Assembly: GCA_019084245.1 (NCBI GenBank)
Contig: JAHRFE010000035.1
Location: 1 to 64,000 of the forward strand
DNA: 64,000 nucleotides
Direction of reading: 5' to 3'
Origin: Hoeflea sp.
GTDB lineage: Bacteria > Pseudomonadota > Alphaproteobacteria > Rhizobiales > Rhizobiaceae
Each line of letters starts with the position of its first letter. Position 1 is the first letter of the stretch. The notes under the pieces were generated by a model. That model had not been told where the DNA came from. It ran no database searches and worked only from the letters and a program-made list of their open reading frames with translations. The position numbers were made by a program, and so were the translations under genes. This document shows, in pieces, positions 1 to 64,000 of this stretch.

Positions 1-98
1 CGCAACCAAAATCAAAACACCAGGCAGAACTCACAACCAGCGTCACTGGCGCGAAAGCTTCGCTTCCCCTGGCGAGGTAGCTCCTCGTCCTCACGGAC

Positions 99-142
<44 letters not shown>

Positions 143-171
143 AGATCCTTCTGAAAATACAGCCAAAATCC

Positions 172-203
172 AAAAGCCCTGATCCTAACGGACAGGGCTT
201 TTT
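172..203 (+). terminator. Intrinsic terminator hairpin
   Basis: A perfect 10-base inverted repeat (AAAAGCCCTG at 172-181, CAGGGCTTTT at 193-202) with an 11-base loop is followed by another T. It is a typical rho-independent terminator. It probably ends transcription from the tRNA to the left, and could also act on the opposite strand because it has A and T tracts on both sides. Confidence 0.75.
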
Positions 204-399
204 GACGTTCAGGGGCACTTTGGGGGCATCTCATCTCAACCCTTCACAACATTGACCTGAGACCCAAAGCGGCTGGAGCGAACAGGCCCCGGATGACTGG
301 TGGGCGGTTCATCCTCGATCGCCGCGGCGATGATGAGCCTGGAAAATGACTAGCCGCGCCTTACCGAAGACGCGGTCGTGATCCTGATGCTCTGGGTAT
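204..399. other. Intergenic stretch between tRNA remnant and dehydratase
   Basis: No gene, RNA or clear repeat was seen here. It lies downstream of the dehydratase operon, which ends at 400 on the minus strand. No obvious terminator for that operon was found in it. Confidence 0.4.
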
Positions 400-2139
400 C
401 TAAAGGCTTTCCGGAGTCTCCCTCATTCCTGGAGCCCCTTCGTCCCGCAGGAAATCGAAATCGCAGCCCAGCGTCGCCGGAAGCACGTTTTCGCGGTAGA
501 GCTTCGCATAGCCGCGACGAGGCGACGGGCCGGTCGTTGCGGTTACGGCTTGCCGCTCGGCAAGTTCCTCCGCCGGCACCAGGAGATCAATGCTCTTGCG
601 CGATGCCGACAGCCGGATCCGATCGCCGTTCCTGACCAGCGCTAGCGGCCCGCCCGCATCCGCTTCCGGGGTCACATGCAACACGATGGTGCCGAAGGCC
701 GTGCCGCTCATTCTGGCATCGGAAATCCGCACCATGTCCTTGACGCCGGCGCGCGCCAGCTTCTTCGGGATTGGAAGATATCCGGCTTCCGGCATGCCCG
801 AGGCGCTTCGGGGTCCGGCGTTCTGCAGCACCAGGATATCGTCGGCGGTCACATCGAGATCCGGATCGTCGATCCTGAGCCCCAGATCCTCCAGCGAGGA
901 GAACACCACGGCGCGCCCTTCGTGCTCCAACAGCGCAGGCGTTGCAGCGGCGCGCTTCAGGATGGCGCCTTGCGGGGCGAGCGAACCGTGAAGCGCGATC
1001 AGGCCGCCGACCGGGTTGACCGGATCTTCGGCGGTGCGGATCACCGCCCTGTCGATCGGGTCCGTCAGTAGCCGGGCGAGCCGCTCGCTCATGGTCTGGC
1101 CGGTCACGTCCAGGCAGTCTCCGCGCAGGCTGCCGGCGATGCCGCGCAACACGCCGTCGAGACCGCCCGCTGCATGGAAGTCCTCCATGTAGCCCGTCCC
1201 GACCGGCTTGAGGTCGACCAGAACAGGGGTAGCGTCGCTCAGCGCGTTGAACTCCTCGAGGTCGATTTCGATGCCGACCCGTCCGGCAATAGCCGTGAGG
1301 TGAATGATCGCGTTGGTCGAACCGGAAACGGCCAACAGGACCCGGATCGCGTTCTCGGCCGACCCGCGCGTGATCAGCTGCCTGGGCGTCGGTCCGCCGG
1401 ACACCGCCATGCGGACGGCCAGGGTTCCGGTCTCCTCCGAGGCGCGCAGCCGATCGGCATGGACGGCGGGGATCGCCGCCGTGCCGGGCAGCATCATGCC
1501 GAGGGTCTCGCCGATCAGCGCCATGGTGCTTGCCGTGCCCATCACCGCGCAGGTTCCCGAGGTGACCGCGAGCCGGCCCTCGACCTGATTGATCTCTTCC
1601 TCGCCTACCGTGCCGGCGCGATAATTCCCCCAGAAACGGCGGCAATCGGTGCAGGCGCCCAGCCTTTCGCCACGGTGGCGGCCGGTCATCATCGGTCCGC
1701 CGACGAGAAGCACGGCCGGCTTGTCGGCCGAGGCGGCCCCCATCAGCAGCGCCGGAACCGTCTTGTCGCATCCGCCCATCAGCACGACGGAATCCATCGG
1801 CTGGGCGCGGATCATCTCCTCCACGGTCATCGCCATCAGGTTGCGATAGACCATCGAGGTCGGGCTCAGGAACACCTCGCCAAGCGAGATCACCGGGAAG
1901 GGGACCGGCAGACCGCCTTCGGCCAGGACGCCGCGCTTGACCGCTTCCAGCATTTCCGGGAAATGCCGGTGGCAATTGTTGAAGCCGCTCTCGGTGGTGC
2001 AGATGCCGACGATCGGCCGGTCCAGCGCCTTGTCCGTATAGCCCATCGACTTGGCGAAGGAACGTCGCAGGTAGCGTGCGAAATCCCGGTCGCCATAATT
2101 GGTCAGTCCGTTGTCCAGCCCCTTGGTCTTGTCAGGCAT
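400..2139 (-). CDS. IlvD/Edd family sugar-acid dehydratase (arabinonate dehydratase-like)
   Basis: This 579-residue protein belongs to the IlvD/Edd family of iron-sulfur dehydratases, which turn aldonic acids into 2-keto-3-deoxy acids. Cys56 (FNNCHRH), Cys124 in GGCDK and Cys197 in GTCAVMG are the cluster ligands. Lys126 is the likely carbamylated Mg ligand, and SDARMSG near the C-terminus carries the catalytic Ser. This spacing resembles the [2Fe-2S] pentonate dehydratases more than IlvD itself. I chose ATG 2139, which overlaps the aldehyde dehydrogenase stop (ATGCCTGA) and has GGAG just upstream, over the longer GTG start at 2151. With the aldehyde dehydrogenase and sugar transporter alongside it suggests non-phosphorylative pentose or uronate breakdown. 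The exact substrate is an inference. Confidence 0.85.
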   Translation of the reverse strand: MPDKTKGLDNGLTNYGDRDFARYLRRSFAKSMGYTDKALDRPIVGICTTESGFNNCHRHFPEMLEAVKRGVLAEGGLPVPFPVISLGEVFLSPTSMVYRNLMAMTVEEMIRAQPMDSVVLMGGCDKTVPALLMGAASADKPAVLLVGGPMMTGRHRGERLGACTDCRRFWGNYRAGTVGEEEINQVEGRLAVTSGTCAVMGTASTMALIGETLGMMLPGTAAIPAVHADRLRASEETGTLAVRMAVSGGPTPRQLITRGSAENAIRVLLAVSGSTNAIIHLTAIAGRVGIEIDLEEFNALSDATPVLVDLKPVGTGYMEDFHAAGGLDGVLRGIAGSLRGDCLDVTGQTMSERLARLLTDPIDRAVIRTAEDPVNPVGGLIALHGSLAPQGAILKRAAATPALLEHEGRAVVFSSLEDLGLRIDDPDLDVTADDILVLQNAGPRSASGMPEAGYLPIPKKLARAGVKDMVRISDARMSGTAFGTIVLHVTPEADAGGPLALVRNGDRIRLSASRKSIDLLVPAEELAERQAVTATTGPSPRRGYAKLYRENVLPATLGCDFDFLRDEGAPGMRETPESL

Positions 2140-3589
2140 CGACGTCTCCACGAACCAGCTTGTGACGGATGTATTTGGGCGTCAGATAATCAAGAATGCC
2201 GAGGCTGCCTCCCTCACGCCCAAAACCGCTCTGCTTGACGCCGCCGAAGGGCGCTTCCGCGGTCGCCAGCAGGGTTTCGTTGATGCCGACCATGCCAGTT
2301 TCCAGCGCCTCGGCCGTTTCCGCCGCGAGCGCGCCGTCATGGGTGAAGACATAGGCGGCGAGCCCGAAGGGCGTGGAATTGGCACGGGCGATCACCTCGT
2401 CGAAGCTGGCGAAGGACGCAATCGGCGCGACCGGCGCGAACGGTTCCTCGATCATGATGGCCGCCGTGTCGGGGACATCGGCAAGCACGGTCGGCTCAAG
2501 AAAAAGTCCCTTGTCCATGCCGGCCGGGCGATTGCCGCCGGCAATCAGCCTGGCGCCCTTGGCCTGCGCATCATCGATCAGCCGCAAGGCATTGTCGAGC
2601 GCTCTCCGCCGGATCATCGGACCGGTGGTGATCCCGTCCATGAGACCATCGCCGATGACGAGCTTTCGCGCATAGGCGGCGAATGCGTCCTCGAATTCGC
2701 GGCGGATCGAGTGGTGAACATAGAACCGGCTTGGCGAAATGCAGACCTGGCCGCAATTGCGGAACTTCGTGGCAGCAAGCTTCTCCGCCGCCGCCACCGG
2801 ATCGAAATCGGCATGCACGATGACGGGCGCGTGACCGCCCAGTTCCAGCGAAACCTTCTTGATGCCGTCCGCGCACTGCCGCAGGATCAATTGGCCGACC
2901 GGAACCGATCCGGTCAGCGACACCTTGGCGATGATCGGCGAGGCGATCAGTTGCCTGACCATCGGGCCGGACGCGCCCGTCAGCACCGTCAGGGCGCCGG
3001 CCGGCAGGCCCGCGTCGACCAGGGCCTGGGCGATTATCATGCACGAGCCCGGCGCCTCCGAGGCCGGTCGGGCGATAACCGAACAACCGGCGGCGAGTGC
3101 CGCGGAAATCTTGCGCGCCGGCAACAGTGCCGGAAAATTCCAGGCCGAGAGCGCCAGGCACACGCCGACCGGCTGGTAGGTGACGGAGAGCCGCTCATCG
3201 CGGGCGCGGCCGGGGATCGTCTGCCCGTAGATCCGCTTTGCCTCCTCGGCATGCCATTCGAACTGGTCGGCGGCCGCGTTGATCTCCGCGCGTGCCTCGG
3301 CCAGCGGCTTGCCGGTTTCCGTGCTCATGATGCGCGCGCCGGCCTCGTTGCGCTCGCGCAGCAGATCGGCCGCCTTGCGAAGGATCGCCGCGCGCGACCA
3401 TGCGGCCACCGCGGACCAGTCGGAAAACCCCCGATTGGCGATCTGAAGCGCGCGATCGATGTCGGCTTCGGTGGCGGCGGGCACGGTGCCGATGATCTCC
3501 TCGGTCACGGGGCTGAATACGCTCAGTTGCCCGCCATCCGAAGCCGGGCGCCACTCGCCGTCGATCAACAGGCCAAATTTCTCGTACAT
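2132..3589 (-). CDS. NAD(P)-dependent aldehyde dehydrogenase (succinate/ketoglutarate semialdehyde type)
   Basis: This 485-residue protein is a complete aldehyde dehydrogenase. Asn151 (AWNFP), Glu249 (LELGG) and the nucleophile Cys283 (CGQVCISPSR) are all present. The motif around residue 175 reads ARPASE where most relatives have K-P-A-E, so an Arg replaces the usual cofactor-contacting Lys. The start is ATG 3589 with a purine-rich site (AAAGGAGAAG) upstream. It overlaps the following dehydratase by 8 bp, which indicates co-translation. Paired with a pentonate-type dehydratase, it most plausibly oxidises 2-ketoglutarate semialdehyde, but succinate semialdehyde or another aldehyde is possible. 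Its natural promoter may be lost, because the gene before it is cut at about 3712. Confidence 0.85.
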   Translation of the reverse strand: MYEKFGLLIDGEWRPASDGGQLSVFSPVTEEIIGTVPAATEADIDRALQIANRGFSDWSAVAAWSRAAILRKAADLLRERNEAGARIMSTETGKPLAEARAEINAAADQFEWHAEEAKRIYGQTIPGRARDERLSVTYQPVGVCLALSAWNFPALLPARKISAALAAGCSVIARPASEAPGSCMIIAQALVDAGLPAGALTVLTGASGPMVRQLIASPIIAKVSLTGSVPVGQLILRQCADGIKKVSLELGGHAPVIVHADFDPVAAAEKLAATKFRNCGQVCISPSRFYVHHSIRREFEDAFAAYARKLVIGDGLMDGITTGPMIRRRALDNALRLIDDAQAKGARLIAGGNRPAGMDKGLFLEPTVLADVPDTAAIMIEEPFAPVAPIASFASFDEVIARANSTPFGLAAYVFTHDGALAAETAEALETGMVGINETLLATAEAPFGGVKQSGFGREGGSLGILDYLTPKYIRHKLVRGDVDA

Positions 3590-3623
3590 GTCTTCTCCTT
3601 TGGAGATTTCGGCGGCCCGGCGG

Positions 3624-3711
3624 TCAGACCGGCATGCGTTCGTAGAGTTTTTGGACGTCGCCGCACCAGTTTCCGACGTTCCAGCGGCCGTAGACGCCCA
3701 TACCGCCACCG
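3624..3711 (-). pseudogene. C-terminal remnant of an unrecognised gene upstream of the aldehyde dehydrogenase
   Basis: On the minus strand an open frame ends at 3624 with the tail GVYGRWNVGNWCGDVQKLY and then ERMPV. The composition, the 34-bp distance to the aldehyde dehydrogenase start and the same orientation suggest it is the end of the previous gene in that operon. Upstream of about 3711 the same DNA codes on the opposite strand for a sugar-binding protein, so the remainder of this gene is missing. I do not recognise the family from 28 residues. Confidence 0.45.
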
Positions 3712-4345
3712 GGCGAAGCTGATGGACGGATCGGCGTCCTACAATGATCCGGAGGTCCAAAAGGCGATGGGGTTGTGGAAGGATCTGGTCGACAAGGGCT
3801 ATTTCGTCGCCAACGCCAATGCCGACGACTGGACCGATGCCGGTGACAAGGTGGCGCGTGGCGATGCCGCGATGACGCTGATGGGCACATGGATCACCGG
3901 ATACTGGAATGGCATCGACCTGAAGCCGGAGACCGACTACAACTTCTTCGAGTTTCCCCAGATCACCGAGGGCCTGCCCAACGCCGTGGTCGGGCCAGTC
4001 GACGGGTTCGTGATTTCCGCCAATGCGGCCAATCCGGAAGGGGCTGAAAAGTTCCTCAACTTCGTTGTCTCCGATACCGGCATCCAGACCAAGTGGGCCA
4101 GCAGCCGCGGTGCGCTCTCGGCCAATGTGGGGATTGATCCGTCGATCTACACGCCGGTCATGCAGAAGGCCGCCAAGGCCGTCGCCGATGCGGACGCCTT
4201 TGTCTTCAACTACGATCTGTCGACGCCGCCTCCGGTGGCAGAAGTCGGACTTTCCATGTTCTCGCGCTTCATGGATGATCCGTCCAAAGTGGACGCCATT
4301 CTTGACCAGACAGCTGAAGATACGAAGAAAGCGTTCACCGAATAA
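3712..4345 (+). pseudogene. Sugar ABC transporter substrate-binding protein, N-terminus deleted
   Basis: About 210 residues are clearly the C-terminal half of a family-1 extracellular sugar-binding protein (MDGSASYNDPEVQKAM near the break, then GDAAMTLMGTWITGYW and a DGFVISANAANPEGAEKFLN segment). The normal protein is about 400-430 residues with a signal peptide, and none of that N-terminal half is present. The frame stays open further upstream only because it runs antisense through the aldehyde dehydrogenase. An ATG at 3722 could start a 207-residue fragment, but it would have no export signal. The two permeases and the ATPase downstream look intact, so the transporter has lost its binding protein. 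Confidence 0.8.
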
Positions 4346-4411
4346 CACTTGGGATGCAACCGGTCCGGCTGCCGCTCTGGCGGCCGGACATTTCAATCGG
4401 AGTAAGCGGCC

Positions 4412-5293
4412 ATGGAGCGCGAAACCGGCGTCTGGCGCCTTGTCTTTCTTGCCCTGCCGCTCGGCGTTTTCACTGTCCTGGTGATATGGCCGCTCGCCAG
4501 TTCTTTCTACTACTCGTTCACCAACTGGAACGGGTTCAGTGACAATTTTGAGTTTGTCGGCTTTTCGAATTTCAACAAGCTGTGGACCGACAAGCTGTTC
4601 TTCAACGCCGCGGTCAACACCGCGATCTGGATGGTTGCGGCGGTGCTGATCCCCACGCTGCTCGGCCTCGGCCTGGCCTTGCTGATCGACAGCCGCATCC
4701 CCGGCGGACCGGTGTTCAAGTCGATCTTCTATTTCCCGATCTGCCTGTCGGCCGTCGTCGTCGGACAGATCTGGATCTGGATCTACCAGCCAGACTGGGG
4801 GTTGCTCAATGTCGCCATCGGCGCGGTGACCGGCTCGTCGCCGGACTTCGCCTGGCTTGCCAAGCCGGACACCGCGCTCGGCTCGGTGATCGCGGCCTGG
4901 GCCTGGCAGCACACCGGTCTTGCCATGGTGATCTACCTGGCCGGACTGACCTCCATTCCCGAGGACCTGCTGGAGGTCTGCGAAATCGAGGGCGCTTCAA
5001 CATGGCAGCGGCTGCGCGTTGTCATCATCCCGCTGCTAACCCCGGCGACCGTCGTTGTCGTCGCGCTCAACGTCATCAACTCGCTCAAGGGCTTCGAGAT
5101 CCTCTACATCATGACCGGGGGCGGGCCGTTCAACTCGTCGGACACGCTGGCCATGCACATGTACAACGAATCCTTCAAGAAATACCTGATGGGCTATGGC
5201 AGCGCGATCTCGGTGGTGCTCTTCATCGTTGCGTTGACCATCATCGGCATCTATTTCCGCGAACTCAAGAAGGTCGACGAGATCTATGGCTAA
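4412..5293 (+). CDS. Sugar ABC transporter permease, MalF/UgpA type
   Basis: This 293-residue inner-membrane protein has about six membrane segments and the binding-protein-dependent permease EAA loop (CEIEGASTWQRLRVVIIP), which contacts the ATPase. It forms the CUT1 transport channel with the next gene, which it overlaps by 8 bp. The start ATG 4412 has a purine-rich GGAG about 15 bp upstream (at 4398). The gene lies 66 bp after the truncated binding-protein gene, so it may be transcribed only by read-through from whatever now lies upstream. The substrate is unknown, and the neighbouring dehydratase and dehydrogenase suggest a pentose, uronate or related sugar. Confidence 0.88.
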   Translation: MERETGVWRLVFLALPLGVFTVLVIWPLASSFYYSFTNWNGFSDNFEFVGFSNFNKLWTDKLFFNAAVNTAIWMVAAVLIPTLLGLGLALLIDSRIPGGPVFKSIFYFPICLSAVVVGQIWIWIYQPDWGLLNVAIGAVTGSSPDFAWLAKPDTALGSVIAAWAWQHTGLAMVIYLAGLTSIPEDLLEVCEIEGASTWQRLRVVIIPLLTPATVVVVALNVINSLKGFEILYIMTGGGPFNSSDTLAMHMYNESFKKYLMGYGSAISVVLFIVALTIIGIYFRELKKVDEIYG

Positions 5294-6146
5294 CGCGCAT
5301 TCAGCCGCGCCGGCGGGGCGGGAATTCAACCCCTGGCCAGCGGTCATTTTCATCGTGCTAGTCTGCCTCGCCGTGCTTTTTCTGGCGCCCACGGCCGGCG
5401 TGCTCCTGTCATCGGTCAAGACCACGCGCGAGATCGCGCTCGGGGACCTCTGGTCGTTCCCGACACGGCTCTACCTCGGGAATTTCATCGAGGTCTTGAA
5501 CAAGCCGGCGGTCCACCAGTACCTCATCAACACGCTGATGGTGACGGTGCCCGCGACGGCGGCGTCGATCGCGCTCGGGGTGCTCGCCGGCTATGTCTTC
5601 GCCAAGCTGCCGTTTCGTGGCAGCGAGGCGTTGTTCCTGGTCATCGTCGCCGGCATGTTCTTCCCGCCGCAGGTCATCCTGATCCCGCTCTACCGGCTCT
5701 TCAATGCGGTCGGACTGATAGATACGCTCTATCCGGTCATCCTCATTCACATCGCCATGGGCATGCCGATCTGCACGCTGCTGATGCGGAATTTCTTCGC
5801 CACAGTCCCCAATGCGCTGCGGGAAGCGGCGATCCTCGAGGGCGCCAGCGAATGGCAGGTGCTGACCAGGGTGGCGCTGCCGCTCAGCCTGCCGGCGCTG
5901 GCGGTGCTGGCGACCCTGCAATTCACCTGGATCTGGAACGACTTCCTCTGGCCGCTGATCTTCACCCAGTCCGATGAGAAGCGCACCATCATGCTGGGTA
6001 TCGTCAACCTGAAGGGCCAGTATTCGGTGGCCTGGGGCATCCAGGGCGCATTGTCGCTCGTCGCCAGCCTGCCGACGCTGATCGTCTTCCTGTTCTTTCA
6101 GCGGTACTTCATCAAGGGAATGACCATGGGCGCGGTCAAGGGATAG
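5286..6146 (+). CDS. Sugar ABC transporter permease, MalG/UgpE type
   Basis: This 286-residue second permease of the CUT1 system has an N-terminal membrane segment (VIFIVLVCLAVLFLAPTAGV) and the EAA loop (REAAILEGASEWQVLTRV) in its C-terminal half. The end motif YFIKGMTMGAVKG is typical of the MalG group. The start overlaps the previous permease by 8 bp, and the ATPase begins 3 bp after its stop, so the three genes form one transcript. It is intact. Function depends on a binding protein that is truncated in this locus. Confidence 0.88.
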   Translation: MANAHSAAPAGREFNPWPAVIFIVLVCLAVLFLAPTAGVLLSSVKTTREIALGDLWSFPTRLYLGNFIEVLNKPAVHQYLINTLMVTVPATAASIALGVLAGYVFAKLPFRGSEALFLVIVAGMFFPPQVILIPLYRLFNAVGLIDTLYPVILIHIAMGMPICTLLMRNFFATVPNALREAAILEGASEWQVLTRVALPLSLPALAVLATLQFTWIWNDFLWPLIFTQSDEKRTIMLGIVNLKGQYSVAWGIQGALSLVASLPTLIVFLFFQRYFIKGMTMGAVKG

Positions 6147-6149
6147 AAA

Positions 6150-7223
6150 ATGGCAAGACTTGTTCTCGACAACATCACCAAATCTTTCGGCACAGTGCAG
6201 GTGATCAACGGCATCGACCTTGCCATCGCGCATCGTGAATTCGTGGTCTTCGTCGGCCCGTCCGGTTGCGGCAAGTCGACCATGCTGCGCATGATCGCGG
6301 GCCTGGAGAGCGTCTCGGGCGGCCGCATTGTCATCGGTGACAGGGACGTGACCCATGTCGCGCCGTCCAAGCGCGAGATTGCCATGGTGTTCCAGTCTTA
6401 TGCGTTGTTCCCGCATCTGACGGTGGCGGAGAACATCGGTTTCGGCCTGCGGCTTGCCAACACGCCCAAGGCGGAGATCGACCGGCAGGTGGGGGAGGTC
6501 GCACGCACCCTGCAGATCGAGCAATTGCTTGAGCGCAAGCCGCGCCATCTCTCAGGCGGCCAGCGCCAGCGTGTCGCCATCGGCCGCTCGATCATCCGCA
6601 ATCCCAAGGTTTTCCTGTTCGACGAACCTCTGTCGAATCTGGACGCCTCTCTGCGCGTGCAGATGCGCCTGGAAATCGCGCGGCTGCACCAGCGTCTCGA
6701 TGCGACGATGGTCTATGTGACGCACGACCAGACGGAGGCGATGTCGCTCGCCGACCGCATTGTCGTCTTCAATGCCGGGCGGATTGAGCAGGTCGGTACG
6801 CCGATCGAACTCTATGAGAAACCGGCCAACACCTTCGTTGCGGGCTTCATTGGCGCGCCGTCGATGAATTTCATCGAAGCCCGCATCGATTCCTCCGGCG
6901 GCGCGCCGATCGCCCGTTTCGGGCCGGCATCAATACCATTGGCAGACGCCGAAAGGCGGTTTCAGCCGGGCGGCGTGACGCTTGGGGTGCGCCCCGAGCA
7001 CATCCTGATCGCGGAAGGCCGGACGCCGGATTTTACGGCTACCGTCGAGATCGTGGAAAAGCTCGGCGCGGAATCGCTGGTCTATCTCCAGACCGGCTTT
7101 TCCCCGGACCCCGTCACCATGCGCGTCTCACCGGAGCATCCGGTCAAACCGGGCGACAGTCTTCCGCTGTGCCTGGACCAGAACCGCGTCCACTGCTTTG
7201 CGAGCGACGGGGCTGCCATCTGA
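6150..7223 (+). CDS. Sugar ABC transporter ATPase, UgpC/MsmK type
   Basis: This 357-residue protein has Walker A GPSGCGKST, the Q-loop, signature LSGGQRQRVAIGR, Walker B VFLFDEPLSNLD and the switch His in YVTHDQTEAM. A C-terminal TOBE/MOP-like regulatory domain follows (about residues 235-357, including GVRPEHI). It energises the CUT1 permease pair just upstream. UgpC/MsmK ATPases are often shared between several sugar transporters, so it may still be useful although the binding protein of its own operon is broken. Confidence 0.9.
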   Translation: MARLVLDNITKSFGTVQVINGIDLAIAHREFVVFVGPSGCGKSTMLRMIAGLESVSGGRIVIGDRDVTHVAPSKREIAMVFQSYALFPHLTVAENIGFGLRLANTPKAEIDRQVGEVARTLQIEQLLERKPRHLSGGQRQRVAIGRSIIRNPKVFLFDEPLSNLDASLRVQMRLEIARLHQRLDATMVYVTHDQTEAMSLADRIVVFNAGRIEQVGTPIELYEKPANTFVAGFIGAPSMNFIEARIDSSGGAPIARFGPASIPLADAERRFQPGGVTLGVRPEHILIAEGRTPDFTATVEIVEKLGAESLVYLQTGFSPDPVTMRVSPEHPVKPGDSLPLCLDQNRVHCFASDGAAI

Positions 7224-7249
7224 CAACACTGCGGATCGGGAAAAGCACA

Positions 7250-7327
7250 AGGCTACGAGCGGCGCCTGTTACGGCTCCAGAAACAGAGGGTCGCTTACCA
7301 GCTTCTCATCATTGATGAGCTGGGCTT
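7250..7327 (+). mobile_element. Remnant of IS21-family istB (helper ATPase)
   Basis: The frame beginning at 7250 reads YERRLLRLQKQ, then AYQLLIIDELG. This matches the IstB segment just before and including its Walker B-like IDELG motif. Only about 26 codons remain, and no IstA, terminal repeat or rest of IstB is present. It sits between the sugar ABC operon and the inositol operon, at a module border. Confidence 0.55.
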
Positions 7328-7337
7328 AATGCATGTC

Positions 7338-7361
7338 GCGCTCAAATGTATTCATTTGAGC
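7338..7361. terminator. Perfect inverted repeat between convergent operons
   Basis: CGCTCAAATG (7338-7347) and CATTTGAGCG (7352-7361) form a perfect 10-bp stem with a four-base loop. It lies 12 bp beyond the iolB stop (minus strand) and after the plus-strand ABC operon. It has no U tract on either side, so it may be a weak bidirectional terminator, or alternatively an operator-like palindrome. Confidence 0.45.
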
Positions 7362-7372
7362 GATATCTAGCA

Positions 7373-8170
7373 TCACAAGTTTAAAAGCCACTCGTGTTCC
7401 TTCTGGTTGTGGAACTTCCAGATCCGCTTCGGACCCGCCATGACATTCAGATAATAGAGGTCGTAACCATGTATGGTGGCGCAGGGATGATAACCTTTCG
7501 GCACCAGCACGACATCGCCGTCCTCGACCGCCATCGCCTCGTCGAGCGAACGGTCGTCGGTATAGACACGCTGGAAGGCGAAACCCTGGGGTGGGTTGAG
7601 CCGGTGATAATAGGTTTCCTCGAGCTGGCTCTCATTGGGGAGATCGTCCCGGTCGTGCTTGTGCGACGGGTAGGACGATGTGTTGCCGCTGGGCGTGACA
7701 ACTTCGACCACCAGCAGGGAATGCGCGGCGCCGTCGGTCTCGGGCATGATGTTGTGGACATGGCGGACATTGGCGCCCTTGCCGCGAATCTCCAGCGGAT
7801 GCGTGTCCGGCGGAATCAGCTTGGCCTGATAGTCTCCGCCGCCCGGCCCCGAGCAGACGGCCAGTTCAAGGTCTGTCTCAGCTGTTGCCGACCAGTTCGA
7901 CCCGGCAGGGACATAGAGCGCCCATGGCGGTCCGTCGAATGGGTTTTGGCGTTCGCCGACAGAACCGAACTTCGTGCCGCCAGCCTCGGCTGAGCTCCTG
8001 CCGCTGATCCAGACAAGGCACACTTCGCGATCCCCGGTTTCGGCGGAAACCATCTCGCCCGGCTTCAATCGGTAAAGATCAAAGCCGACATAGGTCCAGG
8101 CGGCGCTTTCGGGGGTTACATGGGTGACATGGCCCTCGGTTGCCTTTGGTTTGACCAGCAGGTTAGCCAT
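7373..8170 (-). CDS. iolB: 5-deoxy-glucuronate isomerase
   Basis: This 265-residue IolB protein converts 5-deoxy-glucuronate to 2-deoxy-5-keto-gluconate in myo-inositol breakdown. The cupin-like family features are present, including VEVVTPSGNTSSYPSHKHD in the middle (metal-binding His region) and VYTDDRSLDEAMAVEDGDV followed by VLVPKGYHPC near the C-terminus. I start at ATG 8170 (MANLLVKP) because longer reading frames run into the upstream gene. That gene ends at 8163, giving an 8-bp overlap. It is the last gene of the minus-strand iol operon. Confidence 0.93.
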   Translation of the reverse strand: MANLLVKPKATEGHVTHVTPESAAWTYVGFDLYRLKPGEMVSAETGDREVCLVWISGRSSAEAGGTKFGSVGERQNPFDGPPWALYVPAGSNWSATAETDLELAVCSGPGGGDYQAKLIPPDTHPLEIRGKGANVRHVHNIMPETDGAAHSLLVVEVVTPSGNTSSYPSHKHDRDDLPNESQLEETYYHRLNPPQGFAFQRVYTDDRSLDEAMAVEDGDVVLVPKGYHPCATIHGYDLYYLNVMAGPKRIWKFHNQKEHEWLLNL

Positions 8171-8390
8171 TGTCCTGTCCTTCGCTTGTTTCGTCCGATT
8201 TCGGTTCGCGCGGTTCAAAGGTGATGAAAAGTCCGTGGAAGGCGATCGCGGCGATGCCACCGAACAAGACGCCCCAGAATGGCGCGCCCGACACAAACTC
8301 GAAAACGCTCCACAGCGTGCAAATCGCCACCACCGCGATACGGAGCGCGAGCGGTTTGAAAAAAGGGTTGTTGAAATCGAAGAGCTTCAA
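8163..8390 (-). CDS. Small two-TM membrane protein in the iol operon (DUF3329-like)
   Basis: This 75-residue protein starts MKLFDFNNPFFKPLALR and has two predicted membrane segments (about residues 17-34 and 38-55), then a charged tail rich in Glu, Asp and Ser. It resembles small DUF3329-type proteins found beside iol genes in rhizobia. It lies 13 bp after iolE and overlaps iolB by 8 bp, so it is part of the operon. Function is unknown. It might assist a membrane or transport step, but nothing in the sequence shows that. Confidence 0.7.
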   Translation of the reverse strand: MKLFDFNNPFFKPLALRIAVVAICTLWSVFEFVSGAPFWGVLFGGIAAIAFHGLFITFEPREPKSDETSEGQDNG

Positions 8391-8403
8391 GTGTGCGGTT
8401 CCC

Positions 8404-9309
8404 TCACGGTTTGTCTGTGATCAGCAACCCAGCCTGCGCGCAGACCTTCCGGATCTCCTCATATCCCATCCGGGAATACTCATATGGCGGCGCCTTGGCC
8501 GGATCCTGTTCGGCTTCGACCACAATCCAGCCATCATAGCCTATTTTCTTCAGATGGTCGGCGACCGCCTGAAAATCGATGCAACCGTCGCCCGGCACGG
8601 TGAAGGCGCCGGCAATCACTGCGTCGAGAAAGGAGCGGTTGTTTTCGCGAACATCCTTGACAATCTCGGGGCGGATATCCTTGAAATGGACATGATGCAC
8701 GCGGTCGCTCCAGCGCTTGAGCACTGCCAATACGTCGCCGCCGCCGAACAGCAGATGTCCGGTGTCAAAGCACAGCGTCACCTCCGGCGTGGAGGACTCC
8801 ATCAGCCAGTCGATCTCCTCCTCTGCCTCGATGAAGGAGCCCATGTGATGGTGATAGGCGAGCACCATGCCCTGATCCGCCATCCACTTGGCGATTTCGC
8901 TCAGCTTACGGCCATAGGCGAACACCTCGTCACGGCTGAGCCGCGGCCGGTTGTTGACAGGGATCGAGATGTCGCCCTGAACCGTGTTGGAGCATTCCGC
9001 ATAGACGAGGCAAGGCGAGTTGAGAGCCGCAAACTGCTCTACCTGTTTGGCGATTGCCGCGCGCTCGGTTGCCAAATCGTTGACCAGAAGGTTGCCGGAA
9101 CACCAGCCGCCGCAAAGTGCCAAGTCATATTGCTCGAGATATTTGCGAAGCCCGTCTGTGTCCTGCGGCATGCGGCGGCCGCGCTCGACGCCGATATATC
9201 CGATCTCGCGCGCTTCCCTGAGGCACTGCTCCATCGTGTATCCGGCCGTCATCTCGGGCAAGTCGTCGTTTTGCCAGGCAATTGGGGAAATGCCGATCTT
9301 TATGTTCAT
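8404..9309 (-). CDS. iolE: myo-inosose-2 dehydratase
   Basis: This 301-residue TIM-barrel protein is IolE, which dehydrates 2-keto-myo-inositol to 3D-trihydroxycyclohexane-1,2-dione. It begins MNIKIGISPIAWQNDDLPE, the usual IolE N-terminus. It keeps the metal-binding regions LAYHHHMGSF, LCFDTGHLLFGGGD, HVHFKDIRP and IVVEAEQDP. It follows iolD by 14 bp in the order iolC-iolD-iolE-small gene-iolB. The length and motifs are complete. Related rhizopine protein MocC belongs to the same family, but the operon context makes IolE the better name. Confidence 0.93.
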   Translation of the reverse strand: MNIKIGISPIAWQNDDLPEMTAGYTMEQCLREAREIGYIGVERGRRMPQDTDGLRKYLEQYDLALCGGWCSGNLLVNDLATERAAIAKQVEQFAALNSPCLVYAECSNTVQGDISIPVNNRPRLSRDEVFAYGRKLSEIAKWMADQGMVLAYHHHMGSFIEAEEEIDWLMESSTPEVTLCFDTGHLLFGGGDVLAVLKRWSDRVHHVHFKDIRPEIVKDVRENNRSFLDAVIAGAFTVPGDGCIDFQAVADHLKKIGYDGWIVVEAEQDPAKAPPYEYSRMGYEEIRKVCAQAGLLITDKP

Positions 9310-9323
9310 CTATGTCCTCGGGA

Positions 9324-11156
9324 TTATTCGGCGCGCTGCGCCTTGAGGTTGGATTCGTAGATTTTGCGGGCGGCGCGCACCTGTTCGCGCTCCGAGACCT
9401 CCGGCACCGCCACATCCCACCAATGGCCGCCGGCTTCGGTGGAGGGGTATGGATCGGTGTCGATGACGATAACAGCCGGCCCCTCAAGGTTGCGCGCTTC
9501 GGCGAGCGCGGCTTCCAGTTCGCCGATGGCCCCTGCTTTTCTCGCGTCAGCCCCCATCGACCCGGCGTGGGCGACGAAATCAATCTGCGACGGCTTCACA
9601 TGTTGGGAATGGTCGAAAAGGTTGTTGAACTCAGCGCCGCCGGTCGCCATCTGCAGCCGGTTGATGCAGCCATAGCCCCGGTTGTCGGTGATGACGACGG
9701 TAATCTTGATACCCATCGTCACGGCCGTCGCCAGTTCGGAGTTGGCCATCATGTAGGATCCGTCGCCGAGCATCACGATGACGTCGCGCTCGGGCTCGGC
9801 CATCTTGATGCCGATGCCGGCGGCGATCTCGTAGCCCATGCAGGAATAGCCGTATTCCATATGATAGGACATCGGCCGGCCGGCTTTCCAGAGCTTGTGC
9901 AATTCGCCCGGCATCGTGCCTGCCGCGCCCATGACGACCGTATTCTCCCGGGCGGCGCGCTGGACTGCGCCGATCACCTGCATGTCGGTGGGCAGCGCGT
10001 TTTCGTCCGGCTGCGGGGCGGCGGTCACGGCGTCCACTGCCGCGAACCAGCCTTGCTTCAACGAGGCGGAGGGCGCTTCGAAACTGTGACCTTTCAATCC
10101 GTCAGTTAGCGCCTGCAGGCCGGTGAGCGCATCGGCGATCAGCGGCAGCGCATCGTGCTTGCAGCCGTCGAAGGGCTGGACGTTGAGCGAGAGGATCCTT
10201 CGGTCCGGGTTCTTAAACAGCGCCCAGGAGCCGGTGGTGAAATCCTGAAACCGGGTGCCGACGCCGATGACCAGATCGGCCTTCCCCGCGACTTCGTTGG
10301 CGCTGCCAGCACCGGTGACGCCGATCGGCCCTAGATTGAGCGGATGGTCCCATGGCAGCGCCGATTTGCCGGCCTGGGTTTCCGTTACCGGGATCGTCAG
10401 TGTTTCCGCGAAGAGTTTCAGCGCCTCGCATGCGCCTGAATAATGCACGCCGCCGCCTGCGACGATGATGGGATTCCGGGCTGTCCGGATTGCCTCCACC
10501 GCGGCCGCCAGCTCGTGCTTATCGGGTTCGGGGCGGCGCTGGCGCCAGGTCTTTGTCTCGAAGAAGCTCGCGGGCCAGTCGAAGGCTTCGGCTTGCACAT
10601 CCTGGCACATGGCCAGTGTGACGGGACCGCAATCAGCCGGATCGGTCATGATGCGCATCGCGCGGGGCAGGGCCGCGAGCAACTGCTCGGGGCGGGTGAT
10701 GCGGTCGAAATAGCGGCTGACCGGCTTGAAGCAATCATTGACTGAGACAGTGCCGTCGTTGAAATCCTCGACCTGCTGCAGCACCGGGTCCGGTCCGCGG
10801 CCCGCGAAAATATCGCCGGGGATCAGCAGGACCGGCAGGCGATTCACATGGGCCAGCGCGGCTGCCGTCACCATGTTGGTTGCGCCGGGTCCGATGGACG
10901 AGGTTACCGCCATCGCGCGGCGTCTTCCGAGCTGCTTGGCATAGGCGATGGCCGCATGCGCCATTGTCTGTTCGTTGTGGCCGCGCCATGTCGGGAACGT
11001 GTCGCGGACACTGTAAAGCGCCTCGCCGATGCCCGCGACATTGCCGTGGCCGAAGATGGCCCAGCAGCCGGCGATGAAGCGTTCGCCATCTTCGTTGAAC
11101 TGGCTGGATAGATAGCGCACAAGCGCCTGCGCGGCTGTCAGCCGTACCGTCTTCAT
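9324..11156 (-). CDS. iolD: 3D-(3,5/4)-trihydroxycyclohexane-1,2-dione acylhydrolase
   Basis: This 610-residue thiamine-diphosphate enzyme opens the ring of the diketone made by IolE to give 5-deoxy-glucuronate. It starts MKTVRLTAAQALVRYL, as IolD proteins do. The ThDP-binding motif is GDGSYMMANSELATAVTMG ending at the Asn in TDNRGYG near residues 465-495, and the N-terminal domain carries the usual SSIGPGATNM region. It lies 15 bp downstream of iolC and is co-transcribed. No truncation or missing motif was seen. Confidence 0.95.
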   Translation of the reverse strand: MKTVRLTAAQALVRYLSSQFNEDGERFIAGCWAIFGHGNVAGIGEALYSVRDTFPTWRGHNEQTMAHAAIAYAKQLGRRRAMAVTSSIGPGATNMVTAAALAHVNRLPVLLIPGDIFAGRGPDPVLQQVEDFNDGTVSVNDCFKPVSRYFDRITRPEQLLAALPRAMRIMTDPADCGPVTLAMCQDVQAEAFDWPASFFETKTWRQRRPEPDKHELAAAVEAIRTARNPIIVAGGGVHYSGACEALKLFAETLTIPVTETQAGKSALPWDHPLNLGPIGVTGAGSANEVAGKADLVIGVGTRFQDFTTGSWALFKNPDRRILSLNVQPFDGCKHDALPLIADALTGLQALTDGLKGHSFEAPSASLKQGWFAAVDAVTAAPQPDENALPTDMQVIGAVQRAARENTVVMGAAGTMPGELHKLWKAGRPMSYHMEYGYSCMGYEIAAGIGIKMAEPERDVIVMLGDGSYMMANSELATAVTMGIKITVVITDNRGYGCINRLQMATGGAEFNNLFDHSQHVKPSQIDFVAHAGSMGADARKAGAIGELEAALAEARNLEGPAVIVIDTDPYPSTEAGGHWWDVAVPEVSEREQVRAARKIYESNLKAQRAE

Positions 11157-11171
11157 TGTTTCATCCTCCCG

Positions 11172-13085
11172 TCAGGAACGCACCCTGTCCCAGACATCGC
11201 AAAGCGAGCGGTAGTTTGTCACCATCAAAGCGACCGCATCTTCATCACCGATGCGTCCGGCAAGCCAGCTCTTCGCCGCCTCGCCGAAAATCGTGCGGCC
11301 GACTGCAAAACCCTTGACCAGATCGTGCCGCGCGGCGCTGGCGAGGCTCTTCTCCAGTTCGGCGGCCGGGGCGTCGAGCCCGAGCACGACAACCCCCCGC
11401 GTGTGGCGGTCATGGCGTTCGATCGCCGCGCAGGCGTTATCCCAGTCGGCGTCGGTCTTCATCGGCTCCAGCTTCCACCAGTCGGGGTAGATGCCGATCT
11501 CATAAAACCTGTCGATAACCGCCGCTGTCGTGGTCTTGTCAACCGGGCCGACCTTGGAGGGGATCACCTCCAACAGCATTTCGAGGCGGTTGCGCCGCGT
11601 CGAGGCAAAAAGCCGTTTGACCACGTCTTCCTGCATGGTCCGGGTCGCCGCGTCATCGCCCGGGTGATAGAAGCAGAGCACCTTGACTACGTGCTGCAAC
11701 GGCCATTCGGCAAGGCCACCGAAATCCGGGCCGATCTCCGGCTCAAGTGTCAAGGGCCGGGACCCGGGCCATTCGACCGGCCGTCCGATCCAGAGGCCCG
11801 TGCCCGCCGCTTCATAGAGCGCCTGGCGGCCGAGGCGGCTGTCGCACAAGATACCGTAGCCGGGCTTGCCGCCGGCAACTTCCAGCGCCGCCTTAAGGCA
11901 GAGCCGCTTGAAATCGCCTATGCTCTCATGGGGAACGTCTGCTTCGTCGGCCATCGCCTCGAGTTGCATGCGGTGGTCGAAGGCGAACACGCGCATCGTC
12001 GACCAGTCGCCCTTGCGGTTGGTCGACCAGTGGATCTGTTCGAGCGCCTCGTCCTTGCGCAGCACCGGGTTGCGGATGCCGGTTTCCAGGAAATATTGCA
12101 GTTCCGTCCAGGACGGATAGGCAGGCGTGCAGCCGTGCCGCGAGACGGCAAATGCGCCACAGGCATTGGCGTATTTCAGCGATGTCGGCCAGTTCTCGCC
12201 GGTAAGCCAGCCCTTGAGCAGGCCGCTCATGAAACCGTCGCCTGCACCCAAGACGTTGAAGACCTCGATCGGGAAGCCGGGTCCGGTCTGGCCATCATCA
12301 AGGCAAGCCGGGATGGCGCCCTCGAATGCGACTGCGCCTTGCGCGCCGCGCTTGCAGACGAGGGTTGCGTCCGATACGGCGCGAACGGTTTTCAGCGCTT
12401 CCAGCGTGTCGGTCGAGCCGCCGGCAATATGGAATTCCTCCTCGGTGCCGACGATGAGGTCAAACAGGTGTAGCGTCGATTGCAGTTTCCGGGTCACCGC
12501 ATCCGACGCGATGAAACGGCTTTCCCCGGCGCCATGTCCGGCGAGCCCCCAGAGGTTGGGTCGGAAATCAATGTCGAGAGCTGTCTTCGCACCGTTCTCA
12601 CGTGCCAGGCGCAGCGCCTTGAGAACGGCGGCCTCGGTCTGCGGATGGGAAAGATGCGTACCGGTGGCGCAGATTGCGCGCGCGCGCGCAATGAAGGCCG
12701 GATCGATATCGTCTTCACACAACGCCATATCCGCACAGTTCTCGCGGTAGAAGATCAGCGGAAACTGATCGAGGTCGCGGATACCGAGCAGCACCAGGGC
12801 GGTGAGGCGCTCGGGATCGGTGACGATTCCACCTGTGTCCACACCCTCCTTTTCCAGCTGTTCGCGGATGAAGCGGCCCATGTGTTCATCGCCAACGCGG
12901 GTGATGAGTGCGGATTTCAGACCTAGCCGCGCGCTACCGGCCGCGATATTTGTCGGAGAGCCGCCGATATACTTGGCAAAGGAGGCCATGTCCTCCAGCC
13001 GGCCGCCGACCTGCTGACCGTAAAGATCGACCGAGGAACGGCCGATCGTGATAACGTCAAGCCTGTCATCTTCAAGTGTGGGCAT
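11172..13085 (-). CDS. iolC: Fused 5-dehydro-2-deoxygluconokinase / DUF2090 aldolase-like protein
   Basis: This 637-residue protein has two parts. Residues 1-330 are a PfkB-type sugar kinase with GGSPTNIAAGSARLG and the catalytic GAGDGFMSG motif. Residues about 345-637 are a DUF2090 domain (RVFAFDHRMQLEAM at its start), which is related to class I aldolases and is thought to cleave the phosphorylated product in place of IolJ. The fusion is common in alphaproteobacterial iol operons. It is the first gene of the minus-strand operon. Its promoter region (13086-13197) holds a palindrome also found near the RpiR gene and the transporter operon. Confidence 0.93.
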   Translation of the reverse strand: MPTLEDDRLDVITIGRSSVDLYGQQVGGRLEDMASFAKYIGGSPTNIAAGSARLGLKSALITRVGDEHMGRFIREQLEKEGVDTGGIVTDPERLTALVLLGIRDLDQFPLIFYRENCADMALCEDDIDPAFIARARAICATGTHLSHPQTEAAVLKALRLARENGAKTALDIDFRPNLWGLAGHGAGESRFIASDAVTRKLQSTLHLFDLIVGTEEEFHIAGGSTDTLEALKTVRAVSDATLVCKRGAQGAVAFEGAIPACLDDGQTGPGFPIEVFNVLGAGDGFMSGLLKGWLTGENWPTSLKYANACGAFAVSRHGCTPAYPSWTELQYFLETGIRNPVLRKDEALEQIHWSTNRKGDWSTMRVFAFDHRMQLEAMADEADVPHESIGDFKRLCLKAALEVAGGKPGYGILCDSRLGRQALYEAAGTGLWIGRPVEWPGSRPLTLEPEIGPDFGGLAEWPLQHVVKVLCFYHPGDDAATRTMQEDVVKRLFASTRRNRLEMLLEVIPSKVGPVDKTTTAAVIDRFYEIGIYPDWWKLEPMKTDADWDNACAAIERHDRHTRGVVVLGLDAPAAELEKSLASAARHDLVKGFAVGRTIFGEAAKSWLAGRIGDEDAVALMVTNYRSLCDVWDRVRS

Positions 13086-13130
13086 CTGGCACCTCCGGCA
13101 ACGTCAATGGGCGCTGCCTAACAGGCAAAA

Positions 13131-13146
13131 TGAAACATACATTCCA
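13131..13146. promoter_or_regulatory. Candidate IolR/RpiR operator upstream of iolC
   Basis: TGAAACATACATTCCA fits TGAAA-N6-TTCCA. The same pattern occurs at 14087 and 19541, always in the promoter region of inositol-related genes. It lies 46 bp before the iolC start. Known rhizobial IolR sites have a GGAA-N6-TTCC core, which this closely resembles. Binding by the adjacent RpiR protein is inferred. Confidence 0.55.
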
Positions 13147-13161
13147 TTTCATTGTCAATAC

Positions 13162-13177
13162 GAAACAAAATTGTTTC
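13162..13177. promoter_or_regulatory. Second palindrome upstream of iolC
   Basis: GAAACAAAATTGTTTC has perfect 7-base arms around a two-base centre. It lies 16 bp from the first candidate operator and 21 bp beyond the end of the regulator gene. It could be a second regulator site or part of the promoter of the iolC operon. Confidence 0.45.
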
Positions 13178-13197
13178 ATTGAGTGTTACACGCCTAG

Positions 13198-14064
13198 TCA
13201 GCCGCGCAGGCGGCGACGTTCCGCCACCGCGACGGGCAGCGCCATGGTCAGCGCCATGCTGGCGGACAGCGATCGAAACCCGGCGAAATCATGCTCCGAG
13301 ACTTCCAGCCAGTGTTTGGTGCAGGAGGCGAGCGGTGAAAGTGCTGTATCGGTGATCGCCACCAGTGGAACGCCGCCTCGGGTGAGCGCCAGCGCCTGCT
13401 CGACCGTGGCCGGCGCGTAAGGCGCGAAAGAACAGGCGATGGCGGCGTCTTTCGGTGTAGCCATCTGCACGATTTCCTGGTCGATGCCGTTGGCGGAATC
13501 GACCGTGACGGTCCTGATGCCGAGCTTGCCGAATGTATAAGACATCAGCACTGCGAGCGGATAGGCGCGGCGCTTGGCAACGATGTAGATGGTCTCGGCC
13601 TCCGCCAAAACGCTGATGCACCGCGCAAAATCGGCTGGATTGATGGCTTCGGACAGGCTGTCGATGGATTGCCGCGCTGATGAGAGGAATCCGTTCAGGA
13701 GCGCGCCTTCGTAGGAATCGCCGGTGATGCTCTTTTCGATGCTCTGCAGCCGTTCCTCGTAGGAAGAGGCGCGATCCTTGAGCCTGTCGCGGAAAACCGT
13801 TTGGAAATCCGTAAATCCGTCATAGCCGAGGTGGCGGGCCAGCCGCACCAGCGTCGAGGGTTGCACAGCGGCGGCGTCAGCCAGGCTGGCGGCGGTGCCG
13901 AGCGCGATCTCGTCCGGGTGAGCAAGGGCGTAGTGGGCTGCCTGGGCAAGCCGTTTGGGAAGGCTCGTTTGGCTGGCAGCGACGTGGTTGCGCAATGCCT
14001 CGAAATCGCGTGGTGCCTTCCGGCCGCCAGATGTACCGTCCGCCTGTTTTGCCGCTTTAACCAT
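13198..14064 (-). CDS. RpiR-family transcriptional regulator of inositol genes (IolR-like)
   Basis: This protein has about 288 residues. An N-terminal HTH of the RpiR type (AASLADAAAVQPSTLVRLAR, LGYDGFTDFQ) is followed by a SIS sugar-phosphate-binding domain (ETIYIVAKRRAYPLAVLMSY). RpiR proteins called IolR repress inositol genes in rhizobia and sense a pathway intermediate. I chose ATG 14064. ATG 14082 also fits but has no ribosome site and would almost touch the palindrome at 14087. The gene is in the same direction as iolC but ends at 13198, leaving a separate 112-bp promoter region for iolC. The palindrome before its own start suggests autoregulation. Confidence 0.85.
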   Translation of the reverse strand: MVKAAKQADGTSGGRKAPRDFEALRNHVAASQTSLPKRLAQAAHYALAHPDEIALGTAASLADAAAVQPSTLVRLARHLGYDGFTDFQTVFRDRLKDRASSYEERLQSIEKSITGDSYEGALLNGFLSSARQSIDSLSEAINPADFARCISVLAEAETIYIVAKRRAYPLAVLMSYTFGKLGIRTVTVDSANGIDQEIVQMATPKDAAIACSFAPYAPATVEQALALTRGGVPLVAITDTALSPLASCTKHWLEVSEHDFAGFRSLSASMALTMALPVAVAERRRLRG

Positions 14065-14086
14065 TCTTGACCCGTTTTCCATTTGA

Positions 14087-14102
14087 TGAAACAAATATTC
14101 CA
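14087..14102. promoter_or_regulatory. Candidate RpiR operator between regulator and divergent oxidoreductase
   Basis: TGAAACAAATATTCCA repeats the TGAAA-N6-TTCCA pattern seen before iolC and before the transporter operon. It lies in the 100-bp divergent region, 22 bp from the regulator start and 62 bp from the start of the oxidoreductase, so one site could control both. Confidence 0.55.
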
Positions 14103-14164
14103 CATATTGGCGACAGCCGCAACATGTGTGCCTTTCGAGGCCCCGGAGACACGAGGGAATCACG

Positions 14165-15286
14165 ATGCCGTCGATTGGAATCGGTCTAATCGGGACCGGC
14201 TATATGGGCAAATGCCATGCGCTTGCATGGAACGCGGTCGGGCCTGTGTTCGGGGACTGCCCGATTGTCCGGCTCGTCCACCTCGCCGACGTGGACGCGA
14301 CACTCGCGAACCAAAAGGCGGCGGCGTTCGGGTTTTCGAGATCGACGGGCAACTGGCGCGATCTGCTGTCCGACCCCGACGTGGAGGTGATCTCGATCAC
14401 CGCCCCCAACGCCTTCCATCCGGAAATGGCCATCGAGGCACTCAACGCGGGAAAGCACATCTGGTGCGAAAAACCCATGGCGCCGAAATTCGCCGACGCG
14501 CTGGCCATGCGCGAAGCGGCGCGGAAATCGGGCAGGGCAGCGGTGCTCGGCTACAACTACATCCAGAACCCGATGGTCCGACAAATCGAGAAATTCCTGG
14601 CCGAAGACGCGATCGGAGAGGTCAATCATGTCCGGATCGAAATGGACGAGGATTTCATGGCCGATCCGGCCGAGTTCTTCTACTGGAAGAGCGACGCGAG
14701 TTCGGGCTACGGCGCACTGGACGACTTCGCCGTTCATCCGCTGTCGCTGATCCGGATGCTGTTCGGCCGGATAGCCAGCGTGACCACGGACATGGCGAGG
14801 CCTTATTCGGACCGGCCTGTCCGCGGCGGCGGCCGGCGCGCGGTCGAGACGCATGACATCGCCAGCGTGCTGTTCCGCCTTGAGCAGGGCGCTTCGGGAG
14901 TTCTCATGACCAACCGCGCGGCTTGGGGCCGCAAGGGACGCCTTGCCTTGCAGGTTTTCGGTTCGAAGGGCTCCATCGTCTACGACCAGGAGCGGATGAA
15001 CGAAGTCCAGATCTACCGGACCGGCACTGCGGCCGGCGAGGCCGGATACACCAGCATTCTCGCGGCCCCGTCGCATCCGCCCTACGGAATGTTCGTCCCC
15101 GCGCCCGGGCACGGGCTGGGTTTCAATGACCTGAAGGTGATCGAGTGCCGTCACCTGCTGGCGCGGATCGCGGGCGAGCCGGCGCATGTAATCGATTTCG
15201 AGAAAGGCGTCGACATCGAGCGCGCGGTGCATGCGATGGCAGCCGCGCATGAGAAGCGCGGCTGGGTCGATATCGAATACGATTGA
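14165..15286 (+). CDS. Gfo/Idh/MocA family oxidoreductase
   Basis: This 373-residue NAD(P)-dependent dehydrogenase has an N-terminal Rossmann fold (IGLIGTGYMGKCHA), the EKP motif (WCEKPMAPK) with the catalytic Lys, and a C-terminal Gfo/Idh domain (GYGALDDFAVHPLSLIRMLF). The family oxidises cyclitols and sugars or reduces their ketones. ATG 14165 has a GAGGGAA site upstream. It is divergent from the RpiR regulator and convergent with idhA. The place in an inositol/moc cluster suggests action on an inositol isomer (for example scyllo-inositol) or an inosamine, as with MocA. The exact substrate is not readable from sequence. Confidence 0.85.
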   Translation: MPSIGIGLIGTGYMGKCHALAWNAVGPVFGDCPIVRLVHLADVDATLANQKAAAFGFSRSTGNWRDLLSDPDVEVISITAPNAFHPEMAIEALNAGKHIWCEKPMAPKFADALAMREAARKSGRAAVLGYNYIQNPMVRQIEKFLAEDAIGEVNHVRIEMDEDFMADPAEFFYWKSDASSGYGALDDFAVHPLSLIRMLFGRIASVTTDMARPYSDRPVRGGGRRAVETHDIASVLFRLEQGASGVLMTNRAAWGRKGRLALQVFGSKGSIVYDQERMNEVQIYRTGTAAGEAGYTSILAAPSHPPYGMFVPAPGHGLGFNDLKVIECRHLLARIAGEPAHVIDFEKGVDIERAVHAMAAAHEKRGWVDIEYD

Positions 15287-15288
15287 AG

Positions 15289-15312
15289 TACGCCGCCGTT
15301 TGCGGCGGCGTA
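15289..15312. terminator. GC-rich hairpin between convergent genes
   Basis: TACGCCGCCG (15289-15298) and CGGCGGCGTA (15303-15312) form a perfect 10-bp stem with a TTTG loop. It starts 3 bp after the oxidoreductase stop and ends 5 bp from the idhA stop. It can end transcription in both directions, although the U tract is poor. Confidence 0.7.
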
Positions 15313-15316
15313 TTGG

Positions 15317-16321
15317 TCAATTCAGGATTTCATCGACGCGTACTGTTCGCCCCTGCTCAACCGACCTGAGCGCGGCGTCTGCGAGCGCAAGCGCAAGCAG
15401 TCCGTCACGACCGTCGGGCGAGGGCGCCTTGCCATCCAGGATGACGGCGATGAAGGCTGCGATCTCGGCGGCATAGGCCTCGGTGTAGCGGGTCATGAAG
15501 AAATCGTGCAGCGGCGGACGGGTGTAGCCGTCGCCGTTGGCAACCTCGATGGAAACCGGCCGCTGGTTCTCGATCGCCACCGAGCCTTTCGACCCATGCA
15601 CCTCCAGACGCTGGTCGTAGCCATAGGTGGCGCGCCGCGAATTGGAGATGGTGGCGTGCTTACCCGACCCCGTCGTCAGGATGACGGAAACGCTGTCGAA
15701 ATCGCCCAGCCCGGCAATCTCCGGGTCGGTCAGCACCGAGGCGGCTGCGGCGACGGTGACCGGCTCCTCTCCAAGCACGAAGCGAGCCATGTCGAAGTCG
15801 TGAATGGTCATGTCGCGAAAGATGCCGCCCGAGGATCGGATGTAGTCCGCGGGCGGAGCGCCGGGATCGCGGGAGACGATCTGCACCATTTCCACATCAC
15901 CGACGTGTCCTGCGTCAATCGCCTGTTTCACCGCCGCGAAATGGGGATCGAAACGGCGATTGAAGCCGACCATCAGCCTGGCGCCGGTTTCATCGACCAC
16001 CTTCAGGCAGTCCTTGACACGGGCAAGCGAGAGGTCGATCGGCTTCTCGCAGAAGATGGCCTTGCCGGCACGCGCGAAACGCTCGATCAGGTCGGCATGG
16101 GTGTTCGTCGGCGTGCAGATGACGACCGCGTCGATGTCCTTGGTTGCCTCGATCTCGTCAATGGTTCTGATGTCGCATCCATACTGCTTGGCGATCGAGG
16201 TCGCCGCCGCCTCGAACGCGTCGGCGACAGCGACGAGCCTGGCGTCGGGATTGGAGGTGACTGCGCGGGCGTGAACTTTGCCGATACGGCCGGCGCCGAG
16301 AAGCGCGAAGTTGATTGTCAT
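15317..16321 (-). CDS. idhA: myo-inositol 2-dehydrogenase
   Basis: This 334-residue Gfo/Idh protein matches bacterial inositol dehydrogenase (IolG/IdhA), which oxidises myo-inositol to 2-keto-myo-inositol, the IolE substrate. It has the Rossmann motif LLGAGRIGKVHA, the catalytic CEKPIDL Lys, and the FRDMTIHDFDMARF stretch that carries the active-site Asp/His pair. It is the last gene of a minus-strand operon after the CUT2 transporter, 134 bp downstream of the ATPase. This placement ties the transporter to inositol uptake. Confidence 0.92.
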   Translation of the reverse strand: MTINFALLGAGRIGKVHARAVTSNPDARLVAVADAFEAAATSIAKQYGCDIRTIDEIEATKDIDAVVICTPTNTHADLIERFARAGKAIFCEKPIDLSLARVKDCLKVVDETGARLMVGFNRRFDPHFAAVKQAIDAGHVGDVEMVQIVSRDPGAPPADYIRSSGGIFRDMTIHDFDMARFVLGEEPVTVAAAASVLTDPEIAGLGDFDSVSVILTTGSGKHATISNSRRATYGYDQRLEVHGSKGSVAIENQRPVSIEVANGDGYTRPPLHDFFMTRYTEAYAAEIAAFIAVILDGKAPSPDGRDGLLALALADAALRSVEQGRTVRVDEILN

Positions 16322-16455
16322 GTTCGGGTTTCCGTTTGAGTTGGATTATGTTTGAGGCGCCGCCTGGTCGCGACAGGCGCGCATCCCAAGCCCTGGGTTC
16401 CCCCGACGCCGAGAGCCCGTGTCTGCTGATTGATCACGTCAGGTGTTCTCCACTG

Positions 16456-17250
16456 TCAGGCCGCGTCCTGGTATTCTTCCCCGGTCTTGGCGCCGGTGAT
16501 GTAGGCAACAACGTCCTGTCCATCGGTTTCGTTCTTGTTCAGATTGGCGACGATGCGGCCGCGCCGGAACACCACGATCCTGTCGACCAGGTCGAACACC
16601 TGGCGCATGTTGTGGCTGACCAGGATCAGTGGTTCGCCCTGATCCTTCAGGGTACGGACGATGTTCTCCACCTGCGCGGTTTCCTGCACGCCAAGCGCCG
16701 CCGTCGGCTCGTCCATGATGGTGAGTTTCGAATGGAAGGTCGCCGTGCGGGCGATCGCAACACACTGCCGCTGGCCGCCGGACATGTGGCGGATCGTGTT
16801 GCGCAGGTTCGGGATCTTGACGCCGGTCTTCTCAAGCGCCTGCCGGGTGCGTTCGCGCATCGCCTTGTAGTCAAGGATGGAGAACGGACCGAGCCTGAAC
16901 TTCACCAGTTCGCGACCGAGGAAAAGATTGTCGGGCACGTCGAGCTCGTCCGCCAGCGCCAATGTCTGGAACACGGTCTCAATGCCGGCCTGGCGCGCAT
17001 CCATCGGATTTTCGAACCGAACCGTCTTGCCGTTGAAGATGATCTCGCCGCGGGTATGCTGCTCGACGCCGGTGATCTGGCGCACGAATGTCGATTTGCC
17101 GGCGCCGTTGTCGCCCATGATGGCGACATGCTCGCCCTTGCGCAGGATAAAATTGGCGCCTTCAAGCGCGTGGATGCCGCCATAGCGCTTGGTCAGATCC
17201 CGTGTCTCGAGAATGATGTCGCCGTTGTCGTGAAGCTTGAGTTCGCTCAT
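16456..17250 (-). CDS. CUT2 sugar ABC transporter ATPase, single domain (FrcA-like)
   Basis: This 264-residue ATPase has Walker A GDNGAGKST, signature MSGGQRQCVAIAR and Walker B LTIMDEPTAALG. Most CUT2 systems use a double-domain ATPase of about 500 residues (RbsA). This is the short, single-domain form known from the rhizobial fructose system FrcBCA. It lies 9 bp after the permease gene. Given idhA downstream and an iol-type operator upstream of the operon, inositol is the likely cargo. It probably acts as a homodimer. Confidence 0.88.
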   Translation of the reverse strand: MSELKLHDNGDIILETRDLTKRYGGIHALEGANFILRKGEHVAIMGDNGAGKSTFVRQITGVEQHTRGEIIFNGKTVRFENPMDARQAGIETVFQTLALADELDVPDNLFLGRELVKFRLGPFSILDYKAMRERTRQALEKTGVKIPNLRNTIRHMSGGQRQCVAIARTATFHSKLTIMDEPTAALGVQETAQVENIVRTLKDQGEPLILVSHNMRQVFDLVDRIVVFRRGRIVANLNKNETDGQDVVAYITGAKTGEEYQDAA

Positions 17251-17259
17251 CTTCTCCTC

Positions 17260-18342
17260 CTAGGATCTTGATGCAGACGGGCGTTGCCGCCACTGGTCGA
17301 GCACGACCGCGCCGACGATGATGCCGCCCTTGACCATCTCCTGATAATAGGCGTCGAGGCGCAGGAAGGTGAAGCCGGAGATGATCACACCGAAGATCAG
17401 CGCGCCGAGCACGGTTCCGATGATGGACCCGCGTCCGCCCGACAGCGACACACCGCCGATGACGGCCATGGCTATGGCGTCGAGTTCGTACATGATGCCC
17501 ATGCCGGCCTGAGCGGTCAGGTTCTTGGAACTCAGCACCAGTGCGGCGATCGCAGCAAGCGAACCGGCGATGGTGTAGACCAGCACCTTGTGGCGGGCAA
17601 CCTTGATGCCAGACATGCGCGCCGCTTCCTCGTTGGAGCCTATGGCATAGGTGTGCTTGCCGTAGACCGTGTATTTGAGGATGAACTGGAACAGGATCGC
17701 TAGTGCGATGAAGATGACCACCGGCATCCAGCCGCCGAGCCCGTTGCCGATGACGGCGTAGTCCTGCGTGGGAAAGGAGATCGGCTGGCCCTTGGACCAC
17801 CATTTGGCGACTCCGCGTGCAGTGACCATCATGCCGAGCGTCGCGATAAAGGGCGGTATGCGCGTATAAGCAATCAACATACCATTGACGAGACCCGCAA
17901 ATAGCCCGCAGCTAAGTCCGACCATGATGGGAATGATCACCGGCAGGTCCATCAGCGTAGGCCCAAAAATGGCCTTCGGATTGGGATTGCCATTGACTAG
18001 CTCTGTCTGGGCGAAACTCATTGCGATCATTGCTGTAGCGCCGACAATCGAGCCGGACGACAAGTCAATTCCGCCCAAAATGATCACCTGCGTCACGCCA
18101 ATCGCGATTATGCCAACGATCGAGACCTGCAGGATGATGATGTAGAGCCGTGCTTCATTAAAGATGCTGTCGAAGCGCCCGGCGGAGTCAAATAACAGGC
18201 TCTGGCCCAGCAACAGCGCGCCGAGTGCCTCGAAGACCAGAATGATCAGCACAAGTGCCGCGAATATGTTCAGTTCATTGGGCCAGGTTCTTTTGGATGC
18301 GTCGAATTTCAGCCCGCCGATGCCGTGAGACACCTCAGCCAT
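17260..18342 (-). CDS. CUT2 sugar ABC transporter permease (FrcC/RbsC family)
   Basis: This 360-residue inner-membrane protein has about ten hydrophobic segments and the BPD_transp_2 features GGIDLSSGSIVGATAMIAMS and GGVSLSGGRGSIIGTVLGAL. It forms the channel for the binding protein encoded upstream (18439-19383) and the short ATPase downstream. The start ATG 18342 has a GGGAGGAG site upstream. It is intact. The substrate is inferred to be inositol from the neighbouring idhA. Confidence 0.88.
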   Translation of the reverse strand: MAEVSHGIGGLKFDASKRTWPNELNIFAALVLIILVFEALGALLLGQSLLFDSAGRFDSIFNEARLYIIILQVSIVGIIAIGVTQVIILGGIDLSSGSIVGATAMIAMSFAQTELVNGNPNPKAIFGPTLMDLPVIIPIMVGLSCGLFAGLVNGMLIAYTRIPPFIATLGMMVTARGVAKWWSKGQPISFPTQDYAVIGNGLGGWMPVVIFIALAILFQFILKYTVYGKHTYAIGSNEEAARMSGIKVARHKVLVYTIAGSLAAIAALVLSSKNLTAQAGMGIMYELDAIAMAVIGGVSLSGGRGSIIGTVLGALIFGVIISGFTFLRLDAYYQEMVKGGIIVGAVVLDQWRQRPSASRS

Positions 18343-18394
18343 GTTAGCTCCTCCCGATTACAGCGCCGGTGATTCCGCTTTTTCAGCATTGTAT

Positions 18395-18420
18395 GGGGGC
18401 GGCGCTGAACACCGCCCACC
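18395..18420. repeat. Inverted repeat between binding-protein and permease genes
   Basis: GGGCGG (18397-18402) and CCGCCC (18412-18417) can pair with a 9-base loop, with partial pairing outside. It lies between the binding-protein stop and the permease start on the minus strand. Such hairpins often stabilise the 5' binding-protein message. It is short, and there is no U tract in the direction of transcription. Confidence 0.4.
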
Positions 18421-18438
18421 ATATCACACGGTCGAAGG

Positions 18439-19383
18439 TCAGTTCTTCGACAGGAAGTTATCGATGTTCTGCGGTGTCACCAGCTGGAAGGGAATGTAGA
18501 CCTTCTGGTCGACGTCTTCTCCCTTGGCGAGTTTCAGCGCCGCATCGAGCGCACCGGAGCCCTGGCCGTGTGCATCCTGGAACACGGTGACATCGAGGTC
18601 GCCGGCCTGCATGGCGACGAGCGCGTCCTGGGTGGCGTCGATGCCGCCGACAATGACATCGGCCATACTGATGCCATTGGCCTTCAAGGCCTGAATGGCG
18701 CCGATCGCCATCTCATCATTGTTCGAGATCACCGCATCGAACTGCGTACCGGTTGACAACCAGTTGGTCATCAGGTCCTGCGCCTCGTCACGCGACCAGT
18801 TGGCGGTCTGTTCGTCGACGATGTTCAGCGTTACGCCGCAATTGCCCGAGGCCATCACGTCGTGAATGTCCTTGGTCCGCTGAACGGCGGCCTGGTTCGA
18901 GAGTTCGCCCATCATCACATAGATGTCGGCTTCTGTCTTGCCGGCTTCCTTCAGGAGGCGGCAGACTTCAAGGGTCTGCAATGTGCCGGATTCCACCTCA
19001 TTGGAAGCGACGAATGCCTGGTTGTTGGGTAGTGTGTCGACGTTGATCGGCTCCCGGTTCACATAGACCAGCGGTACGCCCGCGGCTTCGGCAGCGGCTG
19101 ACATCGCCTGCGTCGCCGAAGTGTCCACCGGGTTGACGACGATGGCGTCGACGCCCGACGCGATGAAGTTGTTGATCTGGTCGAGCTGTTTGGCGACGTC
19201 GTTCTGGGCGTCTTCGATCTGGACGTCCACACCGTCCATGCCATCGGCCAGATCCTGGATACCGTTGCGCAAAACGGTCAGGAAGTTGTCGTCGAACAGC
19301 GCCATGGTGACGCCGATGTTCTCGGCATGCGCTGCAGTGCTCATCAAGACGGCAACTGCTGCGCCTAGAATTGTTTTCTTCAT
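18439..19383 (-). CDS. CUT2 periplasmic sugar-binding protein (inositol/rhizopine type)
   Basis: This 314-residue protein has a clear signal peptide (MKKTILGAAVAVLMSTAAHA) and a periplasmic-binding-protein type I fold (IGVTMALFDDNF, VDAIVVNPVDTSATQ, VISNNDEMAIGAIQAL, VGGIDATQDAL). Family members such as IbpA and MocB bind inositol or rhizopine. It is the first gene of the transporter-idhA operon. The 229 bp upstream hold a TGAAA-N6-TTCCA palindrome shared with the iol promoters, which supports an inositol role. Confidence 0.88.
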   Translation of the reverse strand: MKKTILGAAVAVLMSTAAHAENIGVTMALFDDNFLTVLRNGIQDLADGMDGVDVQIEDAQNDVAKQLDQINNFIASGVDAIVVNPVDTSATQAMSAAAEAAGVPLVYVNREPINVDTLPNNQAFVASNEVESGTLQTLEVCRLLKEAGKTEADIYVMMGELSNQAAVQRTKDIHDVMASGNCGVTLNIVDEQTANWSRDEAQDLMTNWLSTGTQFDAVISNNDEMAIGAIQALKANGISMADVIVGGIDATQDALVAMQAGDLDVTVFQDAHGQGSGALDAALKLAKGEDVDQKVYIPFQLVTPQNIDNFLSKN

Positions 19384-19540
19384 TTCACGCTCCTCCGCGA
19401 TTTCGGGTGTCCGGTGTCACCCTTCCTCCTGAACCGGATGCCCCGTCTTCGGGACACTGAACTCGGCTGCCTTTGCTGCCGGTATTGGGGGGGTCTGATG
19501 ATTTCCGCAATGGAATGTATCTGGCATTATCCTCCAATAA

Positions 19541-19556
19541 TGAAATATATATTCCA
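19541..19556. promoter_or_regulatory. Candidate RpiR operator upstream of the transporter operon
   Basis: TGAAATATATATTCCA is the third TGAAA-N6-TTCCA copy. A TGGAAT half-site lies 30 bp away at 19511. The site is 158 bp upstream of the binding-protein start, in the only sizeable intergenic region of this operon. Confidence 0.5.
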
Positions 19557-19612
19557 TTTATTTTCGAACCGTCAAGTATGATTCTGCGCCGGGAGCGCGA
19601 GTCGTCTCCTTT

Positions 19613-20443
19613 TCACAGGCGGGACCGGATAAACGACATGCTTTCCTGCAACGCCCAGGCAATGTCGTCGTGCGTATGGACCGCCCGCGAAAATGGCTCG
19701 TAAGAGAAGGCGCCTGTGTAGCCCGCTGCACTAAGCGCCCGGATCTGCTCTATATTTCTCAAGCGGTCGTTCTCGTCGACCAAAATGCGGTGGCCATCCT
19801 GCATGGCTTCGGGCGCCAGCGACGGATCAACAACGCCCGAGATGTGGACGATGCCGGTATGGTTGGGGAAGATCGGGCCGCTGCCGGCAAGGTGATGATG
19901 GAACGTGTCGTGGACCAGCCTGTAGCGCGTCGCTCCGCCCACCGCCTCGATCGCTTCCACTGCTTCCGATTTCAAGCGCAAAGACGAGGTGGTGAAGCCA
20001 AGCGGTTCGATCAGGGCAATCATGTCCGCTTCCTCCAGCATCGGCAGGATTTCCCGGAGCGCGCCGCGAAGTTTGCCCAGTCGGTCTTCGTCATTCATCC
20101 GCGCGCCGTCATTGCTGGGTATGAGGCTGATCGATTCCGCACCGCTCTCTTTCGCCTGAGCGATGAGGAGATCGACCTTCACGCGCATCGCGTCGGACCA
20201 GACATTGAAGCCATAGGCTTCCGACAGGCCTAACAGCCTGAGCCCCTTGTCGCGGGCATAGGCGCCGATTGTCGCTGGCGCCTCGCCGTCAAAGAATGGC
20301 CGCTCCGTCAGTTTCTTGTCGGCGAGGTCGTTGCGCAACTCGATGCCGATACATCCGAGCGAGGCGGCGAGGTCGATGAAGCTGCGGCAATCGAGGCGCG
20401 GCGCACTCATGTGATTGAGCGCGAAATTCAGGTTGGTGGCCAT
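19613..20443 (-). CDS. TIM-barrel sugar isomerase/epimerase (IolI/IolO-like)
   Basis: This 276-residue xylose-isomerase-like TIM barrel has the metal-binding acidic and His residues typical of the family in IALIEPLG, LVHDTFHHH, ISGVV and FSYEPFSR. Relatives interconvert inososes or keto-sugars. ATG 20443 with GGGGAG upstream gives the common start (MATNLNFALNHMSAPRLDC). It stands between the LacI gene and the transporter operon, all on the minus strand. The inositol/moc surroundings suggest an inosose or inosamine derivative as substrate. That is an inference. Confidence 0.82.
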   Translation of the reverse strand: MATNLNFALNHMSAPRLDCRSFIDLAASLGCIGIELRNDLADKKLTERPFFDGEAPATIGAYARDKGLRLLGLSEAYGFNVWSDAMRVKVDLLIAQAKESGAESISLIPSNDGARMNDEDRLGKLRGALREILPMLEEADMIALIEPLGFTTSSLRLKSEAVEAIEAVGGATRYRLVHDTFHHHLAGSGPIFPNHTGIVHISGVVDPSLAPEAMQDGHRILVDENDRLRNIEQIRALSAAGYTGAFSYEPFSRAVHTHDDIAWALQESMSFIRSRL

Positions 20444-20595
20444 GTGGAATTCTCCCCGTCGCACCGGCCGCATGGCCGGCTCTGTCAACATCAAGAATGG
20501 TCAGCGCTGGGTTCCGCGGTCAATGCCGATGTGCAAGAATATCCCTCATTGCTGATAGGAAAACGATCCAGCGCGCGGGATTTCCATCTTTCTCC

Positions 20596-21630
20596 TCATA
20601 CGCTTTCCGGGACGAAGATATCGAAGGGCAGGAAGATCTGGCCTGGCGTTTCGGAGGGTCCATCGTGTACGGCGTGGATCATCAAATCGATCAGCGAGGT
20701 GCACAGCTTTTCGAGCGGGGTGCCGATCACGGCAGTGACGATTCGGTCCTGCAGGGCGGCACGGGAATCGTCGGTCAGTTCGTTGACGACAACGGTGGGC
20801 ACGGGGTCGGGGTCGGCCTCGCGCAGCGCCTTGATCGCGCCCTCCATGCCGCCGCCGGCGACATAGAGTCCGGTGATGTCGGGATGCCGGTCGAGCAGGC
20901 TCAGCGTCGCCTCATAGGTAACCTGCCGCGTTTCCAGATTGACGAGCGTGTCGAGGTGCACAAACCCCGGAGCATGTTCACGGAAATACGAGCGGAAACC
21001 GGTCTCGCGCAATTCATGACCATGCCATCGGTGGCTGCCGACGAAGAGAGCGACCTTGCCCGGCCGCGGGGCGGTGCGCGCGATGAACCAGGCTGCGGTG
21101 CGTCCGACGCGCATGTTGTGCGTGCCGACATAGCTTTCGCGCACGCCCTGGGCGCAGTCGGACAGCACCGAAAACACCGGAATCCCGGATTTCTTCAGGT
21201 CGAGAACAGCTTCGGTCACGAGGTGATGATCGATACTGACGAGGGCCACGGCGTCACAGTGGCGCTTCAGACGGGCAAGTCCTGTCGCCACATCCTCCGC
21301 CGACTGGTTACGCAGGAATTCGATACGCGCATGGCCGCGGATCTTTGGTGTTTTTTCGACAACTGCGGTCAGTTCGCGGGCCAGAGCCTGGTAGAAGGCC
21401 TGATGCTGCTTTTGCAGAAGAAAGCCGAACGTCATCTCCGGCAGGCTGGCGATCATGCGTTGGCGGATCAGGGAGGCGGCGTGATAGCCGATCTCGCTGG
21501 CAGCCTCGTAGACGCGGCGCGCTGTCTCCTCGCGGACGCGGTGGCGGCCGTTCAGCACCCGGTCAACAGTGGCGACGCTGACACCCGCCTTTGCCGCCAC
21601 GTCAGTGATGGTCGGTCTCGATCCCATCAT
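20596..21630 (-). CDS. LacI-family transcriptional regulator
   Basis: This 344-residue LacI-type repressor has an N-terminal HTH (TITDVAAKAGVSVATVDRVL, NGRHRVREETARRV) with the hinge, followed by a periplasmic-binding-like sensor domain. It is divergent from mocDEF with 131 bp between the starts, so it probably controls the oxygenase genes and perhaps the TIM-barrel gene downstream on its own strand. The ligand is unknown. A sugar-alcohol or a modified inositol would fit the context. The start may be ATG 21630 or 21627. GAGGAAAT is just upstream. Confidence 0.88.
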   Translation of the reverse strand: MMGSRPTITDVAAKAGVSVATVDRVLNGRHRVREETARRVYEAASEIGYHAASLIRQRMIASLPEMTFGFLLQKQHQAFYQALARELTAVVEKTPKIRGHARIEFLRNQSAEDVATGLARLKRHCDAVALVSIDHHLVTEAVLDLKKSGIPVFSVLSDCAQGVRESYVGTHNMRVGRTAAWFIARTAPRPGKVALFVGSHRWHGHELRETGFRSYFREHAPGFVHLDTLVNLETRQVTYEATLSLLDRHPDITGLYVAGGGMEGAIKALREADPDPVPTVVVNELTDDSRAALQDRIVTAVIGTPLEKLCTSLIDLMIHAVHDGPSETPGQIFLPFDIFVPESV

Positions 21631-21649
21631 TTCCTCCTGTGAGGCAAAG

Positions 21650-21716
21650 CTATCATTGGATTCGCAAGAAATTGCAAGCTGATGATAGAAAACCTTTCAT
21701 TGACATTGATCGCAAT
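21650..21716. promoter_or_regulatory. Divergent promoter region with candidate LacI operators
   Basis: The region has an inverted repeat CTATCAT (21650-21656) and ATGATAG (21682-21688), and a second near-palindrome ATTGATCGCAAT (21705-21716). LacI-family sites are usually short palindromes with a central CG or similar. A TTGACA box at 21700-21705 fits a -35 element for mocD, but I see no good -10 at the usual spacing. Confidence 0.4.
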
Positions 21717-21761
21717 CGTTTCCTGCCCGTATCTAGGGGAACTGCAGGAGGAGGACACGCC

Positions 21762-22850
21762 ATGTCCCAGGGAAAACGTGACTACAGCCTGACCGGTCGT
21801 GACGCCCAGATGGCGGTCGAGACCGGCCTCGCTTCGGCCGAGTGGTACCACACCGACGTACCGCGAAAGGCCATGAAGGAATTGATGAAGCGCAAGGACG
21901 GCCCGGCGATCCGGGACACCGTCATCTGGCTCGGCTCCATGATCGTGCTGGCGGGCGTTGGGGTGGCATTGTGGCCGAGCTGGTGGTCGGCGCCGTTCTT
22001 CCTTGCCTATGGCGTACTCTACGGGTCGGCGACGGATTCCCGCTGGCATGAATGCGGCCACGGCACTGCATTCAAGACGCGCTGGATGAATGATGTGGTC
22101 TACCAGATCGCGTCCTTCATGATCATGCGCAATCCTGTTACCTGGCGCTGGAGCCATACGCGCCACCATACCGACACGATCATTGTCGGGCGCGATCCGG
22201 AAATCGTCTTCATGCGTCCGCCGGACCTCGCGCCCATCTTTCTCAATTTTTTCGGCGTCATCGATGCCTTCAACGCCATGAGCGCGATGGTGAGGAATGC
22301 ACTGGGCATCATCAGCGCGGAGGAAAAAACCTTCGTTCCCGACAGCGAGCAGCCGAAAGTGATGTTCATCGCCCGCGTCTGGTTGGCGATCTATGCCACG
22401 GTGATCGCGCTTGCCATCTCCACGGGGTCGATCCTGCCGCTGATGCTGGTCGGGCTGCCGCGTCTCTATGGCGCCTGGCATCATGTCATGACTGGTCTGC
22501 TGCAGCACGGCGGGCTGGCCGAGAACGTCATCGACCACCGGCTGAACAGCCGTACGGTCTATATGAACCCGATCAGCCGCTTCATCTACTGGAACATGAA
22601 CTACCACGTCGAGCATCACATGTTCCCGATGATCCCATATCATGCGCTTCCGAAGCTGCATGCGCTGATCAAGGACGACCTGCCGGCTCCGAACACATCC
22701 ATACTCGACGGCTATCGCGAGATGTGGCCTGCTGTGCTGCGCCAGCTGAGATATGAGGACTACTTCGTCAGGCGCGAATTGCCGCCGACGGCAAAGCCCT
22801 ACAAGGCCGAGTATCACCAGCTCGCGCCATCCATGCTCGCGGCGGAATAA
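21762..22850 (+). CDS. mocD: MocD-like non-haem di-iron oxygenase (fatty-acid desaturase fold)
   Basis: This 362-residue membrane-associated protein has the desaturase His boxes HECGH (96-100), HTRHH (132-136) and HVEHH (282-286), which hold a di-iron centre. It is followed by a Rieske ferredoxin and a ferredoxin reductase. This gene trio matches MocD-MocE-MocF of rhizobial rhizopine catabolism, needed for O-demethylation of 3-O-methyl-scyllo-inosamine. ATG 21762 has a GGAGGAGGA site. Desaturase-fold hydroxylases can also act on alkanes or sterols, but the inositol neighbourhood makes a methylated cyclitol the most likely substrate. Confidence 0.8.
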   Translation: MSQGKRDYSLTGRDAQMAVETGLASAEWYHTDVPRKAMKELMKRKDGPAIRDTVIWLGSMIVLAGVGVALWPSWWSAPFFLAYGVLYGSATDSRWHECGHGTAFKTRWMNDVVYQIASFMIMRNPVTWRWSHTRHHTDTIIVGRDPEIVFMRPPDLAPIFLNFFGVIDAFNAMSAMVRNALGIISAEEKTFVPDSEQPKVMFIARVWLAIYATVIALAISTGSILPLMLVGLPRLYGAWHHVMTGLLQHGGLAENVIDHRLNSRTVYMNPISRFIYWNMNYHVEHHMFPMIPYHALPKLHALIKDDLPAPNTSILDGYREMWPAVLRQLRYEDYFVRRELPPTAKPYKAEYHQLAPSMLAAE

Positions 22851-22875
22851 CACCAACAATACAAGGGAGAGACCG

Positions 22876-23190
22876 ATGACCCAGTGGATCGAGGCATGCG
22901 GCGCCGGTGATATCGAAGAGGAAGACCTGATCCGCTTCGATCATGACGGCAAGACATATGCGATCTACCGCAGTCCGAGCGACGAGTTTTTCGCCACCGA
23001 CGGATTGTGCACGCATGAGAAGGTGCATCTTGAGGGCGGTCTGGTCATGGATTATGTGATCGAGTGTCCCAAGCATAATGGTCGCTTCGATTACCGAACC
23101 GGCGAAGCCCTCGCCGCACCGGTTTGCGTCAACCTAACCACCTATCCGGTGAAGGTGGAAGGCGGCAGCGTCTTCATCGGGATCGACTGA
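22876..23190 (+). CDS. mocE: MocE-like Rieske [2Fe-2S] ferredoxin
   Basis: This 104-residue soluble protein has the Rieske cluster motif Cys45-x-His47 and Cys64-x2-His67 (CTHEKVHLEGG and CPKHNGRFD). It should pass electrons from the reductase encoded 1 bp downstream to the MocD-type oxygenase upstream. ATG 22876 has an AGGGAGA site. The length is normal for ferredoxin-type Rieske proteins. Confidence 0.88.
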   Translation: MTQWIEACGAGDIEEEDLIRFDHDGKTYAIYRSPSDEFFATDGLCTHEKVHLEGGLVMDYVIECPKHNGRFDYRTGEALAAPVCVNLTTYPVKVEGGSVFIGID

Positions 23191-23191
23191 A

Positions 23192-24376
23192 ATGGCGGGC
23201 ATGGTCATCATCGGGGCAGGCGAGTGCGGCGTGCGCGCCGCCTTCGCCCTTCGGGAAGCAGGCTATGAGGGGAAATTGACGCTGATCGGCAACGAACCGC
23301 ATCTGCCTTACGAGCGGCCACCGCTGTCGAAGAGCTTTCCTGTCGAGATGAAACCGATCGCGGCGGAGCAGGCATTCGCGGAGATCGGCATCAAACTGCT
23401 GCGCGGCGTGACAGTTGCGCAGATTGATCCGGAAGCGCGGAACGTTCTGCTTGGTGACGACCGGACGCTTGCCTACGACAAACTGCTGATCGCGACCGGC
23501 GCGCGGGCCCGTCTGTTTCCGGGTATGGAAAAAGCCCTGACATTGCGAACGGTGGACGATGCCAAGGCGCTTCTGGGGGCAATCACGGGGCAAACGCATC
23601 TGGCGATTGTCGGCGGCGGCTTCATCGGCCTGGAACTGGCGGCAACGGCGAGGGGGCTGGGTGCGAAGGTTACAGTGGTCGAAGCGGCGGACCGGCTTAT
23701 GGCACGCGCCGTGCCAGTGGAGATTGCTGCTGTCGCCGCCGAGCGCCACCGCGCCGAAGGTGTTGACCTCATCCTTGGCGAGCAGGTGGTGAAGGCCAAC
23801 GAAAACTCCGTCGAACTGGCCGATGGCCGGGTTATCAGATGTGATCTTGTTGTCGCTGGTGTCGGCGCGGTGCCGAACACAGGCCTGGCGGAGGCGGCGG
23901 GTGCCGGGATTGCTAATGGCATCATCGTCGATCACGCCTTTCGCACGGTGGTGCCGAATGTGTTTGCAGCTGGCGATTGCTGTGCATTTCCCTATCGGGG
24001 CAGGAACGTGCGGCTGGAAAGCTGGCGCGCCGCGCAGGATCACGCCAATCATGTGGCCCGCGCCATGCTGGGCGACGAAACTGCTTATGCCAAATCGCCA
24101 TGGTTCTGGTCAGATCAATACGAACTGACCTTGCAGGTCGTCGGCCTTCTGGAGACAGACAAGCCCTTCCATCGGCGCGAACTTGGTGATGGCGGATTCA
24201 TCCTGTTCCAGACGGACGAAAATGGCCGTCTTGCCGCGGCCGCAGGCATCGGCACAGGCAATGCAGTGGCCAAGGATATACGTCTCGCCGAAATGATGAT
24301 CGAGCGTGGCAGCGCGCCCGATCCGGCGAAGCTCGCCGATGCATCCGTCAATCTGAAGGCTCTGCTCAAGGGCTGA
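23192..24376 (+). CDS. mocF: MocF-like FAD-dependent ferredoxin reductase
   Basis: This 394-residue flavoprotein has an N-terminal FAD dinucleotide motif (VIIGAGECGVRAA), an internal NAD(P)H motif (IVGGGFIGLELAATA) and the second FAD motif GDCCAFPYRG. The C-terminal reductase domain is complete. It transfers electrons from NAD(P)H to the Rieske protein just upstream. The one-base gap from mocE indicates tight co-expression. The order oxygenase-ferredoxin-reductase is that of mocDEF. Confidence 0.88.
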   Translation: MAGMVIIGAGECGVRAAFALREAGYEGKLTLIGNEPHLPYERPPLSKSFPVEMKPIAAEQAFAEIGIKLLRGVTVAQIDPEARNVLLGDDRTLAYDKLLIATGARARLFPGMEKALTLRTVDDAKALLGAITGQTHLAIVGGGFIGLELAATARGLGAKVTVVEAADRLMARAVPVEIAAVAAERHRAEGVDLILGEQVVKANENSVELADGRVIRCDLVVAGVGAVPNTGLAEAAGAGIANGIIVDHAFRTVVPNVFAAGDCCAFPYRGRNVRLESWRAAQDHANHVARAMLGDETAYAKSPWFWSDQYELTLQVVGLLETDKPFHRRELGDGGFILFQTDENGRLAAAAGIGTGNAVAKDIRLAEMMIERGSAPDPAKLADASVNLKALLKG

Positions 24377-24403
24377 ACCGCTCCAGGAAGGGGAGGGGAG
24401 ACA

Positions 24404-24667
24404 TGAACCGCAATCGCAGGACCGTCGCCGACATGCAGGCGATGAAGGGCAAGCGGCAATTGTGCAAGCTCAATGTCAGAACACCGGACGAGGCGAGCGG
24501 GGCCGCCGAGGCAGGCATGGGCGGGGTCTGGCGGTGACGCGCGATATCTCTTCGGCGAAGACGCGCTTGGATATATGCGTGGCCATCGTCCGCCCCACGC
24601 CCGGGTCTATGGCGATTTCCGCGCCGAATACGACCGGCTGCAGCGTGAGCGTGTCGCCGGACATTGA
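24404..24667 (+). pseudogene. Decayed PanB-like (ketopantoate hydroxymethyltransferase family) gene
   Basis: ATG 24404, with GGAGGGGAG upstream, begins MNRNRRTVADMQAMKGKRQ, the N-terminus of a PanB-like enzyme. The frame then stops at about 24537. A second frame over 24520-24667 reads SGGDARYLFGEDALGYMRGH and HARVYGDFRAEYDRLQRER, matching the C-terminal region of the same family, before an early stop. About 150 middle residues are gone, the frame is shifted and the end is cut. It lies 27 bp after mocF, so an intact relative was probably the fourth gene of this operon. Confidence 0.6.
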
Positions 24668-25182
24668 CAAAGAGCTGGCGCGTGGCGGACCCTGAAGAGT
24701 TACAAGTCTCTGTGCAAACAGGCCCGCGCAATCAAATAAAGTGCTGCTTTAAAAACACTATCTGCTGTTCAGGGACAGATTGGGGTGCAGGTCCCACCAT
24801 GTTCGACCTCGGCTGGCTGGCCTGTATCATTGGTATCTTCGCCGGGTTTATCAGAAAGGCTCGGGAAGCGCAGCTTCCGGATCCGCCAAAACAACCGTCA
24901 TCAGCGATTCCGGCCATTGATCGAATTGGTCGGTTTACGTTGCACGGATGGCCTTTGTGACCTTGGTTTTCGCTTCAAGAAGGGCAGCCTGCACGCGTTG
25001 CCGTTGTCCCGGGGCGGACGGATCATTGGGGAATAGCCCCGCCGAAATCCGAGGAGTGCAAAGCGGCGCAGCTGGCAATTCCGTTCAGTCAGATACACAT
25101 CCATTGTCTGCTTCTAACTGTTCTCATCAGGCACTTCCTGCCGATGCGATCTGAGGCCCAGCATCCTGAACTGGAATACCGG
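24668..25182. other. Gene-poor stretch between moc and oxidase clusters
   Basis: No recognisable gene was found in about 515 bp. A 53-codon frame (24799-24960) has one hydrophobic segment followed by a Pro-rich tail, but it lacks a clear ribosome site and family. The region follows a decayed gene and its open frames have no consistent codon bias, so it may be degraded DNA. Confidence 0.45.
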
Positions 25183-25734
25183 TCACACCAGTTGTTGGCG
25201 GGCAAGTCTGCGGAACCAGCGGATGGAGAGGACGATGCCGGCAGCAACATAGGTCAGCGGACAAAGTGCAAGCATCAGGAGGCCGGCCCGCTGTTGATGC
25301 GCGACAGCGGCATCCAGGGACGCGATGGAGCCATGAGCAGGGTAGAGGGACGAATTGCTGAAAACGAGCAAGGCTCCCAACAGGCAGAAAAGCTTTCCTG
25401 TCAGAAGCAAGGCAACGAGCGCCCGCCATGAGCCGCGTTCGCTTGTCGTCACGACAGCACCCCAAAACCACAAGGCTGAGAGGAACAGCGATATATGCAT
25501 GGCGATGCCGGCAACGGGGTACTGCATGGCGGCTTCCAGTGCTGCAGGACTATGCCACCCCCAGAGCAGCCCGATCTGCAACGCCGTTGCAAGGAAGATG
25601 GACGTCTCAAGCGAGGCGGGAAGGCGCGTGCGCAGACTGTAGGCGATCGCAGGTGCGAGCGCATTCATCAACGCGATATGCCAGAGCATCATGGCGTCAA
25701 TGGTCCCCATCATCGCGTGCGCTTGCATCTCCAT
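25183..25734 (-). CDS. CtaG/caa3-type cytochrome oxidase assembly membrane protein
   Basis: This 183-residue protein has about five hydrophobic segments and resembles caa3-type CtaG proteins involved in cytochrome c oxidase assembly (MMLWHIALMNALAPAIAYSL, GLLWGWHSPAALEAAM). The family often has 200-300 residues, so this is a short member. ATG 25734 has GGAG 7 bp upstream. It is divergent from the oxidase genes that start at 26067 and belongs to the same functional cluster. Confidence 0.65.
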   Translation of the reverse strand: MEMQAHAMMGTIDAMMLWHIALMNALAPAIAYSLRTRLPASLETSIFLATALQIGLLWGWHSPAALEAAMQYPVAGIAMHISLFLSALWFWGAVVTTSERGSWRALVALLLTGKLFCLLGALLVFSNSSLYPAHGSIASLDAAVAHQQRAGLLMLALCPLTYVAAGIVLSIRWFRRLARQQLV

Positions 25735-26066
25735 TCCGGCTCCTGACTGTTGAAACTATCGCCTGCAAGGAGGCCTGACAATGATCCTGACATGTGCAAC
25801 GCTTGCCTGACCAGAGTGTTCCAGCAAAAAGCTGCTCCGGTAATCGCGGTGCTCGAAGGAAGGGCACCGTCACCCGATTGCCAGCCACGGTCGAAAACCG
25901 ATTGAGCACCGGTCCCCACTTATTCCTGCGCTGGCAGCTTCGCGCCTTGGTCCACCGGGTGAACAGCCCGAGCGGCACATTTCTCGGGCCGATTTTTCGT
26001 TTTGGCGGAACCATTTGTGTTCTCGCGGGTTAATCATGCTTGTCGATGCGGTGAGGGGAACGCCAT
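25735..26066. other. Divergent intergenic region upstream of the oxidase cluster
   Basis: No gene was seen in 332 bp. A GGAAC (26007-26011) followed after 16 bases by GGTT (26028-26031) resembles an EcfG general-stress promoter (GGAAC-N16/17-CGTT), with one mismatch in the -10 element. It would read into the CopD-like gene at 26067. Nothing else clear was found. Confidence 0.4.
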
Positions 26067-26564
26067 TTGGTCGCAATCCTGAAATTGATTCACATTGCGA
26101 CGGTCGCGATCTGGATGGCTGGACTGGTGGGGCTGCCGGGCCTTTATGTGCAGCGGGCCAAGACCTCCAGCGACGGTGAACTGCTGCGTCTGCAACGCAT
26201 GGTTCGCTACGCCTATCTCGTGCTGATGTCGCCGGCGGCCTTCGTCGCCATTGCAAGCGGCACCATTCTCATTTTCCTGCGCGAGGCTTTCGAGCCGTGG
26301 CTCTCGGCAAAACTGGGGCTGGTGGGACTGTTGGCCCTCATCCACATCCTGACCGGTCTGGTCATCATTCGCCTGTTTGATGAAGGCGAAATCTACACCG
26401 CCTGGCGCTTCGTCGTCGTGACGATTGTTTCCCTTCTCCTCATGCTCTGTGTGTTCTTCCTCGTTCTGGCAAAGCCGGAATTCAGCGCCGCGCCTTCGGT
26501 CCTTACCGAACCGGGCGGGCTTGCCCGGCTGTTCGACGAGCTTAATCCTTGGCGGAAACCATGA
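26067..26564 (+). CDS. CopD/HemJ-like four-TM membrane protein
   Basis: This 165-residue protein has four predicted membrane helices. The first holds LKLIHIATVAIWMAGLVGLP, similar to the His-containing first helix of CopD and HemJ-type proteins. A TTG start at 26067 has GAGGGGA upstream. It precedes the cox genes and overlaps the end of the DUF2231 gene on the other strand by 23 bp. A role in haem or copper handling for the oxidase is plausible but inferred. Confidence 0.6.
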   Translation: MVAILKLIHIATVAIWMAGLVGLPGLYVQRAKTSSDGELLRLQRMVRYAYLVLMSPAAFVAIASGTILIFLREAFEPWLSAKLGLVGLLALIHILTGLVIIRLFDEGEIYTAWRFVVVTIVSLLLMLCVFFLVLAKPEFSAAPSVLTEPGGLARLFDELNPWRKP

Positions 26565-27042
26565 GGCCGATGCCGTGATGAAAGATCAGTTTGCCACCGT
26601 GCCAGCCCGCCAGTCCTGCGAGCGCGGCTGCGAGCGCGGAAAGGAAGAGACCGTGCGGAAGGACGGACTCCGGATAGTTCAGCCTGACACCCCAGTTCAA
26701 TCCCATCACGGCGATCAGCGTCATCGCCGCGACGCCGTGCGCCCAACTCGCGACCCTGCCGCGAATGCCGGCAACCAGAAGCAGTTCGGCGGTTCCCACC
26801 AGCCCGGCGACGACGCCCGCGGCAAAGGCTCCTCCGGCAGACCAGATCCCGACGCGCACCCAGAACGGATCGCCCGTCCACCAGTACAAAATGTCGATGC
26901 CGAATGTCGCAAACGTCAAGGCAATCGGGAAATGGACGCTCATGGCGTGAAGGGGATGACCGGCAACCGCAACCGCGGACGTGACATCCTGATGCTGGAT
27001 CAGCTTTTCTACCGGGTTGGAGCCGTCGCTTTCAGATGCCAT
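26542..27042 (-). CDS. DUF2231-family membrane protein
   Basis: This 166-residue protein has four hydrophobic segments and the typical DUF2231 start of the core (GHPLHAMSVHFPIALTFATF). DUF2231 proteins are membrane proteins of unknown role, often close to cytochromes or haem-copper oxidases. I start at ATG 27042. A longer GTG start at 27060 would overlap the divergent coxB start. The two start codons are only 3 bp apart, so the promoters must lie in the neighbouring coding regions. Confidence 0.75.
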   Translation of the reverse strand: MASESDGSNPVEKLIQHQDVTSAVAVAGHPLHAMSVHFPIALTFATFGIDILYWWTGDPFWVRVGIWSAGGAFAAGVVAGLVGTAELLLVAGIRGRVASWAHGVAAMTLIAVMGLNWGVRLNYPESVLPHGLFLSALAAALAGLAGWHGGKLIFHHGIGLMVSAKD

Positions 27043-27045
27043 CGC

Positions 27046-27759
27046 ATGGTTCCTTTTCACTCTATAAGCCGGTTAACCCGTATTTTGTTCCATTCCGGCG
27101 CTGCCGGCTCGGCTCTGCTTCTTGCGGGATGCTCCGGCACCTATTCGGCGCTCGATCCGGCGGGTCCCCATGCTCATACAATCGCGCAGCTGTGGTGGGC
27201 AATGCTTCTTGGCGCCGCCATCCTGTTTGTCCTGGTGATGGGGCTGTTCGTCCTGACCTTGTTCCGGCCTGGTTTCGGCTCCGGCGTCTCGATCAAAGGC
27301 TGGATCGTTGCGGGAGGTCTGCTACTGCCGATCCCGGTCCTGGTGGCGCTGAACTTCTATGCCCTGTTTCAGGGCGAGCGGCTGCTGCCCGGTGACGTTG
27401 CATCTGCCTACCGCATTGAAGCCCATGCGCGCCAGTGGCAATGGGAATTCCGGTATCTCGATGAACCCGGCGCGCCCTCCACCGTCGATGTCCTGCACAT
27501 TCCGGCAGGCCTGCCGATTGAGGTCGTGGCCACAAGCGAAGACGTCATCCACAGTTTCTGGGTGCCGCGGCTCGGCGGCAAGATCGACGCGACGCCGGGG
27601 CACGCCGCGCGTATCCGCATCGAGGCTGATCGTCCGGGGATCTTTGGCGGGGTCTGCGCCGAATATTGCGGAACCGGCCATTCACGCATGCGATTCCGGG
27701 TCGAGGCGCATGAGGGACCCGATTTCAGATCGCTGGTGGAAAGAGGGTTTGAACAATGA
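27046..27759 (+). CDS. coxB: Cytochrome c oxidase subunit II
   Basis: This 237-residue lipoprotein-like subunit has a signal with lipobox LLLAGC, two membrane helices (about 49-70 and 82-105), and a C-terminal cupredoxin domain. The CuA ligands are seen in VIHSFWVP (His) and CAEYCGTGHSRM, the full C-x3-C-x3-H-x2-M motif. It accepts electrons from cytochrome c. It overlaps the subunit I gene by 4 bp (ATGA). A TTG at 27085 is an alternative start. Rhizobial relatives are sometimes named CoxM. Confidence 0.88.
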   Translation: MVPFHSISRLTRILFHSGAAGSALLLAGCSGTYSALDPAGPHAHTIAQLWWAMLLGAAILFVLVMGLFVLTLFRPGFGSGVSIKGWIVAGGLLLPIPVLVALNFYALFQGERLLPGDVASAYRIEAHARQWQWEFRYLDEPGAPSTVDVLHIPAGLPIEVVATSEDVIHSFWVPRLGGKIDATPGHAARIRIEADRPGIFGGVCAEYCGTGHSRMRFRVEAHEGPDFRSLVERGFEQ

Positions 27760-30272
27760 AGAAAGCCGCCGAACCCGGTTCCCTGACGTTGCACAAGGCG
27801 CTTTCCGAGGTGTGGGGCACAAAGCCTGGCCTCGGCCAGCTGGCTGCCGTCAACCACTCCACGATCGGCAAGCGCTTCATGATCACGGCGGCGGTCTTCT
27901 TTGCCATTGGCGGCCTGCTGGCGATGCTGATCCGGACGCAGCTTGCGACGTCGAGCAGTCCGTTCATGGAAGAGGGCGTCTATGCCCAGGTCTTCACCAT
28001 GCATGGAACGATCATGATGTTCCTGTTCGCCATCCCGATGCTGGAAGGCGCCGCCATCTATCTGCTTCCCAAGATGCTCGGCGCACGCGACCTGGCCTTC
28101 CCGCGCCTCACCGCCTACGGTTACTGGTGCTACCTGTTCGGCGGGACGATGCTGCTGATGGCTCTGCTCTTCGGCGTGGCGCCGGATTCGGGCTGGTTCA
28201 TGTACACGCCTCTGTCGAGCAGCACCTATTCACCCGGCATCAATGCGGATGTCTGGCTGCTCGGCGTGACCTTTGTCGAGATTTCCGCCTTATGCGCCGC
28301 CGTCGAGCTGATTGTCTCGATCCTGAAGCTCCGCGCTCCGGGCATGTCGCTGGAGCGCATGCCGATCTTTGCCTGGTACATGCTGGTGGTTGCGGGCATG
28401 ATGCTGGTCGGCTTTCCGCCGCTGATCCTCGGCTCGATCCTGCTCGAGGCCGAGCGCGCCTTCGACCTGCCGTTCTTCGATCCAACCCGCGGCGGCGATC
28501 CGCTGCTGTGGCAACATCTGTTCTGGCTGTTCGGCCATCCCGAGGTCTACATCATTTTCCTGCCCGCCGCCGGCATGGTCTCGACCTTCCTGCCGGTCTT
28601 TGCCGGCCGGCCGCTCGCAGGCTATCGCGCCGTCGTAGTGTCGGTGATCGCCATGGGGTTCATCTCCTTCGGGCTCTGGGTGCATCACATGTACACCGTC
28701 GGCATCCCGCACCTGGCGCTCGGCATCTTCTCCGCCGCCAGCGCGCTGGTGACAATCCCCACGGCAATCCAGATTTTTGCCTGGCTTGCAACGCTCGCCC
28801 ATGGACGGCCGCGCTTCAGCATACCGATGCTCTATGTGTTCGGCTTCCTGTTCGTGTTCGTCCTGGGTGGGCTCACGGGCGTGATGCTGGCGATGGTTCC
28901 CTTCGACTGGCAGGCGCATGACACGCATTTTGTCGTGGCACACCTTCACTATGTGCTTGTAGGCGGTTTCGTCTTCCCGCTGCTTGGGGCTGCCTATTAC
29001 TGGCTGCCGCATTTGACCGGCCGCTTCCCGCTCCTGCAACTGTCGAAGGCGGCGTTCTGGCTGATCTTCATCGGCTTCAACGTGACGTTCTTCATCATGC
29101 ATCTGACCGGACTGCGCGGGATGCCGCGCCGGGTGCATGTCTATCCGCAGGAGCCGGGAATGGAGCTGTTCAACCTGATCTCCTCGCTCGGCTCCTTTGT
29201 CATGACCATCGGCTTCGCCCTGGTGCTGCTTGATTTCGTGCTTCAGATCCGTTTCGGCCGCCTTGCCGGACGGAACCCCTGGAAGGCCGGAACGCTGGAA
29301 TGGGCGATGCCGACGCCGCCGGCCCCTTACAATTTTGCCTCGCTGCCGAAGATAACGGGTCGGGCCGACCAGTTGGACCCTGACGCGCTCGGGCCCCAGC
29401 TTGCCGCAGGCAAGGGCTATCTCGGGTTCGTGCGCAATGGCCAGATGGAGACGCTCGCCGTCGATGCCGTCAGCGGGCGGCTTGAGCAGATCATCGTGTT
29501 GCCGCGGTCAACCTTCCTGCCGCTCCTGACCGCCCTGATGACAGGTGTGTTCTTTCTGCTGATGCTGTTCAAGCTTTATGCCTTGGCCCCGTTTGCGCTC
29601 ATCGGCGTGGCGGGGATGTTCCTCGTATGGACGCGCGCCACCGGAGCCAGGCAGGATCTGGATACTCTCGACGCCGGATGTGGAGAAACGGCGCCGGTCC
29701 ATTTCCAGAGCCGTGGCGCGCCGTCGGAATGGGCGATGGCGCTGACGCTTGTCGCCAACGGCACATTGTATGCGTCGTTGCTGTTCGGCGGGCTCTTCCT
29801 CTGGGTTTCCGCGCCAAACTGGCCGGTTGCGCAGACTACCTTCCATAATGACCGTCTGGTTCAGATCATCACGCTCTTTGTGCTGGCAGTCGCGCTGTTT
29901 GCCTCAAGGCAGAGCGTCCGAACCGGGGCCCAGGGGCGCATTGGCTGGCTGGCAGCGCTCGCTGCCTCGCATCTCGTGGCCGCAGCACTGTTTGGCTGGA
30001 TGGCCTATGGCATTGTGCCGCTCAACACCCAGCACGCGCTGTTTGCGGTCATCTTCGCAGTCCACTTCTATGCCGGGTTCCATGCCCTGCTCGGTGTGGT
30101 CTTCGCGCTCTATGGGATCTGGCACGTCCTTGGCGGCTACGTCTCCCCGATGCGCGACCTTGATCTTCGCATCGGGGCGCGGTTCCATGCCTATGCCGCC
30201 AGCGCAGGCATTCTGGCGCTGGTGTTTGTGTGGCAACTCGCGATGCTTGGCTCAGGGGGCGATCCGGCATGA
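27756..30272 (+). CDS. Fused cytochrome c oxidase subunit I + III
   Basis: This 838-residue protein combines subunit I (about residues 1-560) and a subunit III-like domain (about 590-838). The haem-copper centre motifs are FGHPEVY (Cu ligand His, cross-linked Tyr and the gating Glu), WVHHMYTVG and HFVVAHLHYVL. The Glu in HPEVY marks an A-type oxidase. The III domain starts near SEWAMALTLVANGTLYASLL. Such fusions occur in the alternative CoxMN-type oxidases of rhizobia. It is the catalytic core of this accessory aa3 oxidase. Confidence 0.9.
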   Translation: MKKAAEPGSLTLHKALSEVWGTKPGLGQLAAVNHSTIGKRFMITAAVFFAIGGLLAMLIRTQLATSSSPFMEEGVYAQVFTMHGTIMMFLFAIPMLEGAAIYLLPKMLGARDLAFPRLTAYGYWCYLFGGTMLLMALLFGVAPDSGWFMYTPLSSSTYSPGINADVWLLGVTFVEISALCAAVELIVSILKLRAPGMSLERMPIFAWYMLVVAGMMLVGFPPLILGSILLEAERAFDLPFFDPTRGGDPLLWQHLFWLFGHPEVYIIFLPAAGMVSTFLPVFAGRPLAGYRAVVVSVIAMGFISFGLWVHHMYTVGIPHLALGIFSAASALVTIPTAIQIFAWLATLAHGRPRFSIPMLYVFGFLFVFVLGGLTGVMLAMVPFDWQAHDTHFVVAHLHYVLVGGFVFPLLGAAYYWLPHLTGRFPLLQLSKAAFWLIFIGFNVTFFIMHLTGLRGMPRRVHVYPQEPGMELFNLISSLGSFVMTIGFALVLLDFVLQIRFGRLAGRNPWKAGTLEWAMPTPPAPYNFASLPKITGRADQLDPDALGPQLAAGKGYLGFVRNGQMETLAVDAVSGRLEQIIVLPRSTFLPLLTALMTGVFFLLMLFKLYALAPFALIGVAGMFLVWTRATGARQDLDTLDAGCGETAPVHFQSRGAPSEWAMALTLVANGTLYASLLFGGLFLWVSAPNWPVAQTTFHNDRLVQIITLFVLAVALFASRQSVRTGAQGRIGWLAALAASHLVAAALFGWMAYGIVPLNTQHALFAVIFAVHFYAGFHALLGVVFALYGIWHVLGGYVSPMRDLDLRIGARFHAYAASAGILALVFVWQLAMLGSGGDPA

Positions 30273-30613
30273 TCGTTCTGGGCAAGGAAACCAAAGCCTT
30301 GGCGATGCTTCTGTCCGGGTTCCTGCTCTGGGCGGGGGCTTTCCTGCTGATCTACTTCACGCAGGCGACCGGTTGCAGCCTTGGCTGGCAGGAGATCGAG
30401 GTTTTCGGGCCGCTGAGCCTGCAGCGCGGTGCCCTTATTGTTTTGTACCTCCTGGCCTGCGGCATGCATCTGGGTCTCATTTATGCTTTCGGGCGCAGCG
30501 ATACGCGGGCCGAAAGTGCTTTCGCCCATCAAACCGGCCGGGCACTTGCATTTGCCGCGCTCGCCGCCAGCCTGTTCTGCTTTGCCGGCATCCTCTGGCT
30601 CACGGCCTGTTGA
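30269..30613 (+). CDS. Small three-TM membrane protein downstream of the cox I+III gene
   Basis: This 114-residue protein has three hydrophobic segments (MLLSGFLLWAGAFLLIYF, GALIVLYLLACGMHLGLIYA, LAFAALAASLFCFAGILWL). Its start overlaps the oxidase stop by ATGA. I do not recognise a family. The position suggests an accessory or small structural subunit of the oxidase, similar in place to CoxO or CoxP in other rhizobia, but the sequence does not show that directly. Confidence 0.65.
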   Translation: MIVLGKETKALAMLLSGFLLWAGAFLLIYFTQATGCSLGWQEIEVFGPLSLQRGALIVLYLLACGMHLGLIYAFGRSDTRAESAFAHQTGRALAFAALAASLFCFAGILWLTAC

Positions 30614-30641
30614 AAGCCTCGATCGGAAGACGGAGGTGGTA

Positions 30642-31202
30642 GTGTTCGACAGTCTCATGGAGTGGATGCACTGGTTTGCGCGCCCGGCGCACATCGTGGC
30701 GCCTGAGCTTGTCGGCATGTCCCTGGAGGTCGATGGAACCGGCGGGCTCATCGTGGAAGTGGAGGCCTATGAGCGCGATGATCCTGCCTCGCACAGCTTC
30801 CGTGGCCGCACGACCCGCAACAGCGTCATGTTCGGTCCTCCTGCACGCGCCTATGTCTACCGTTCCTACGGGCTGCACTGGTGCTTCAACATCGTGTGCG
30901 AGGAAGGCAGCGCGGTGCTGCTGCGGGCGCTGGAGCCGCGCAGCGGGGTTGCGACGATGCGCATTCGCCGACGCGGCATCAGCGACCGGTTGCTGTGTGC
31001 CGGACCCGGCCGGCTGGCCGAAGCGCTCGCCATCGACGCTGACCTGAACGGCGTCGCTCTGTTTGATGCTCCGTTTTCGCTTCGTCCGGCGATCGGCAGA
31101 GTGGACATTGTGAGCGGGCCGCGCATCGGGATAAAGAAGGCTCCGGACGTACCATGGCGCTTTGGCGCCGCGAACTCGATCTTTCTCAGCCGGCCTTTCT
31201 GA
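30642..31202 (+). CDS. 3-methyladenine DNA glycosylase (AAG/MPG family)
   Basis: This 186-residue protein belongs to the AAG family of base-excision repair glycosylases that remove alkylated purines. The key stretch VEVEAYERDDPASHSFRGRT, with the catalytic Glu, and MFGPPARAYVYRSYGLHWC are present. The GTG start at 30642 has GGAGG with a 5-base gap. It lies 28 bp after the last oxidase gene, so it may be transcribed with it, although the function is unrelated. Confidence 0.88.
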   Translation: MFDSLMEWMHWFARPAHIVAPELVGMSLEVDGTGGLIVEVEAYERDDPASHSFRGRTTRNSVMFGPPARAYVYRSYGLHWCFNIVCEEGSAVLLRALEPRSGVATMRIRRRGISDRLLCAGPGRLAEALAIDADLNGVALFDAPFSLRPAIGRVDIVSGPRIGIKKAPDVPWRFGAANSIFLSRPF

Positions 31203-31253
31203 GCGTCTTAGCCATCAAAGGCGATGCGGTTGAGGTCATGCGTCATCGGAAGC

Positions 31254-32090
31254 TTATGGCCCGGAGAGTTGCTGGATGAACATGGCGAACAACTCGGACT
31301 GGCTGGAGACATCGAGCTTCTGGTAAATGCTCTTGCGGTGGTTCTTGACGGTGCCGGGCGCGATGCTGAGATGTCGTGAAATCGAACCGCTGGAGTGCCC
31401 TTGCAGGACGAGCGACGTGATTTCGATTTCGCGGGGTGTCAGAATACCGTCCGTCATCCGGTTCAGGGGTTCACCGATCGGATCTCGCGATGATCCTGCA
31501 TTCCATCCGTCAGGCGAGGCGGATGAAGAACTCTGATGCCAGTGGCGCTCGGCAAGCGTCTGTATGACCGGCACAGATGCGCGGACCGCGGCGATATCCT
31601 GACGCCCGAAAGCCGAGGCGGTCACTGGCCGGGTGAAGCTGATGACGACGCCGGTCCAGTCGCCAGGCCGGCAAATGATGCCGACTTCATCGCGAATCCC
31701 TGTCAGCTTGTAATGCCGCCGGAAATATTCCGATTTGTGGAACTGGTCAGGCGCCATGTCGCGCAGACGTTTCACTCCTGCGGCCTGCGGATCGATTGCC
31801 GTGTTGTAGAACGGATCGAGAATGTAGGGCCCGGACACGTAAGCATTCACTACAGTCTGAGCCCTTAGTGAATCCATGTTGTGGTAGAGGCAAACCGGCT
31901 TATCTGTCCCTGAATATGCAAACACCATCAGGATATCGAAATCGACAATACTCCCCAAGGCTGCTTCGAGCCTGTGGGTGAAATCAGGCGTGCCCACCGC
32001 ATTGATCGCCCTTGCGATCGCTTCGTTCCATGCGGCAAACCCTTTGTCCAACAGAGTCCCTTTCTTCTCATTCAGCTCCAAGCGGAGCAT
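31254..32090 (-). CDS. LuxR-family transcriptional regulator
   Basis: This 278-residue protein has a C-terminal LuxR HTH (LTPREIEITSLVLQGHSSGS, APGTVKNHRKSIYQKLDV) and an N-terminal sensor region without a recognisable autoinducer or receiver domain. It is divergent from the glutamine-synthetase-like gene with 77 bp between the starts. It probably controls that amine operon. The N-terminal part resembles those of solo LuxR regulators beside amine-degradation genes. Confidence 0.8.
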   Translation of the reverse strand: MLRLELNEKKGTLLDKGFAAWNEAIARAINAVGTPDFTHRLEAALGSIVDFDILMVFAYSGTDKPVCLYHNMDSLRAQTVVNAYVSGPYILDPFYNTAIDPQAAGVKRLRDMAPDQFHKSEYFRRHYKLTGIRDEVGIICRPGDWTGVVISFTRPVTASAFGRQDIAAVRASVPVIQTLAERHWHQSSSSASPDGWNAGSSRDPIGEPLNRMTDGILTPREIEITSLVLQGHSSGSISRHLSIAPGTVKNHRKSIYQKLDVSSQSELFAMFIQQLSGP

Positions 32091-32167
32091 GATAAAATAC
32101 GCTCGTCTATCCCCATCGGGCTATTTTCTTGCACTGGAACCGGTCCTAACCTTGATCTTCCGTTGAA

Positions 32168-33520
32168 ATGAGAACCATGCCGAGATCAAGCAAAATGCCG
32201 GTCAGTCTGCAAGCTGCATTAGAGAAGATCAACGCCAGCTCGGTTCACATCGGCATGGTCGACCCGGAAGGCGAGTTCCGCGACAAGCTGGTCTCCGCGG
32301 AAAAGGCCGTCAAGCTGGATCAGTCCGGCTATCCCTTCTGCGAAGTGCTGTATTTCTGGGATATTGCAGAGAAGACCTACAAGGATGGCGCCTTTGTTGA
32401 CCGCCCCGCCAAGCTCTTTGCCGATACGGTACGCAAATATCCGTTCGCCGAGGACAGCGCGATCTGCCTTGCAGACTTCATCGGCGATTTCGGGCAACGT
32501 TCGCCGCGCAATGTCTGCAAGGAACTGATCACCCAGGCGGCAGACATGGGTTTTGATGTCCTTTCCGCGTTTGAGTTCGAGTTTTTTGTTTTCGACGAGA
32601 CACCCGAAAGCCTGCGCGCCAAGTCCTATCGCGATCTCAAGCAGTTTGCGCCCGGCAACCGCACCTATTCGCTGCAGACCTCCGCGATGCATGGCGCCCT
32701 GCTCGAGGGGCTCGATGCCACCATGACAACCCTGGGCATCGGGCTGGACGCGATCCATACAGAACTCGGGCCGGGATGCTTTGAAGCACCGCTCACCTAT
32801 GCCAAGGGCATGAAGTCGCCCGACGATGCGATGCTGTTCAAGAATTTCGCCAAGGCCTATTTCTCCCGCAATGACCTGACGGCGAGCTTCATGTCCAAGC
32901 TTTCGCCATCGCTGTCGGGGCAATCCGGGCATCTGCATGTCTCGCTGCGCGACCGGGATGGCAATCCGGTGTTCTCCAGGCCCGATGCGCCTGACGGGCT
33001 GAGCAGGACGGCGCGGCATTTCATCGGCGGCCTCATCCAGCTGATGCCCGAGCTGCTGGCGCTTTGCTCCTCCACGGTCAATGCCTACAAGAGGCTGGTG
33101 CCCGGCGCCTGGGCGCCGACATCTTCCAATTGGGGCGTTCAGAACCGGACCGCCGCTGTTCGTGTCATAAATGACGTTCCCGAGGCGACGCGCGTGGAAT
33201 TCCGCGTGCCCTCGGCCGACACCAACTCCTATCTGGCGCTGGCGCTTTGCCTGGGTGCGGGACTTTACGGCATCCGCAACGAAATCGCGCCGCCGGCCGG
33301 CAGCGACGAGAATTTCTATGCCTCCACACCCTCCACCGAGACCGCCTTTCCGCGCGACCTCGGCGAGGCGGCGGCGCGGCTCGACCGCAGTGCTGCCGCC
33401 CGTGACATCTTCGGGGCCGATTTCGTCGACTGGTTCGTCGGCGCCCGGCAGTTCGAATATGCCGAGTATCAGCGGCATGTGAGTGAATGGGAAATCAGGC
33501 GCTACCTGGGCGTCGTCTGA
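32168..33520 (+). CDS. Glutamine-synthetase family gamma-glutamyl-amine ligase (PuuA/GlnA-like)
   Basis: This 450-residue protein has the glutamine synthetase catalytic domain. It includes the metal-site EFEFFVFDE and ELGPGCFEAPLTYAKG, the ATP-site SGQSGHLHVSLRD and the NRTAAVRV region. Members outside true GlnA add glutamate to amines as the first step of putrescine, ethanolamine or other amine use. A polyamine-type transporter, an alcohol dehydrogenase and an amidase follow in the same direction. The start may be 32168 or the second Met at 32177. The amine substrate is an inference. Confidence 0.82.
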   Translation: MRTMPRSSKMPVSLQAALEKINASSVHIGMVDPEGEFRDKLVSAEKAVKLDQSGYPFCEVLYFWDIAEKTYKDGAFVDRPAKLFADTVRKYPFAEDSAICLADFIGDFGQRSPRNVCKELITQAADMGFDVLSAFEFEFFVFDETPESLRAKSYRDLKQFAPGNRTYSLQTSAMHGALLEGLDATMTTLGIGLDAIHTELGPGCFEAPLTYAKGMKSPDDAMLFKNFAKAYFSRNDLTASFMSKLSPSLSGQSGHLHVSLRDRDGNPVFSRPDAPDGLSRTARHFIGGLIQLMPELLALCSSTVNAYKRLVPGAWAPTSSNWGVQNRTAAVRVINDVPEATRVEFRVPSADTNSYLALALCLGAGLYGIRNEIAPPAGSDENFYASTPSTETAFPRDLGEAAARLDRSAAARDIFGADFVDWFVGARQFEYAEYQRHVSEWEIRRYLGVV

Positions 33521-33560
33521 TGCCTTCGATCTTTGTGTTTGACGACAGAAAGGAACGGAA

Positions 33561-34712
33561 ATGAAAAAGGGAACAGTTGAGATGAACAAGCTACTGAATG
33601 ATTTGAACCGCCGGTCGGTTCTCAAGGGCATGGGCGGGATGGGACTCGCCGCGGCCGGCGCCAGCTTCCTCGGAATGCCGCGCGGCGCACAGGCCGCCGA
33701 AAGCCTGAACTACATGTGCTGGGAAGGCTACAACGCGCCTTCGATCCTCGAGCCGTTCCAGGCGGCCAACAATGCGACCATATCCATCGACCTGATCACC
33801 GACTCGGCCGGTGGCTTTGCCAAGCTCGCCGCTGGCGCCTCGCGCGACTTTGATCTCGTCTCCTCCGACAGTCCCTGGATCCAGCGTATGGGCCCCGCCG
33901 GCTTCTGCCGCTTCATCGACGACGCTGATTTCGCCGAACAATATGCCGACTTCTATCCGCAGTTCGCCGCACCCTTCGAGCCACTGCAGTTCGAAGGCAA
34001 GGCCACCGGTCTTCCGACGCGCTGGGGCTGGGTCGGCCCGACGGTCAACACCAAGTTCGACACACTGGAAGCCTGGTCGAGCTATGCGCCGGTCTTCGAC
34101 AGCGCCTACAAGGACAAGATCTGCCTGCTCGACTGGGGCGATTGGCCGATCATGCCGCTCGCCCTCTATGCCGGCGTCAATCCCTATGAGGAACTCGATG
34201 AGGCAGCTCTTGGCGAAGTCCGCAAGGTGCTTCGCGCCGCCTTCAAGAACACGCGGGCCATCGTCGGCGACCTGGCCATTGCCCAGAAGGGCCTGCTCGA
34301 CGGCTCGTTCCGTGCCCTGATCGGCGGCGGCACCTATTGCACCTCGTCGCTGCGACTGAAGGGCCACGACTATATCCAGTCGATCGTGCCGGAGCCGAAG
34401 GACGGGCTGAAGCAGGGCATCATCTGGATGGAGGCGACGGGCCTTGTCGACAATGGCAAGAATTCCGCCATCGCGGCTGACTTCCTGAAATATATCGTCT
34501 CGCCGGAAGTGGCCAAGCAACTGGCGATTACCGAAGCGACATGCAATCTCGTTCCAAACAGCAAGGCCGAGGCGCTGTTCTCCGAGGAAGAGAAGAAGGC
34601 GCTGCAGATGGACTACATGTGGACGGCCTGGGAAAACAGCCAGTTCCACACGGTCGCGCCGAATATCGACGACATGCTGGCCATCTGGCAGGAAGAACTC
34701 GCCGCCCGCTGA
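33561..34712 (+). CDS. Polyamine-type ABC substrate-binding protein, Tat-exported
   Basis: This 383-residue periplasmic protein has a twin-arginine signal (NRRSVLKGMGGMGLAAAGAS) ending in AQA. The PotD-like mature domain begins LNYMCWEGYNAPS. Tat export means folding before secretion. It lies 40 bp after the ligase gene, and a stable hairpin follows its stop. Together with the next three genes it forms a PotABCD-like importer. The ligand may be an amine, but PotD-like folds also bind other compounds. Confidence 0.85.
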   Translation: MKKGTVEMNKLLNDLNRRSVLKGMGGMGLAAAGASFLGMPRGAQAAESLNYMCWEGYNAPSILEPFQAANNATISIDLITDSAGGFAKLAAGASRDFDLVSSDSPWIQRMGPAGFCRFIDDADFAEQYADFYPQFAAPFEPLQFEGKATGLPTRWGWVGPTVNTKFDTLEAWSSYAPVFDSAYKDKICLLDWGDWPIMPLALYAGVNPYEELDEAALGEVRKVLRAAFKNTRAIVGDLAIAQKGLLDGSFRALIGGGTYCTSSLRLKGHDYIQSIVPEPKDGLKQGIIWMEATGLVDNGKNSAIAADFLKYIVSPEVAKQLAITEATCNLVPNSKAEALFSEEEKKALQMDYMWTAWENSQFHTVAPNIDDMLAIWQEELAAR

Positions 34713-34735
34713 CCCGGCGCACATCGCAAAGCAAG

Positions 34736-34757
34736 CCGCCCGCTTTCGAGCGGGCGG
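34736..34757 (+). terminator. Hairpin with TTCG tetraloop after the binding-protein gene
   Basis: CCGCCCGCT and AGCGGGCGG form a perfect 9-bp stem with a TTCG loop, a very stable form. It sits between the binding-protein stop and the ATPase start. It probably acts as a partial terminator or protects the 3' end of the binding-protein message, giving more of that product. It has no strong U tract. Confidence 0.6.
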
Positions 34758-34797
34758 AGCCCCGACTGAATGGACTTTACGGCGAGGAAGGCTGGCA

Positions 34798-35895
34798 TTG
34801 GCAACCCCGATCATCGATGCGTCTCACATCATCAAGGATTACGGCCGGGTCCGCGCGCTGCACGGCGTCTCGCTTGAGGTGGGCGCCGGCGAGTTCGTCG
34901 CTCTCGTCGGTCCGTCCGGTTGCGGCAAGACAACGCTGCTGAAAATCCTGGCCGGATTCGAGGAAACGACCGAAGGGCGGCTCGACATCGAGGGCAAGGA
35001 CATGCGCGGCGTTCCGGCGGCAAGCCGCCCGACCCGCATGGTGTTCCAGAAGCTGGCGCTGTTCCCGCACAAGACCGTCGCCCAGAACATCGGCTTTGCC
35101 TTGAAGTTGCAGAAATTCGACAAGGCCGAGATCGACCGGCGGGTCGTGGCCATGCTCGAGCTGATGCACCTGAACCTCGACTATCTGGATCGCTTTCCGG
35201 CGCAGCTCTCCGGTGGAGAACAGCAGCGTGTCGCACTGGCGCGCGCGCTGGTTTCGCAGCCGGGCGTTCTTCTGCTCGACGAGCCGATGAGCGCACTTGA
35301 CGCGAAACTGAAGAAGTCGCTGCAGGCCGAACTCAAGAAACTGCACCGAGAACTCGGCACCAGCTTCGTTCTGGTGACCCATGATCTGGAGGAGGCGATG
35401 ATGCTGGCCGACAGGATCTGCGTGATGCGTGCCGGTCGTGTTGTCCAGATCGGCACCCCCACCCAAATTTATTACCGCCCGGCCAACATGTTTGTCGCCG
35501 GCTTCATCGGCGAGACCAACTTCCTGCCGGTCGACGTCTCCGGTTCGCAGGATGGTGGATTGATCGTGGGATCACCGCTTGTGACGGGCGAGCCGGCGGT
35601 CATGGAAGCCGGCAATGTCTCCGAGTTCCTGGGCGAGGGCAACAAGGCGCTGTTGATCCGTCCGGAATCCATCGGCTTCCTCAAGGGCGAGCCGAGCCCC
35701 GGCCAATGGATGCTGACCGGCGTGGTCGACGAGTACTTCATCAAGGGATCCTCGACGCAATACAGGATCCGCGTGGCTGGCCTCGAGGCTCCCGTGGTCA
35801 TGGATCTGCCCGGCTCGTTCGAACTGCCGGCCGAGGTCGGTGAAGAGGTTCGCATCGGATTTGAGCCGACACGCACCTTCTTGTTGTCGGAGTGA
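34798..35895 (+). CDS. Polyamine-type ABC transporter ATPase (PotA-like)
   Basis: This 365-residue ATPase has Walker A GPSGCGKTT, signature LSGGEQQRVALAR, Walker B VLLLDEPMSALD and the switch His (LVTHDLEEAM). A C-terminal TOBE domain (about 285-365, including IRPESIGFL) follows. The TTG start at 34798 has GAGGAAGG upstream. It powers the permease pair that follows. Confidence 0.88.
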   Translation: MATPIIDASHIIKDYGRVRALHGVSLEVGAGEFVALVGPSGCGKTTLLKILAGFEETTEGRLDIEGKDMRGVPAASRPTRMVFQKLALFPHKTVAQNIGFALKLQKFDKAEIDRRVVAMLELMHLNLDYLDRFPAQLSGGEQQRVALARALVSQPGVLLLDEPMSALDAKLKKSLQAELKKLHRELGTSFVLVTHDLEEAMMLADRICVMRAGRVVQIGTPTQIYYRPANMFVAGFIGETNFLPVDVSGSQDGGLIVGSPLVTGEPAVMEAGNVSEFLGEGNKALLIRPESIGFLKGEPSPGQWMLTGVVDEYFIKGSSTQYRIRVAGLEAPVVMDLPGSFELPAEVGEEVRIGFEPTRTFLLSE

Positions 35896-35897
35896 GC

Positions 35898-36776
35898 ATG
35901 AAAAGCCAGCCAAAGAGATGGAACGATCCGATCCTGGTGGCGGCCGTCGCGCCGCTGGCGATCGTCATGCTGGTCTTCTTCCTCATCCCGCTGGCGATGA
36001 CGGTTCTCCTGACGTTCCAGACGACGCAATACTACCGCTTGCACTGGACCTGGGATCTGAAGATCTGGACCGAGATCTTTTCCAAGCCGCACTACTGGAC
36101 GATCATGCTGCGCACCGTGGGAATGGCCGTGATCTGCGTGGTCATTTCGATATTAATCGCCTTTCCGACGGCCTATGCGCTGACGACACGGTTGAAGACC
36201 TACAGCGCGCAGATCCAGATCCTGATCATCTTTGCCTTCCTGACCGATGCGGTGCTGAAGACCTTCGGCTGGATTCTCGTTCTTGACAGGCAAGGCGTGG
36301 CCAACTGGCTTCTGTCCTATCTGGGGCTGGGTCCGGAGGCGATGGACATCCTCTTCACGCCGACCGGAACAATGATCGGCATGGTTTACAATCTCGCCGT
36401 CTACCCGATGTTCACAATCTATCTGTCGCTGGCGCGGATCGACCGGGATCTTGTGCTGGCCTCCTATGATGCGGGTGCGTCTCGCATCCGCACCTTCTTC
36501 GAGGTGACGCTGCCGCTGTCGCGGCCCGGACTCTATTCCGGCGCGGTGCTTGTCTTCGTCCTCAGTCTCGGCGCCTTCCTGGAGCCCAAAGTTCTGGGTG
36601 GCGGCACGTCGCCGCTTGCCTCGGAACTGATCCGGCAAAGCTTCGAGACGCGGGTCAACTGGCCGCTCGGCGCTGCGCTTACGATCGTGCTGATTGCCAT
36701 TGGAGCGCTGACGCTGGCGCTCGCCGCGGCCTTCGTGTTTCGCCGTAGCCCGGCGGCTGCAGGGGGGCAGGCATGA
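35898..36776 (+). CDS. Polyamine-type ABC permease (PotB-like)
   Basis: This 292-residue inner-membrane protein has six predicted helices and an EAA-type loop (LVLASYDAGASRIRTFFEV). I chose ATG 35898, with GGAG 5 bp upstream, over the overlapping GTG at 35892. The stop overlaps the next permease start (ATGA). It forms half of the channel. Confidence 0.86.
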   Translation: MKSQPKRWNDPILVAAVAPLAIVMLVFFLIPLAMTVLLTFQTTQYYRLHWTWDLKIWTEIFSKPHYWTIMLRTVGMAVICVVISILIAFPTAYALTTRLKTYSAQIQILIIFAFLTDAVLKTFGWILVLDRQGVANWLLSYLGLGPEAMDILFTPTGTMIGMVYNLAVYPMFTIYLSLARIDRDLVLASYDAGASRIRTFFEVTLPLSRPGLYSGAVLVFVLSLGAFLEPKVLGGGTSPLASELIRQSFETRVNWPLGAALTIVLIAIGALTLALAAAFVFRRSPAAAGGQA

Positions 36777-37609
36777 TGTCGCAACGCTTCAAGAATGCCC
36801 TTGTTGACACAGCGCTTGTCGGCAGCGTCGTGCTGCTGCTCCTGTTCTTCTATGCGCCAATCCTGACGCTTGTGGCCTTCTCGTTCACCTCGAGCCGCGT
36901 GTTGACATTCCCGATCGACGGGTTCTCGCTGCAATGGTACGGCGAGCTGATCCGCAAGCCGGACTTCTTCCCCGCCGTCATCAATTCCGCCACGGTGGCT
37001 GCGGTCGCGACGATCTTCGCCACAGTGCTCGGAACGGCCGGTGCGATCGCCTGGATCCGCTACCAGTTCCGCTTCCAGAACCTTTTCCGCGTCGTGACCT
37101 TCGCGCCGCTGCTTTTCCCGCAGCTTCTGCTGGGCGTAGTCATGCTGCTGTGGTTTTCGGTGCTGGGCAACTGGCTCAATTTCTCGACTGGCCTGGTGAC
37201 GGTGATCATCGGCCATGTGGTCTACATCACCCCCTTTGCCCTGGTGATCGTTGCCGTGCAGGTCTACGGCTTTGACGAAACGCTGGAAGATGCGGCGCGG
37301 GATGCGGGCGCCAGCCGGTGGGACGTCTTCCGCGAGGTGACGTTCCCGCTGTTGTGGCCCGGCATATTTTCCGCCGCCATCTTCGCCTTCCTGTTGTCAT
37401 GGGGCAATTTCTACGTCTCGTACTCGCTGTCCGGAACAGCCCGTACATTGCCGGTCTTTGTCTACAGCGGCATTGCTGTCGGCTCGTCTCCGATCTATCC
37501 GGCGCTTGCGACCCTGAATTTCGTTCCGGCGCTGCTGCTGGTCGGCCTGGCCGAGTTCATGCGTCGCCGTGCTCTCAAAAGGCAGAGTTCTGCTCAACCC
37601 ACCTCCTGA
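36773..37609 (+). CDS. Polyamine-type ABC permease (PotC-like)
   Basis: This 278-residue second permease has an N-terminal helix (LVGSVVLLLLFFYAPILTLV) and the EAA loop (LEDAARDAGASRWDVFREV). It overlaps the previous gene by 4 bp. The next gene, an alcohol dehydrogenase, starts 23 bp after its stop, which suggests that import and breakdown share one transcript. Confidence 0.86.
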   Translation: MMSQRFKNALVDTALVGSVVLLLLFFYAPILTLVAFSFTSSRVLTFPIDGFSLQWYGELIRKPDFFPAVINSATVAAVATIFATVLGTAGAIAWIRYQFRFQNLFRVVTFAPLLFPQLLLGVVMLLWFSVLGNWLNFSTGLVTVIIGHVVYITPFALVIVAVQVYGFDETLEDAARDAGASRWDVFREVTFPLLWPGIFSAAIFAFLLSWGNFYVSYSLSGTARTLPVFVYSGIAVGSSPIYPALATLNFVPALLLVGLAEFMRRRALKRQSSAQPTS

Positions 37610-37632
37610 AGTTTCGCAACAAGGCAACCCTC

Positions 37633-38799
37633 ATGTCCTTCGATACCAAAGCTGTATCCAGCAACTGGAGCTTCCCAACCGCGGTGCGTTTCGGAAATGG
37701 CCGGATTTCTGAACTTCATGCCATCGCCCGGGAACTCGGCTCCAGCCGGCCGCTGGTCGTGACCGACACCGGGTTGAAGGATCTTTACCCGGTGCAGCGC
37801 GCACTGGAGGCGCTGCGTGCAGGAGGGTTCGAGGCCGCCCTGTTCCACAGCGTCAAGCCGAACCCGACCGGAACCAATGTCGCGGACGGCGTTGATGTTC
37901 TCCGTTCGGGCGGGCACGATCTCGTTGTCGCTGTCGGCGGCGGCAGCGCGCTCGATGCGGCCAAGGCGATTGCCTTGATGGCAAGCCAGACCATCCCGAT
38001 GTGGGACCTGGAAGATATTGGCGACAACTGGAAGCGCGCGGACACCTCCCGCCTTGTTCCCGTGATCGCCGTTCCCACAACCGCCGGCACCGGCTCCGAA
38101 CTCGGCCGGTCCTCGGTGATCACTCATGAGGCGGAGAAGCGCAAGGTCATCGTCTTCCATCCGAGGATGATGCCGAATGTGGTGGTGATGGATCCTGAAC
38201 TGACAACCGGGCTGCCCGCGCATATTACCGCTGCCACCGGCATGGACGCGTTGTCCCATGCGCTGGAGGCCTATTGCGCACCTTCTTTTCATCCGATGGC
38301 GGAAGGCGTCGCTCTCAATGCGGTGAGGCTCATCAAACAGTGGTTGCCCGTTGCGACGCTGGAAGGCAGCAATCTGGAAGCGCGCGGCCAGATGCTGGTT
38401 GCCTCCGGCATGGGATGCGTCGCGCTGCAGAAGGGGCTCGGCGCAATGCACGCGCTCGCCCATCCGCTGGGCGCTCTCCATGACGCCCATCACGGGCTGC
38501 TCAATGCCGTGCTGATGCCCTATGTGCTTGAATTCAATGCGCCGGCAATCACGGATAAATTGAATTTCCTCGGGCGCTTTCTCGACTTGCCGAGCCCGAC
38601 CGCGGCCGGCGTGATCGACTGGATCTTCGAATTGCGCGAAACACTGGATATGCCGCACACTCTGTCCCAAATGGGAGTGCAAAATATCGACTTCGAGAAG
38701 GTCGCGAGTATGGGGGCAGTTGATCCGTGCGCCGGAGGAAACCCGGTGCCGCTCGACCAGGCAGCGTTGAGGGCGATTCTGATGGCTGCGAAAGGCTGA
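37633..38799 (+). CDS. Iron-containing alcohol dehydrogenase
   Basis: This 388-residue protein has the NAD-binding motif VVAVGGGSALDAAKAIAL and the metal-binding region TGMDALSHALEAY followed by HALAHPLGALHDAHHG, with three conserved His. It oxidises an alcohol or reduces an aldehyde. In an operon with a gamma-glutamyl ligase, an amine importer and an amidase, it could act on a gamma-glutamyl amino alcohol or its aldehyde, as in ethanolamine- or isopropylamine-type routes. The substrate is an inference. The start ATG 37633 has AAGG about 11 bp upstream. Confidence 0.88.
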   Translation: MSFDTKAVSSNWSFPTAVRFGNGRISELHAIARELGSSRPLVVTDTGLKDLYPVQRALEALRAGGFEAALFHSVKPNPTGTNVADGVDVLRSGGHDLVVAVGGGSALDAAKAIALMASQTIPMWDLEDIGDNWKRADTSRLVPVIAVPTTAGTGSELGRSSVITHEAEKRKVIVFHPRMMPNVVVMDPELTTGLPAHITAATGMDALSHALEAYCAPSFHPMAEGVALNAVRLIKQWLPVATLEGSNLEARGQMLVASGMGCVALQKGLGAMHALAHPLGALHDAHHGLLNAVLMPYVLEFNAPAITDKLNFLGRFLDLPSPTAAGVIDWIFELRETLDMPHTLSQMGVQNIDFEKVASMGAVDPCAGGNPVPLDQAALRAILMAAKG

Positions 38800-38881
38800 A
38801 AGGCCGGGACGTGCGCTTATCAGGCAAGGTGTTTCTCAGCCTTAGAAAAATTTTGCATTATCACCGTCCGAGGGGACAATA

Positions 38882-39649
38882 ATGATCCGGATATCCGCCT
38901 TGCAGATGCAGACCGCAGGCCCAGACACGGCAGCCAATCTCACACGCATCGAGAAGGCCGCGCGCCAGGCCGAAGAAGTGGGAGCGACGCTTCTGGTGAC
39001 GCCCGAACTTGGCGTGACCAGCTATGGCGGCGGCGGTGCAATTCTCGATTTGGCCGAGCCTGCCGACGGACCGATCGTCAACAGGCTAAGCGAAATTGCT
39101 CGTCAAACCGGGGTAGCTGTCGTGGCCGGATTTGCTGAGAAGGCGGACAGGACGGTCTTTAATTCAGCCGTCTATACGGATGGCATGGGCACGCCGTCGG
39201 TCTATCGCAAATCTCATCTTTATGGCGACTATGAGCGCGACCTATTCACGCCCGCAACGCCCGGGACCTGCCTGTTCAGCCATCACGGCATGACGTTCGG
39301 TATGCTGATTTGTTACGATGTAGAGTTTCCGGAAAATGTGCGGCGTCTGGCGCTGGCCGGCGCCGACGTGATCCTGGTGCCCACTGCGACACCGCAAGGG
39401 GATTCGGGAACATTCATTGCCGAAAAAATGATCCCGGTGCGCGCCTTCGAGAACCAGATTTTTATTGCCTATGTCAACAACAGCGGCGGCGACGGCGCAT
39501 TTAACTACGCCGGCCGGTCAATCATCGCCGCTCCGGACGGCTCAGCGCTGGCGTCAGCGGGCCTGTCCGAGGCGTTCCTGACAGCGGAAATTACGCCAGC
39601 GCTTTACGCCCTTTCCCGCAGCGAAAACACTTATCTCAAGGATCTGTAG
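38882..39649 (+). CDS. Nitrilase-superfamily carbon-nitrogen hydrolase
   Basis: This 255-residue amidase has the catalytic triad Glu42 (VTPELGV), Lys110 (VYRKSHL) and Cys144 (ICYDVEFPE). It could release glutamate or ammonia from a gamma-glutamyl product or other amide. It ends the operon; a strong terminator follows 4 bp after the stop. The upstream gap of 82 bp is longer than others in the operon, so it may also have its own promoter. Confidence 0.88.
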   Translation: MIRISALQMQTAGPDTAANLTRIEKAARQAEEVGATLLVTPELGVTSYGGGGAILDLAEPADGPIVNRLSEIARQTGVAVVAGFAEKADRTVFNSAVYTDGMGTPSVYRKSHLYGDYERDLFTPATPGTCLFSHHGMTFGMLICYDVEFPENVRRLALAGADVILVPTATPQGDSGTFIAEKMIPVRAFENQIFIAYVNNSGGDGAFNYAGRSIIAAPDGSALASAGLSEAFLTAEITPALYALSRSENTYLKDL

Positions 39650-39653
39650 GCAA

Positions 39654-39685
39654 ACGACACAAAACCGCTTCAGGTTTTGTGTCGT
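39654..39685 (+). terminator. Strong terminator after the amine operon
   Basis: ACGACACAAAACC (39654-39666) and GGTTTTGTGTCGT (39673-39685) form a perfect 13-bp stem with a 6-base loop, directly after the amidase stop. The stem carries A and T tracts instead of a separate U tail. Confidence 0.7.
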
Positions 39686-39695
39686 CCATCCGCCA

Positions 39696-39812
39696 GGGTC
39701 TGTTGACATTTAGGATTCCCATTTGGGCTGAGTTCTGATGCAAAGGAGCAAACGGAGGAGAGCAGCCTTGACCCGACGTGTCCTGACCGATGCCCATTGG
39801 GTGATCATCGAT
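39696..39812 (+). mobile_element. Left-end remnant of an IS5-family insertion sequence
   Basis: GGGTCTGTTGACATT at 39696 looks like an IS5-group terminal repeat. A GGAGGAG site (39754-39760) and a TTG at 39768 then start TRRVLTDAHWVII, the usual N-terminus of an IS5-type transposase. Homology stops at about 39812, in the 3' end of oxyR. The rest of the element is absent. Confidence 0.55.
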
Positions 39813-40707
39813 GGCCATGGTTTCCCGCCGAGCCGCGGACAACGCCGGATATCTCTGTGAGCTGTTTGGACAACGGGCTGGTCTTGCGCCAGATCATGCC
39901 GATGGTTCGCGCCGGCTCGGGTGCGGCAAAGCGGGAAATGGAGACCGGTGCAGCGCGCGTTTCGACCGCGATCGCCATTTCCGGGATCAAGGTAACACCC
40001 AATCCGGCGCCGACCATCTGGACAAGAGTGGCCAGCGAGCTCGCATCCAGGATTTCGCGTGGACGGGTGGACTGGATGTTGCAGAACGACAAGGCCTGAT
40101 CACGAAAGCAGTGGCCTTCTTCCAGCAGGAGCAGCTTCATTTCGCGCAGATCCTCGTGATCAGGCACTGGTTTGCCTGCGTCTCTTTCCGGTCTGACCAG
40201 AACGAAGTTCTCATCAAACAACGCAATCTCGGTGAGCGATGGTTCGGACACCGGAAGCGCCACGATGGCTGCGTCAAGCCGTCCCTCGGACAGTTCCTCG
40301 ACCAATGTCGGAGTCATGGTTTCACGCACCTGGATATCGATGTCGGAATTCATCCGGGTCAGATTGCTGATGATCGCCGGAAGAAGATAAGGCGCAATTG
40401 TCGGAATGATGCCGATGCGAAGCCGGCCGACCAGGCGGTCCGTGGATGCGCGCGCTAGTTCGCCAAGTTCCTCGACGGACTGGAGGATCGGGCGCACGCG
40501 AGAAGCGAACTCCTCTCCAAAATTGGTCAGCCTTACCTGTCGGCGGCCGCGCTCAAACAGATCCGTCCCGAGCGATTTCTCCAGTTCCATGATCTGCACC
40601 GACAAAGCGGGTTGGGAGATAGCGCAGGCGCTGGCGGCACGGCCGAAGTGGCCGTGCTGAGCAAGGGCTTCGAAGTAGCGAAGCTGTTTGAGTGTCATGT
40701 TTCTCAT
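39805..40707 (-). CDS. oxyR: OxyR-type LysR peroxide sensor
   Basis: This 300-residue LysR regulator has an N-terminal HTH (FGRAASACAISQPALSVQIM) and both redox Cys residues, Cys200 and Cys209 (EEGHCFRDQALSFC), at the OxyR spacing. It is divergent from katG with 247 bp between the starts, the usual OxyR-KatG arrangement in rhizobia. The last residues (after about VVRG) and the stop codon come from the IS5 remnant, so its natural C-terminus may have been replaced by a few residues. The core is complete and should function. Confidence 0.92.
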   Translation of the reverse strand: MRNMTLKQLRYFEALAQHGHFGRAASACAISQPALSVQIMELEKSLGTDLFERGRRQVRLTNFGEEFASRVRPILQSVEELGELARASTDRLVGRLRIGIIPTIAPYLLPAIISNLTRMNSDIDIQVRETMTPTLVEELSEGRLDAAIVALPVSEPSLTEIALFDENFVLVRPERDAGKPVPDHEDLREMKLLLLEEGHCFRDQALSFCNIQSTRPREILDASSLATLVQMVGAGLGVTLIPEMAIAVETRAAPVSISRFAAPEPARTIGMIWRKTSPLSKQLTEISGVVRGSAGNHGHR

Positions 40708-40927
40708 AAGACCAGATTATCAATCTGATCAATAAAAACAACTTAAACCAATGACACAGGTTTGTTATGGTGCTTGCCTATAGGGGAGATCATCCAGTTT
40801 CACCGCGTCGCTTCCGCACGGACAGCGACGCGCAACTTGGTTTTCAGAACCGGCCGGGACAGGCTTTGGCCTGCCGGGGGCCGGTTTTGTCCCGGATGAA
40901 TAAATGGCTTTGGCCATGAGAACATGA

Positions 40928-43165
<2,238 letters not shown>

Positions 43166-43199
43166 TCTGGACTGGCACTGATAGAAGCTCACAAAACTC

Positions 43200-43229
43200 T
43201 CGGGCGCGGGTGGTCCCACTCGCGCCCGA
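43200..43229. terminator. Terminator between katG and glycosyltransferase
   Basis: TCGGGCGCG (43200-43208) and CGCGCCCGA (43221-43229) pair over 9 bp, and the inner bases extend the stem (with one G-U) to about 13 bp. It serves convergent genes. Confidence 0.7.
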
Positions 43230-43256
43230 AACTTGTCCAGCACTTGAAATGACCGG

Positions 43257-44474
43257 TTACTGGCTCGCGCTATCAGCCGCGACCGCTTCATGCAGATTGC
43301 GCAGGAGATCCGGATTGGCGGACTGGATCCGGCTCCAGTTCGGGATGAACGGCGTTTCCATCGGATTTTCCAGGAATATCTGGCCGGCGATGACGATGTT
43401 TGCTGCGAACAGTTCCACCGCCTCTTCTTCCTGGTGGCGGTCGGTGTGGAGCCCGTTCATCAAGGCGTCGTTGTGATACATCTCAATGAGATCGAGCGCT
43501 GTGCGATAGTAGGTGGCCTTGATTGTCCGGAAGGTTTCCTGATTGAAGACCACCCCGTCTGTCGCCAGCTTGCGGAACAGGGCCTTGGAGATGTCGACCG
43601 ACATGCGCGACAGGCCCTGGGTCGCATCGGACTTTGAAAGCTCTTGATGCTTGTGGTCATAGGCGTCGGAGATATCCACCTGGCAGACTGAGCGGTTTGA
43701 CAGGTTGCGCCAGACTTCTGACAGTACCCCGATCTCCAAGCCCCAGTCCGATGGGATTCGCATGTCGGGCAGCATGCTGACCCGCATGGCGAATTCGCCC
43801 GCCAGCGGATAGCGGAAACCCTTGAGATACTCGATGTAATCGAGATGACCGCATACTTTCTGGATGGACAGAAGCAACGGGGAGACAAGCAGCCTGGAGA
43901 CACGCCCGTTCAGTTTCCCGTCGGCTATGCGTGGATAGTAGCCCTTGCAGAACTGGTAGGGGAACGCCGGGTTTGTGACCGGGTAGACCAGGCGCGCCAG
44001 CATCTCGCGCGAATAGGTGGTGATGTCGCAATCGTGCAGCGCCACAACATCGGAGTTCTGGGACGCGAGCGCGTAACCGATGCAGTACCAGACATTGCGG
44101 CCCTTGCCGGGCTCCGCTGGTGCAAGTCCGGCCTCGGCGAGGCTGGTGTGGATCGCCTGCAGCCTCGGGCCATCATTCCAGAGAATATCGTGTTTTTGCG
44201 GAAGGCGCGAAAAATACGCCTTGGCAAAGCGATACTGGTCCTCATTCGCCTGATCAAGCCCAATGATGATGTGGTTGATATAGGTCGCGCCGCTCAATTC
44301 ATCGAGAATGTTGGAAAGCGCGTCGCGCCCCAGTTCGGAAAACAGCGAGGGCAGGATCAGGGTGATCTTGCGGGTGGCGGCAAACTGCCGAAGCTGTCCT
44401 TCCATTACCTCCAAGGGCATTCGCGAGAGATTGTGGAGAGTCGCCACGCTGCCATTCTGATGAAAATCAGCCAA
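43257..44474 (-). CDS. Glucosyl-3-phosphoglycerate synthase-like glycosyltransferase (GT81)
   Basis: This 405-residue glycosyltransferase has the DxD-like motif ALHDCDITTYSREMLARL and conserved stretches such as FRYPLAGEFAMRVSMLPD and IPSDWGLEIGVLSE of the GT81 family. It would join a nucleotide-glucose to 3-phosphoglycerate, the first step to glucosylglycerate. I chose TTG 44474 (start ADFHQNG...), which overlaps the phosphatase stop by 8 bp and has GGAG about 7 bp upstream. Longer frames read through the phosphatase gene. The mannosyl version of the reaction is possible. Confidence 0.82.
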   Translation of the reverse strand: MADFHQNGSVATLHNLSRMPLEVMEGQLRQFAATRKITLILPSLFSELGRDALSNILDELSGATYINHIIIGLDQANEDQYRFAKAYFSRLPQKHDILWNDGPRLQAIHTSLAEAGLAPAEPGKGRNVWYCIGYALASQNSDVVALHDCDITTYSREMLARLVYPVTNPAFPYQFCKGYYPRIADGKLNGRVSRLLVSPLLLSIQKVCGHLDYIEYLKGFRYPLAGEFAMRVSMLPDMRIPSDWGLEIGVLSEVWRNLSNRSVCQVDISDAYDHKHQELSKSDATQGLSRMSVDISKALFRKLATDGVVFNQETFRTIKATYYRTALDLIEMYHNDALMNGLHTDRHQEEEAVELFAANIVIAGQIFLENPMETPFIPNWSRIQSANPDLLRNLHEAVAADSASQ

Positions 44475-45321
44475 ACTCTTTCTCCTGGATACCTTGCCAC
44501 TGGTCCAGCAGCGATGTGATGACCTGGTTCCAGCCTTCGGGACCAGAAGATGGGGCCCGGATGACCCGGCCGGTTGCTTCGCCGTCAAGTCGCGGAATGC
44601 CGCCATGGGCGGGGTTGGGGATGATGATGCCCAGCCTGGCCGCTTCAATCATCGCCACATCATTTTCGGCGTCGCCAAGCGCCACGGTGAAGGGCTCCGC
44701 ACCGGCTGTGGAGTAGCGCTTTGCAATTTCCACCAGACGCTCTGCCTTGTTGCCTCCGAATGACAGTGTCATGAAACGTCCGCCCTGAAGGACGGTCAGG
44801 CCCTCGGCCTTGATAGAAGTGACAAATTCTCCCCGGCTTGCCTCGTTTCCGAGCCACAGTCCGGGCTCTGAGAACCGGCGTTGCTTGGCTCTTGACGCCT
44901 CAGCCAGCGACAGGCCGGTCCGTACGGACACCTCCTCGGCGCTCCAGTCCGAAAATCCCTGATACTGGCGGCGCAACCTGGGAGGTAGCCTGTCGAGGAT
45001 TTGCTGGATGCGTTGATATCCCTCCCCGGACCCTTGATCGTCACTGCCGGCTTCAAGGATGCCGGATCCATTCTCAACAATGGCTTCGCAGTGAGAAAAC
45101 CCCAGCTCCGCCCGCAGCGGAATGATCTCCGCCGCGGTCTTGCTGGACGCCAGGATCAAGGGGATTTTCGACTGCTTCAGACGGCTGAGGGCCGGAAGCG
45201 CCTCGGCATAGGAATAGGTTTCGTGATCGAGAATCGTGCCGTCGAGATCGGTGAAGATGATCAGGTTCTCTTTGGCGGGAGCGGTCACACTCGCATCGCT
45301 CAGTTGGTGATCCAGCGGCAC
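44467..45321 (-). CDS. Glucosyl/mannosyl-3-phosphoglycerate phosphatase (HAD-IIB)
   Basis: This protein of up to 284 residues has HAD motif I (FTDLDGTILD), motif II (ILASSKTAAE) and the C-terminal GDAENDVAMIEAA. It should remove the phosphate from glucosyl-3-phosphoglycerate made by the next gene. It overlaps the upstream phosphorylase by 22 bp if the GTG at 45321 is used. A GTG at 45288, after that gene's stop, is an alternative start, and neither has a strong ribosome site. Confidence 0.82.
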   Translation of the reverse strand: MPLDHQLSDASVTAPAKENLIIFTDLDGTILDHETYSYAEALPALSRLKQSKIPLILASSKTAAEIIPLRAELGFSHCEAIVENGSGILEAGSDDQGSGEGYQRIQQILDRLPPRLRRQYQGFSDWSAEEVSVRTGLSLAEASRAKQRRFSEPGLWLGNEASRGEFVTSIKAEGLTVLQGGRFMTLSFGGNKAERLVEIAKRYSTAGAEPFTVALGDAENDVAMIEAARLGIIIPNPAHGGIPRLDGEATGRVIRAPSSGPEGWNQVITSLLDQWQGIQEKEFG

Positions 45322-47084
45322 TGGTAGGGCGCGAAGCTGATCTCTCCACCAAGTTCGCGAATGTCCTCGCCCGACAGAACATCGTGCCAGGTCTCGCCGC
45401 CGATGAGATTGAGCGACATGGCCGGAATCGAGACCTCCTCACGGGTGAGATTGTGGATGGCGAACATGCTTTGCGACCGGTCGATGCTCTGTCTCCAGAA
45501 GCCGAACAGCTGTTCGCCCAGTTGCAGGGTGAATTGCGTGGCGTTGGGATGAAACGTGGCCTGCTTTGTCCGCAGTTTCAAAATGCGTGTGAGCGTGGTG
45601 AAAACCTTCGAATGGGTGCTGTCCGGATTGTCCAGGTGCTCCAGGAGGTCGGGATAATGCCAGCGGTGCCGGTTGATCGCGCGATTGTGGCCGGTCTTCT
45701 CGACCCCCTCATGGTCATTTTGCGTGGCCAGCAGCGAGTGAATGTAGAAACCGGGAATGCCCTCAAGGCCCATGGCGATGATCTGGCTGCACAGGAATCG
45801 CTCGATGTTCCAGGCGTCCACGCCATCAATCGTTCCCTTCAACGCATCAAACAGCGCGATATTGATCTCATAGGGCCGGGTGCCGCCATCGGGCATCTTG
45901 CGCATGGAGAGCAGGCCGCCGAAACTCTGGACGGTTTCGATGACGCGGGAAATGTCTTCTTCGCTCAGCAACCCTTCGGCTGGGCGCATGCCGATCCCAT
46001 CATGCGATGCGGTGAAATTGAAATAGGCGCAGCCGAGTTGCGCCGGCGGCATCGACATCTGCCAGCCGTTGAGATGCTTGGAGGTGCCGTTTAGCAGCGC
46101 GTGGAGAAGAAGCGGCGGCAACGAAAAATTGTAGATCATGTGGGCTTCGTTGCGATTGCCGAAATAGCTGAGGTTTTCCGTGTTGGGCACGTTGGTCTCG
46201 GTCAGCAGGACCAGCGGTTCTTTGGTGTAGTCGGCCAGCAGGCGGATCAGGCGGACGATGTCGTGCGTCTGCCTCATATGGATGGATGGCGTCCCGGGTT
46301 CCTTCCACAAGAACGCGATTGCATCGAGCCTGAGGGTTCGCACGCCTCTCGCAATATGGAAGCGAAGGATGCGCAGGAATTCGAGCAGCACCTCCGGGTT
46401 CGAGAAATCAAAATCCACCTGATCATGGCTGAAGGTGCACCAGACATGCTTGATGCCGCCTGCAGTCTCGAACTGCCTGAGGAGCGGGTGGGCGCGGGGC
46501 CTGACCACCATGGACAGATCATCTTCGGGCGAGGCTTCGAAGAAGAACTTGTCGTAGGGCGGGTGGCCCAGACGATACTCGTTGAAAAAGGTGCTCTGGC
46601 TCGAGCAGTGATTGATCACAAGGTCCGACATGAGCCGGAAGTTATTCGCGATCCGACCGATATCCTCCCAGGCGCCGAGCCCGCTGTCGACCGCGTAGTA
46701 ATCGGTAATCGCAAAGCCGTCGTCCGATGTGTAGGGAAAATACGGGAGGATATGAACACCTGTGGCGATGTTCTTCAGGCGGGTCTGGAGGAAATCGAAC
46801 AGCAGGTCGAGCGGCTTGTGTTCCCCGTTGACGAAGCTGTTGCCGTAGGTGATGACATAGCTGTCTCTCTCATTCCAAAGCGTGTTGCCGGGTGCCCGGC
46901 CGCGCCTCTTGGGCTGTTCGTCATCCGGCCAGAACGCGCTGACCGCCTGCTCCAGCAAGGCGTCGTGATCATGATCGGGATAGACCGAGTGCAACAGCAT
47001 GCGCAGGCCATCGCGCAGTCTTTTCGGAACCCGCTTGGCAGGCGGGTTCAACGGCGCTGGTGAATCTGCATAAAAATTCTCCAT
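45300..47084 (-). CDS. GH13_18 sucrose/glucosylglycerate phosphorylase
   Basis: This 594-residue protein belongs to the sucrose-phosphorylase subfamily of GH13. The nucleophile Asp is in RTLRLDAIAFLWKEPG, the acid/base Glu in LLTETNVPN and the third acid in FTASHDGIGMRP. Enzymes of this subfamily next to GpgS/GpgP genes phosphorolyse glucosylglycerate to glucose-1-phosphate and glycerate. Glucosylglycerate is therefore a more likely substrate than sucrose. ATG 47084 is the start used here, and an upstream Met at 47129 also exists. It is the first gene of the three-gene operon. Confidence 0.85.
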   Translation of the reverse strand: MENFYADSPAPLNPPAKRVPKRLRDGLRMLLHSVYPDHDHDALLEQAVSAFWPDDEQPKRRGRAPGNTLWNERDSYVITYGNSFVNGEHKPLDLLFDFLQTRLKNIATGVHILPYFPYTSDDGFAITDYYAVDSGLGAWEDIGRIANNFRLMSDLVINHCSSQSTFFNEYRLGHPPYDKFFFEASPEDDLSMVVRPRAHPLLRQFETAGGIKHVWCTFSHDQVDFDFSNPEVLLEFLRILRFHIARGVRTLRLDAIAFLWKEPGTPSIHMRQTHDIVRLIRLLADYTKEPLVLLTETNVPNTENLSYFGNRNEAHMIYNFSLPPLLLHALLNGTSKHLNGWQMSMPPAQLGCAYFNFTASHDGIGMRPAEGLLSEEDISRVIETVQSFGGLLSMRKMPDGGTRPYEINIALFDALKGTIDGVDAWNIERFLCSQIIAMGLEGIPGFYIHSLLATQNDHEGVEKTGHNRAINRHRWHYPDLLEHLDNPDSTHSKVFTTLTRILKLRTKQATFHPNATQFTLQLGEQLFGFWRQSIDRSQSMFAIHNLTREEVSIPAMSLNLIGGETWHDVLSGEDIRELGGEISFAPYQCRWITN

Positions 47085-47296
47085 GACTAAATTTTTAGCA
47101 GCAAAGCTGTTGATGGCAAGCGGGATCATGAAAATTCATGAGACATGACTGGAACGCGATGGTCCGGCGCGAATGCACCAACCTGTTTTGCATTGTGATT
47201 TCAGGGGATCGGTGTTCATCTTGCGCGCGCCGGATCTCCTGGCAGCGGGGCGGTGGAGACATGTAGGCTGCATGTTGAAAGATGGTGGGGGAATCG

Positions 47297-48787
47297 ATGC
47301 GATTGAGCTGGAACGCGGGACTTGGCTTGCTGGCGCTGGTGGCAATCGGCTTGTCCCTTTTCAACCTCGAACGCGGCCGGTCCGGGCTCGAGATCATGCA
47401 GATGACGGTTGGCACCACACCGGTCACGCTCACCCGGACGGACGGCGCCAGCGGCCCGTTGGTGGTGATCGCGCATGGATTTGCCGGATCGCGCCAGCTG
47501 ATGCAGGCCTATTCGCTCACTCTGGCGCAATCGGGATACAGCGTGATTGCCTTCGATTTCGAAGGGCATGGGCGAAATCCGATGCCGATGTCGGGCGATG
47601 TCACCGCAATCGATGGCACGACACGGCTGCTGGTCGAAGAGACCCGGCGCGTCATTGCCTACGGGCGGGGATTGCCGGCCGCGGAAAGCGGCATTGCGCT
47701 GTTGGGGCACTCGATGGCGACCGACATTCTGGTGCGCGCGGCGATTGCTGAGGAGGGACAAGGCACACCGGTCGATGCAGTGGTGGCGATTTCGATGTTT
47801 TCCGAGGCTGTGAGCGCGCAAGAGCCGCGCCGGCTGCTGGTAATCAGCGGAGAATGGGAAAGCAGACTGCGGGAGGCTGCGCTTTCCGCCGTGCGATTGC
47901 TGGAGCCGGATGCAGGAGAAGGGCAGACGGTCGAGGCCAACGGCGTTGTGCGCCGCGCCGCCGTCGCCCCCCATGTCGAGCATGTCGGCGTTCTCTACAG
48001 TGCCACGGCATTGCACGAAGCAAGGGACTGGCTGGACGGCGCCTTTGGCAGGCTAAGCGAAGTTCCAATCGTCGAGCCGGGTCTCTGGATCCTGCTGCTG
48101 ATGGGCGGGATTGTCCTGCTGCTACGTCCGCTGGTCGGCCTGCTTCCGGAGAGCCATGACATCCATGCCCCGGTTTCGGCAGGCCGGTTCTGGCTGGCGA
48201 CAGCCTTGCCTGCATTGGTGGTGCCACTGGTTGTCACGACGCTTTATGTTCCGTTTCTGCCGGTGCTCGTCGCCGATTACCTGATGATCCACCTCGCACT
48301 CTATGCGCTCCTGCAATGGCTCATCCTGCGGGGCGGAACATTTCATGGTTCCGGACTATCGTTTGCCGCTGTGCTTCTTCTCGTCATATGGGGCATCCTG
48401 GTCTTCGGAGCTGCCATGGACCGCTATGCGGCCAGTTTCATGCCGAATGCCGAGCGGCTGATGATCATTGCAGTCCTGGCGATCGGCACGGTGCCGTTCA
48501 TGATCAGCGACAGCCTTGTCTCGGGAGCGGGCAGGGGCGCGGTTTGGCGACGGATCGGCGCGCGCGCGGCCATACTCATCTCACTGGGTGGTGCCGCCCT
48601 GATCGATCCCCATCGGCTGATGTTCCTGTTCATCATACTGCCGGTGCTGATGCTGTTTTTTTGCGTTCACGGCCTGATGGGTCGATGGGTGGCGCAACGA
48701 TCGGGGCCGCTCTCGGCCGGCCTTGGCCTGGGGCTGTGCCTTGCCTGGGCGCTGGGGGTGAGCTTTCCGCTGTTCAGCGCCGGATGA
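47297..48787 (+). CDS. Membrane-bound alpha/beta hydrolase with C-terminal TM bundle
   Basis: This protein of about 496 residues has an N-terminal membrane anchor (LGLLALVAIGLSLFNL). An alpha/beta-hydrolase domain follows, with oxyanion region VIAHGFAGSRQ and nucleophile elbow LLGHSMATD. From about residue 260 on there are seven or so membrane helices. I do not recognise a characterised family. ATG 47297 with GGGGGAA upstream is preferred over 47282. It is unrelated in direction to the glucosylglycerate genes, divergent from them by about 210 bp. It may act on a lipid or other membrane-linked ester. Confidence 0.6.
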   Translation: MRLSWNAGLGLLALVAIGLSLFNLERGRSGLEIMQMTVGTTPVTLTRTDGASGPLVVIAHGFAGSRQLMQAYSLTLAQSGYSVIAFDFEGHGRNPMPMSGDVTAIDGTTRLLVEETRRVIAYGRGLPAAESGIALLGHSMATDILVRAAIAEEGQGTPVDAVVAISMFSEAVSAQEPRRLLVISGEWESRLREAALSAVRLLEPDAGEGQTVEANGVVRRAAVAPHVEHVGVLYSATALHEARDWLDGAFGRLSEVPIVEPGLWILLLMGGIVLLLRPLVGLLPESHDIHAPVSAGRFWLATALPALVVPLVVTTLYVPFLPVLVADYLMIHLALYALLQWLILRGGTFHGSGLSFAAVLLLVIWGILVFGAAMDRYAASFMPNAERLMIIAVLAIGTVPFMISDSLVSGAGRGAVWRRIGARAAILISLGGAALIDPHRLMFLFIILPVLMLFFCVHGLMGRWVAQRSGPLSAGLGLGLCLAWALGVSFPLFSAG

Positions 48788-48797
48788 TCCCGATCCG

Positions 48798-49790
48798 TCA
48801 ACAATAGCCTTCCACTCCCATCGCCTGGTCGGCGGAGTAACGATCACCATGGGCGAAGCCTGCAGGGAGAATTTTCTCGATCTCGGCGAGGTGAGATGGC
48901 GTGAGTTGCAGGGACACACCATCTGCGCAGTCTTGCAGGTGAAAGGCAGACCGCGTGCCGGGAATGGGAATCACATGCGGACCGCGCGAAAGCAGCCAGG
49001 CTATGGCCAGCGCTATCGGCGTGGTTTCCAGGCTGCGGGCGTAGGCCTTGAAAGGTTCGATTGCCGCCATGTTGCGGGAAAAATTGGGGTCGACAAAGCG
49101 CGGATTGGCCTTGCGGAAATCGCCCTCACCAAAGCTCGCGGGATCAGGCGCCTGTGCTCCAAAAACGCCGCGTCCGAGGGGGGAGAAGGCAACGAACGCC
49201 ACGCCGAGATGCTGGCAGGCCTGCACCATTCCAAGATCCGGTTGCCGGGACCAGAGCGAATATTCGCTTTGCACCGCGCTCACGGGAGAAACGGCATGGG
49301 CCAGCCTGAGCGACGCGGGCGAGATCTCGGAGAAGCCGATGCCGCCGATCTTGCCTTCCTGCTTGAAGCGCTGAAGCGTGTCCATGACCTCTTCGATCGG
49401 CCGGTCAGCCTCGCGCCTGTGAATATAGAACAGGTCAATATGATCGATGCCGAGATTGCGGAGAGAGTTTTCGAGCTCGCCTCTGAGATGTTCAGGGGAA
49501 TTGTCGAAATAGCGCACGCCGGTGGAGGGATCGCGGCGGATGCCTGCTTTCGTGGCGATCCGGAATTCGGCCTTGTGTTTCCTGAGGTAGCTGCCGATGA
49601 CTTTTTCGGACACGCCCATGCCGTAGACATTGGCGGTGTCGATCAGTGTGATCCCGAGATCCTTGGCCGCGGCCAGCGTCTCATGGCTTTCCGTCTCGGA
49701 AGTCGGCCCGTAAGGCCCTGCGAAGTTCCAGCACCCGAGCCCGAGGGCGGATACGTCGGGGCCGGATGATCCCAATGGTCGCTGTTTCAT
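48798..49790 (-). CDS. Aldo/keto reductase
   Basis: This 330-residue AKR has the catalytic tetrad Asp, Tyr (IDTANVYG), Lys (ATKAG) and His (FYIHRRE), and the C-terminal NADPH-binding region (IPIPGTRSAFHL). It is a (beta/alpha)8 NADPH-dependent oxidoreductase. It follows the enolase-superfamily gene by 45 bp on the same strand and is likely co-transcribed. The pair suggests handling of a sugar or sugar acid. Confidence 0.85.
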   Translation of the reverse strand: MKQRPLGSSGPDVSALGLGCWNFAGPYGPTSETESHETLAAAKDLGITLIDTANVYGMGVSEKVIGSYLRKHKAEFRIATKAGIRRDPSTGVRYFDNSPEHLRGELENSLRNLGIDHIDLFYIHRREADRPIEEVMDTLQRFKQEGKIGGIGFSEISPASLRLAHAVSPVSAVQSEYSLWSRQPDLGMVQACQHLGVAFVAFSPLGRGVFGAQAPDPASFGEGDFRKANPRFVDPNFSRNMAAIEPFKAYARSLETTPIALAIAWLLSRGPHVIPIPGTRSAFHLQDCADGVSLQLTPSHLAEIEKILPAGFAHGDRYSADQAMGVEGYC

Positions 49791-49835
49791 TCGCTCTTTC
49801 TAGCCGGACAGCAATGGTTCGACAATTCGCCGCCT

Positions 49836-50942
49836 TCACTTTTCGAAGGAACTGATCCGATGGGTGGACTGTTCAAGCCATGCGGGACTGATCTCCACAC
49901 CCCAACCGGGCGCGTTCGTCACCGTCGCCTTGCCATCGACGATGTCGTAGGGCGATTTAACGAAGAGGCCGTCCTGCCAGGGATAATAGTCTTCGCCCTC
50001 GATTGAAAATTCGAGATATTTTCCCGCATTCGGGATGGCGCGCAGCAGATGCATGGTGAACAGCGTCACCATCGACCAGTTGGCGCAATGGGGCGTGCAG
50101 GGCAGCCCTGCCTTGTGCGCCATGTCGGCGACGCGCAGTGTGCGCGTCAGGCCGCCCAAATAGCAGATGTCGGGCTGGACAACATCGACGGCTTTCATCT
50201 CGATCATCCAGCGCCAGTTCGTTAGCTCGCAATCCTGCTCGCCACCGGTGACGTCGATGGACAATGCCTCGGTCACCTGCCGGGTCTGCTCATACTCCCA
50301 ATAGGGGCAGGGCTCCTCGAAATGGCTGATGCCGTTCTGCTCGAGCATCTTGCCGATCTCGATGGCCTGGCCCGGCGCATAGCAGGAATTGGCGTCGACC
50401 AGCAGCGCAACGCTGTCATCCATGGCCTTGCGCATGGTCGGCACGATTTCCTCGGTCCGGCCCGGCCACTCGTCCTTGCCGCGGCCAACCTCGGCGCCGA
50501 TGCGGAACTTGAAGGCATCGAAGCCGAATTCATCGCGCAGGCGGCTCAATCGGGCGGCTTCGTCCTTCGGCGTGATGTCACGCTTCATCGATGAGGCATA
50601 GGCGCGAATGGATCCCGGCGTTCCGCCGATCAGTTCGCAGACCGGCTTGCCTTCCAGACGTCCGCGCAGATCCCAGAGCGCCGTATCGAGGCCGCCGAGC
50701 GCGCGCTTAAGATAGGAGCCCGGAAACTTGTGTTCTTTCTCGGGAATGAGATCGACGAGGTGATCTATATCGAGAGCCGATTGGCCCAGCGCGTAGGGCG
50801 CCACCTGGCGGTGGACAACCTGCGCCGTGATATCGGCATAATAGGGCGCGACCTGGCCCCAGCCGATTGCGCCGCTGTCGGTCGTCACTTTGACAAAACA
50901 GACAAACTCGTTGGTAAAAGTCTCGATGTGGGCAATTTTCAT
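49836..50942 (-). CDS. Mandelate-racemase/enolase superfamily dehydratase
   Basis: This protein of 368 residues (start at ATG 50942) has the superfamily metal ligands in [12 protein letters not shown] (Asp), [12 protein letters not shown] (Glu) and VTGGEQDC (Glu). Likely acid/base residues lie in [10 protein letters not shown] (Lys) and TPHCANWSM (His). These enzymes dehydrate aldonic or aldaric acids or racemise acids. The substrate cannot be read. It is divergent from a MocR regulator with a palindrome between them, and an aldo/keto reductase follows. A start at 50957 is also possible. Confidence 0.85.
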
Positions 50943-50986
50943 GTTGTGCGATTCCATGCCGATGTCGGGGCAGACCGTAGCGGCTG

Positions 50987-51012
50987 GATTGGACTTACGA
51001 TAAGGTCCAATC
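50987..51012. promoter_or_regulatory. Candidate MocR operator
   Basis: GATTGGAC (50987-50994) and GTCCAATC (51005-51012) are perfect inverted arms separated by 10 bp. The site is central in the 115-bp divergent region between the dehydratase and the MocR gene, as expected for a regulator that controls both. Confidence 0.55.
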
Positions 51013-51057
51013 TGGCAAAGCTTGCAAACCAATTTGACCACAGGCGGGAAAACACTG

Positions 51058-52530
51058 ATGAAAACCAAGGCGGGCGCGATCCTCTCCTCGATCCGTATCG
51101 ACAGGTCACAGGACCGGAAAATCAGCGTGCAGCTCTACATGGGACTGCGTGACATCATCCTGTCGGGCGGATTGAGTGGCGGAGAGCGGCTTCCGGCGAC
51201 ACGCACGCTGGCCAGCGAAGTTGGCGTATCGCGCACCACCGCGCTGGATGCGGTGAGCCGGCTGATTTCGGAAGGCCTGCTTGAATCGCGCATCGGGGCT
51301 GGAACCTTCGTCAGCCACACAATGACGGGCAGGGTCCGGATCAAGCCGGAGCCGGCCAAAGCCGGAGCCCAGAAGCAGCCGCGCCTGTCGCAATCAACCC
51401 TCAAGGCATACAAACTGTTTGCGGAGCGGCGGAGGTTGCCGAACAAGTCTCAGGCTTTTGTGACAGCTCTTCCCGCGCTCAACACCTTCCCGATGGCGCA
51501 ATGGGCGCGGCTGTCGGCCCGGCATCTGAGAACCGACCGGGACGCGGTGATGGGTTACGGAAATCCGTTCGGGTTGCAGCGGCTCCGCGCGGCCATTTCG
51601 GCCCACCTCAATGCCAGCCGCGGCATCCAGTGCGATCCGGAGCAGGTTTTCATCGTCGGCGGGGCCCAGCAGGCCTTCTCCCTGATCGGCGGCATGCTGC
51701 TGGATCAGGGTGAGAAGGTCTGGTTTGAAAACCCCGGCGCCATCGGCGCGCGCAATGCCTTTGTCTCGCAAGGCGCCGACCTTGTCCCTGTGGCTGTCGA
51801 CGATGAAGGAATCGTGGTTGATGACGGGCTCGCAAAGGCGCCCGACTTCAGGCTGGCGTTCGTCACGCCGTCGCATCAGCAGCCATTGAGCAAGGTCTTG
51901 AGCCTGTCCCGACGCCTGGCGCTTCTGGATGCGGCGGACCGGGCCGACGCCTTCATCGTCGAGGATGATTACGACGGTGATTTCTATTTCGGCGATCAGC
52001 CGCTACCGACGCTCAAGAGCATCGATACCCATGGCCGCGTCATCTATGTCGGCACCTTCTCCAAGACGCTGTTTCCATCCCTGCGGCTGGGGTTTCTGGT
52101 GGCGCCGGCCAGCATGGTCGAGGCGATGATGACGGTATTTTCGTCCGCACTGAGTGGTGTGCCAACATGGCCGCAAGCCGTGGTCGCGGATTTCATCGAC
52201 GAAGGGCATTTCGCCACCCATATCCGGACCATGCGGCAGCACTATAAAAGGCGCCATGAAGTCCTTCATCACAATGCCAGGCAGCTAGAGCCGCATCTGC
52301 TTGTGCAGCGCGCATCGGCGGGATTTCACACGGTCGGCTATTTTTCGGATCCCCAACGTGACGAAGGCGAGTTCATCAAGGCCGCCGGAGCCGCAGGCCT
52401 CACTCTGTCCGGCATCGGTCGTTATTGCCTGGCCCCGATCGAAAAGAAGGGCGTCGTCATTGGCTACGGCGCTGCCAGCGAGAGTGAAATCAAGCAGGGC
52501 ATGGAGGTCATGGCGCAACTGTTGGCCTGA
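51058..52530 (+). CDS. MocR-type GntR regulator with aminotransferase-like domain
   Basis: This 490-residue PLP-linked regulator has an N-terminal GntR winged helix ([20 protein letters not shown]) and a long fold-type-I aminotransferase-like domain. The PLP Lys is in [16 protein letters not shown]. MocR proteins sense amines or amino acids by PLP chemistry. It is divergent from the dehydratase operon, and a polyamine-type ABC operon follows 231 bp downstream. ATG 51058 has GGCGGGAA upstream. The inducer is unknown; an amino compound imported by the next operon would fit. Confidence 0.88.
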
Positions 52531-52761
52531 TTGCGAAGTTCCGCTAGCCTGCGTCGTGACCGGCTCTTAATCGCGAGGCCGGAGGTGCCATCTTCTCGTA
52601 CAGCCGTAGTCGGGCCTACGCGAGAGTGTCACAGAATTGGTATGGAAAAATATCTACAATGGATATGCGGTGCAGTCCAATGAGCGGCTACGCTTCATGG
52701 TGTCCGCGCGGGTTATAAGCAATAAAGCGCTGATTTTCAGAGGGTTCAAAGGGAGTCGAAC
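52531..52761. other. Promoter region of the second polyamine-type ABC operon
   Basis: A 231-bp gap holds no gene. A TTGGTATGG near 52637 and a GTCCAATGA near 52676 resemble the GTCCAAT half of the MocR palindrome at 51005, so the same regulator may act here. No terminator for the MocR gene is clear. Confidence 0.35.
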
Positions 52762-53838
52762 ATGATCATGAAATTAGCAATGGCCGGGCTTCTGGCCACA
52801 ACCGTCATGGCAGCCGTACCAGCGCAGGCAGAAACGCTGCGTCTTTTGACGTGGGGCTCTTATGCTCCTGATGAGCTGGTCAAGAAATTCGAAGAAAAAT
52901 ATCCTGACATCACCGTCGAAGTGACATTTTCCAACAACGAGGAAATGATCGCCAAGCTGCGGGCAACCGGCGGCGCCGGTTTCGATCTGGCGCAGCCGAG
53001 CCACGACCGTATCTATGCGGTGCAGCAGGAATACAACATCTACAAGCCGCTGGATCTTTCCAAGATCAACACCGATGTCATGCAGGCCAATCTCCTGGAT
53101 GGCGTCAAGGCCAACACGACCATTGATGGCGAAGTCTATGCTGTGCCGCATCAGTGGGGCACATCCGGCCTGATGGCCAACAAGTCGCTCGCGCCAGACG
53201 TTGCAGCCTGGGGAGACCTGTGCGACCCGCAGTATCAGGGCAAGACCTCCATGCGCCTGCGGCGGACCATTCTTCTCGGGATGGCCTTTGACATGGGCGA
53301 GGATCCGTTCGCGGCTTACGCCGATCTCGACAAGTACCAGGAGATCCTCGACAAGGTCGCCGACAAGCTGATCGCCTGCAAGGACAACCTCAAGGCCTAC
53401 TGGAAGGGCGGCGACGACCTTTCGGCCATGATGATGTCGGGTGAAATCGTTGCGTCGGAAACCTGGGATTCGACAGCCTACAAGCTCTATGGCGAGAACA
53501 AGGATATCGTGTTCGTGCCGCCGAAGACCGGCGCGCTTGCCTGGATCGACACATTCGCGATCCCGCGGAAGGGCGAAGCCGACGATGCCGCCTACAAGTG
53601 GATCAACTTCGTGCTCGAGCCGGAAAACGTCATGATCATGTCTGCCAGCACCGGCGCCATTGCGGCGGTTGAAGGCGGCAAGGACATGCTGCCCGACGAC
53701 AAGAAGGAAGCGGTCAATGCGGCCTTTTCCGACGAGGCGATGAGCAACCTGAAGTTCTTCGCCAATATCCCGGCAGGTGTCGAGGACATGGAAGGCAAGA
53801 CACTCGAAAAGATCAAGGCTGCCACCGGCGCTGAATAA
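52762..53838 (+). CDS. Polyamine-type ABC substrate-binding protein (PotD-like)
   Basis: This 358-residue periplasmic protein has a Sec signal peptide (LLATTVMAAVPAQA) and a PotD-like mature part (ETLRLLTWGSYAPDELVKKF). It starts at ATG 52762 with GGGAG upstream. A strong hairpin follows its stop. It is the ligand-binding part of the next importer. Amine-type substrate is likely but not proved. Confidence 0.87.
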   Translation: MIMKLAMAGLLATTVMAAVPAQAETLRLLTWGSYAPDELVKKFEEKYPDITVEVTFSNNEEMIAKLRATGGAGFDLAQPSHDRIYAVQQEYNIYKPLDLSKINTDVMQANLLDGVKANTTIDGEVYAVPHQWGTSGLMANKSLAPDVAAWGDLCDPQYQGKTSMRLRRTILLGMAFDMGEDPFAAYADLDKYQEILDKVADKLIACKDNLKAYWKGGDDLSAMMMSGEIVASETWDSTAYKLYGENKDIVFVPPKTGALAWIDTFAIPRKGEADDAAYKWINFVLEPENVMIMSASTGAIAAVEGGKDMLPDDKKEAVNAAFSDEAMSNLKFFANIPAGVEDMEGKTLEKIKAATGAE

Positions 53839-53871
53839 GCCCGGTTGAGCTTTTCGCCTCTTGACTAGAAA

Positions 53872-53903
53872 CGGAACCGCGCAATCCGATTTGCGCGGTT
53901 CCG
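53872..53903 (+). terminator. Attenuator-like hairpin after binding-protein gene
   Basis: CGGAACCGCGCAA and TTGCGCGGTTCCG form a perfect 13-bp stem with a 6-base loop, with a short T-rich stretch (CTTTTCC) a few bases after. Placed between the binding protein and the ATPase, it should reduce downstream transcription and stabilise the binding-protein message. Confidence 0.7.
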
Positions 53904-53945
53904 CCAGACTTTTCCTTCACCTGACGACACGGCACTGGGTACTCG

Positions 53946-55058
53946 ATGCAATCAACGACCGAGAACGATCTGGAATGTATCGAGATCAAGAAGCACTTCG
54001 GTTCTGTGCGGGCCGTTGATGATGTCTCCTTCGATATTCCGAAGGGCTCGTTCTTTTCGATCCTAGGTCCGTCTGGGTGCGGCAAGACGACCCTGATGCG
54101 GATGATCGCCGGATTCGAGCAGCCCAATTCCGGCGATATCAGGATCAAGGGGAAGTCGGTGATCGGGACACCGCCGAACCGGCGCAATGTGAAGATGGTG
54201 TTTCAGCACCTGGCATTGTTTCCGATGATGAATGTCTATGAGAACATCGCCTATGGCCTGCGCTGTGCGGGGGCTTCCAAGGATGTCATTCGCACCAAGG
54301 TGCATGATGTTCTCGCGCGCATTTCGCTGCCCGATGTGGCCAACCGCGAAATCAGCCAGCTGTCCGGCGGCCAGAAACAGCGCATTGCGATTGCTCGCTG
54401 CATGGTGCTCGACCCCGACGTGCTGCTTCTGGACGAGCCGCTCGGCGCGCTGGATCTGAAGTTGCGCGAGGCCATGAAGATCGAGCTGAAACTGCTGCAG
54501 CACCAGTTCGACACGACCTTTGTCTACATCACCCACGATCAGTCCGAAGCCCTGGTCATGTCCGATCACGTGGCGATCATGGACAAGGGAAAGTTCGTGC
54601 AGATCGGCACGCCGCAGGAGCTGTATCACAAGCCCAAGGCGGCCTTTGTCGCAGGCTTCGTGGGGGACACCAACCGCTGGGCGGGCCGGGTCACCCGTGT
54701 CGAGGACGGCGCCGTCGAGGTTGAGACCGAAGCTGGCCTCACCATGCGCGGATCGGTTCGCGGCGCGGGTGCTCCCAGCGTTGGCGACGCTGTCCACGTC
54801 TTCGTGCGGCCGGAGTTCATCAAGGCGGAGAAATCCGGCGCAGATGCGCAGAAGATCGATGCCGGCCACAATGTCATTGAAGGCAAGATCGACAGCATCC
54901 TGTTCAACGGCGCCAACAGCCGGGTTCTGGTCCGCGGCCGGGCGGGCGAACTCATCGAAGCCGATGTCGTGCTGACCGGCGGGACGGAGGATTTGAAACC
55001 CAAGGATGACGTCACGCTCTCGTGGTCGGCGGAACAGACCATGAGTTTCAAGGTTTGA
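53946..55058 (+). CDS. Polyamine-type ABC transporter ATPase (PotA-like)
   Basis: This 370-residue ATPase has Walker A GPSGCGKTT, signature LSGGQKQRIAIAR, Walker B VLLLDEPLGALD and ITHDQSEAL. A TOBE regulatory domain is at the C-terminus (about 275-370). It has the usual PotA size and is followed by two permease genes. No strong ribosome site precedes ATG 53946. Confidence 0.88.
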   Translation: MQSTTENDLECIEIKKHFGSVRAVDDVSFDIPKGSFFSILGPSGCGKTTLMRMIAGFEQPNSGDIRIKGKSVIGTPPNRRNVKMVFQHLALFPMMNVYENIAYGLRCAGASKDVIRTKVHDVLARISLPDVANREISQLSGGQKQRIAIARCMVLDPDVLLLDEPLGALDLKLREAMKIELKLLQHQFDTTFVYITHDQSEALVMSDHVAIMDKGKFVQIGTPQELYHKPKAAFVAGFVGDTNRWAGRVTRVEDGAVEVETEAGLTMRGSVRGAGAPSVGDAVHVFVRPEFIKAEKSGADAQKIDAGHNVIEGKIDSILFNGANSRVLVRGRAGELIEADVVLTGGTEDLKPKDDVTLSWSAEQTMSFKV

Positions 55059-55068
55059 GGGCGCCCCG

Positions 55069-55938
55069 ATGATGCAGAAGGACATCAAGCGTCTGTCGCT
55101 TTATCTGCTCTTCGCCCCGTTCGCGATGTGGATCACGCTGCTCATCATCTTGCCGCATCTGGGCATGTTCTACATTTCCATGCGGGAGAAAGTCGCGCCG
55201 CGGGTCTACGAATTCGGGTTCGATAACTACATCAATTTCTTCAACGAGCCGATCTACTGGAACACGCTGCTGCGCACCGGGTCGATGTCGCTGCTGGTGA
55301 CCGTTCTGGCGCTGCTGCTCGGATTTCCGATTGCCTATTACATCGCCAAGATTGCCGGCAACCGGACGCGTGGCGCCTTGTTCCTGATGTGCCTGATTCC
55401 CTTGTGGGTCAGCGACCTGATCCGCGCCTTCGGGTGGATCCTGCTTCTGAGGGAAACCGGCATCATCTCGAGCAGCCTGCAATGGGCCGGATTGATCAAC
55501 ACCCCGATCGAGTTCCTCTACAACGACGCCACCGTCATCGTCGGTCTGGTCTACACCGTGATCCTGTTCATGATCGTTCCGCTGGTCTCGACGCTGGACG
55601 GCATGGATGATGCGATGATCGAGGCGGGCTACAATCTGGGCGGAAACGGCCCGACGGTGCTGCGCCGGATCATCATTCCCTACGCCATGCCCGGCATCGT
55701 GTCGGGATGCATCGTCGTGTTCATGCTGACGGCGGGAAGCTATCTGACGCCGATCCTGCTCGGCGGCAAGAACTCGAGTTGGTTCACCGAGCAGATCTAC
55801 GACCAGTTCATCACCCGCTACAATTGGGAATCCGGTGCCGCCTTCGGCTTCGTGCTACTGGCCTTCACCTCCCTTGTGATCTGGATCGGCCTGAAACTTT
55901 CCGGCCAGACGCTCAACAGCACAGTGGCGAGAAGCTGA
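55069..55938 (+). CDS. Polyamine-type ABC permease (PotB-like)
   Basis: This 289-residue inner-membrane protein has six helices and an EAA-type loop (MIEAGYNLGGNGPTVLRRI). The start is 10 bp after the ATPase stop. Its stop shares a base with the next start (TGATG). It forms half of the channel. Confidence 0.87.
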   Translation: MMQKDIKRLSLYLLFAPFAMWITLLIILPHLGMFYISMREKVAPRVYEFGFDNYINFFNEPIYWNTLLRTGSMSLLVTVLALLLGFPIAYYIAKIAGNRTRGALFLMCLIPLWVSDLIRAFGWILLLRETGIISSSLQWAGLINTPIEFLYNDATVIVGLVYTVILFMIVPLVSTLDGMDDAMIEAGYNLGGNGPTVLRRIIIPYAMPGIVSGCIVVFMLTAGSYLTPILLGGKNSSWFTEQIYDQFITRYNWESGAAFGFVLLAFTSLVIWIGLKLSGQTLNSTVARS

Positions 55939-56795
55939 TGGCGATCAAACCCAACGCGGCCTTTCTCACCGGCTACCAGCTCTACATCGTGGTGTTCTTC
56001 GTGTTTCTCGCGGCGCCGCTTGTTGCCGCCGGCATGTTCGCCTTCAACGATTCGCTATTTCCCTCGTTGCCGTGGCGTGGCTTCACGCTTGACTGGTTCT
56101 TCAATGATACGGAGCCGAAGCTCGGGATGTTTCATGACCGGCGATTGTTGCGCGGTCTCTACTATTCCTTCGTCATCGCAAGCTTCGTTTCGCTGCTTTC
56201 GGTCTTCGTGGGCACCTGCAACGCTTTCCTGTTTGTGCGTTGCAAATTTCCGGCGAAGGACTTTTTCTACATCATGATGGTGCTTCCGCTGGTCATTCCC
56301 GGCGTCATTCTTGGCATCTCGATCCTGTTGCTGGCCAGCAATATCGCCAACAGCGCGGAAGAAGCCTTTTCGCTGGATCTCGGGTTCCTGCGTCCGGGGA
56401 TCATTCTGGTGGTGCTCGGTCAGTTCTCCTTCATCACCACCATCACCTCGCTGGTGATCATCGCCCGATTGAAGAAGTTCGATGAATCGATGGAGGAAGC
56501 CGCCTACAATCTTGGCGCCAGTCGCGTTCGCGTTCTCAGGACGATCACACTGCCGTTCCTGTTCCCGGCGATGGCGGCCGCGGGCATCGTGGCCTTCCTG
56601 GTGTCGTTCGAGAATTTCAACACCACCCTGTTCCTGGTCGGCTCCGAAGCGCCGTTGACGATCACCATGTATGACCGGATGGTCAAGGTCGGTTCGACGC
56701 CGGTGCTCAATGCGGTGTCGTTCTTCCTCATGGTGGGGTCCGCACTGCTGGCGCTGGTTTCCGTCCTGGTCCAGCGCGACAAGCCCCAGACCTGA
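55938..56795 (+). CDS. Polyamine-type ABC permease (PotC-like)
   Basis: This 285-residue second permease has six helices and the EAA loop (MEEAAYNLGASRVRVLRTI). It is translationally coupled to the first permease. A dehydrogenase gene begins 15 bp later, linking uptake with oxidation. Confidence 0.87.
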   Translation: MAIKPNAAFLTGYQLYIVVFFVFLAAPLVAAGMFAFNDSLFPSLPWRGFTLDWFFNDTEPKLGMFHDRRLLRGLYYSFVIASFVSLLSVFVGTCNAFLFVRCKFPAKDFFYIMMVLPLVIPGVILGISILLLASNIANSAEEAFSLDLGFLRPGIILVVLGQFSFITTITSLVIIARLKKFDESMEEAAYNLGASRVRVLRTITLPFLFPAMAAAGIVAFLVSFENFNTTLFLVGSEAPLTITMYDRMVKVGSTPVLNAVSFFLMVGSALLALVSVLVQRDKPQT

Positions 56796-56810
56796 GCCCC
56801 CAACCCGAGA

Positions 56811-58445
56811 TTGGCGCGTCCCGTGCAAACCTATGACTTTGTGATCGTTGGCGCAGGTTCGGCCGGCTGCGTGCTTGCCAACCGGTTGACCGAGAACGGC
56901 AGATACTCGGTGCTGCTGCTCGAGGCGGGTGGCCATGACAGGAACTTCAAGATCTGGATGCCGATCGGCTACGGCATGGCGTTTTACGACAAGCGGATCA
57001 ACTGGATGTACACTTCCGAAGCCGATCCCAACACCAACAATCGCGTCAGCTACTGGCCGCGCGGCAAGGTGATCGGCGGATCCTCCTCGATCAACGCCAT
57101 GGTCTATATCCGCGGTCATCCAGGCGATTTCGACGACTGGCAGGCAATGGGCAATCCGGGTTGGGGCTGGAAAGAAGTGCTCCCCTATTTCAAGAAGAGC
57201 GAGACCAGTGACCAGGGTGCGAGCGAGTTTCGCGGCGGAGACGGGCCGCTCTGGGTCTCGACCATGGAACGCGATCTGCACCCGACCTGCCAGAACTTCA
57301 TTCGGGCCGGGGTGGAATGCGGGCTTGCCTACAATCCGGATTTCAATGCCGCCACCAATGAGGGCATCGGGTTGTACCAGAACACGGCCAGGGGCGGCTT
57401 CCGCATGTCGACCGCGCGGGCCTATCTGCATCCCGCGCGCAGGCGATCCAATCTGACGGTCCTGTCGCAGGCGCACGCGACACGGATCCTGTTCGAGGGG
57501 CAGCGCGCCACCGGTGTCGAATATGTCCGGCATGGCAAGACCGAGCAGGTCCATGCCGGACGTGAAGTCATTGTCTCCGGCGGATCGGTGAATTCGCCGC
57601 AGCTGCTGATGCTGTCCGGGGTCGGTCCGTCGGATGTACTCAAGCGCCACGGCATCGATGTCGTGCGCCAGCAGCCCAATGTCGGCCGGCATCTCCAGGA
57701 CCATCTGTGCATAGACCACACATGGAGGGCGAAGGTTCGGACGCTCAATGACCAGCTCCGCCCGCTTCACGGCAAGCTGTGGCACGGTCTGAACTATGTC
57801 TTGCGACGTCGCGGACCCTTGTCGCTCGGGGTCAATCAGGCCGGCGGCTTCATCCGGACACGGCCAGAGCTCGAGCGCCCCAACATGCAGCTTTATTTTT
57901 CACCGGTGAGCTACACCAAGGCGCCGCCCGGCAAGCGCCCGCTGATGAGTCCGGATCCGTTTTCGGGCGTCATCATGGGCACGCAGCCGACCCGGCCCAC
58001 CAGCCGTGGTCATCTGGAGTTGAGGTCTTCCGATCCCTTCGATGCGCCGGCGATCCATCCCAACTATCTGTCGACCAATCACGATGTGGCGGAGCAGCTC
58101 GAAGGTGCGCGGTTTCTGCGCAAGCTTGCCGCCGCCCCGGCATTTGCCGAGATCCTGGATCAGGAGATCCGCCCCGGACGGCAGGTCGAGACGGATGAAG
58201 AGATGATTGCCGATATAAGGGCGCGGGCCGGAACCGTGTTTCATCCGGTCAGCACCTGTCGGATGGGCGAGAGCGAGCGCGACAATGTCGTCAACGCCCG
58301 GCTTCAGGTACATGGCCTGGCAAATCTGCGGGTAATCGACGCCTCGGTGTTCCCGACAGTGACCTCCGGCAACACCAATGCCCCGACGATCATGGTCGCC
58401 GAAAAGGGCGCAGACATGATCCTTGCCGACCACGCGGGAGTTTAA
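56811..58445 (+). CDS. GMC-family FAD oxidoreductase (choline-dehydrogenase-like)
   Basis: This protein of about 544 residues has the FAD motif [19 protein letters not shown] signature 1 ([18 protein letters not shown]) and signature 2 ([16 protein letters not shown]). The C-terminal catalytic His is in [14 protein letters not shown] enzymes oxidise alcohols to aldehydes; many bacterial ones act on choline-like compounds. The annotated start is TTG 56811, and a GTG at 56823 is a good alternative. It follows a polyamine-type importer and precedes an amine-oxidase-like gene, so an amino alcohol is a likely substrate. Confidence 0.88.
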
Positions 58446-58446
58446 C

Positions 58447-59751
58447 ATGACAGGTTCAGACGATTGCTTCAGTCCCGAATTCAAGCCCGCGCCCTACTGG
58501 TGGGATGCGAGCCCGCAAGAAGCGGACACATCCGGTGCGCTGCCATCCACCGCGGATGTCGTAGTCATCGGCGCCGGTTATACCGGCCTGCATGCAGCAG
58601 TGCAGACCGCACGCGCGGGACTGGAGACGGTCGTCGTCGACGCGGAAGCGGCTGGCTTCGGATGCTCCACCCGCAATGGCGGGCAAATCTCGACAAGCGT
58701 CAAGCCGTCTTTCTCGACGCTCAGGAAACGGTATGGCGAAGCCCTGGCCGTCAGTATCCTGAAAGAGGGGCAGGCGTCGCTCGATCATGTCACGGGGTTT
58801 GTCAGCGAAGAGCAGATCCCTTGCGACTTTGGCGTGGTTGGGCGCTTCCACGGCGCGCACACAGCCGGACAATATGACAAGCTGGCGCGCGATTGCGACG
58901 TCCGCAATCCGGGATTTGACACCGGCGCCTTCATGGTGCCGCGCGACAAGCAGCACTTAGAACTCGGCACCGATGCCTATCACGGTGGCATCGTGTTCCC
59001 GCGCCATGCCAGTCTTGATCCGGGCAAATATCATGCGGGGCTTTTGGATGTTGCGCGATCGGCGGGTGCAACCATAATCAGCCATTGCCGGGTGAACGAC
59101 CTCGCGCGCAGCGCCAAAGGCTTCGAGGTCTCCACCGGCAAGGGCCGGATTCGCGCCAACAAGGTGATCATCGCGACCAACGGCTACACCGGGCCGCTGA
59201 CGCCCTGGCAGCAGCGGCGGGTGATCCCGATCGGGTCCTATGTGATCGCGACCGAGGAAATTCCGGCGGAGACGATGGACCGCTTGTTTCCCACAAACCG
59301 CATTCTTTCCGACACCAGGAAGCTGGTCTATTACTACCGGCCGTCGCCCGACCGTAAGCGAATCTTGTTCGGCGGCCGCGTGTCGCTTCAGGAAACCGAT
59401 CCGCGCAAGAGCGGCCCGAAACTGCTCGCCGAACTTGTCAGGCTGTTTCCCGAGCTTGCGCAAATCCGCATCAGCCATTCCTGGGCCGGCATTGTGGCCT
59501 TCACCTTCGACACGCTGATGCACTGCGGCGAAGATGCCGGTCTCTATTATGCCATGGGCTATTGCGGCTCGGGCGTGGGCATGGCTGGATATCTGGGATC
59601 GAGAGTCGGAAGGGCCGCTGCAGGCGTGGACAGCGATCTTGGCGCATTTTCCAGAATCCCGTTTGAAACCCGGCCCTTCTATACCGGGCGCCCCTGGTTC
59701 CTTGGGCCGTCCGTGGCGGTCTACCGGTTGCGCGACCGCCTCGGCATCTGA
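58447..59751 (+). CDS. FAD-dependent amine/amino-acid oxidase (PuuB/DAO family)
   Basis: This 434-residue flavoprotein has the FAD motif VVVIGAGYTGLHAAVQTA and the family stretch GCSTRNGGQIS, and a C-terminal GYCGSGVGMAGYLG. It is of the DAO family that includes gamma-glutamylputrescine oxidase. It begins one base after the GMC gene stop. Oxidation by such enzymes gives an imine, hydrogen peroxide or reduced carrier. A RidA domain, which hydrolyses imines, is encoded next door on the opposite strand. Confidence 0.86.
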   Translation: MTGSDDCFSPEFKPAPYWWDASPQEADTSGALPSTADVVVIGAGYTGLHAAVQTARAGLETVVVDAEAAGFGCSTRNGGQISTSVKPSFSTLRKRYGEALAVSILKEGQASLDHVTGFVSEEQIPCDFGVVGRFHGAHTAGQYDKLARDCDVRNPGFDTGAFMVPRDKQHLELGTDAYHGGIVFPRHASLDPGKYHAGLLDVARSAGATIISHCRVNDLARSAKGFEVSTGKGRIRANKVIIATNGYTGPLTPWQQRRVIPIGSYVIATEEIPAETMDRLFPTNRILSDTRKLVYYYRPSPDRKRILFGGRVSLQETDPRKSGPKLLAELVRLFPELAQIRISHSWAGIVAFTFDTLMHCGEDAGLYYAMGYCGSGVGMAGYLGSRVGRAAAGVDSDLGAFSRIPFETRPFYTGRPWFLGPSVAVYRLRDRLGI

Positions 59752-59753
59752 CC

Positions 59754-61220
59754 TCAGCCGCGTTTTTGTGTCACGACCGCCTCGGCTTCGATCTCCACGC
59801 GAAAATCCCCGATCAGGTTGCCGACCAAAAATGTAGTGTTGGCCGGCGGGTTTGTGACGAAGCGCAGTCCGTGGGCGCGGGCGGCGGCTTCGACATCCTC
59901 ATCGCCGCGCAGATACATGCGGGTGCGCAGGATGTCCTTCGGATCGCCGCCAAGCGCGCGCACCGAGGCTGCGATCTTGTCGAGAATGTAGGTCGTCTGC
60001 GCGCCGGCATCGCCGAGCGCGACCGTGCGGTCGACCCCGTGCGTGGCGGTGGTGCCCGAGACCACGATCCGGTCGCCGTCGCGCAACGCGCGACAATAGC
60101 CCGCGATAGGTTCCCACAGCGAGCCCGAGAAAACCCGCGCCCGGTCCGGATTGTCCGGATCTGTGACGGCCTGCATGGCGCTGGGCATTTCGGCCAGATG
60201 ATGGCTCAGATCGCCCGACGCTGTGAGGAACGGCGGCTGGCGGTATTCATCGCCGCAATCGCCCGGGATCATCGTGGTCGCCGCGAAGGCCTGATGGAGC
60301 AGGGCATGGTCCTCTGCATCAAGCTCGAATTGGAACAGCCGCAGATTGTCGCTGCGATGCTGGTTTTCGCCGAGCCGCGCGCCGATGATGACGCCAGCGA
60401 CATGGGCATGTTCGAGCACCCAGCGCGTGGCCACATTGGAGATGGAGACGCCATGTTTGCGGGCGATCGTATCGGTTGCGGCAAGGATGCCCTTATAGGC
60501 GTCCCAGCCGCCGGCGGCGTGGATGAACCTGAGGTACTTCGAGCCGCTCCAGTCCTTCACCGCTTCCGGTTCCGGCTTGCCGAGCCAGCGTTCAGACAGG
60601 AAGCCGCCGCACAGGGTGCCATAGGCCAGCAATTGCACCTTGTGCTTGCGGCAGGTCTCGGCGAGATGACCCGCCGCGCGCCGGTCGATCAGCGAGAAGG
60701 ACACCTGGTTGGAAACCAGCGGAATGCCGTCCGCCAGCGCGAGGTTAAGATGCGCGGCGTCAAAATTGGTCACGCCGACTTCGCCGATCAGCCCTTCCTG
60801 CTTGAGGCGCGTGATCTCATGCAGGGCATCGAGCCAGGCCGGATGCTCGAATGTCCACCAGTGAAACTGCAGCAGATCGATCCGTTCGACGCCGAGACGG
60901 TCAAGACGCGCCTGAATTCCGGTGCGAACGATGTCTGCCGTCATCGGACCGGGTTCCGGGCACCATTTGGTGAACGCCCGCGGGCGCGGTGAATCAGTCC
61001 AGGTGCGCAGCATTTCGCCGGTGATCAGCTCGGACGTGCCGTAGTGATCGGCCATGTCAAAAGTGTCGAATCCATCGGCTGCATAATCCGCCAGTGCCTT
61101 GGCACCTGCCACGGGGTCGAGCGTGGTGCCGTCCTTCTCCTGATCGGCAACCTGCCAGAGACCGGTCAGGATGCGGCTGATAGAAAGGCCCGGAGCGAGA
61201 TCTCTGCGGTCAGGTATCAT
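59754..61220 (-). CDS. Aldo/keto reductase fused to a RidA domain
   Basis: This 488-residue protein has two parts. Residues about 1-330 are an aldo/keto reductase with Asp and Tyr (DTFDMADHYG), Lys (AFTKWCPEP) and His (LQFHWW). Residues about 365-488 are a RidA/YjgF domain (GTTATHGVD, ILDKIAASVRALGG, RTRMYLRGDED) with the substrate Arg. RidA proteins hydrolyse reactive imines, and AKRs reduce carbonyls. The fusion could act on an imine then its carbonyl product. Its stop is 2 bp from the stop of the FAD oxidase gene. The liv genes follow on the same strand. Confidence 0.85.
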   Translation of the reverse strand: MIPDRRDLAPGLSISRILTGLWQVADQEKDGTTLDPVAGAKALADYAADGFDTFDMADHYGTSELITGEMLRTWTDSPRPRAFTKWCPEPGPMTADIVRTGIQARLDRLGVERIDLLQFHWWTFEHPAWLDALHEITRLKQEGLIGEVGVTNFDAAHLNLALADGIPLVSNQVSFSLIDRRAAGHLAETCRKHKVQLLAYGTLCGGFLSERWLGKPEPEAVKDWSGSKYLRFIHAAGGWDAYKGILAATDTIARKHGVSISNVATRWVLEHAHVAGVIIGARLGENQHRSDNLRLFQFELDAEDHALLHQAFAATTMIPGDCGDEYRQPPFLTASGDLSHHLAEMPSAMQAVTDPDNPDRARVFSGSLWEPIAGYCRALRDGDRIVVSGTTATHGVDRTVALGDAGAQTTYILDKIAASVRALGGDPKDILRTRMYLRGDEDVEAAARAHGLRFVTNPPANTTFLVGNLIGDFRVEIEAEAVVTQKRG

Positions 61221-61223
61221 GGA

Positions 61224-62183
61224 TCACTTGTCCTTGGTTCGACGGCCGAGATGGCGCGACACGGAGCGGACTTCGGGCAGTATGCCCTGAGGCCGCCAGA
61301 GAAGAATGACGCAGAGCATGACACCAATCACGACAATCTGCAGCGATGCGGCGCGCGCCTGTTGTCCGGCGGGGAAGATTTCAGAGATTAGTGCGCCTGA
61401 CAGGGCCCAGATTGCCCAGACAAGCACTGCGCCCAGAACGGCGCCGCGATTGTTGCCGGAGCCGCCGACGATCAGCATCGCCCAGACCTGGAACGTCATC
61501 ATCGGCAGGTAATTGCCCGGCGCGATGAAGCCGATGAAATGGGCTTGCACCGCCCCTGCCAGGGCCATGATGGAGCCACCCAGGGCGAAGGCCTGGAGGC
61601 GCAACAGCACCGGATTCTTGCCGAGCGCCTGGGCCGCGACCTCATCCTCGCGAACCGCCCGCAGCGCCCGGCCCCAGGGGCTGCGCAGCAGGTGCTCGAG
61701 CAGCAGATACACTGCACCCACGACGGCGGCGGTCAGAACAAGATTGACCATGTTGAAGGCAAAAGCCTGTCCTTGCAGCCCGGCAAAGGGACGCGGGATG
61801 AAGGCCATGCCGAAGGCGCCGCCGGTCAGGCTCTCGGCATTCTGGAAGACGAGCTGCAAGGCGACGGCGATACCGAAGGTGGTGATCGCCAGATAATCGG
61901 ACCGCATCCTGAGCGTCAGCAGACCAACGCCCAGGGCCAGTACTCCGCCGGCAACAAGTGCTGCCAGCCAACCCACGGCGATCGGCAATTCAAAACCGCC
62001 GATGCGCTCCACCGCATCCGGGGTGGTCAATGCGGCGGAGACATAGGCGCCCAGGCCAACGAAGCCGGCGATGCCGACATTGAACAGGCCGGTCTGGCCC
62101 CATTGCACGTTCAGTCCCAGACTGATGATCGCATAGGTCATGGCGATCGTCAGGAAAAAGGCGGCATAGGCGACGAGTTCCAT
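61224..62183 (-). CDS. livM: Branched-chain amino-acid type ABC permease
   Basis: This 319-residue permease has about nine helices and the LivM features GQTGLFNVGIAGFVGLGAYV and LREDEVAAQALGKN (here VREDEVAAQALGK). It pairs with LivH just upstream, one base apart. In an AKR/amine-oxidase neighbourhood the cargo may be an amide, amino acid or urea-like compound and not a branched-chain amino acid. The binding protein is outside the window. Confidence 0.85.
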   Translation of the reverse strand: MELVAYAAFFLTIAMTYAIISLGLNVQWGQTGLFNVGIAGFVGLGAYVSAALTTPDAVERIGGFELPIAVGWLAALVAGGVLALGVGLLTLRMRSDYLAITTFGIAVALQLVFQNAESLTGGAFGMAFIPRPFAGLQGQAFAFNMVNLVLTAAVVGAVYLLLEHLLRSPWGRALRAVREDEVAAQALGKNPVLLRLQAFALGGSIMALAGAVQAHFIGFIAPGNYLPMMTFQVWAMLIVGGSGNNRGAVLGAVLVWAIWALSGALISEIFPAGQQARAASLQIVVIGVMLCVILLWRPQGILPEVRSVSRHLGRRTKDK

Positions 62184-63098
62184 CTAAGCCCCCCTTTGCC
62201 CGAAGATGCCCTGCGGGCGCAGCATCAACACCAGCACGAGAATGACAAAGGAGATCGCCGCGCGCCATTCGGCGCCGATGATCTGGACCGCGAAGGCCTC
62301 GGCAAGGCCGATAATCAATCCCCCCAGCATGGCCCCGGGGATGGAGCCGATGCCACCCAGAATGGCGGCGGCGAACAGCGGCAGCAGCAGGTCAAATCCC
62401 ATGTAAGGCCGGATCTGCACCAGAAGGCCCGCCATGACGCCGGCGATACAGGCCATGCCCGCGCCGATGATCCAGGTGACCCGGATGACCTTGCCGACAT
62501 CAATGCCATAGACGCCGGCGAGGCTGGGGTTTTCCGAGACGGCGCGCATGGCGCGGCCGGTGGCGCTATGGGTGACCACGAGATGCAGGGCCAGGACAAG
62601 GAGCAGGGTGAGTCCGATCACCAGAAGCTGATCCGGCGTGGCGCGCATCCCGAAGCCCAGCGGGTTGGCGATCTGCAGAGCCTTGGTGAAATAGGCAGGC
62701 TTGGCGGTGAAGATGAATTCCAGAAGCGAGCGCAGCGCCATGGAGGCGCCGAAGCTTGCCATCACAATGATGATCGCATCCGCGCCGCGGGCCCTGAGCC
62801 TTCCGAACAGGATCCGGTCGAGTCCGAGCGCCAGGGTGACTGTCAGGACCACGCCGCCCAGAATCGCCAAGGGCAGGCCCCAGCCAAAGCTGAAGGGATA
62901 GACCGGAGCACCCAGCCCTGCCGCCAGTCCGCCCAGGACGCCGGCGACCGTGAGGGTGAGATAGGCGCCCCAGGCGAGGAAATCGCCATGGGTGAAATTG
63001 GCGAACCGCAGGATCGAATAGGTGAGCGTCAGGCCGATGGCGCCCAGGCCGATGGTCGAGCCTGAAACCAGCCCGTCGATGATGGCTTGCGGGTTCAT
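62184..63098 (-). CDS. livH: Branched-chain amino-acid type ABC permease
   Basis: This 304-residue LivH permease starts MNPQAIIDGLVSGSTIGLGA and has the conserved RFANFTHGDFLAWGAYLTL and MRAVSENPSLAGVYGIDV segments. It overlaps LivF by 4 bp and is followed by LivM. With the ATPases LivF and LivG it forms the membrane part of a HAAT-family importer. Confidence 0.88.
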   Translation of the reverse strand: MNPQAIIDGLVSGSTIGLGAIGLTLTYSILRFANFTHGDFLAWGAYLTLTVAGVLGGLAAGLGAPVYPFSFGWGLPLAILGGVVLTVTLALGLDRILFGRLRARGADAIIIVMASFGASMALRSLLEFIFTAKPAYFTKALQIANPLGFGMRATPDQLLVIGLTLLLVLALHLVVTHSATGRAMRAVSENPSLAGVYGIDVGKVIRVTWIIGAGMACIAGVMAGLLVQIRPYMGFDLLLPLFAAAILGGIGSIPGAMLGGLIIGLAEAFAVQIIGAEWRAAISFVILVLVLMLRPQGIFGQRGA

Positions 63099-63826
63099 GC
63101 GCCTGCCTCCGCGGCGCGGTGGCCGAGGAACAAGTCGCCCAGCAATTTTCCGTCATGCAGGTCCGCGGCCGGTCCGTCATGGGCCAGGCGCCCATCGACG
63201 AGCACCAGTGCGCGATCGGTCAGCCCGAGTGCCGCCCGGACATTCTGTTCCACCAGCACCAGCGTCACGCCTGCATCCGAAATGCGGCGCAGGGTATCGA
63301 AGACCTGAGCGACAAGTTTGGGTGAAAGGCCGGCAGAAGGCTCGTCCAGCATCAGCACCCGGGGCTCGTTGAGAAGCGCGCGCGCCGCCGCCAGCATCTG
63401 GCGCTGCCCGCCGGAGAGGGCTCCGGCCAGTTCCCGGGGCCGGCTGCCGAGATCCGGAAACATCTCGAGCATGGCTTCAATCCGTCCGGCGCGGGCCTGC
63501 CTGGGGAGCAGTTGCGCCGCGATCTGGAGGTTCTCCAGGATGGTCAGCCGGGTGAAGATGTTTTCGGTCTGGGGCACGAAGCCCATGCCCTTGCGGACCA
63601 GTGTGTGGGAGGGAAGGCCGGTAATATCCATGTCATCAAGCTGCACCTGCCCGCCAAAACAGGGCACCAACCCGGCGATCGCCTTGATCATCGTCGATTT
63701 GCCGGCGCCATTGGGTCCGAGAATGCAGACGGCTTCGCCTTCTTCGATGGTGAAGCTCACGCCCTTGACGATGGGCAGATCGCGGTCATAGCCGGCGCGA
63801 AGATCCGTCAGCGACAGCGCGGTCAT
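63095..63826 (-). CDS. livF: Branched-chain amino-acid type ABC ATPase
   Basis: This 243-residue ATPase has Walker A GPNGAGKSTM, signature LSGGQRQMLAAAR and Walker B VLMLDEPSAGLSP, typical of LivF. It overlaps LivG (ATGA at 63823-63826) and LivH. It is complete. Confidence 0.9.
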   Translation of the reverse strand: MTALSLTDLRAGYDRDLPIVKGVSFTIEEGEAVCILGPNGAGKSTMIKAIAGLVPCFGGQVQLDDMDITGLPSHTLVRKGMGFVPQTENIFTRLTILENLQIAAQLLPRQARAGRIEAMLEMFPDLGSRPRELAGALSGGQRQMLAAARALLNEPRVLMLDEPSAGLSPKLVAQVFDTLRRISDAGVTLVLVEQNVRAALGLTDRALVLVDGRLAHDGPAADLHDGKLLGDLFLGHRAAEAGA

Positions 63827-64000
63827 GCTGGCATGCCTTCGAGATAGACGTCGATCACGTCGGCACGTTTGGTGATTTCGGCCGGCGCACCTTCCGCGAG
63901 CGCCTTGCCCGCCGCCATGACGATCACGCGCGGGCAGAGCCGGGCGATCATTTCCATGTTGTGCTCGATCAGCAGGATCGCGATGCCGAGCTTGTTGATT
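63823..64000 (-). CDS. livG: C-terminal part of LivG-type ABC ATPase (cut by window edge)
   Basis: The last 58 codons are visible and read LGIAILLIEHNMEMIARL and then VIVMAAGKALAEGAPAEIT, the H-loop and C-terminal region of LivG. The gene runs off the right edge, and its stop overlaps the livF start. The binding protein gene should lie further to the right or elsewhere. Confidence 0.85.
   Translation of the reverse strand, partial: INKLGIAILLIEHNMEMIARLCPRVIVMAAGKALAEGAPAEITKRADVIDVYLEGMPA

Follow-up and report, generated by a model that had tools for sequence, protein, structure and literature searches.

Does this locus, in which a mocDEF-type oxygenase operon adjoins genes for inositol breakdown, serve the catabolism of rhizopine, or does it open another methylated cyclitol to the cell? 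The window (the whole stretch of 64,000 nucleotides analysed here, from one contig of a Hoeflea sp. genome) encodes the following features in and around the operon.

7373-8296, minus strand: iolB (TIGR04378 passed)
8404-9309, minus strand: iolE (TIGR04379 passed)
9324-11156, minus strand: iolD (TIGR04377 passed; extra copy in the genome)
11172-13085, minus strand: iolC kinase/aldolase fusion (NF047869, 716 against a cut-off of 600)
13198-14163, minus strand: RpiR-type regulator (HTH_6 and SIS)
14126-15286, plus strand: second Gfo/Idh/MocA oxidoreductase (family match)
15317-16321, minus strand: iolG, inositol 2-dehydrogenase (TIGR04380, 421 against a cut-off of 355)
16456-17250, minus strand: single-domain ABC ATPase (family match)
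17260-18342, minus strand: CUT2 permease (PF02653)
18439-19383, minus strand: CUT2 sugar-binding protein (SBP) of the MocB family (family match)
19613-20494, minus strand: TIM-barrel protein (PF01261)
20596-21630, minus strand: LacI-family regulator of the FixV/mocD-adjacent type (family match; tree)
21762-22850, plus strand: mocD-like membrane di-iron oxygenase (PF00487, 126 bits)
about 22873-23190, plus strand: mocE, Rieske [2Fe-2S] ferredoxin (PF00355; TIGR02377)
23192-24376, plus strand: mocF-like FAD ferredoxin reductase (PF07992 and PF14759, Reductase_C)
24403-24664, plus strand: remnant of a PanB-like (ketopantoate hydroxymethyltransferase-like) gene (similarity to the query)

The oxygenase operon and its inositol neighbourhood

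The genes mocD, mocE and mocF are all intact open reading frames within 21762-24376. The initial annotation had read them as a di-iron protein with three His boxes, a Rieske ferredoxin and a reductase, and this is borne out by family matches, by the boxes themselves (H96..H100; H132..H135-H136; H282..H285-H286) and by MocE passing the MocE_fam_FeS model TIGR02377 (168.9 bits, cut-off 136.15). All three boxes are invariant in an alignment of 42 sequences, the window's included, and in another of 13. The NCBIfam model nearest to MocF is HcaD, with a score below the HcaD cut-off. Sequence evidence of this kind supports assignment to the MocDEF-type oxygenases. Searches of PDB sequences with MocD, alone and with its alignment, gave no meaningful match, and its weak predicted structure (pLDDT 61.6) had no PDB fold match at E <= 0.001 (best E 0.02).

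The Pfam name of the MocD family, FA_desaturase, and the occurrence elsewhere in the genus of distant desaturases (about 30% identity to MocD) would suit a desaturase system for lipids or sterols whose place beside the iol genes is incidental. We consider this highly improbable, as MocD fails both the DesB and DesA equivalogs (32.2 and 19.9, respectively, against 500 each) and MocD, LacI, SBP, TIM barrel and iolG co-occur in many loci. MocD clusters with mocD-type loci in a tree of matches with at least 33% identity and 75% coverage, which holds no characterised lipid or sterol desaturase or alkane hydroxylase rows.

NCBIfam and Pfam matches likewise confirm that iolB, iolE, iolD, iolC, an inositol dehydrogenase (iolG), a CUT2-type importer, an additional Gfo/Idh enzyme and a TIM barrel lie nearby. 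The true start of iolB is probably downstream of that listed because the TIGR04378 match starts at residue 59. The other iolD copy is at G000:C32, and a methylmalonate-semialdehyde dehydrogenase (MMSDH) of the IolA/MmsA type scores above cut-off at two sites in the genome. A minus-strand reading frame at 14186-15250, overlapping the second Gfo/Idh gene, has no family match. Two other genomes (G009 and G010) have an extra iol set with no MocD in the 20 kb read and no close MocD genome-wide, and thus the extra set also serves without MocD.

The TIM-barrel protein is likely an inosose isomerase, judging from its structural model (pLDDT 90.3). The best fold match of the model is Salmonella STM4435 (2q02, 4hgx; E 3.7e-23), followed by Bacillus IolI (1i60; E 1.1e-15); both have a TIM-barrel fold like that of the window protein, at 29% and 16% identity, respectively. 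IolI is described in an excerpt of PMC3878828 as interconverting inososes (1-keto-D-chiro-inositol to scyllo-inosose).

The second Gfo/Idh is 66% identical to one adjoining folD/purU in Rhizobium sp. SL42, and its nearest model is levoglucosan dehydrogenase (261 bits, cut-off 650). The latter match, along with the many Rhizobium loci (e.g., L065-L070) that have no iol gene or importer within the stretch read, could indicate that the real substrate is another sugar-type ether or amine and that the iol genes are a neighbouring pathway. Given the presence of iolG, an IolI-like fold and a MocB-family binding protein, we regard such a substrate as quite unlikely.

Recurrence of the cluster and its LacI regulator

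The loci surveyed were chosen by similarity to the window MocD rather than at random. Several plasmid loci, the rhizopine ones included, were hand-picked as different-looking, and for this reason the 80 loci of a genome scan (the best 80 of 589 MocD matches) give the fairer count. LacI occurs with mocDEF in 92 of the 103 surveyed loci; in the genome scan it is found at 77 of the 80 close-MocD loci (best 80 of 589), and MocR at 1 of 80. The divergent LacI gene noted in the initial annotation is therefore the usual partner of mocDEF. The linkage of mocDEF to an importer, iolG, Gfo/Idh and TIM barrel, also proposed there, recurs across the survey (iolG in 38, SBP in 55 and TIM barrel in 54 of the 103 loci). 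The control loci are weak, in that the 16 loci without a close MocD span 2.7-3.9 kb and most others 10-37 kb. L001, a copy of the window locus, and L126, a copy of L066, were left out of the trees and operator sets, and one comparison set omits L005, L006, L007, L008, L035, L036, L110, L131 and L132.

Two close parallels are a plasmid cluster of Rhizobium sp. Q54 (L041) and that of Pseudorhizobium endolithicum (L048), which are collinear with the window (iol-RpiR-iolG-ABC-SBP-TIM-LacI / mocDEF), the latter over a shorter stretch, read from iolC on. In both, unlike the window, the second Gfo/Idh gene follows mocF, and Q54 has one extra SDR gene. The gene order shared with Q54, together with the LacI count in the genome scan, argues that the cluster is not a chance assembly.

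The window LacI shares 53-64% identity with LacI proteins from loci outside the genus and falls in the mocD-adjacent clade of a tree in which 61 of 99 rows were used. An operator, TGATAG-N3-CTATCA, with at most 2 mismatches, lies between LacI and mocD in 83 of 89 intergenic regions (the 92 LacI loci minus L001, L002 and L036). The LacI-mocD intergenic region of the window has no good copy of this motif. LacI may be the regulator of mocDEF here.

Relation to rhizopine catabolism

The mocDEF/mocCABR genes for rhizopine catabolism in S. meliloti L5-30 and R. leguminosarum (excerpt of PMC10107442, citing Bahar 1998) share with the window the kind of oxygenase, Rieske protein and reductase, the binding-protein family and a downstream inositol pathway. 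The MocD proteins of five rhizopine loci share 73-77% identity with that of the window, and the window SBP is 67.5% identical to MocB of one such locus. These likenesses could indicate a true catabolic locus for rhizopine (3-O-methyl-scyllo-inosamine) with a swapped regulator.

The genome comparison points the other way, and the rhizopine (inosamine) half of the initial annotation is not supported: rhizopine MocR, MocA, MocC and moc-boxes are all missing. None of 24 genome matches to rhizopine MocR (NF052281) is over the cut-off; the best MocR-like match, at window positions 51079-52521, scores 430 against 650, and the model it does pass is PdxR. Among the five rhizopine loci, the MocR of L038 alone was run against NF052281, and the other four are defined by at least 45% identity to it. 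MocA has 10 matches in the genome at 27-35% identity, none above 35%, and the top-scoring one is iolG (29%). The absence from the genome of any MocR that reaches the cut-off, and of any MocA-like match exceeding 35%, leads us to conclude that the window is not a rhizopine locus. For MocC, no match of at least 55% was found in the window, where iolE is 44% identical to MocC. Also lacking from the window, at survey thresholds, are a deacetylase, MocA and a second rhizopine Gfo. Matches to the moc-box are at chance level (44 against 38.6 expected), with none between LacI and mocD, and the SBP, despite its identity to MocB, falls outside the five-row MocB clade (99*). NF052284 was dropped as a test for MocB, as the binding proteins of two MocR-bearing loci also fail it (39.8 and 43.6 against 420).

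In contrast to the S. meliloti L5-30 and R. leguminosarum loci, the window has LacI rather than MocR and its own iol set attached. A swapped regulator at a true rhizopine locus thus seems very doubtful, and the cluster is most likely a relative of the known rhizopine genes rather than one of them. In our tree the rhizopine mocDEF nests among LacI-type loci; a formal rooting test was not decisive (p-AU 0.167), on a tree for which 35 LacI-type rows were selected in addition to the window (36 in all), and from which L002, L043 and L094, all close to the window, were omitted.

O-methyl-inositols as candidate substrates

The mocDEF genes are described for rhizopine, itself an O-methyl compound (excerpts of PMC10107442 and PMC3538637). 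We predict that the cluster is probably a LacI-type mocDEF O-demethylase for plant O-methyl-inositols, equipped with its own iol pathway; as to the substrate, pinitol or ononitol would be the best guesses. The importer would bring the cyclitol into the cell, and NAD(P)H would supply electrons to the membrane di-iron protein MocD by way of MocF (FAD) and then MocE (Rieske). Hydroxylation of the O-methyl carbon by MocD would give a hemiacetal that splits into free inositol and formaldehyde. The inositol would be oxidised by IolG, the IolI-like TIM barrel may convert the product to an inosose accepted by IolE, and IolE/D/B/C would complete the breakdown with an IolA/MmsA-type enzyme encoded elsewhere in the genome. 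Formaldehyde may enter the folate pool, a putative one-carbon role for the PanB-like, PurU or FolD proteins whose genes are kept beside mocDEF in many relatives.

A PanB-like gene occupies the same place, after mocF, in relatives. It is present in 60 of the 103 loci at the threshold used, the 43 without it including some short loci; PurU is found in 19 and FolD in 11. All 64 PanB-like matches (counting the remnant in the window and L126, a duplicate) are on the same strand, and 63 of the 64 lie within 250 nt of the preceding moc gene. In the window, unlike many relatives, the gene is decayed: amino acids 1-40 and 181-229 of the query are kept in different frames, and the middle, about 140 amino acids, is gone. 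The PanB-like gene of S. meliloti BL225C is also split over two frames, and we infer from the two cases that this step is dispensable or replaced.

Members of PF00487 carry out hydroxylation and desaturation of many substrates. The NCBIfam model nearest to MocD is GntB, an arginine hydroxylase (37.5, cut-off 380). This breadth, the GntB match and the loss of the PanB-like gene would be compatible with hydroxylation on the ring of the cyclitol or on a side group, with no demethylation, for instance yielding a substrate for a dehydrogenase. One-carbon and folate genes accompany mocDEF in many relatives, however, and the compound described for mocDEF carries an O-methyl group; we find ring hydroxylation unlikely. 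The one-carbon genes alongside mocDEF fit O-demethylation with formaldehyde release. Within the part of the literature covered, no paper was found uniting folate deformylase, demethylation, formaldehyde and Rieske, and no title, in a search mostly of titles, assigns mocDEF to pinitol or ononitol.

Legumes widely produce pinitol, ononitol or both, and both build up in Lotus nodules (excerpt of PMC8730688). According to an excerpt of PMC5789663, Mimosa root exudate induces a mocDEF homologue modestly (1.5-2.1x), along with iol genes; pinitol is the most concentrated component of that exudate (145 uM), and the authors' reading is rhizopine.

The adjacency of LacI, TIM barrel and mocDEF has already been published, with an inositol derivative proposed (excerpt of PMC3538637). 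The FixV/Msi119/mocDEF neighbourhoods of rhizobia described there resemble the window in gene layout, with a divergent FixV-group LacI, a TIM-barrel epimerase-like gene and mocDEF. Compared with the neighbourhoods in that excerpt, the window is extended by an importer, iolG, iolBEDC and a second Gfo/Idh, all in a single block, and its PanB-like gene is decayed. It would be a self-contained form of LacI-type mocDEF, with importer, demethylase, isomerase and private iol set together.

More tentatively, LacI-type mocDEF may be a general bacterial system for O-demethylating the O-methyl-inositols of plants (pinitol, ononitol). Among the loci read it is far commoner than rhizopine catabolism, which may have recruited its mocDEF and mocB from this system together with a new regulator. 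The activator of nifA2 in Mesorhizobium loti, FixV, shares this regulator clade, and nitrogen fixation there could be licensed by the sensing of host O-methyl-inositol in the nodule. If so, many genes that take their name from the rare rhizopine would in fact act on cyclitols abundant in plants, MocD would be a clear candidate for a membrane di-iron O-demethylase of aliphatic ethers, and there would be a short list of inducers for the signal by which FixV turns on nifA2.

In the fixV-nifA2 interval, the best match to the 15-base operator motif has 3 mismatches, which we estimate is not unusual for that length. A TGATA-N6-TATCA sequence just past fixV, chosen post hoc by eye and offered as a lead only, falls by our count about 2 bases beyond the 536-base stretch found sufficient in an excerpt of PMC3538637.

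Gene content of the mocDEF operon and its surroundings

The genes mocD, mocE and mocF are intact and lie exactly where the initial annotation placed them (21762-24376). MocD has 362 residues, belongs to PF00487 and retains His boxes that are invariant; MocE scores above the threshold of its family model, and MocF is a ferredoxin reductase of the Reductase_C type. The neighboring genes listed previously were confirmed, with corrections: the additional Gfo/Idh enzyme is present but is encoded on the plus strand (14126-15286), the ABC ATPase of the importer has a single domain only, and a further RpiR-type regulator was added. The mocDEF cluster is a real, conserved system. Other features considered here are:

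14186-15250, minus strand: long ORF without a family, overlapping the plus-strand Gfo/Idh gene
24403-24522 and 24518-24664, directly behind mocF: PanB-like remnant in two pieces in different frames, with about 140 middle residues missing
51022-52530: MocR-like GntR/aminotransferase regulator, passing the PdxR model (382 vs 320)
G000:C32:247357-249198, on another contig of the same genome: different iolD (47%), the second kind in this genome

The minus-strand ORF looks like an antisense shadow. The regulator at 51022-52530 fails the rhizopine MocR model (429 vs 650). The cluster belongs to the known mocDEF kind as a variant and is not a rhizopine locus. Genes for a CtaG-like assembly factor and cytochrome c oxidase subunits II and I (25183-30272) adjoin the operon and seem unrelated to it.

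Many relatives carry a PanB-like gene after mocDEF (on the same strand in all 64 cases and no more than 250 nt away in 63 of them, the remnant and one duplicate included), and the two pieces are the sole matches to it in this genome. Two PanB-like proteins that were tried score only 102 and 106 against the PanB model (cut-off 208), which suggests a side branch of the family and not the biosynthetic enzyme. A PF02548 protein was not found in the window's genome by a search that was positive in 11 of 14 control genomes. PurU has its best match in this genome away from the mocDEF locus, at 51% identity to the PurU of one LacI-type locus. At the Sinorhizobium meliloti BL225C rhizopine locus the PanB-like gene is split over two frames (L034:17770-18578), and therefore also seems to be broken.

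The window (G000:C25) is part of a 4.82 Mb genome. Among 18 genomes of the genus, IolD of the window's kind (at least 72%) occurs in four (G000, G007, G009 and G010), and the different iolD (45-48%) is more widespread (12 of 18, including the window's genome). Close MocD was identified in two (G000 and G007); completeness is as low as 75-77% for two of the 18. Within the 20 kb inspected around the iol set of G009 and G010, MocD, LacI and the TIM barrel were not seen. The distribution of iolD and MocD over the 18 genomes thus reveals an extra iol set that accompanies mocDEF in two of them; in G007, the two occupy separate short contigs, so that physical linkage is not visible there.

Predicted substrate

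We infer that the cluster most likely encodes an O-demethylase for O-methyl-inositols together with an inositol pathway of its own. Pinitol (3-O-methyl-D-chiro-inositol) would be demethylated, oxidized by IolG, and would then need an IolI-type isomerization. IolI converts 1-keto-D-chiro-inositol to scyllo-inosose (PMC3878828). The structure model of the TIM barrel (pLDDT 90.3) is closest to STM4435, then to IolI. The Salmonella inositol island is GEI4417/4436 (PMC10783015), a range in which STM4435 is placed by its number, the gene itself not being printed in the available text of that source.

Mimosa root exudate whose most concentrated component was pinitol induced mocDEF homologues (1.5-2.1x) and iol genes (PMC5789663), and Lotus nodules contain pinitol and ononitol (PMC8730688). 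Rhizopine is made from ononitol; a rhizopine biosensor tried with myo-inositol, ononitol and pinitol is reported to respond to scyllo-inosamine and to a single enantiomer of 3-O-MSI (PMC6668481). Four rhizopine catabolic units and moc-boxes have been described (PMC10107442), and Pseudomonas syringae has mocDEF without mocCABR, beside a xylA (PMC5132102).

Partner genes and the age of the regulators

We compared 80 named loci of a single genome scan (its top 80 of 589), 15 plasmid loci (14 of them annotated), four more plasmid loci and short loci of relatives; 103 loci, the window and its own copy L001 included, have MocD of at least 55% identity. In this set of 103, drawn in part from the best 80 of 589 (counts for those 80 alone in brackets), we identified MocE at 99, MocF at 94, LacI at 92 (77), MocR at 5 (1), a PanB-like gene at 60 (48), PurU at 19 (12), FolD at 11 (5), the CUT2 sugar-binding protein at 55 (45), the TIM barrel at 54 (45), iolG at 38 (32) and a second Gfo/Idh at 21. 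The five loci with MocR (L034, L037, L038, L044 and L072) are the ones called rhizopine loci here; the MocR of L038 exceeds the rhizopine MocR equivalog cut-off (739 vs 650). One stretch of Shinella sp. PSBB067 (L149:13896-24778) combines LacI, the TIM barrel, mocDEF, a PanB-like gene and a binding protein 79% identical to MocB; MocR was not seen in it.

A tree of 105 MocD rows joins the window first with a genome of its own genus (support 99), then with Rhizobium sp. Q54 and Pseudorhizobium endolithicum (87), and then with a Rhodobacteraceae MAG (84). Concatenated MocDEF (96 rows) places it in a set of six LacI-type rows (96), and the five rhizopine rows fall in a 12-row set (99) whose other seven members are LacI-type, all named as Sinorhizobium; a constraint that unites the five rhizopine rows in a single clade survives the test (p-AU 0.629). 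A rooted set (45 rows) groups six LacI-type and five rhizopine rows (99). Yet the alternative in which rhizopine stays outside one clade of the 36 LacI-type rows, the window among them, loses 21 log units and still survives the test (p-AU 0.167). In the midpoint-rooted binding-protein tree (55 rows), the five MocB proteins form one clade (99), grouped with 12 LacI-type rows in a set of 17 (93), and the window protein belongs to another, 27-row set (96). A divergent LacI-family gene likewise lies upstream of the distant MocDs of Rhizobium sp. K102, Caballeronia and Paraburkholderia, with 33%, 43% and 27% identity to the window LacI, respectively. Taken together, the trees and these distant LacI genes lead us to prefer, short of proof, the view that LacI regulation is older and MocR more recent.

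Operator and the FixV link

The motif TGATAG-N3-CTATCA, with at most two mismatches, occurs in 83 of 89 LacI-mocD intergenic regions, copies that are not independent events because the regions share descent; shuffling the regions 50 times yielded 0.58 on average and never more than 3. The motif is absent from the 400 bases before mocD in all five rhizopine loci (scores between -15.1 and -0.7, against 12.4 for the weakest training site). Across 87 loci (1.84 Mb) there are 157 sites: 95 between LacI and mocD, 26 within genes, 21 without a gene of the chosen set nearby, 12 before the binding-protein gene (10 Mesorhizobium loci), two before the TIM barrel and one before a permease. One shuffle of 86 loci (window left out) gave 19. 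The window has no good copy of this motif: the best LacI-mocD place (21679-21701) scores -0.5, and the count across the whole window is that of chance (12 vs 11.4). Its LacI may recognize an altered sequence.

Earlier work described homologues of FixV next to mocDEF and the TIM barrel, and proposed an inositol derivative (PMC3538637). In Mesorhizobium loti CJ3sym, a LacI (L160:4197-5267; 55% to the window LacI) stands in front of a NifA scoring 726 against TIGR01817 (cut-off 529), the pair lying within L160:4197-7637. CJ3sym is a recipient of the R7A symbiosis island, and by position we take this LacI to be FixV. In the LacI tree, the putative FixV falls in a 57-row set (96) of mocD-adjacent regulators, so its signal is likely of the same chemical class as theirs. 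Just after putative fixV is TGATA-N6-TATCA (L160:5273-5288), as an operator only a lead.
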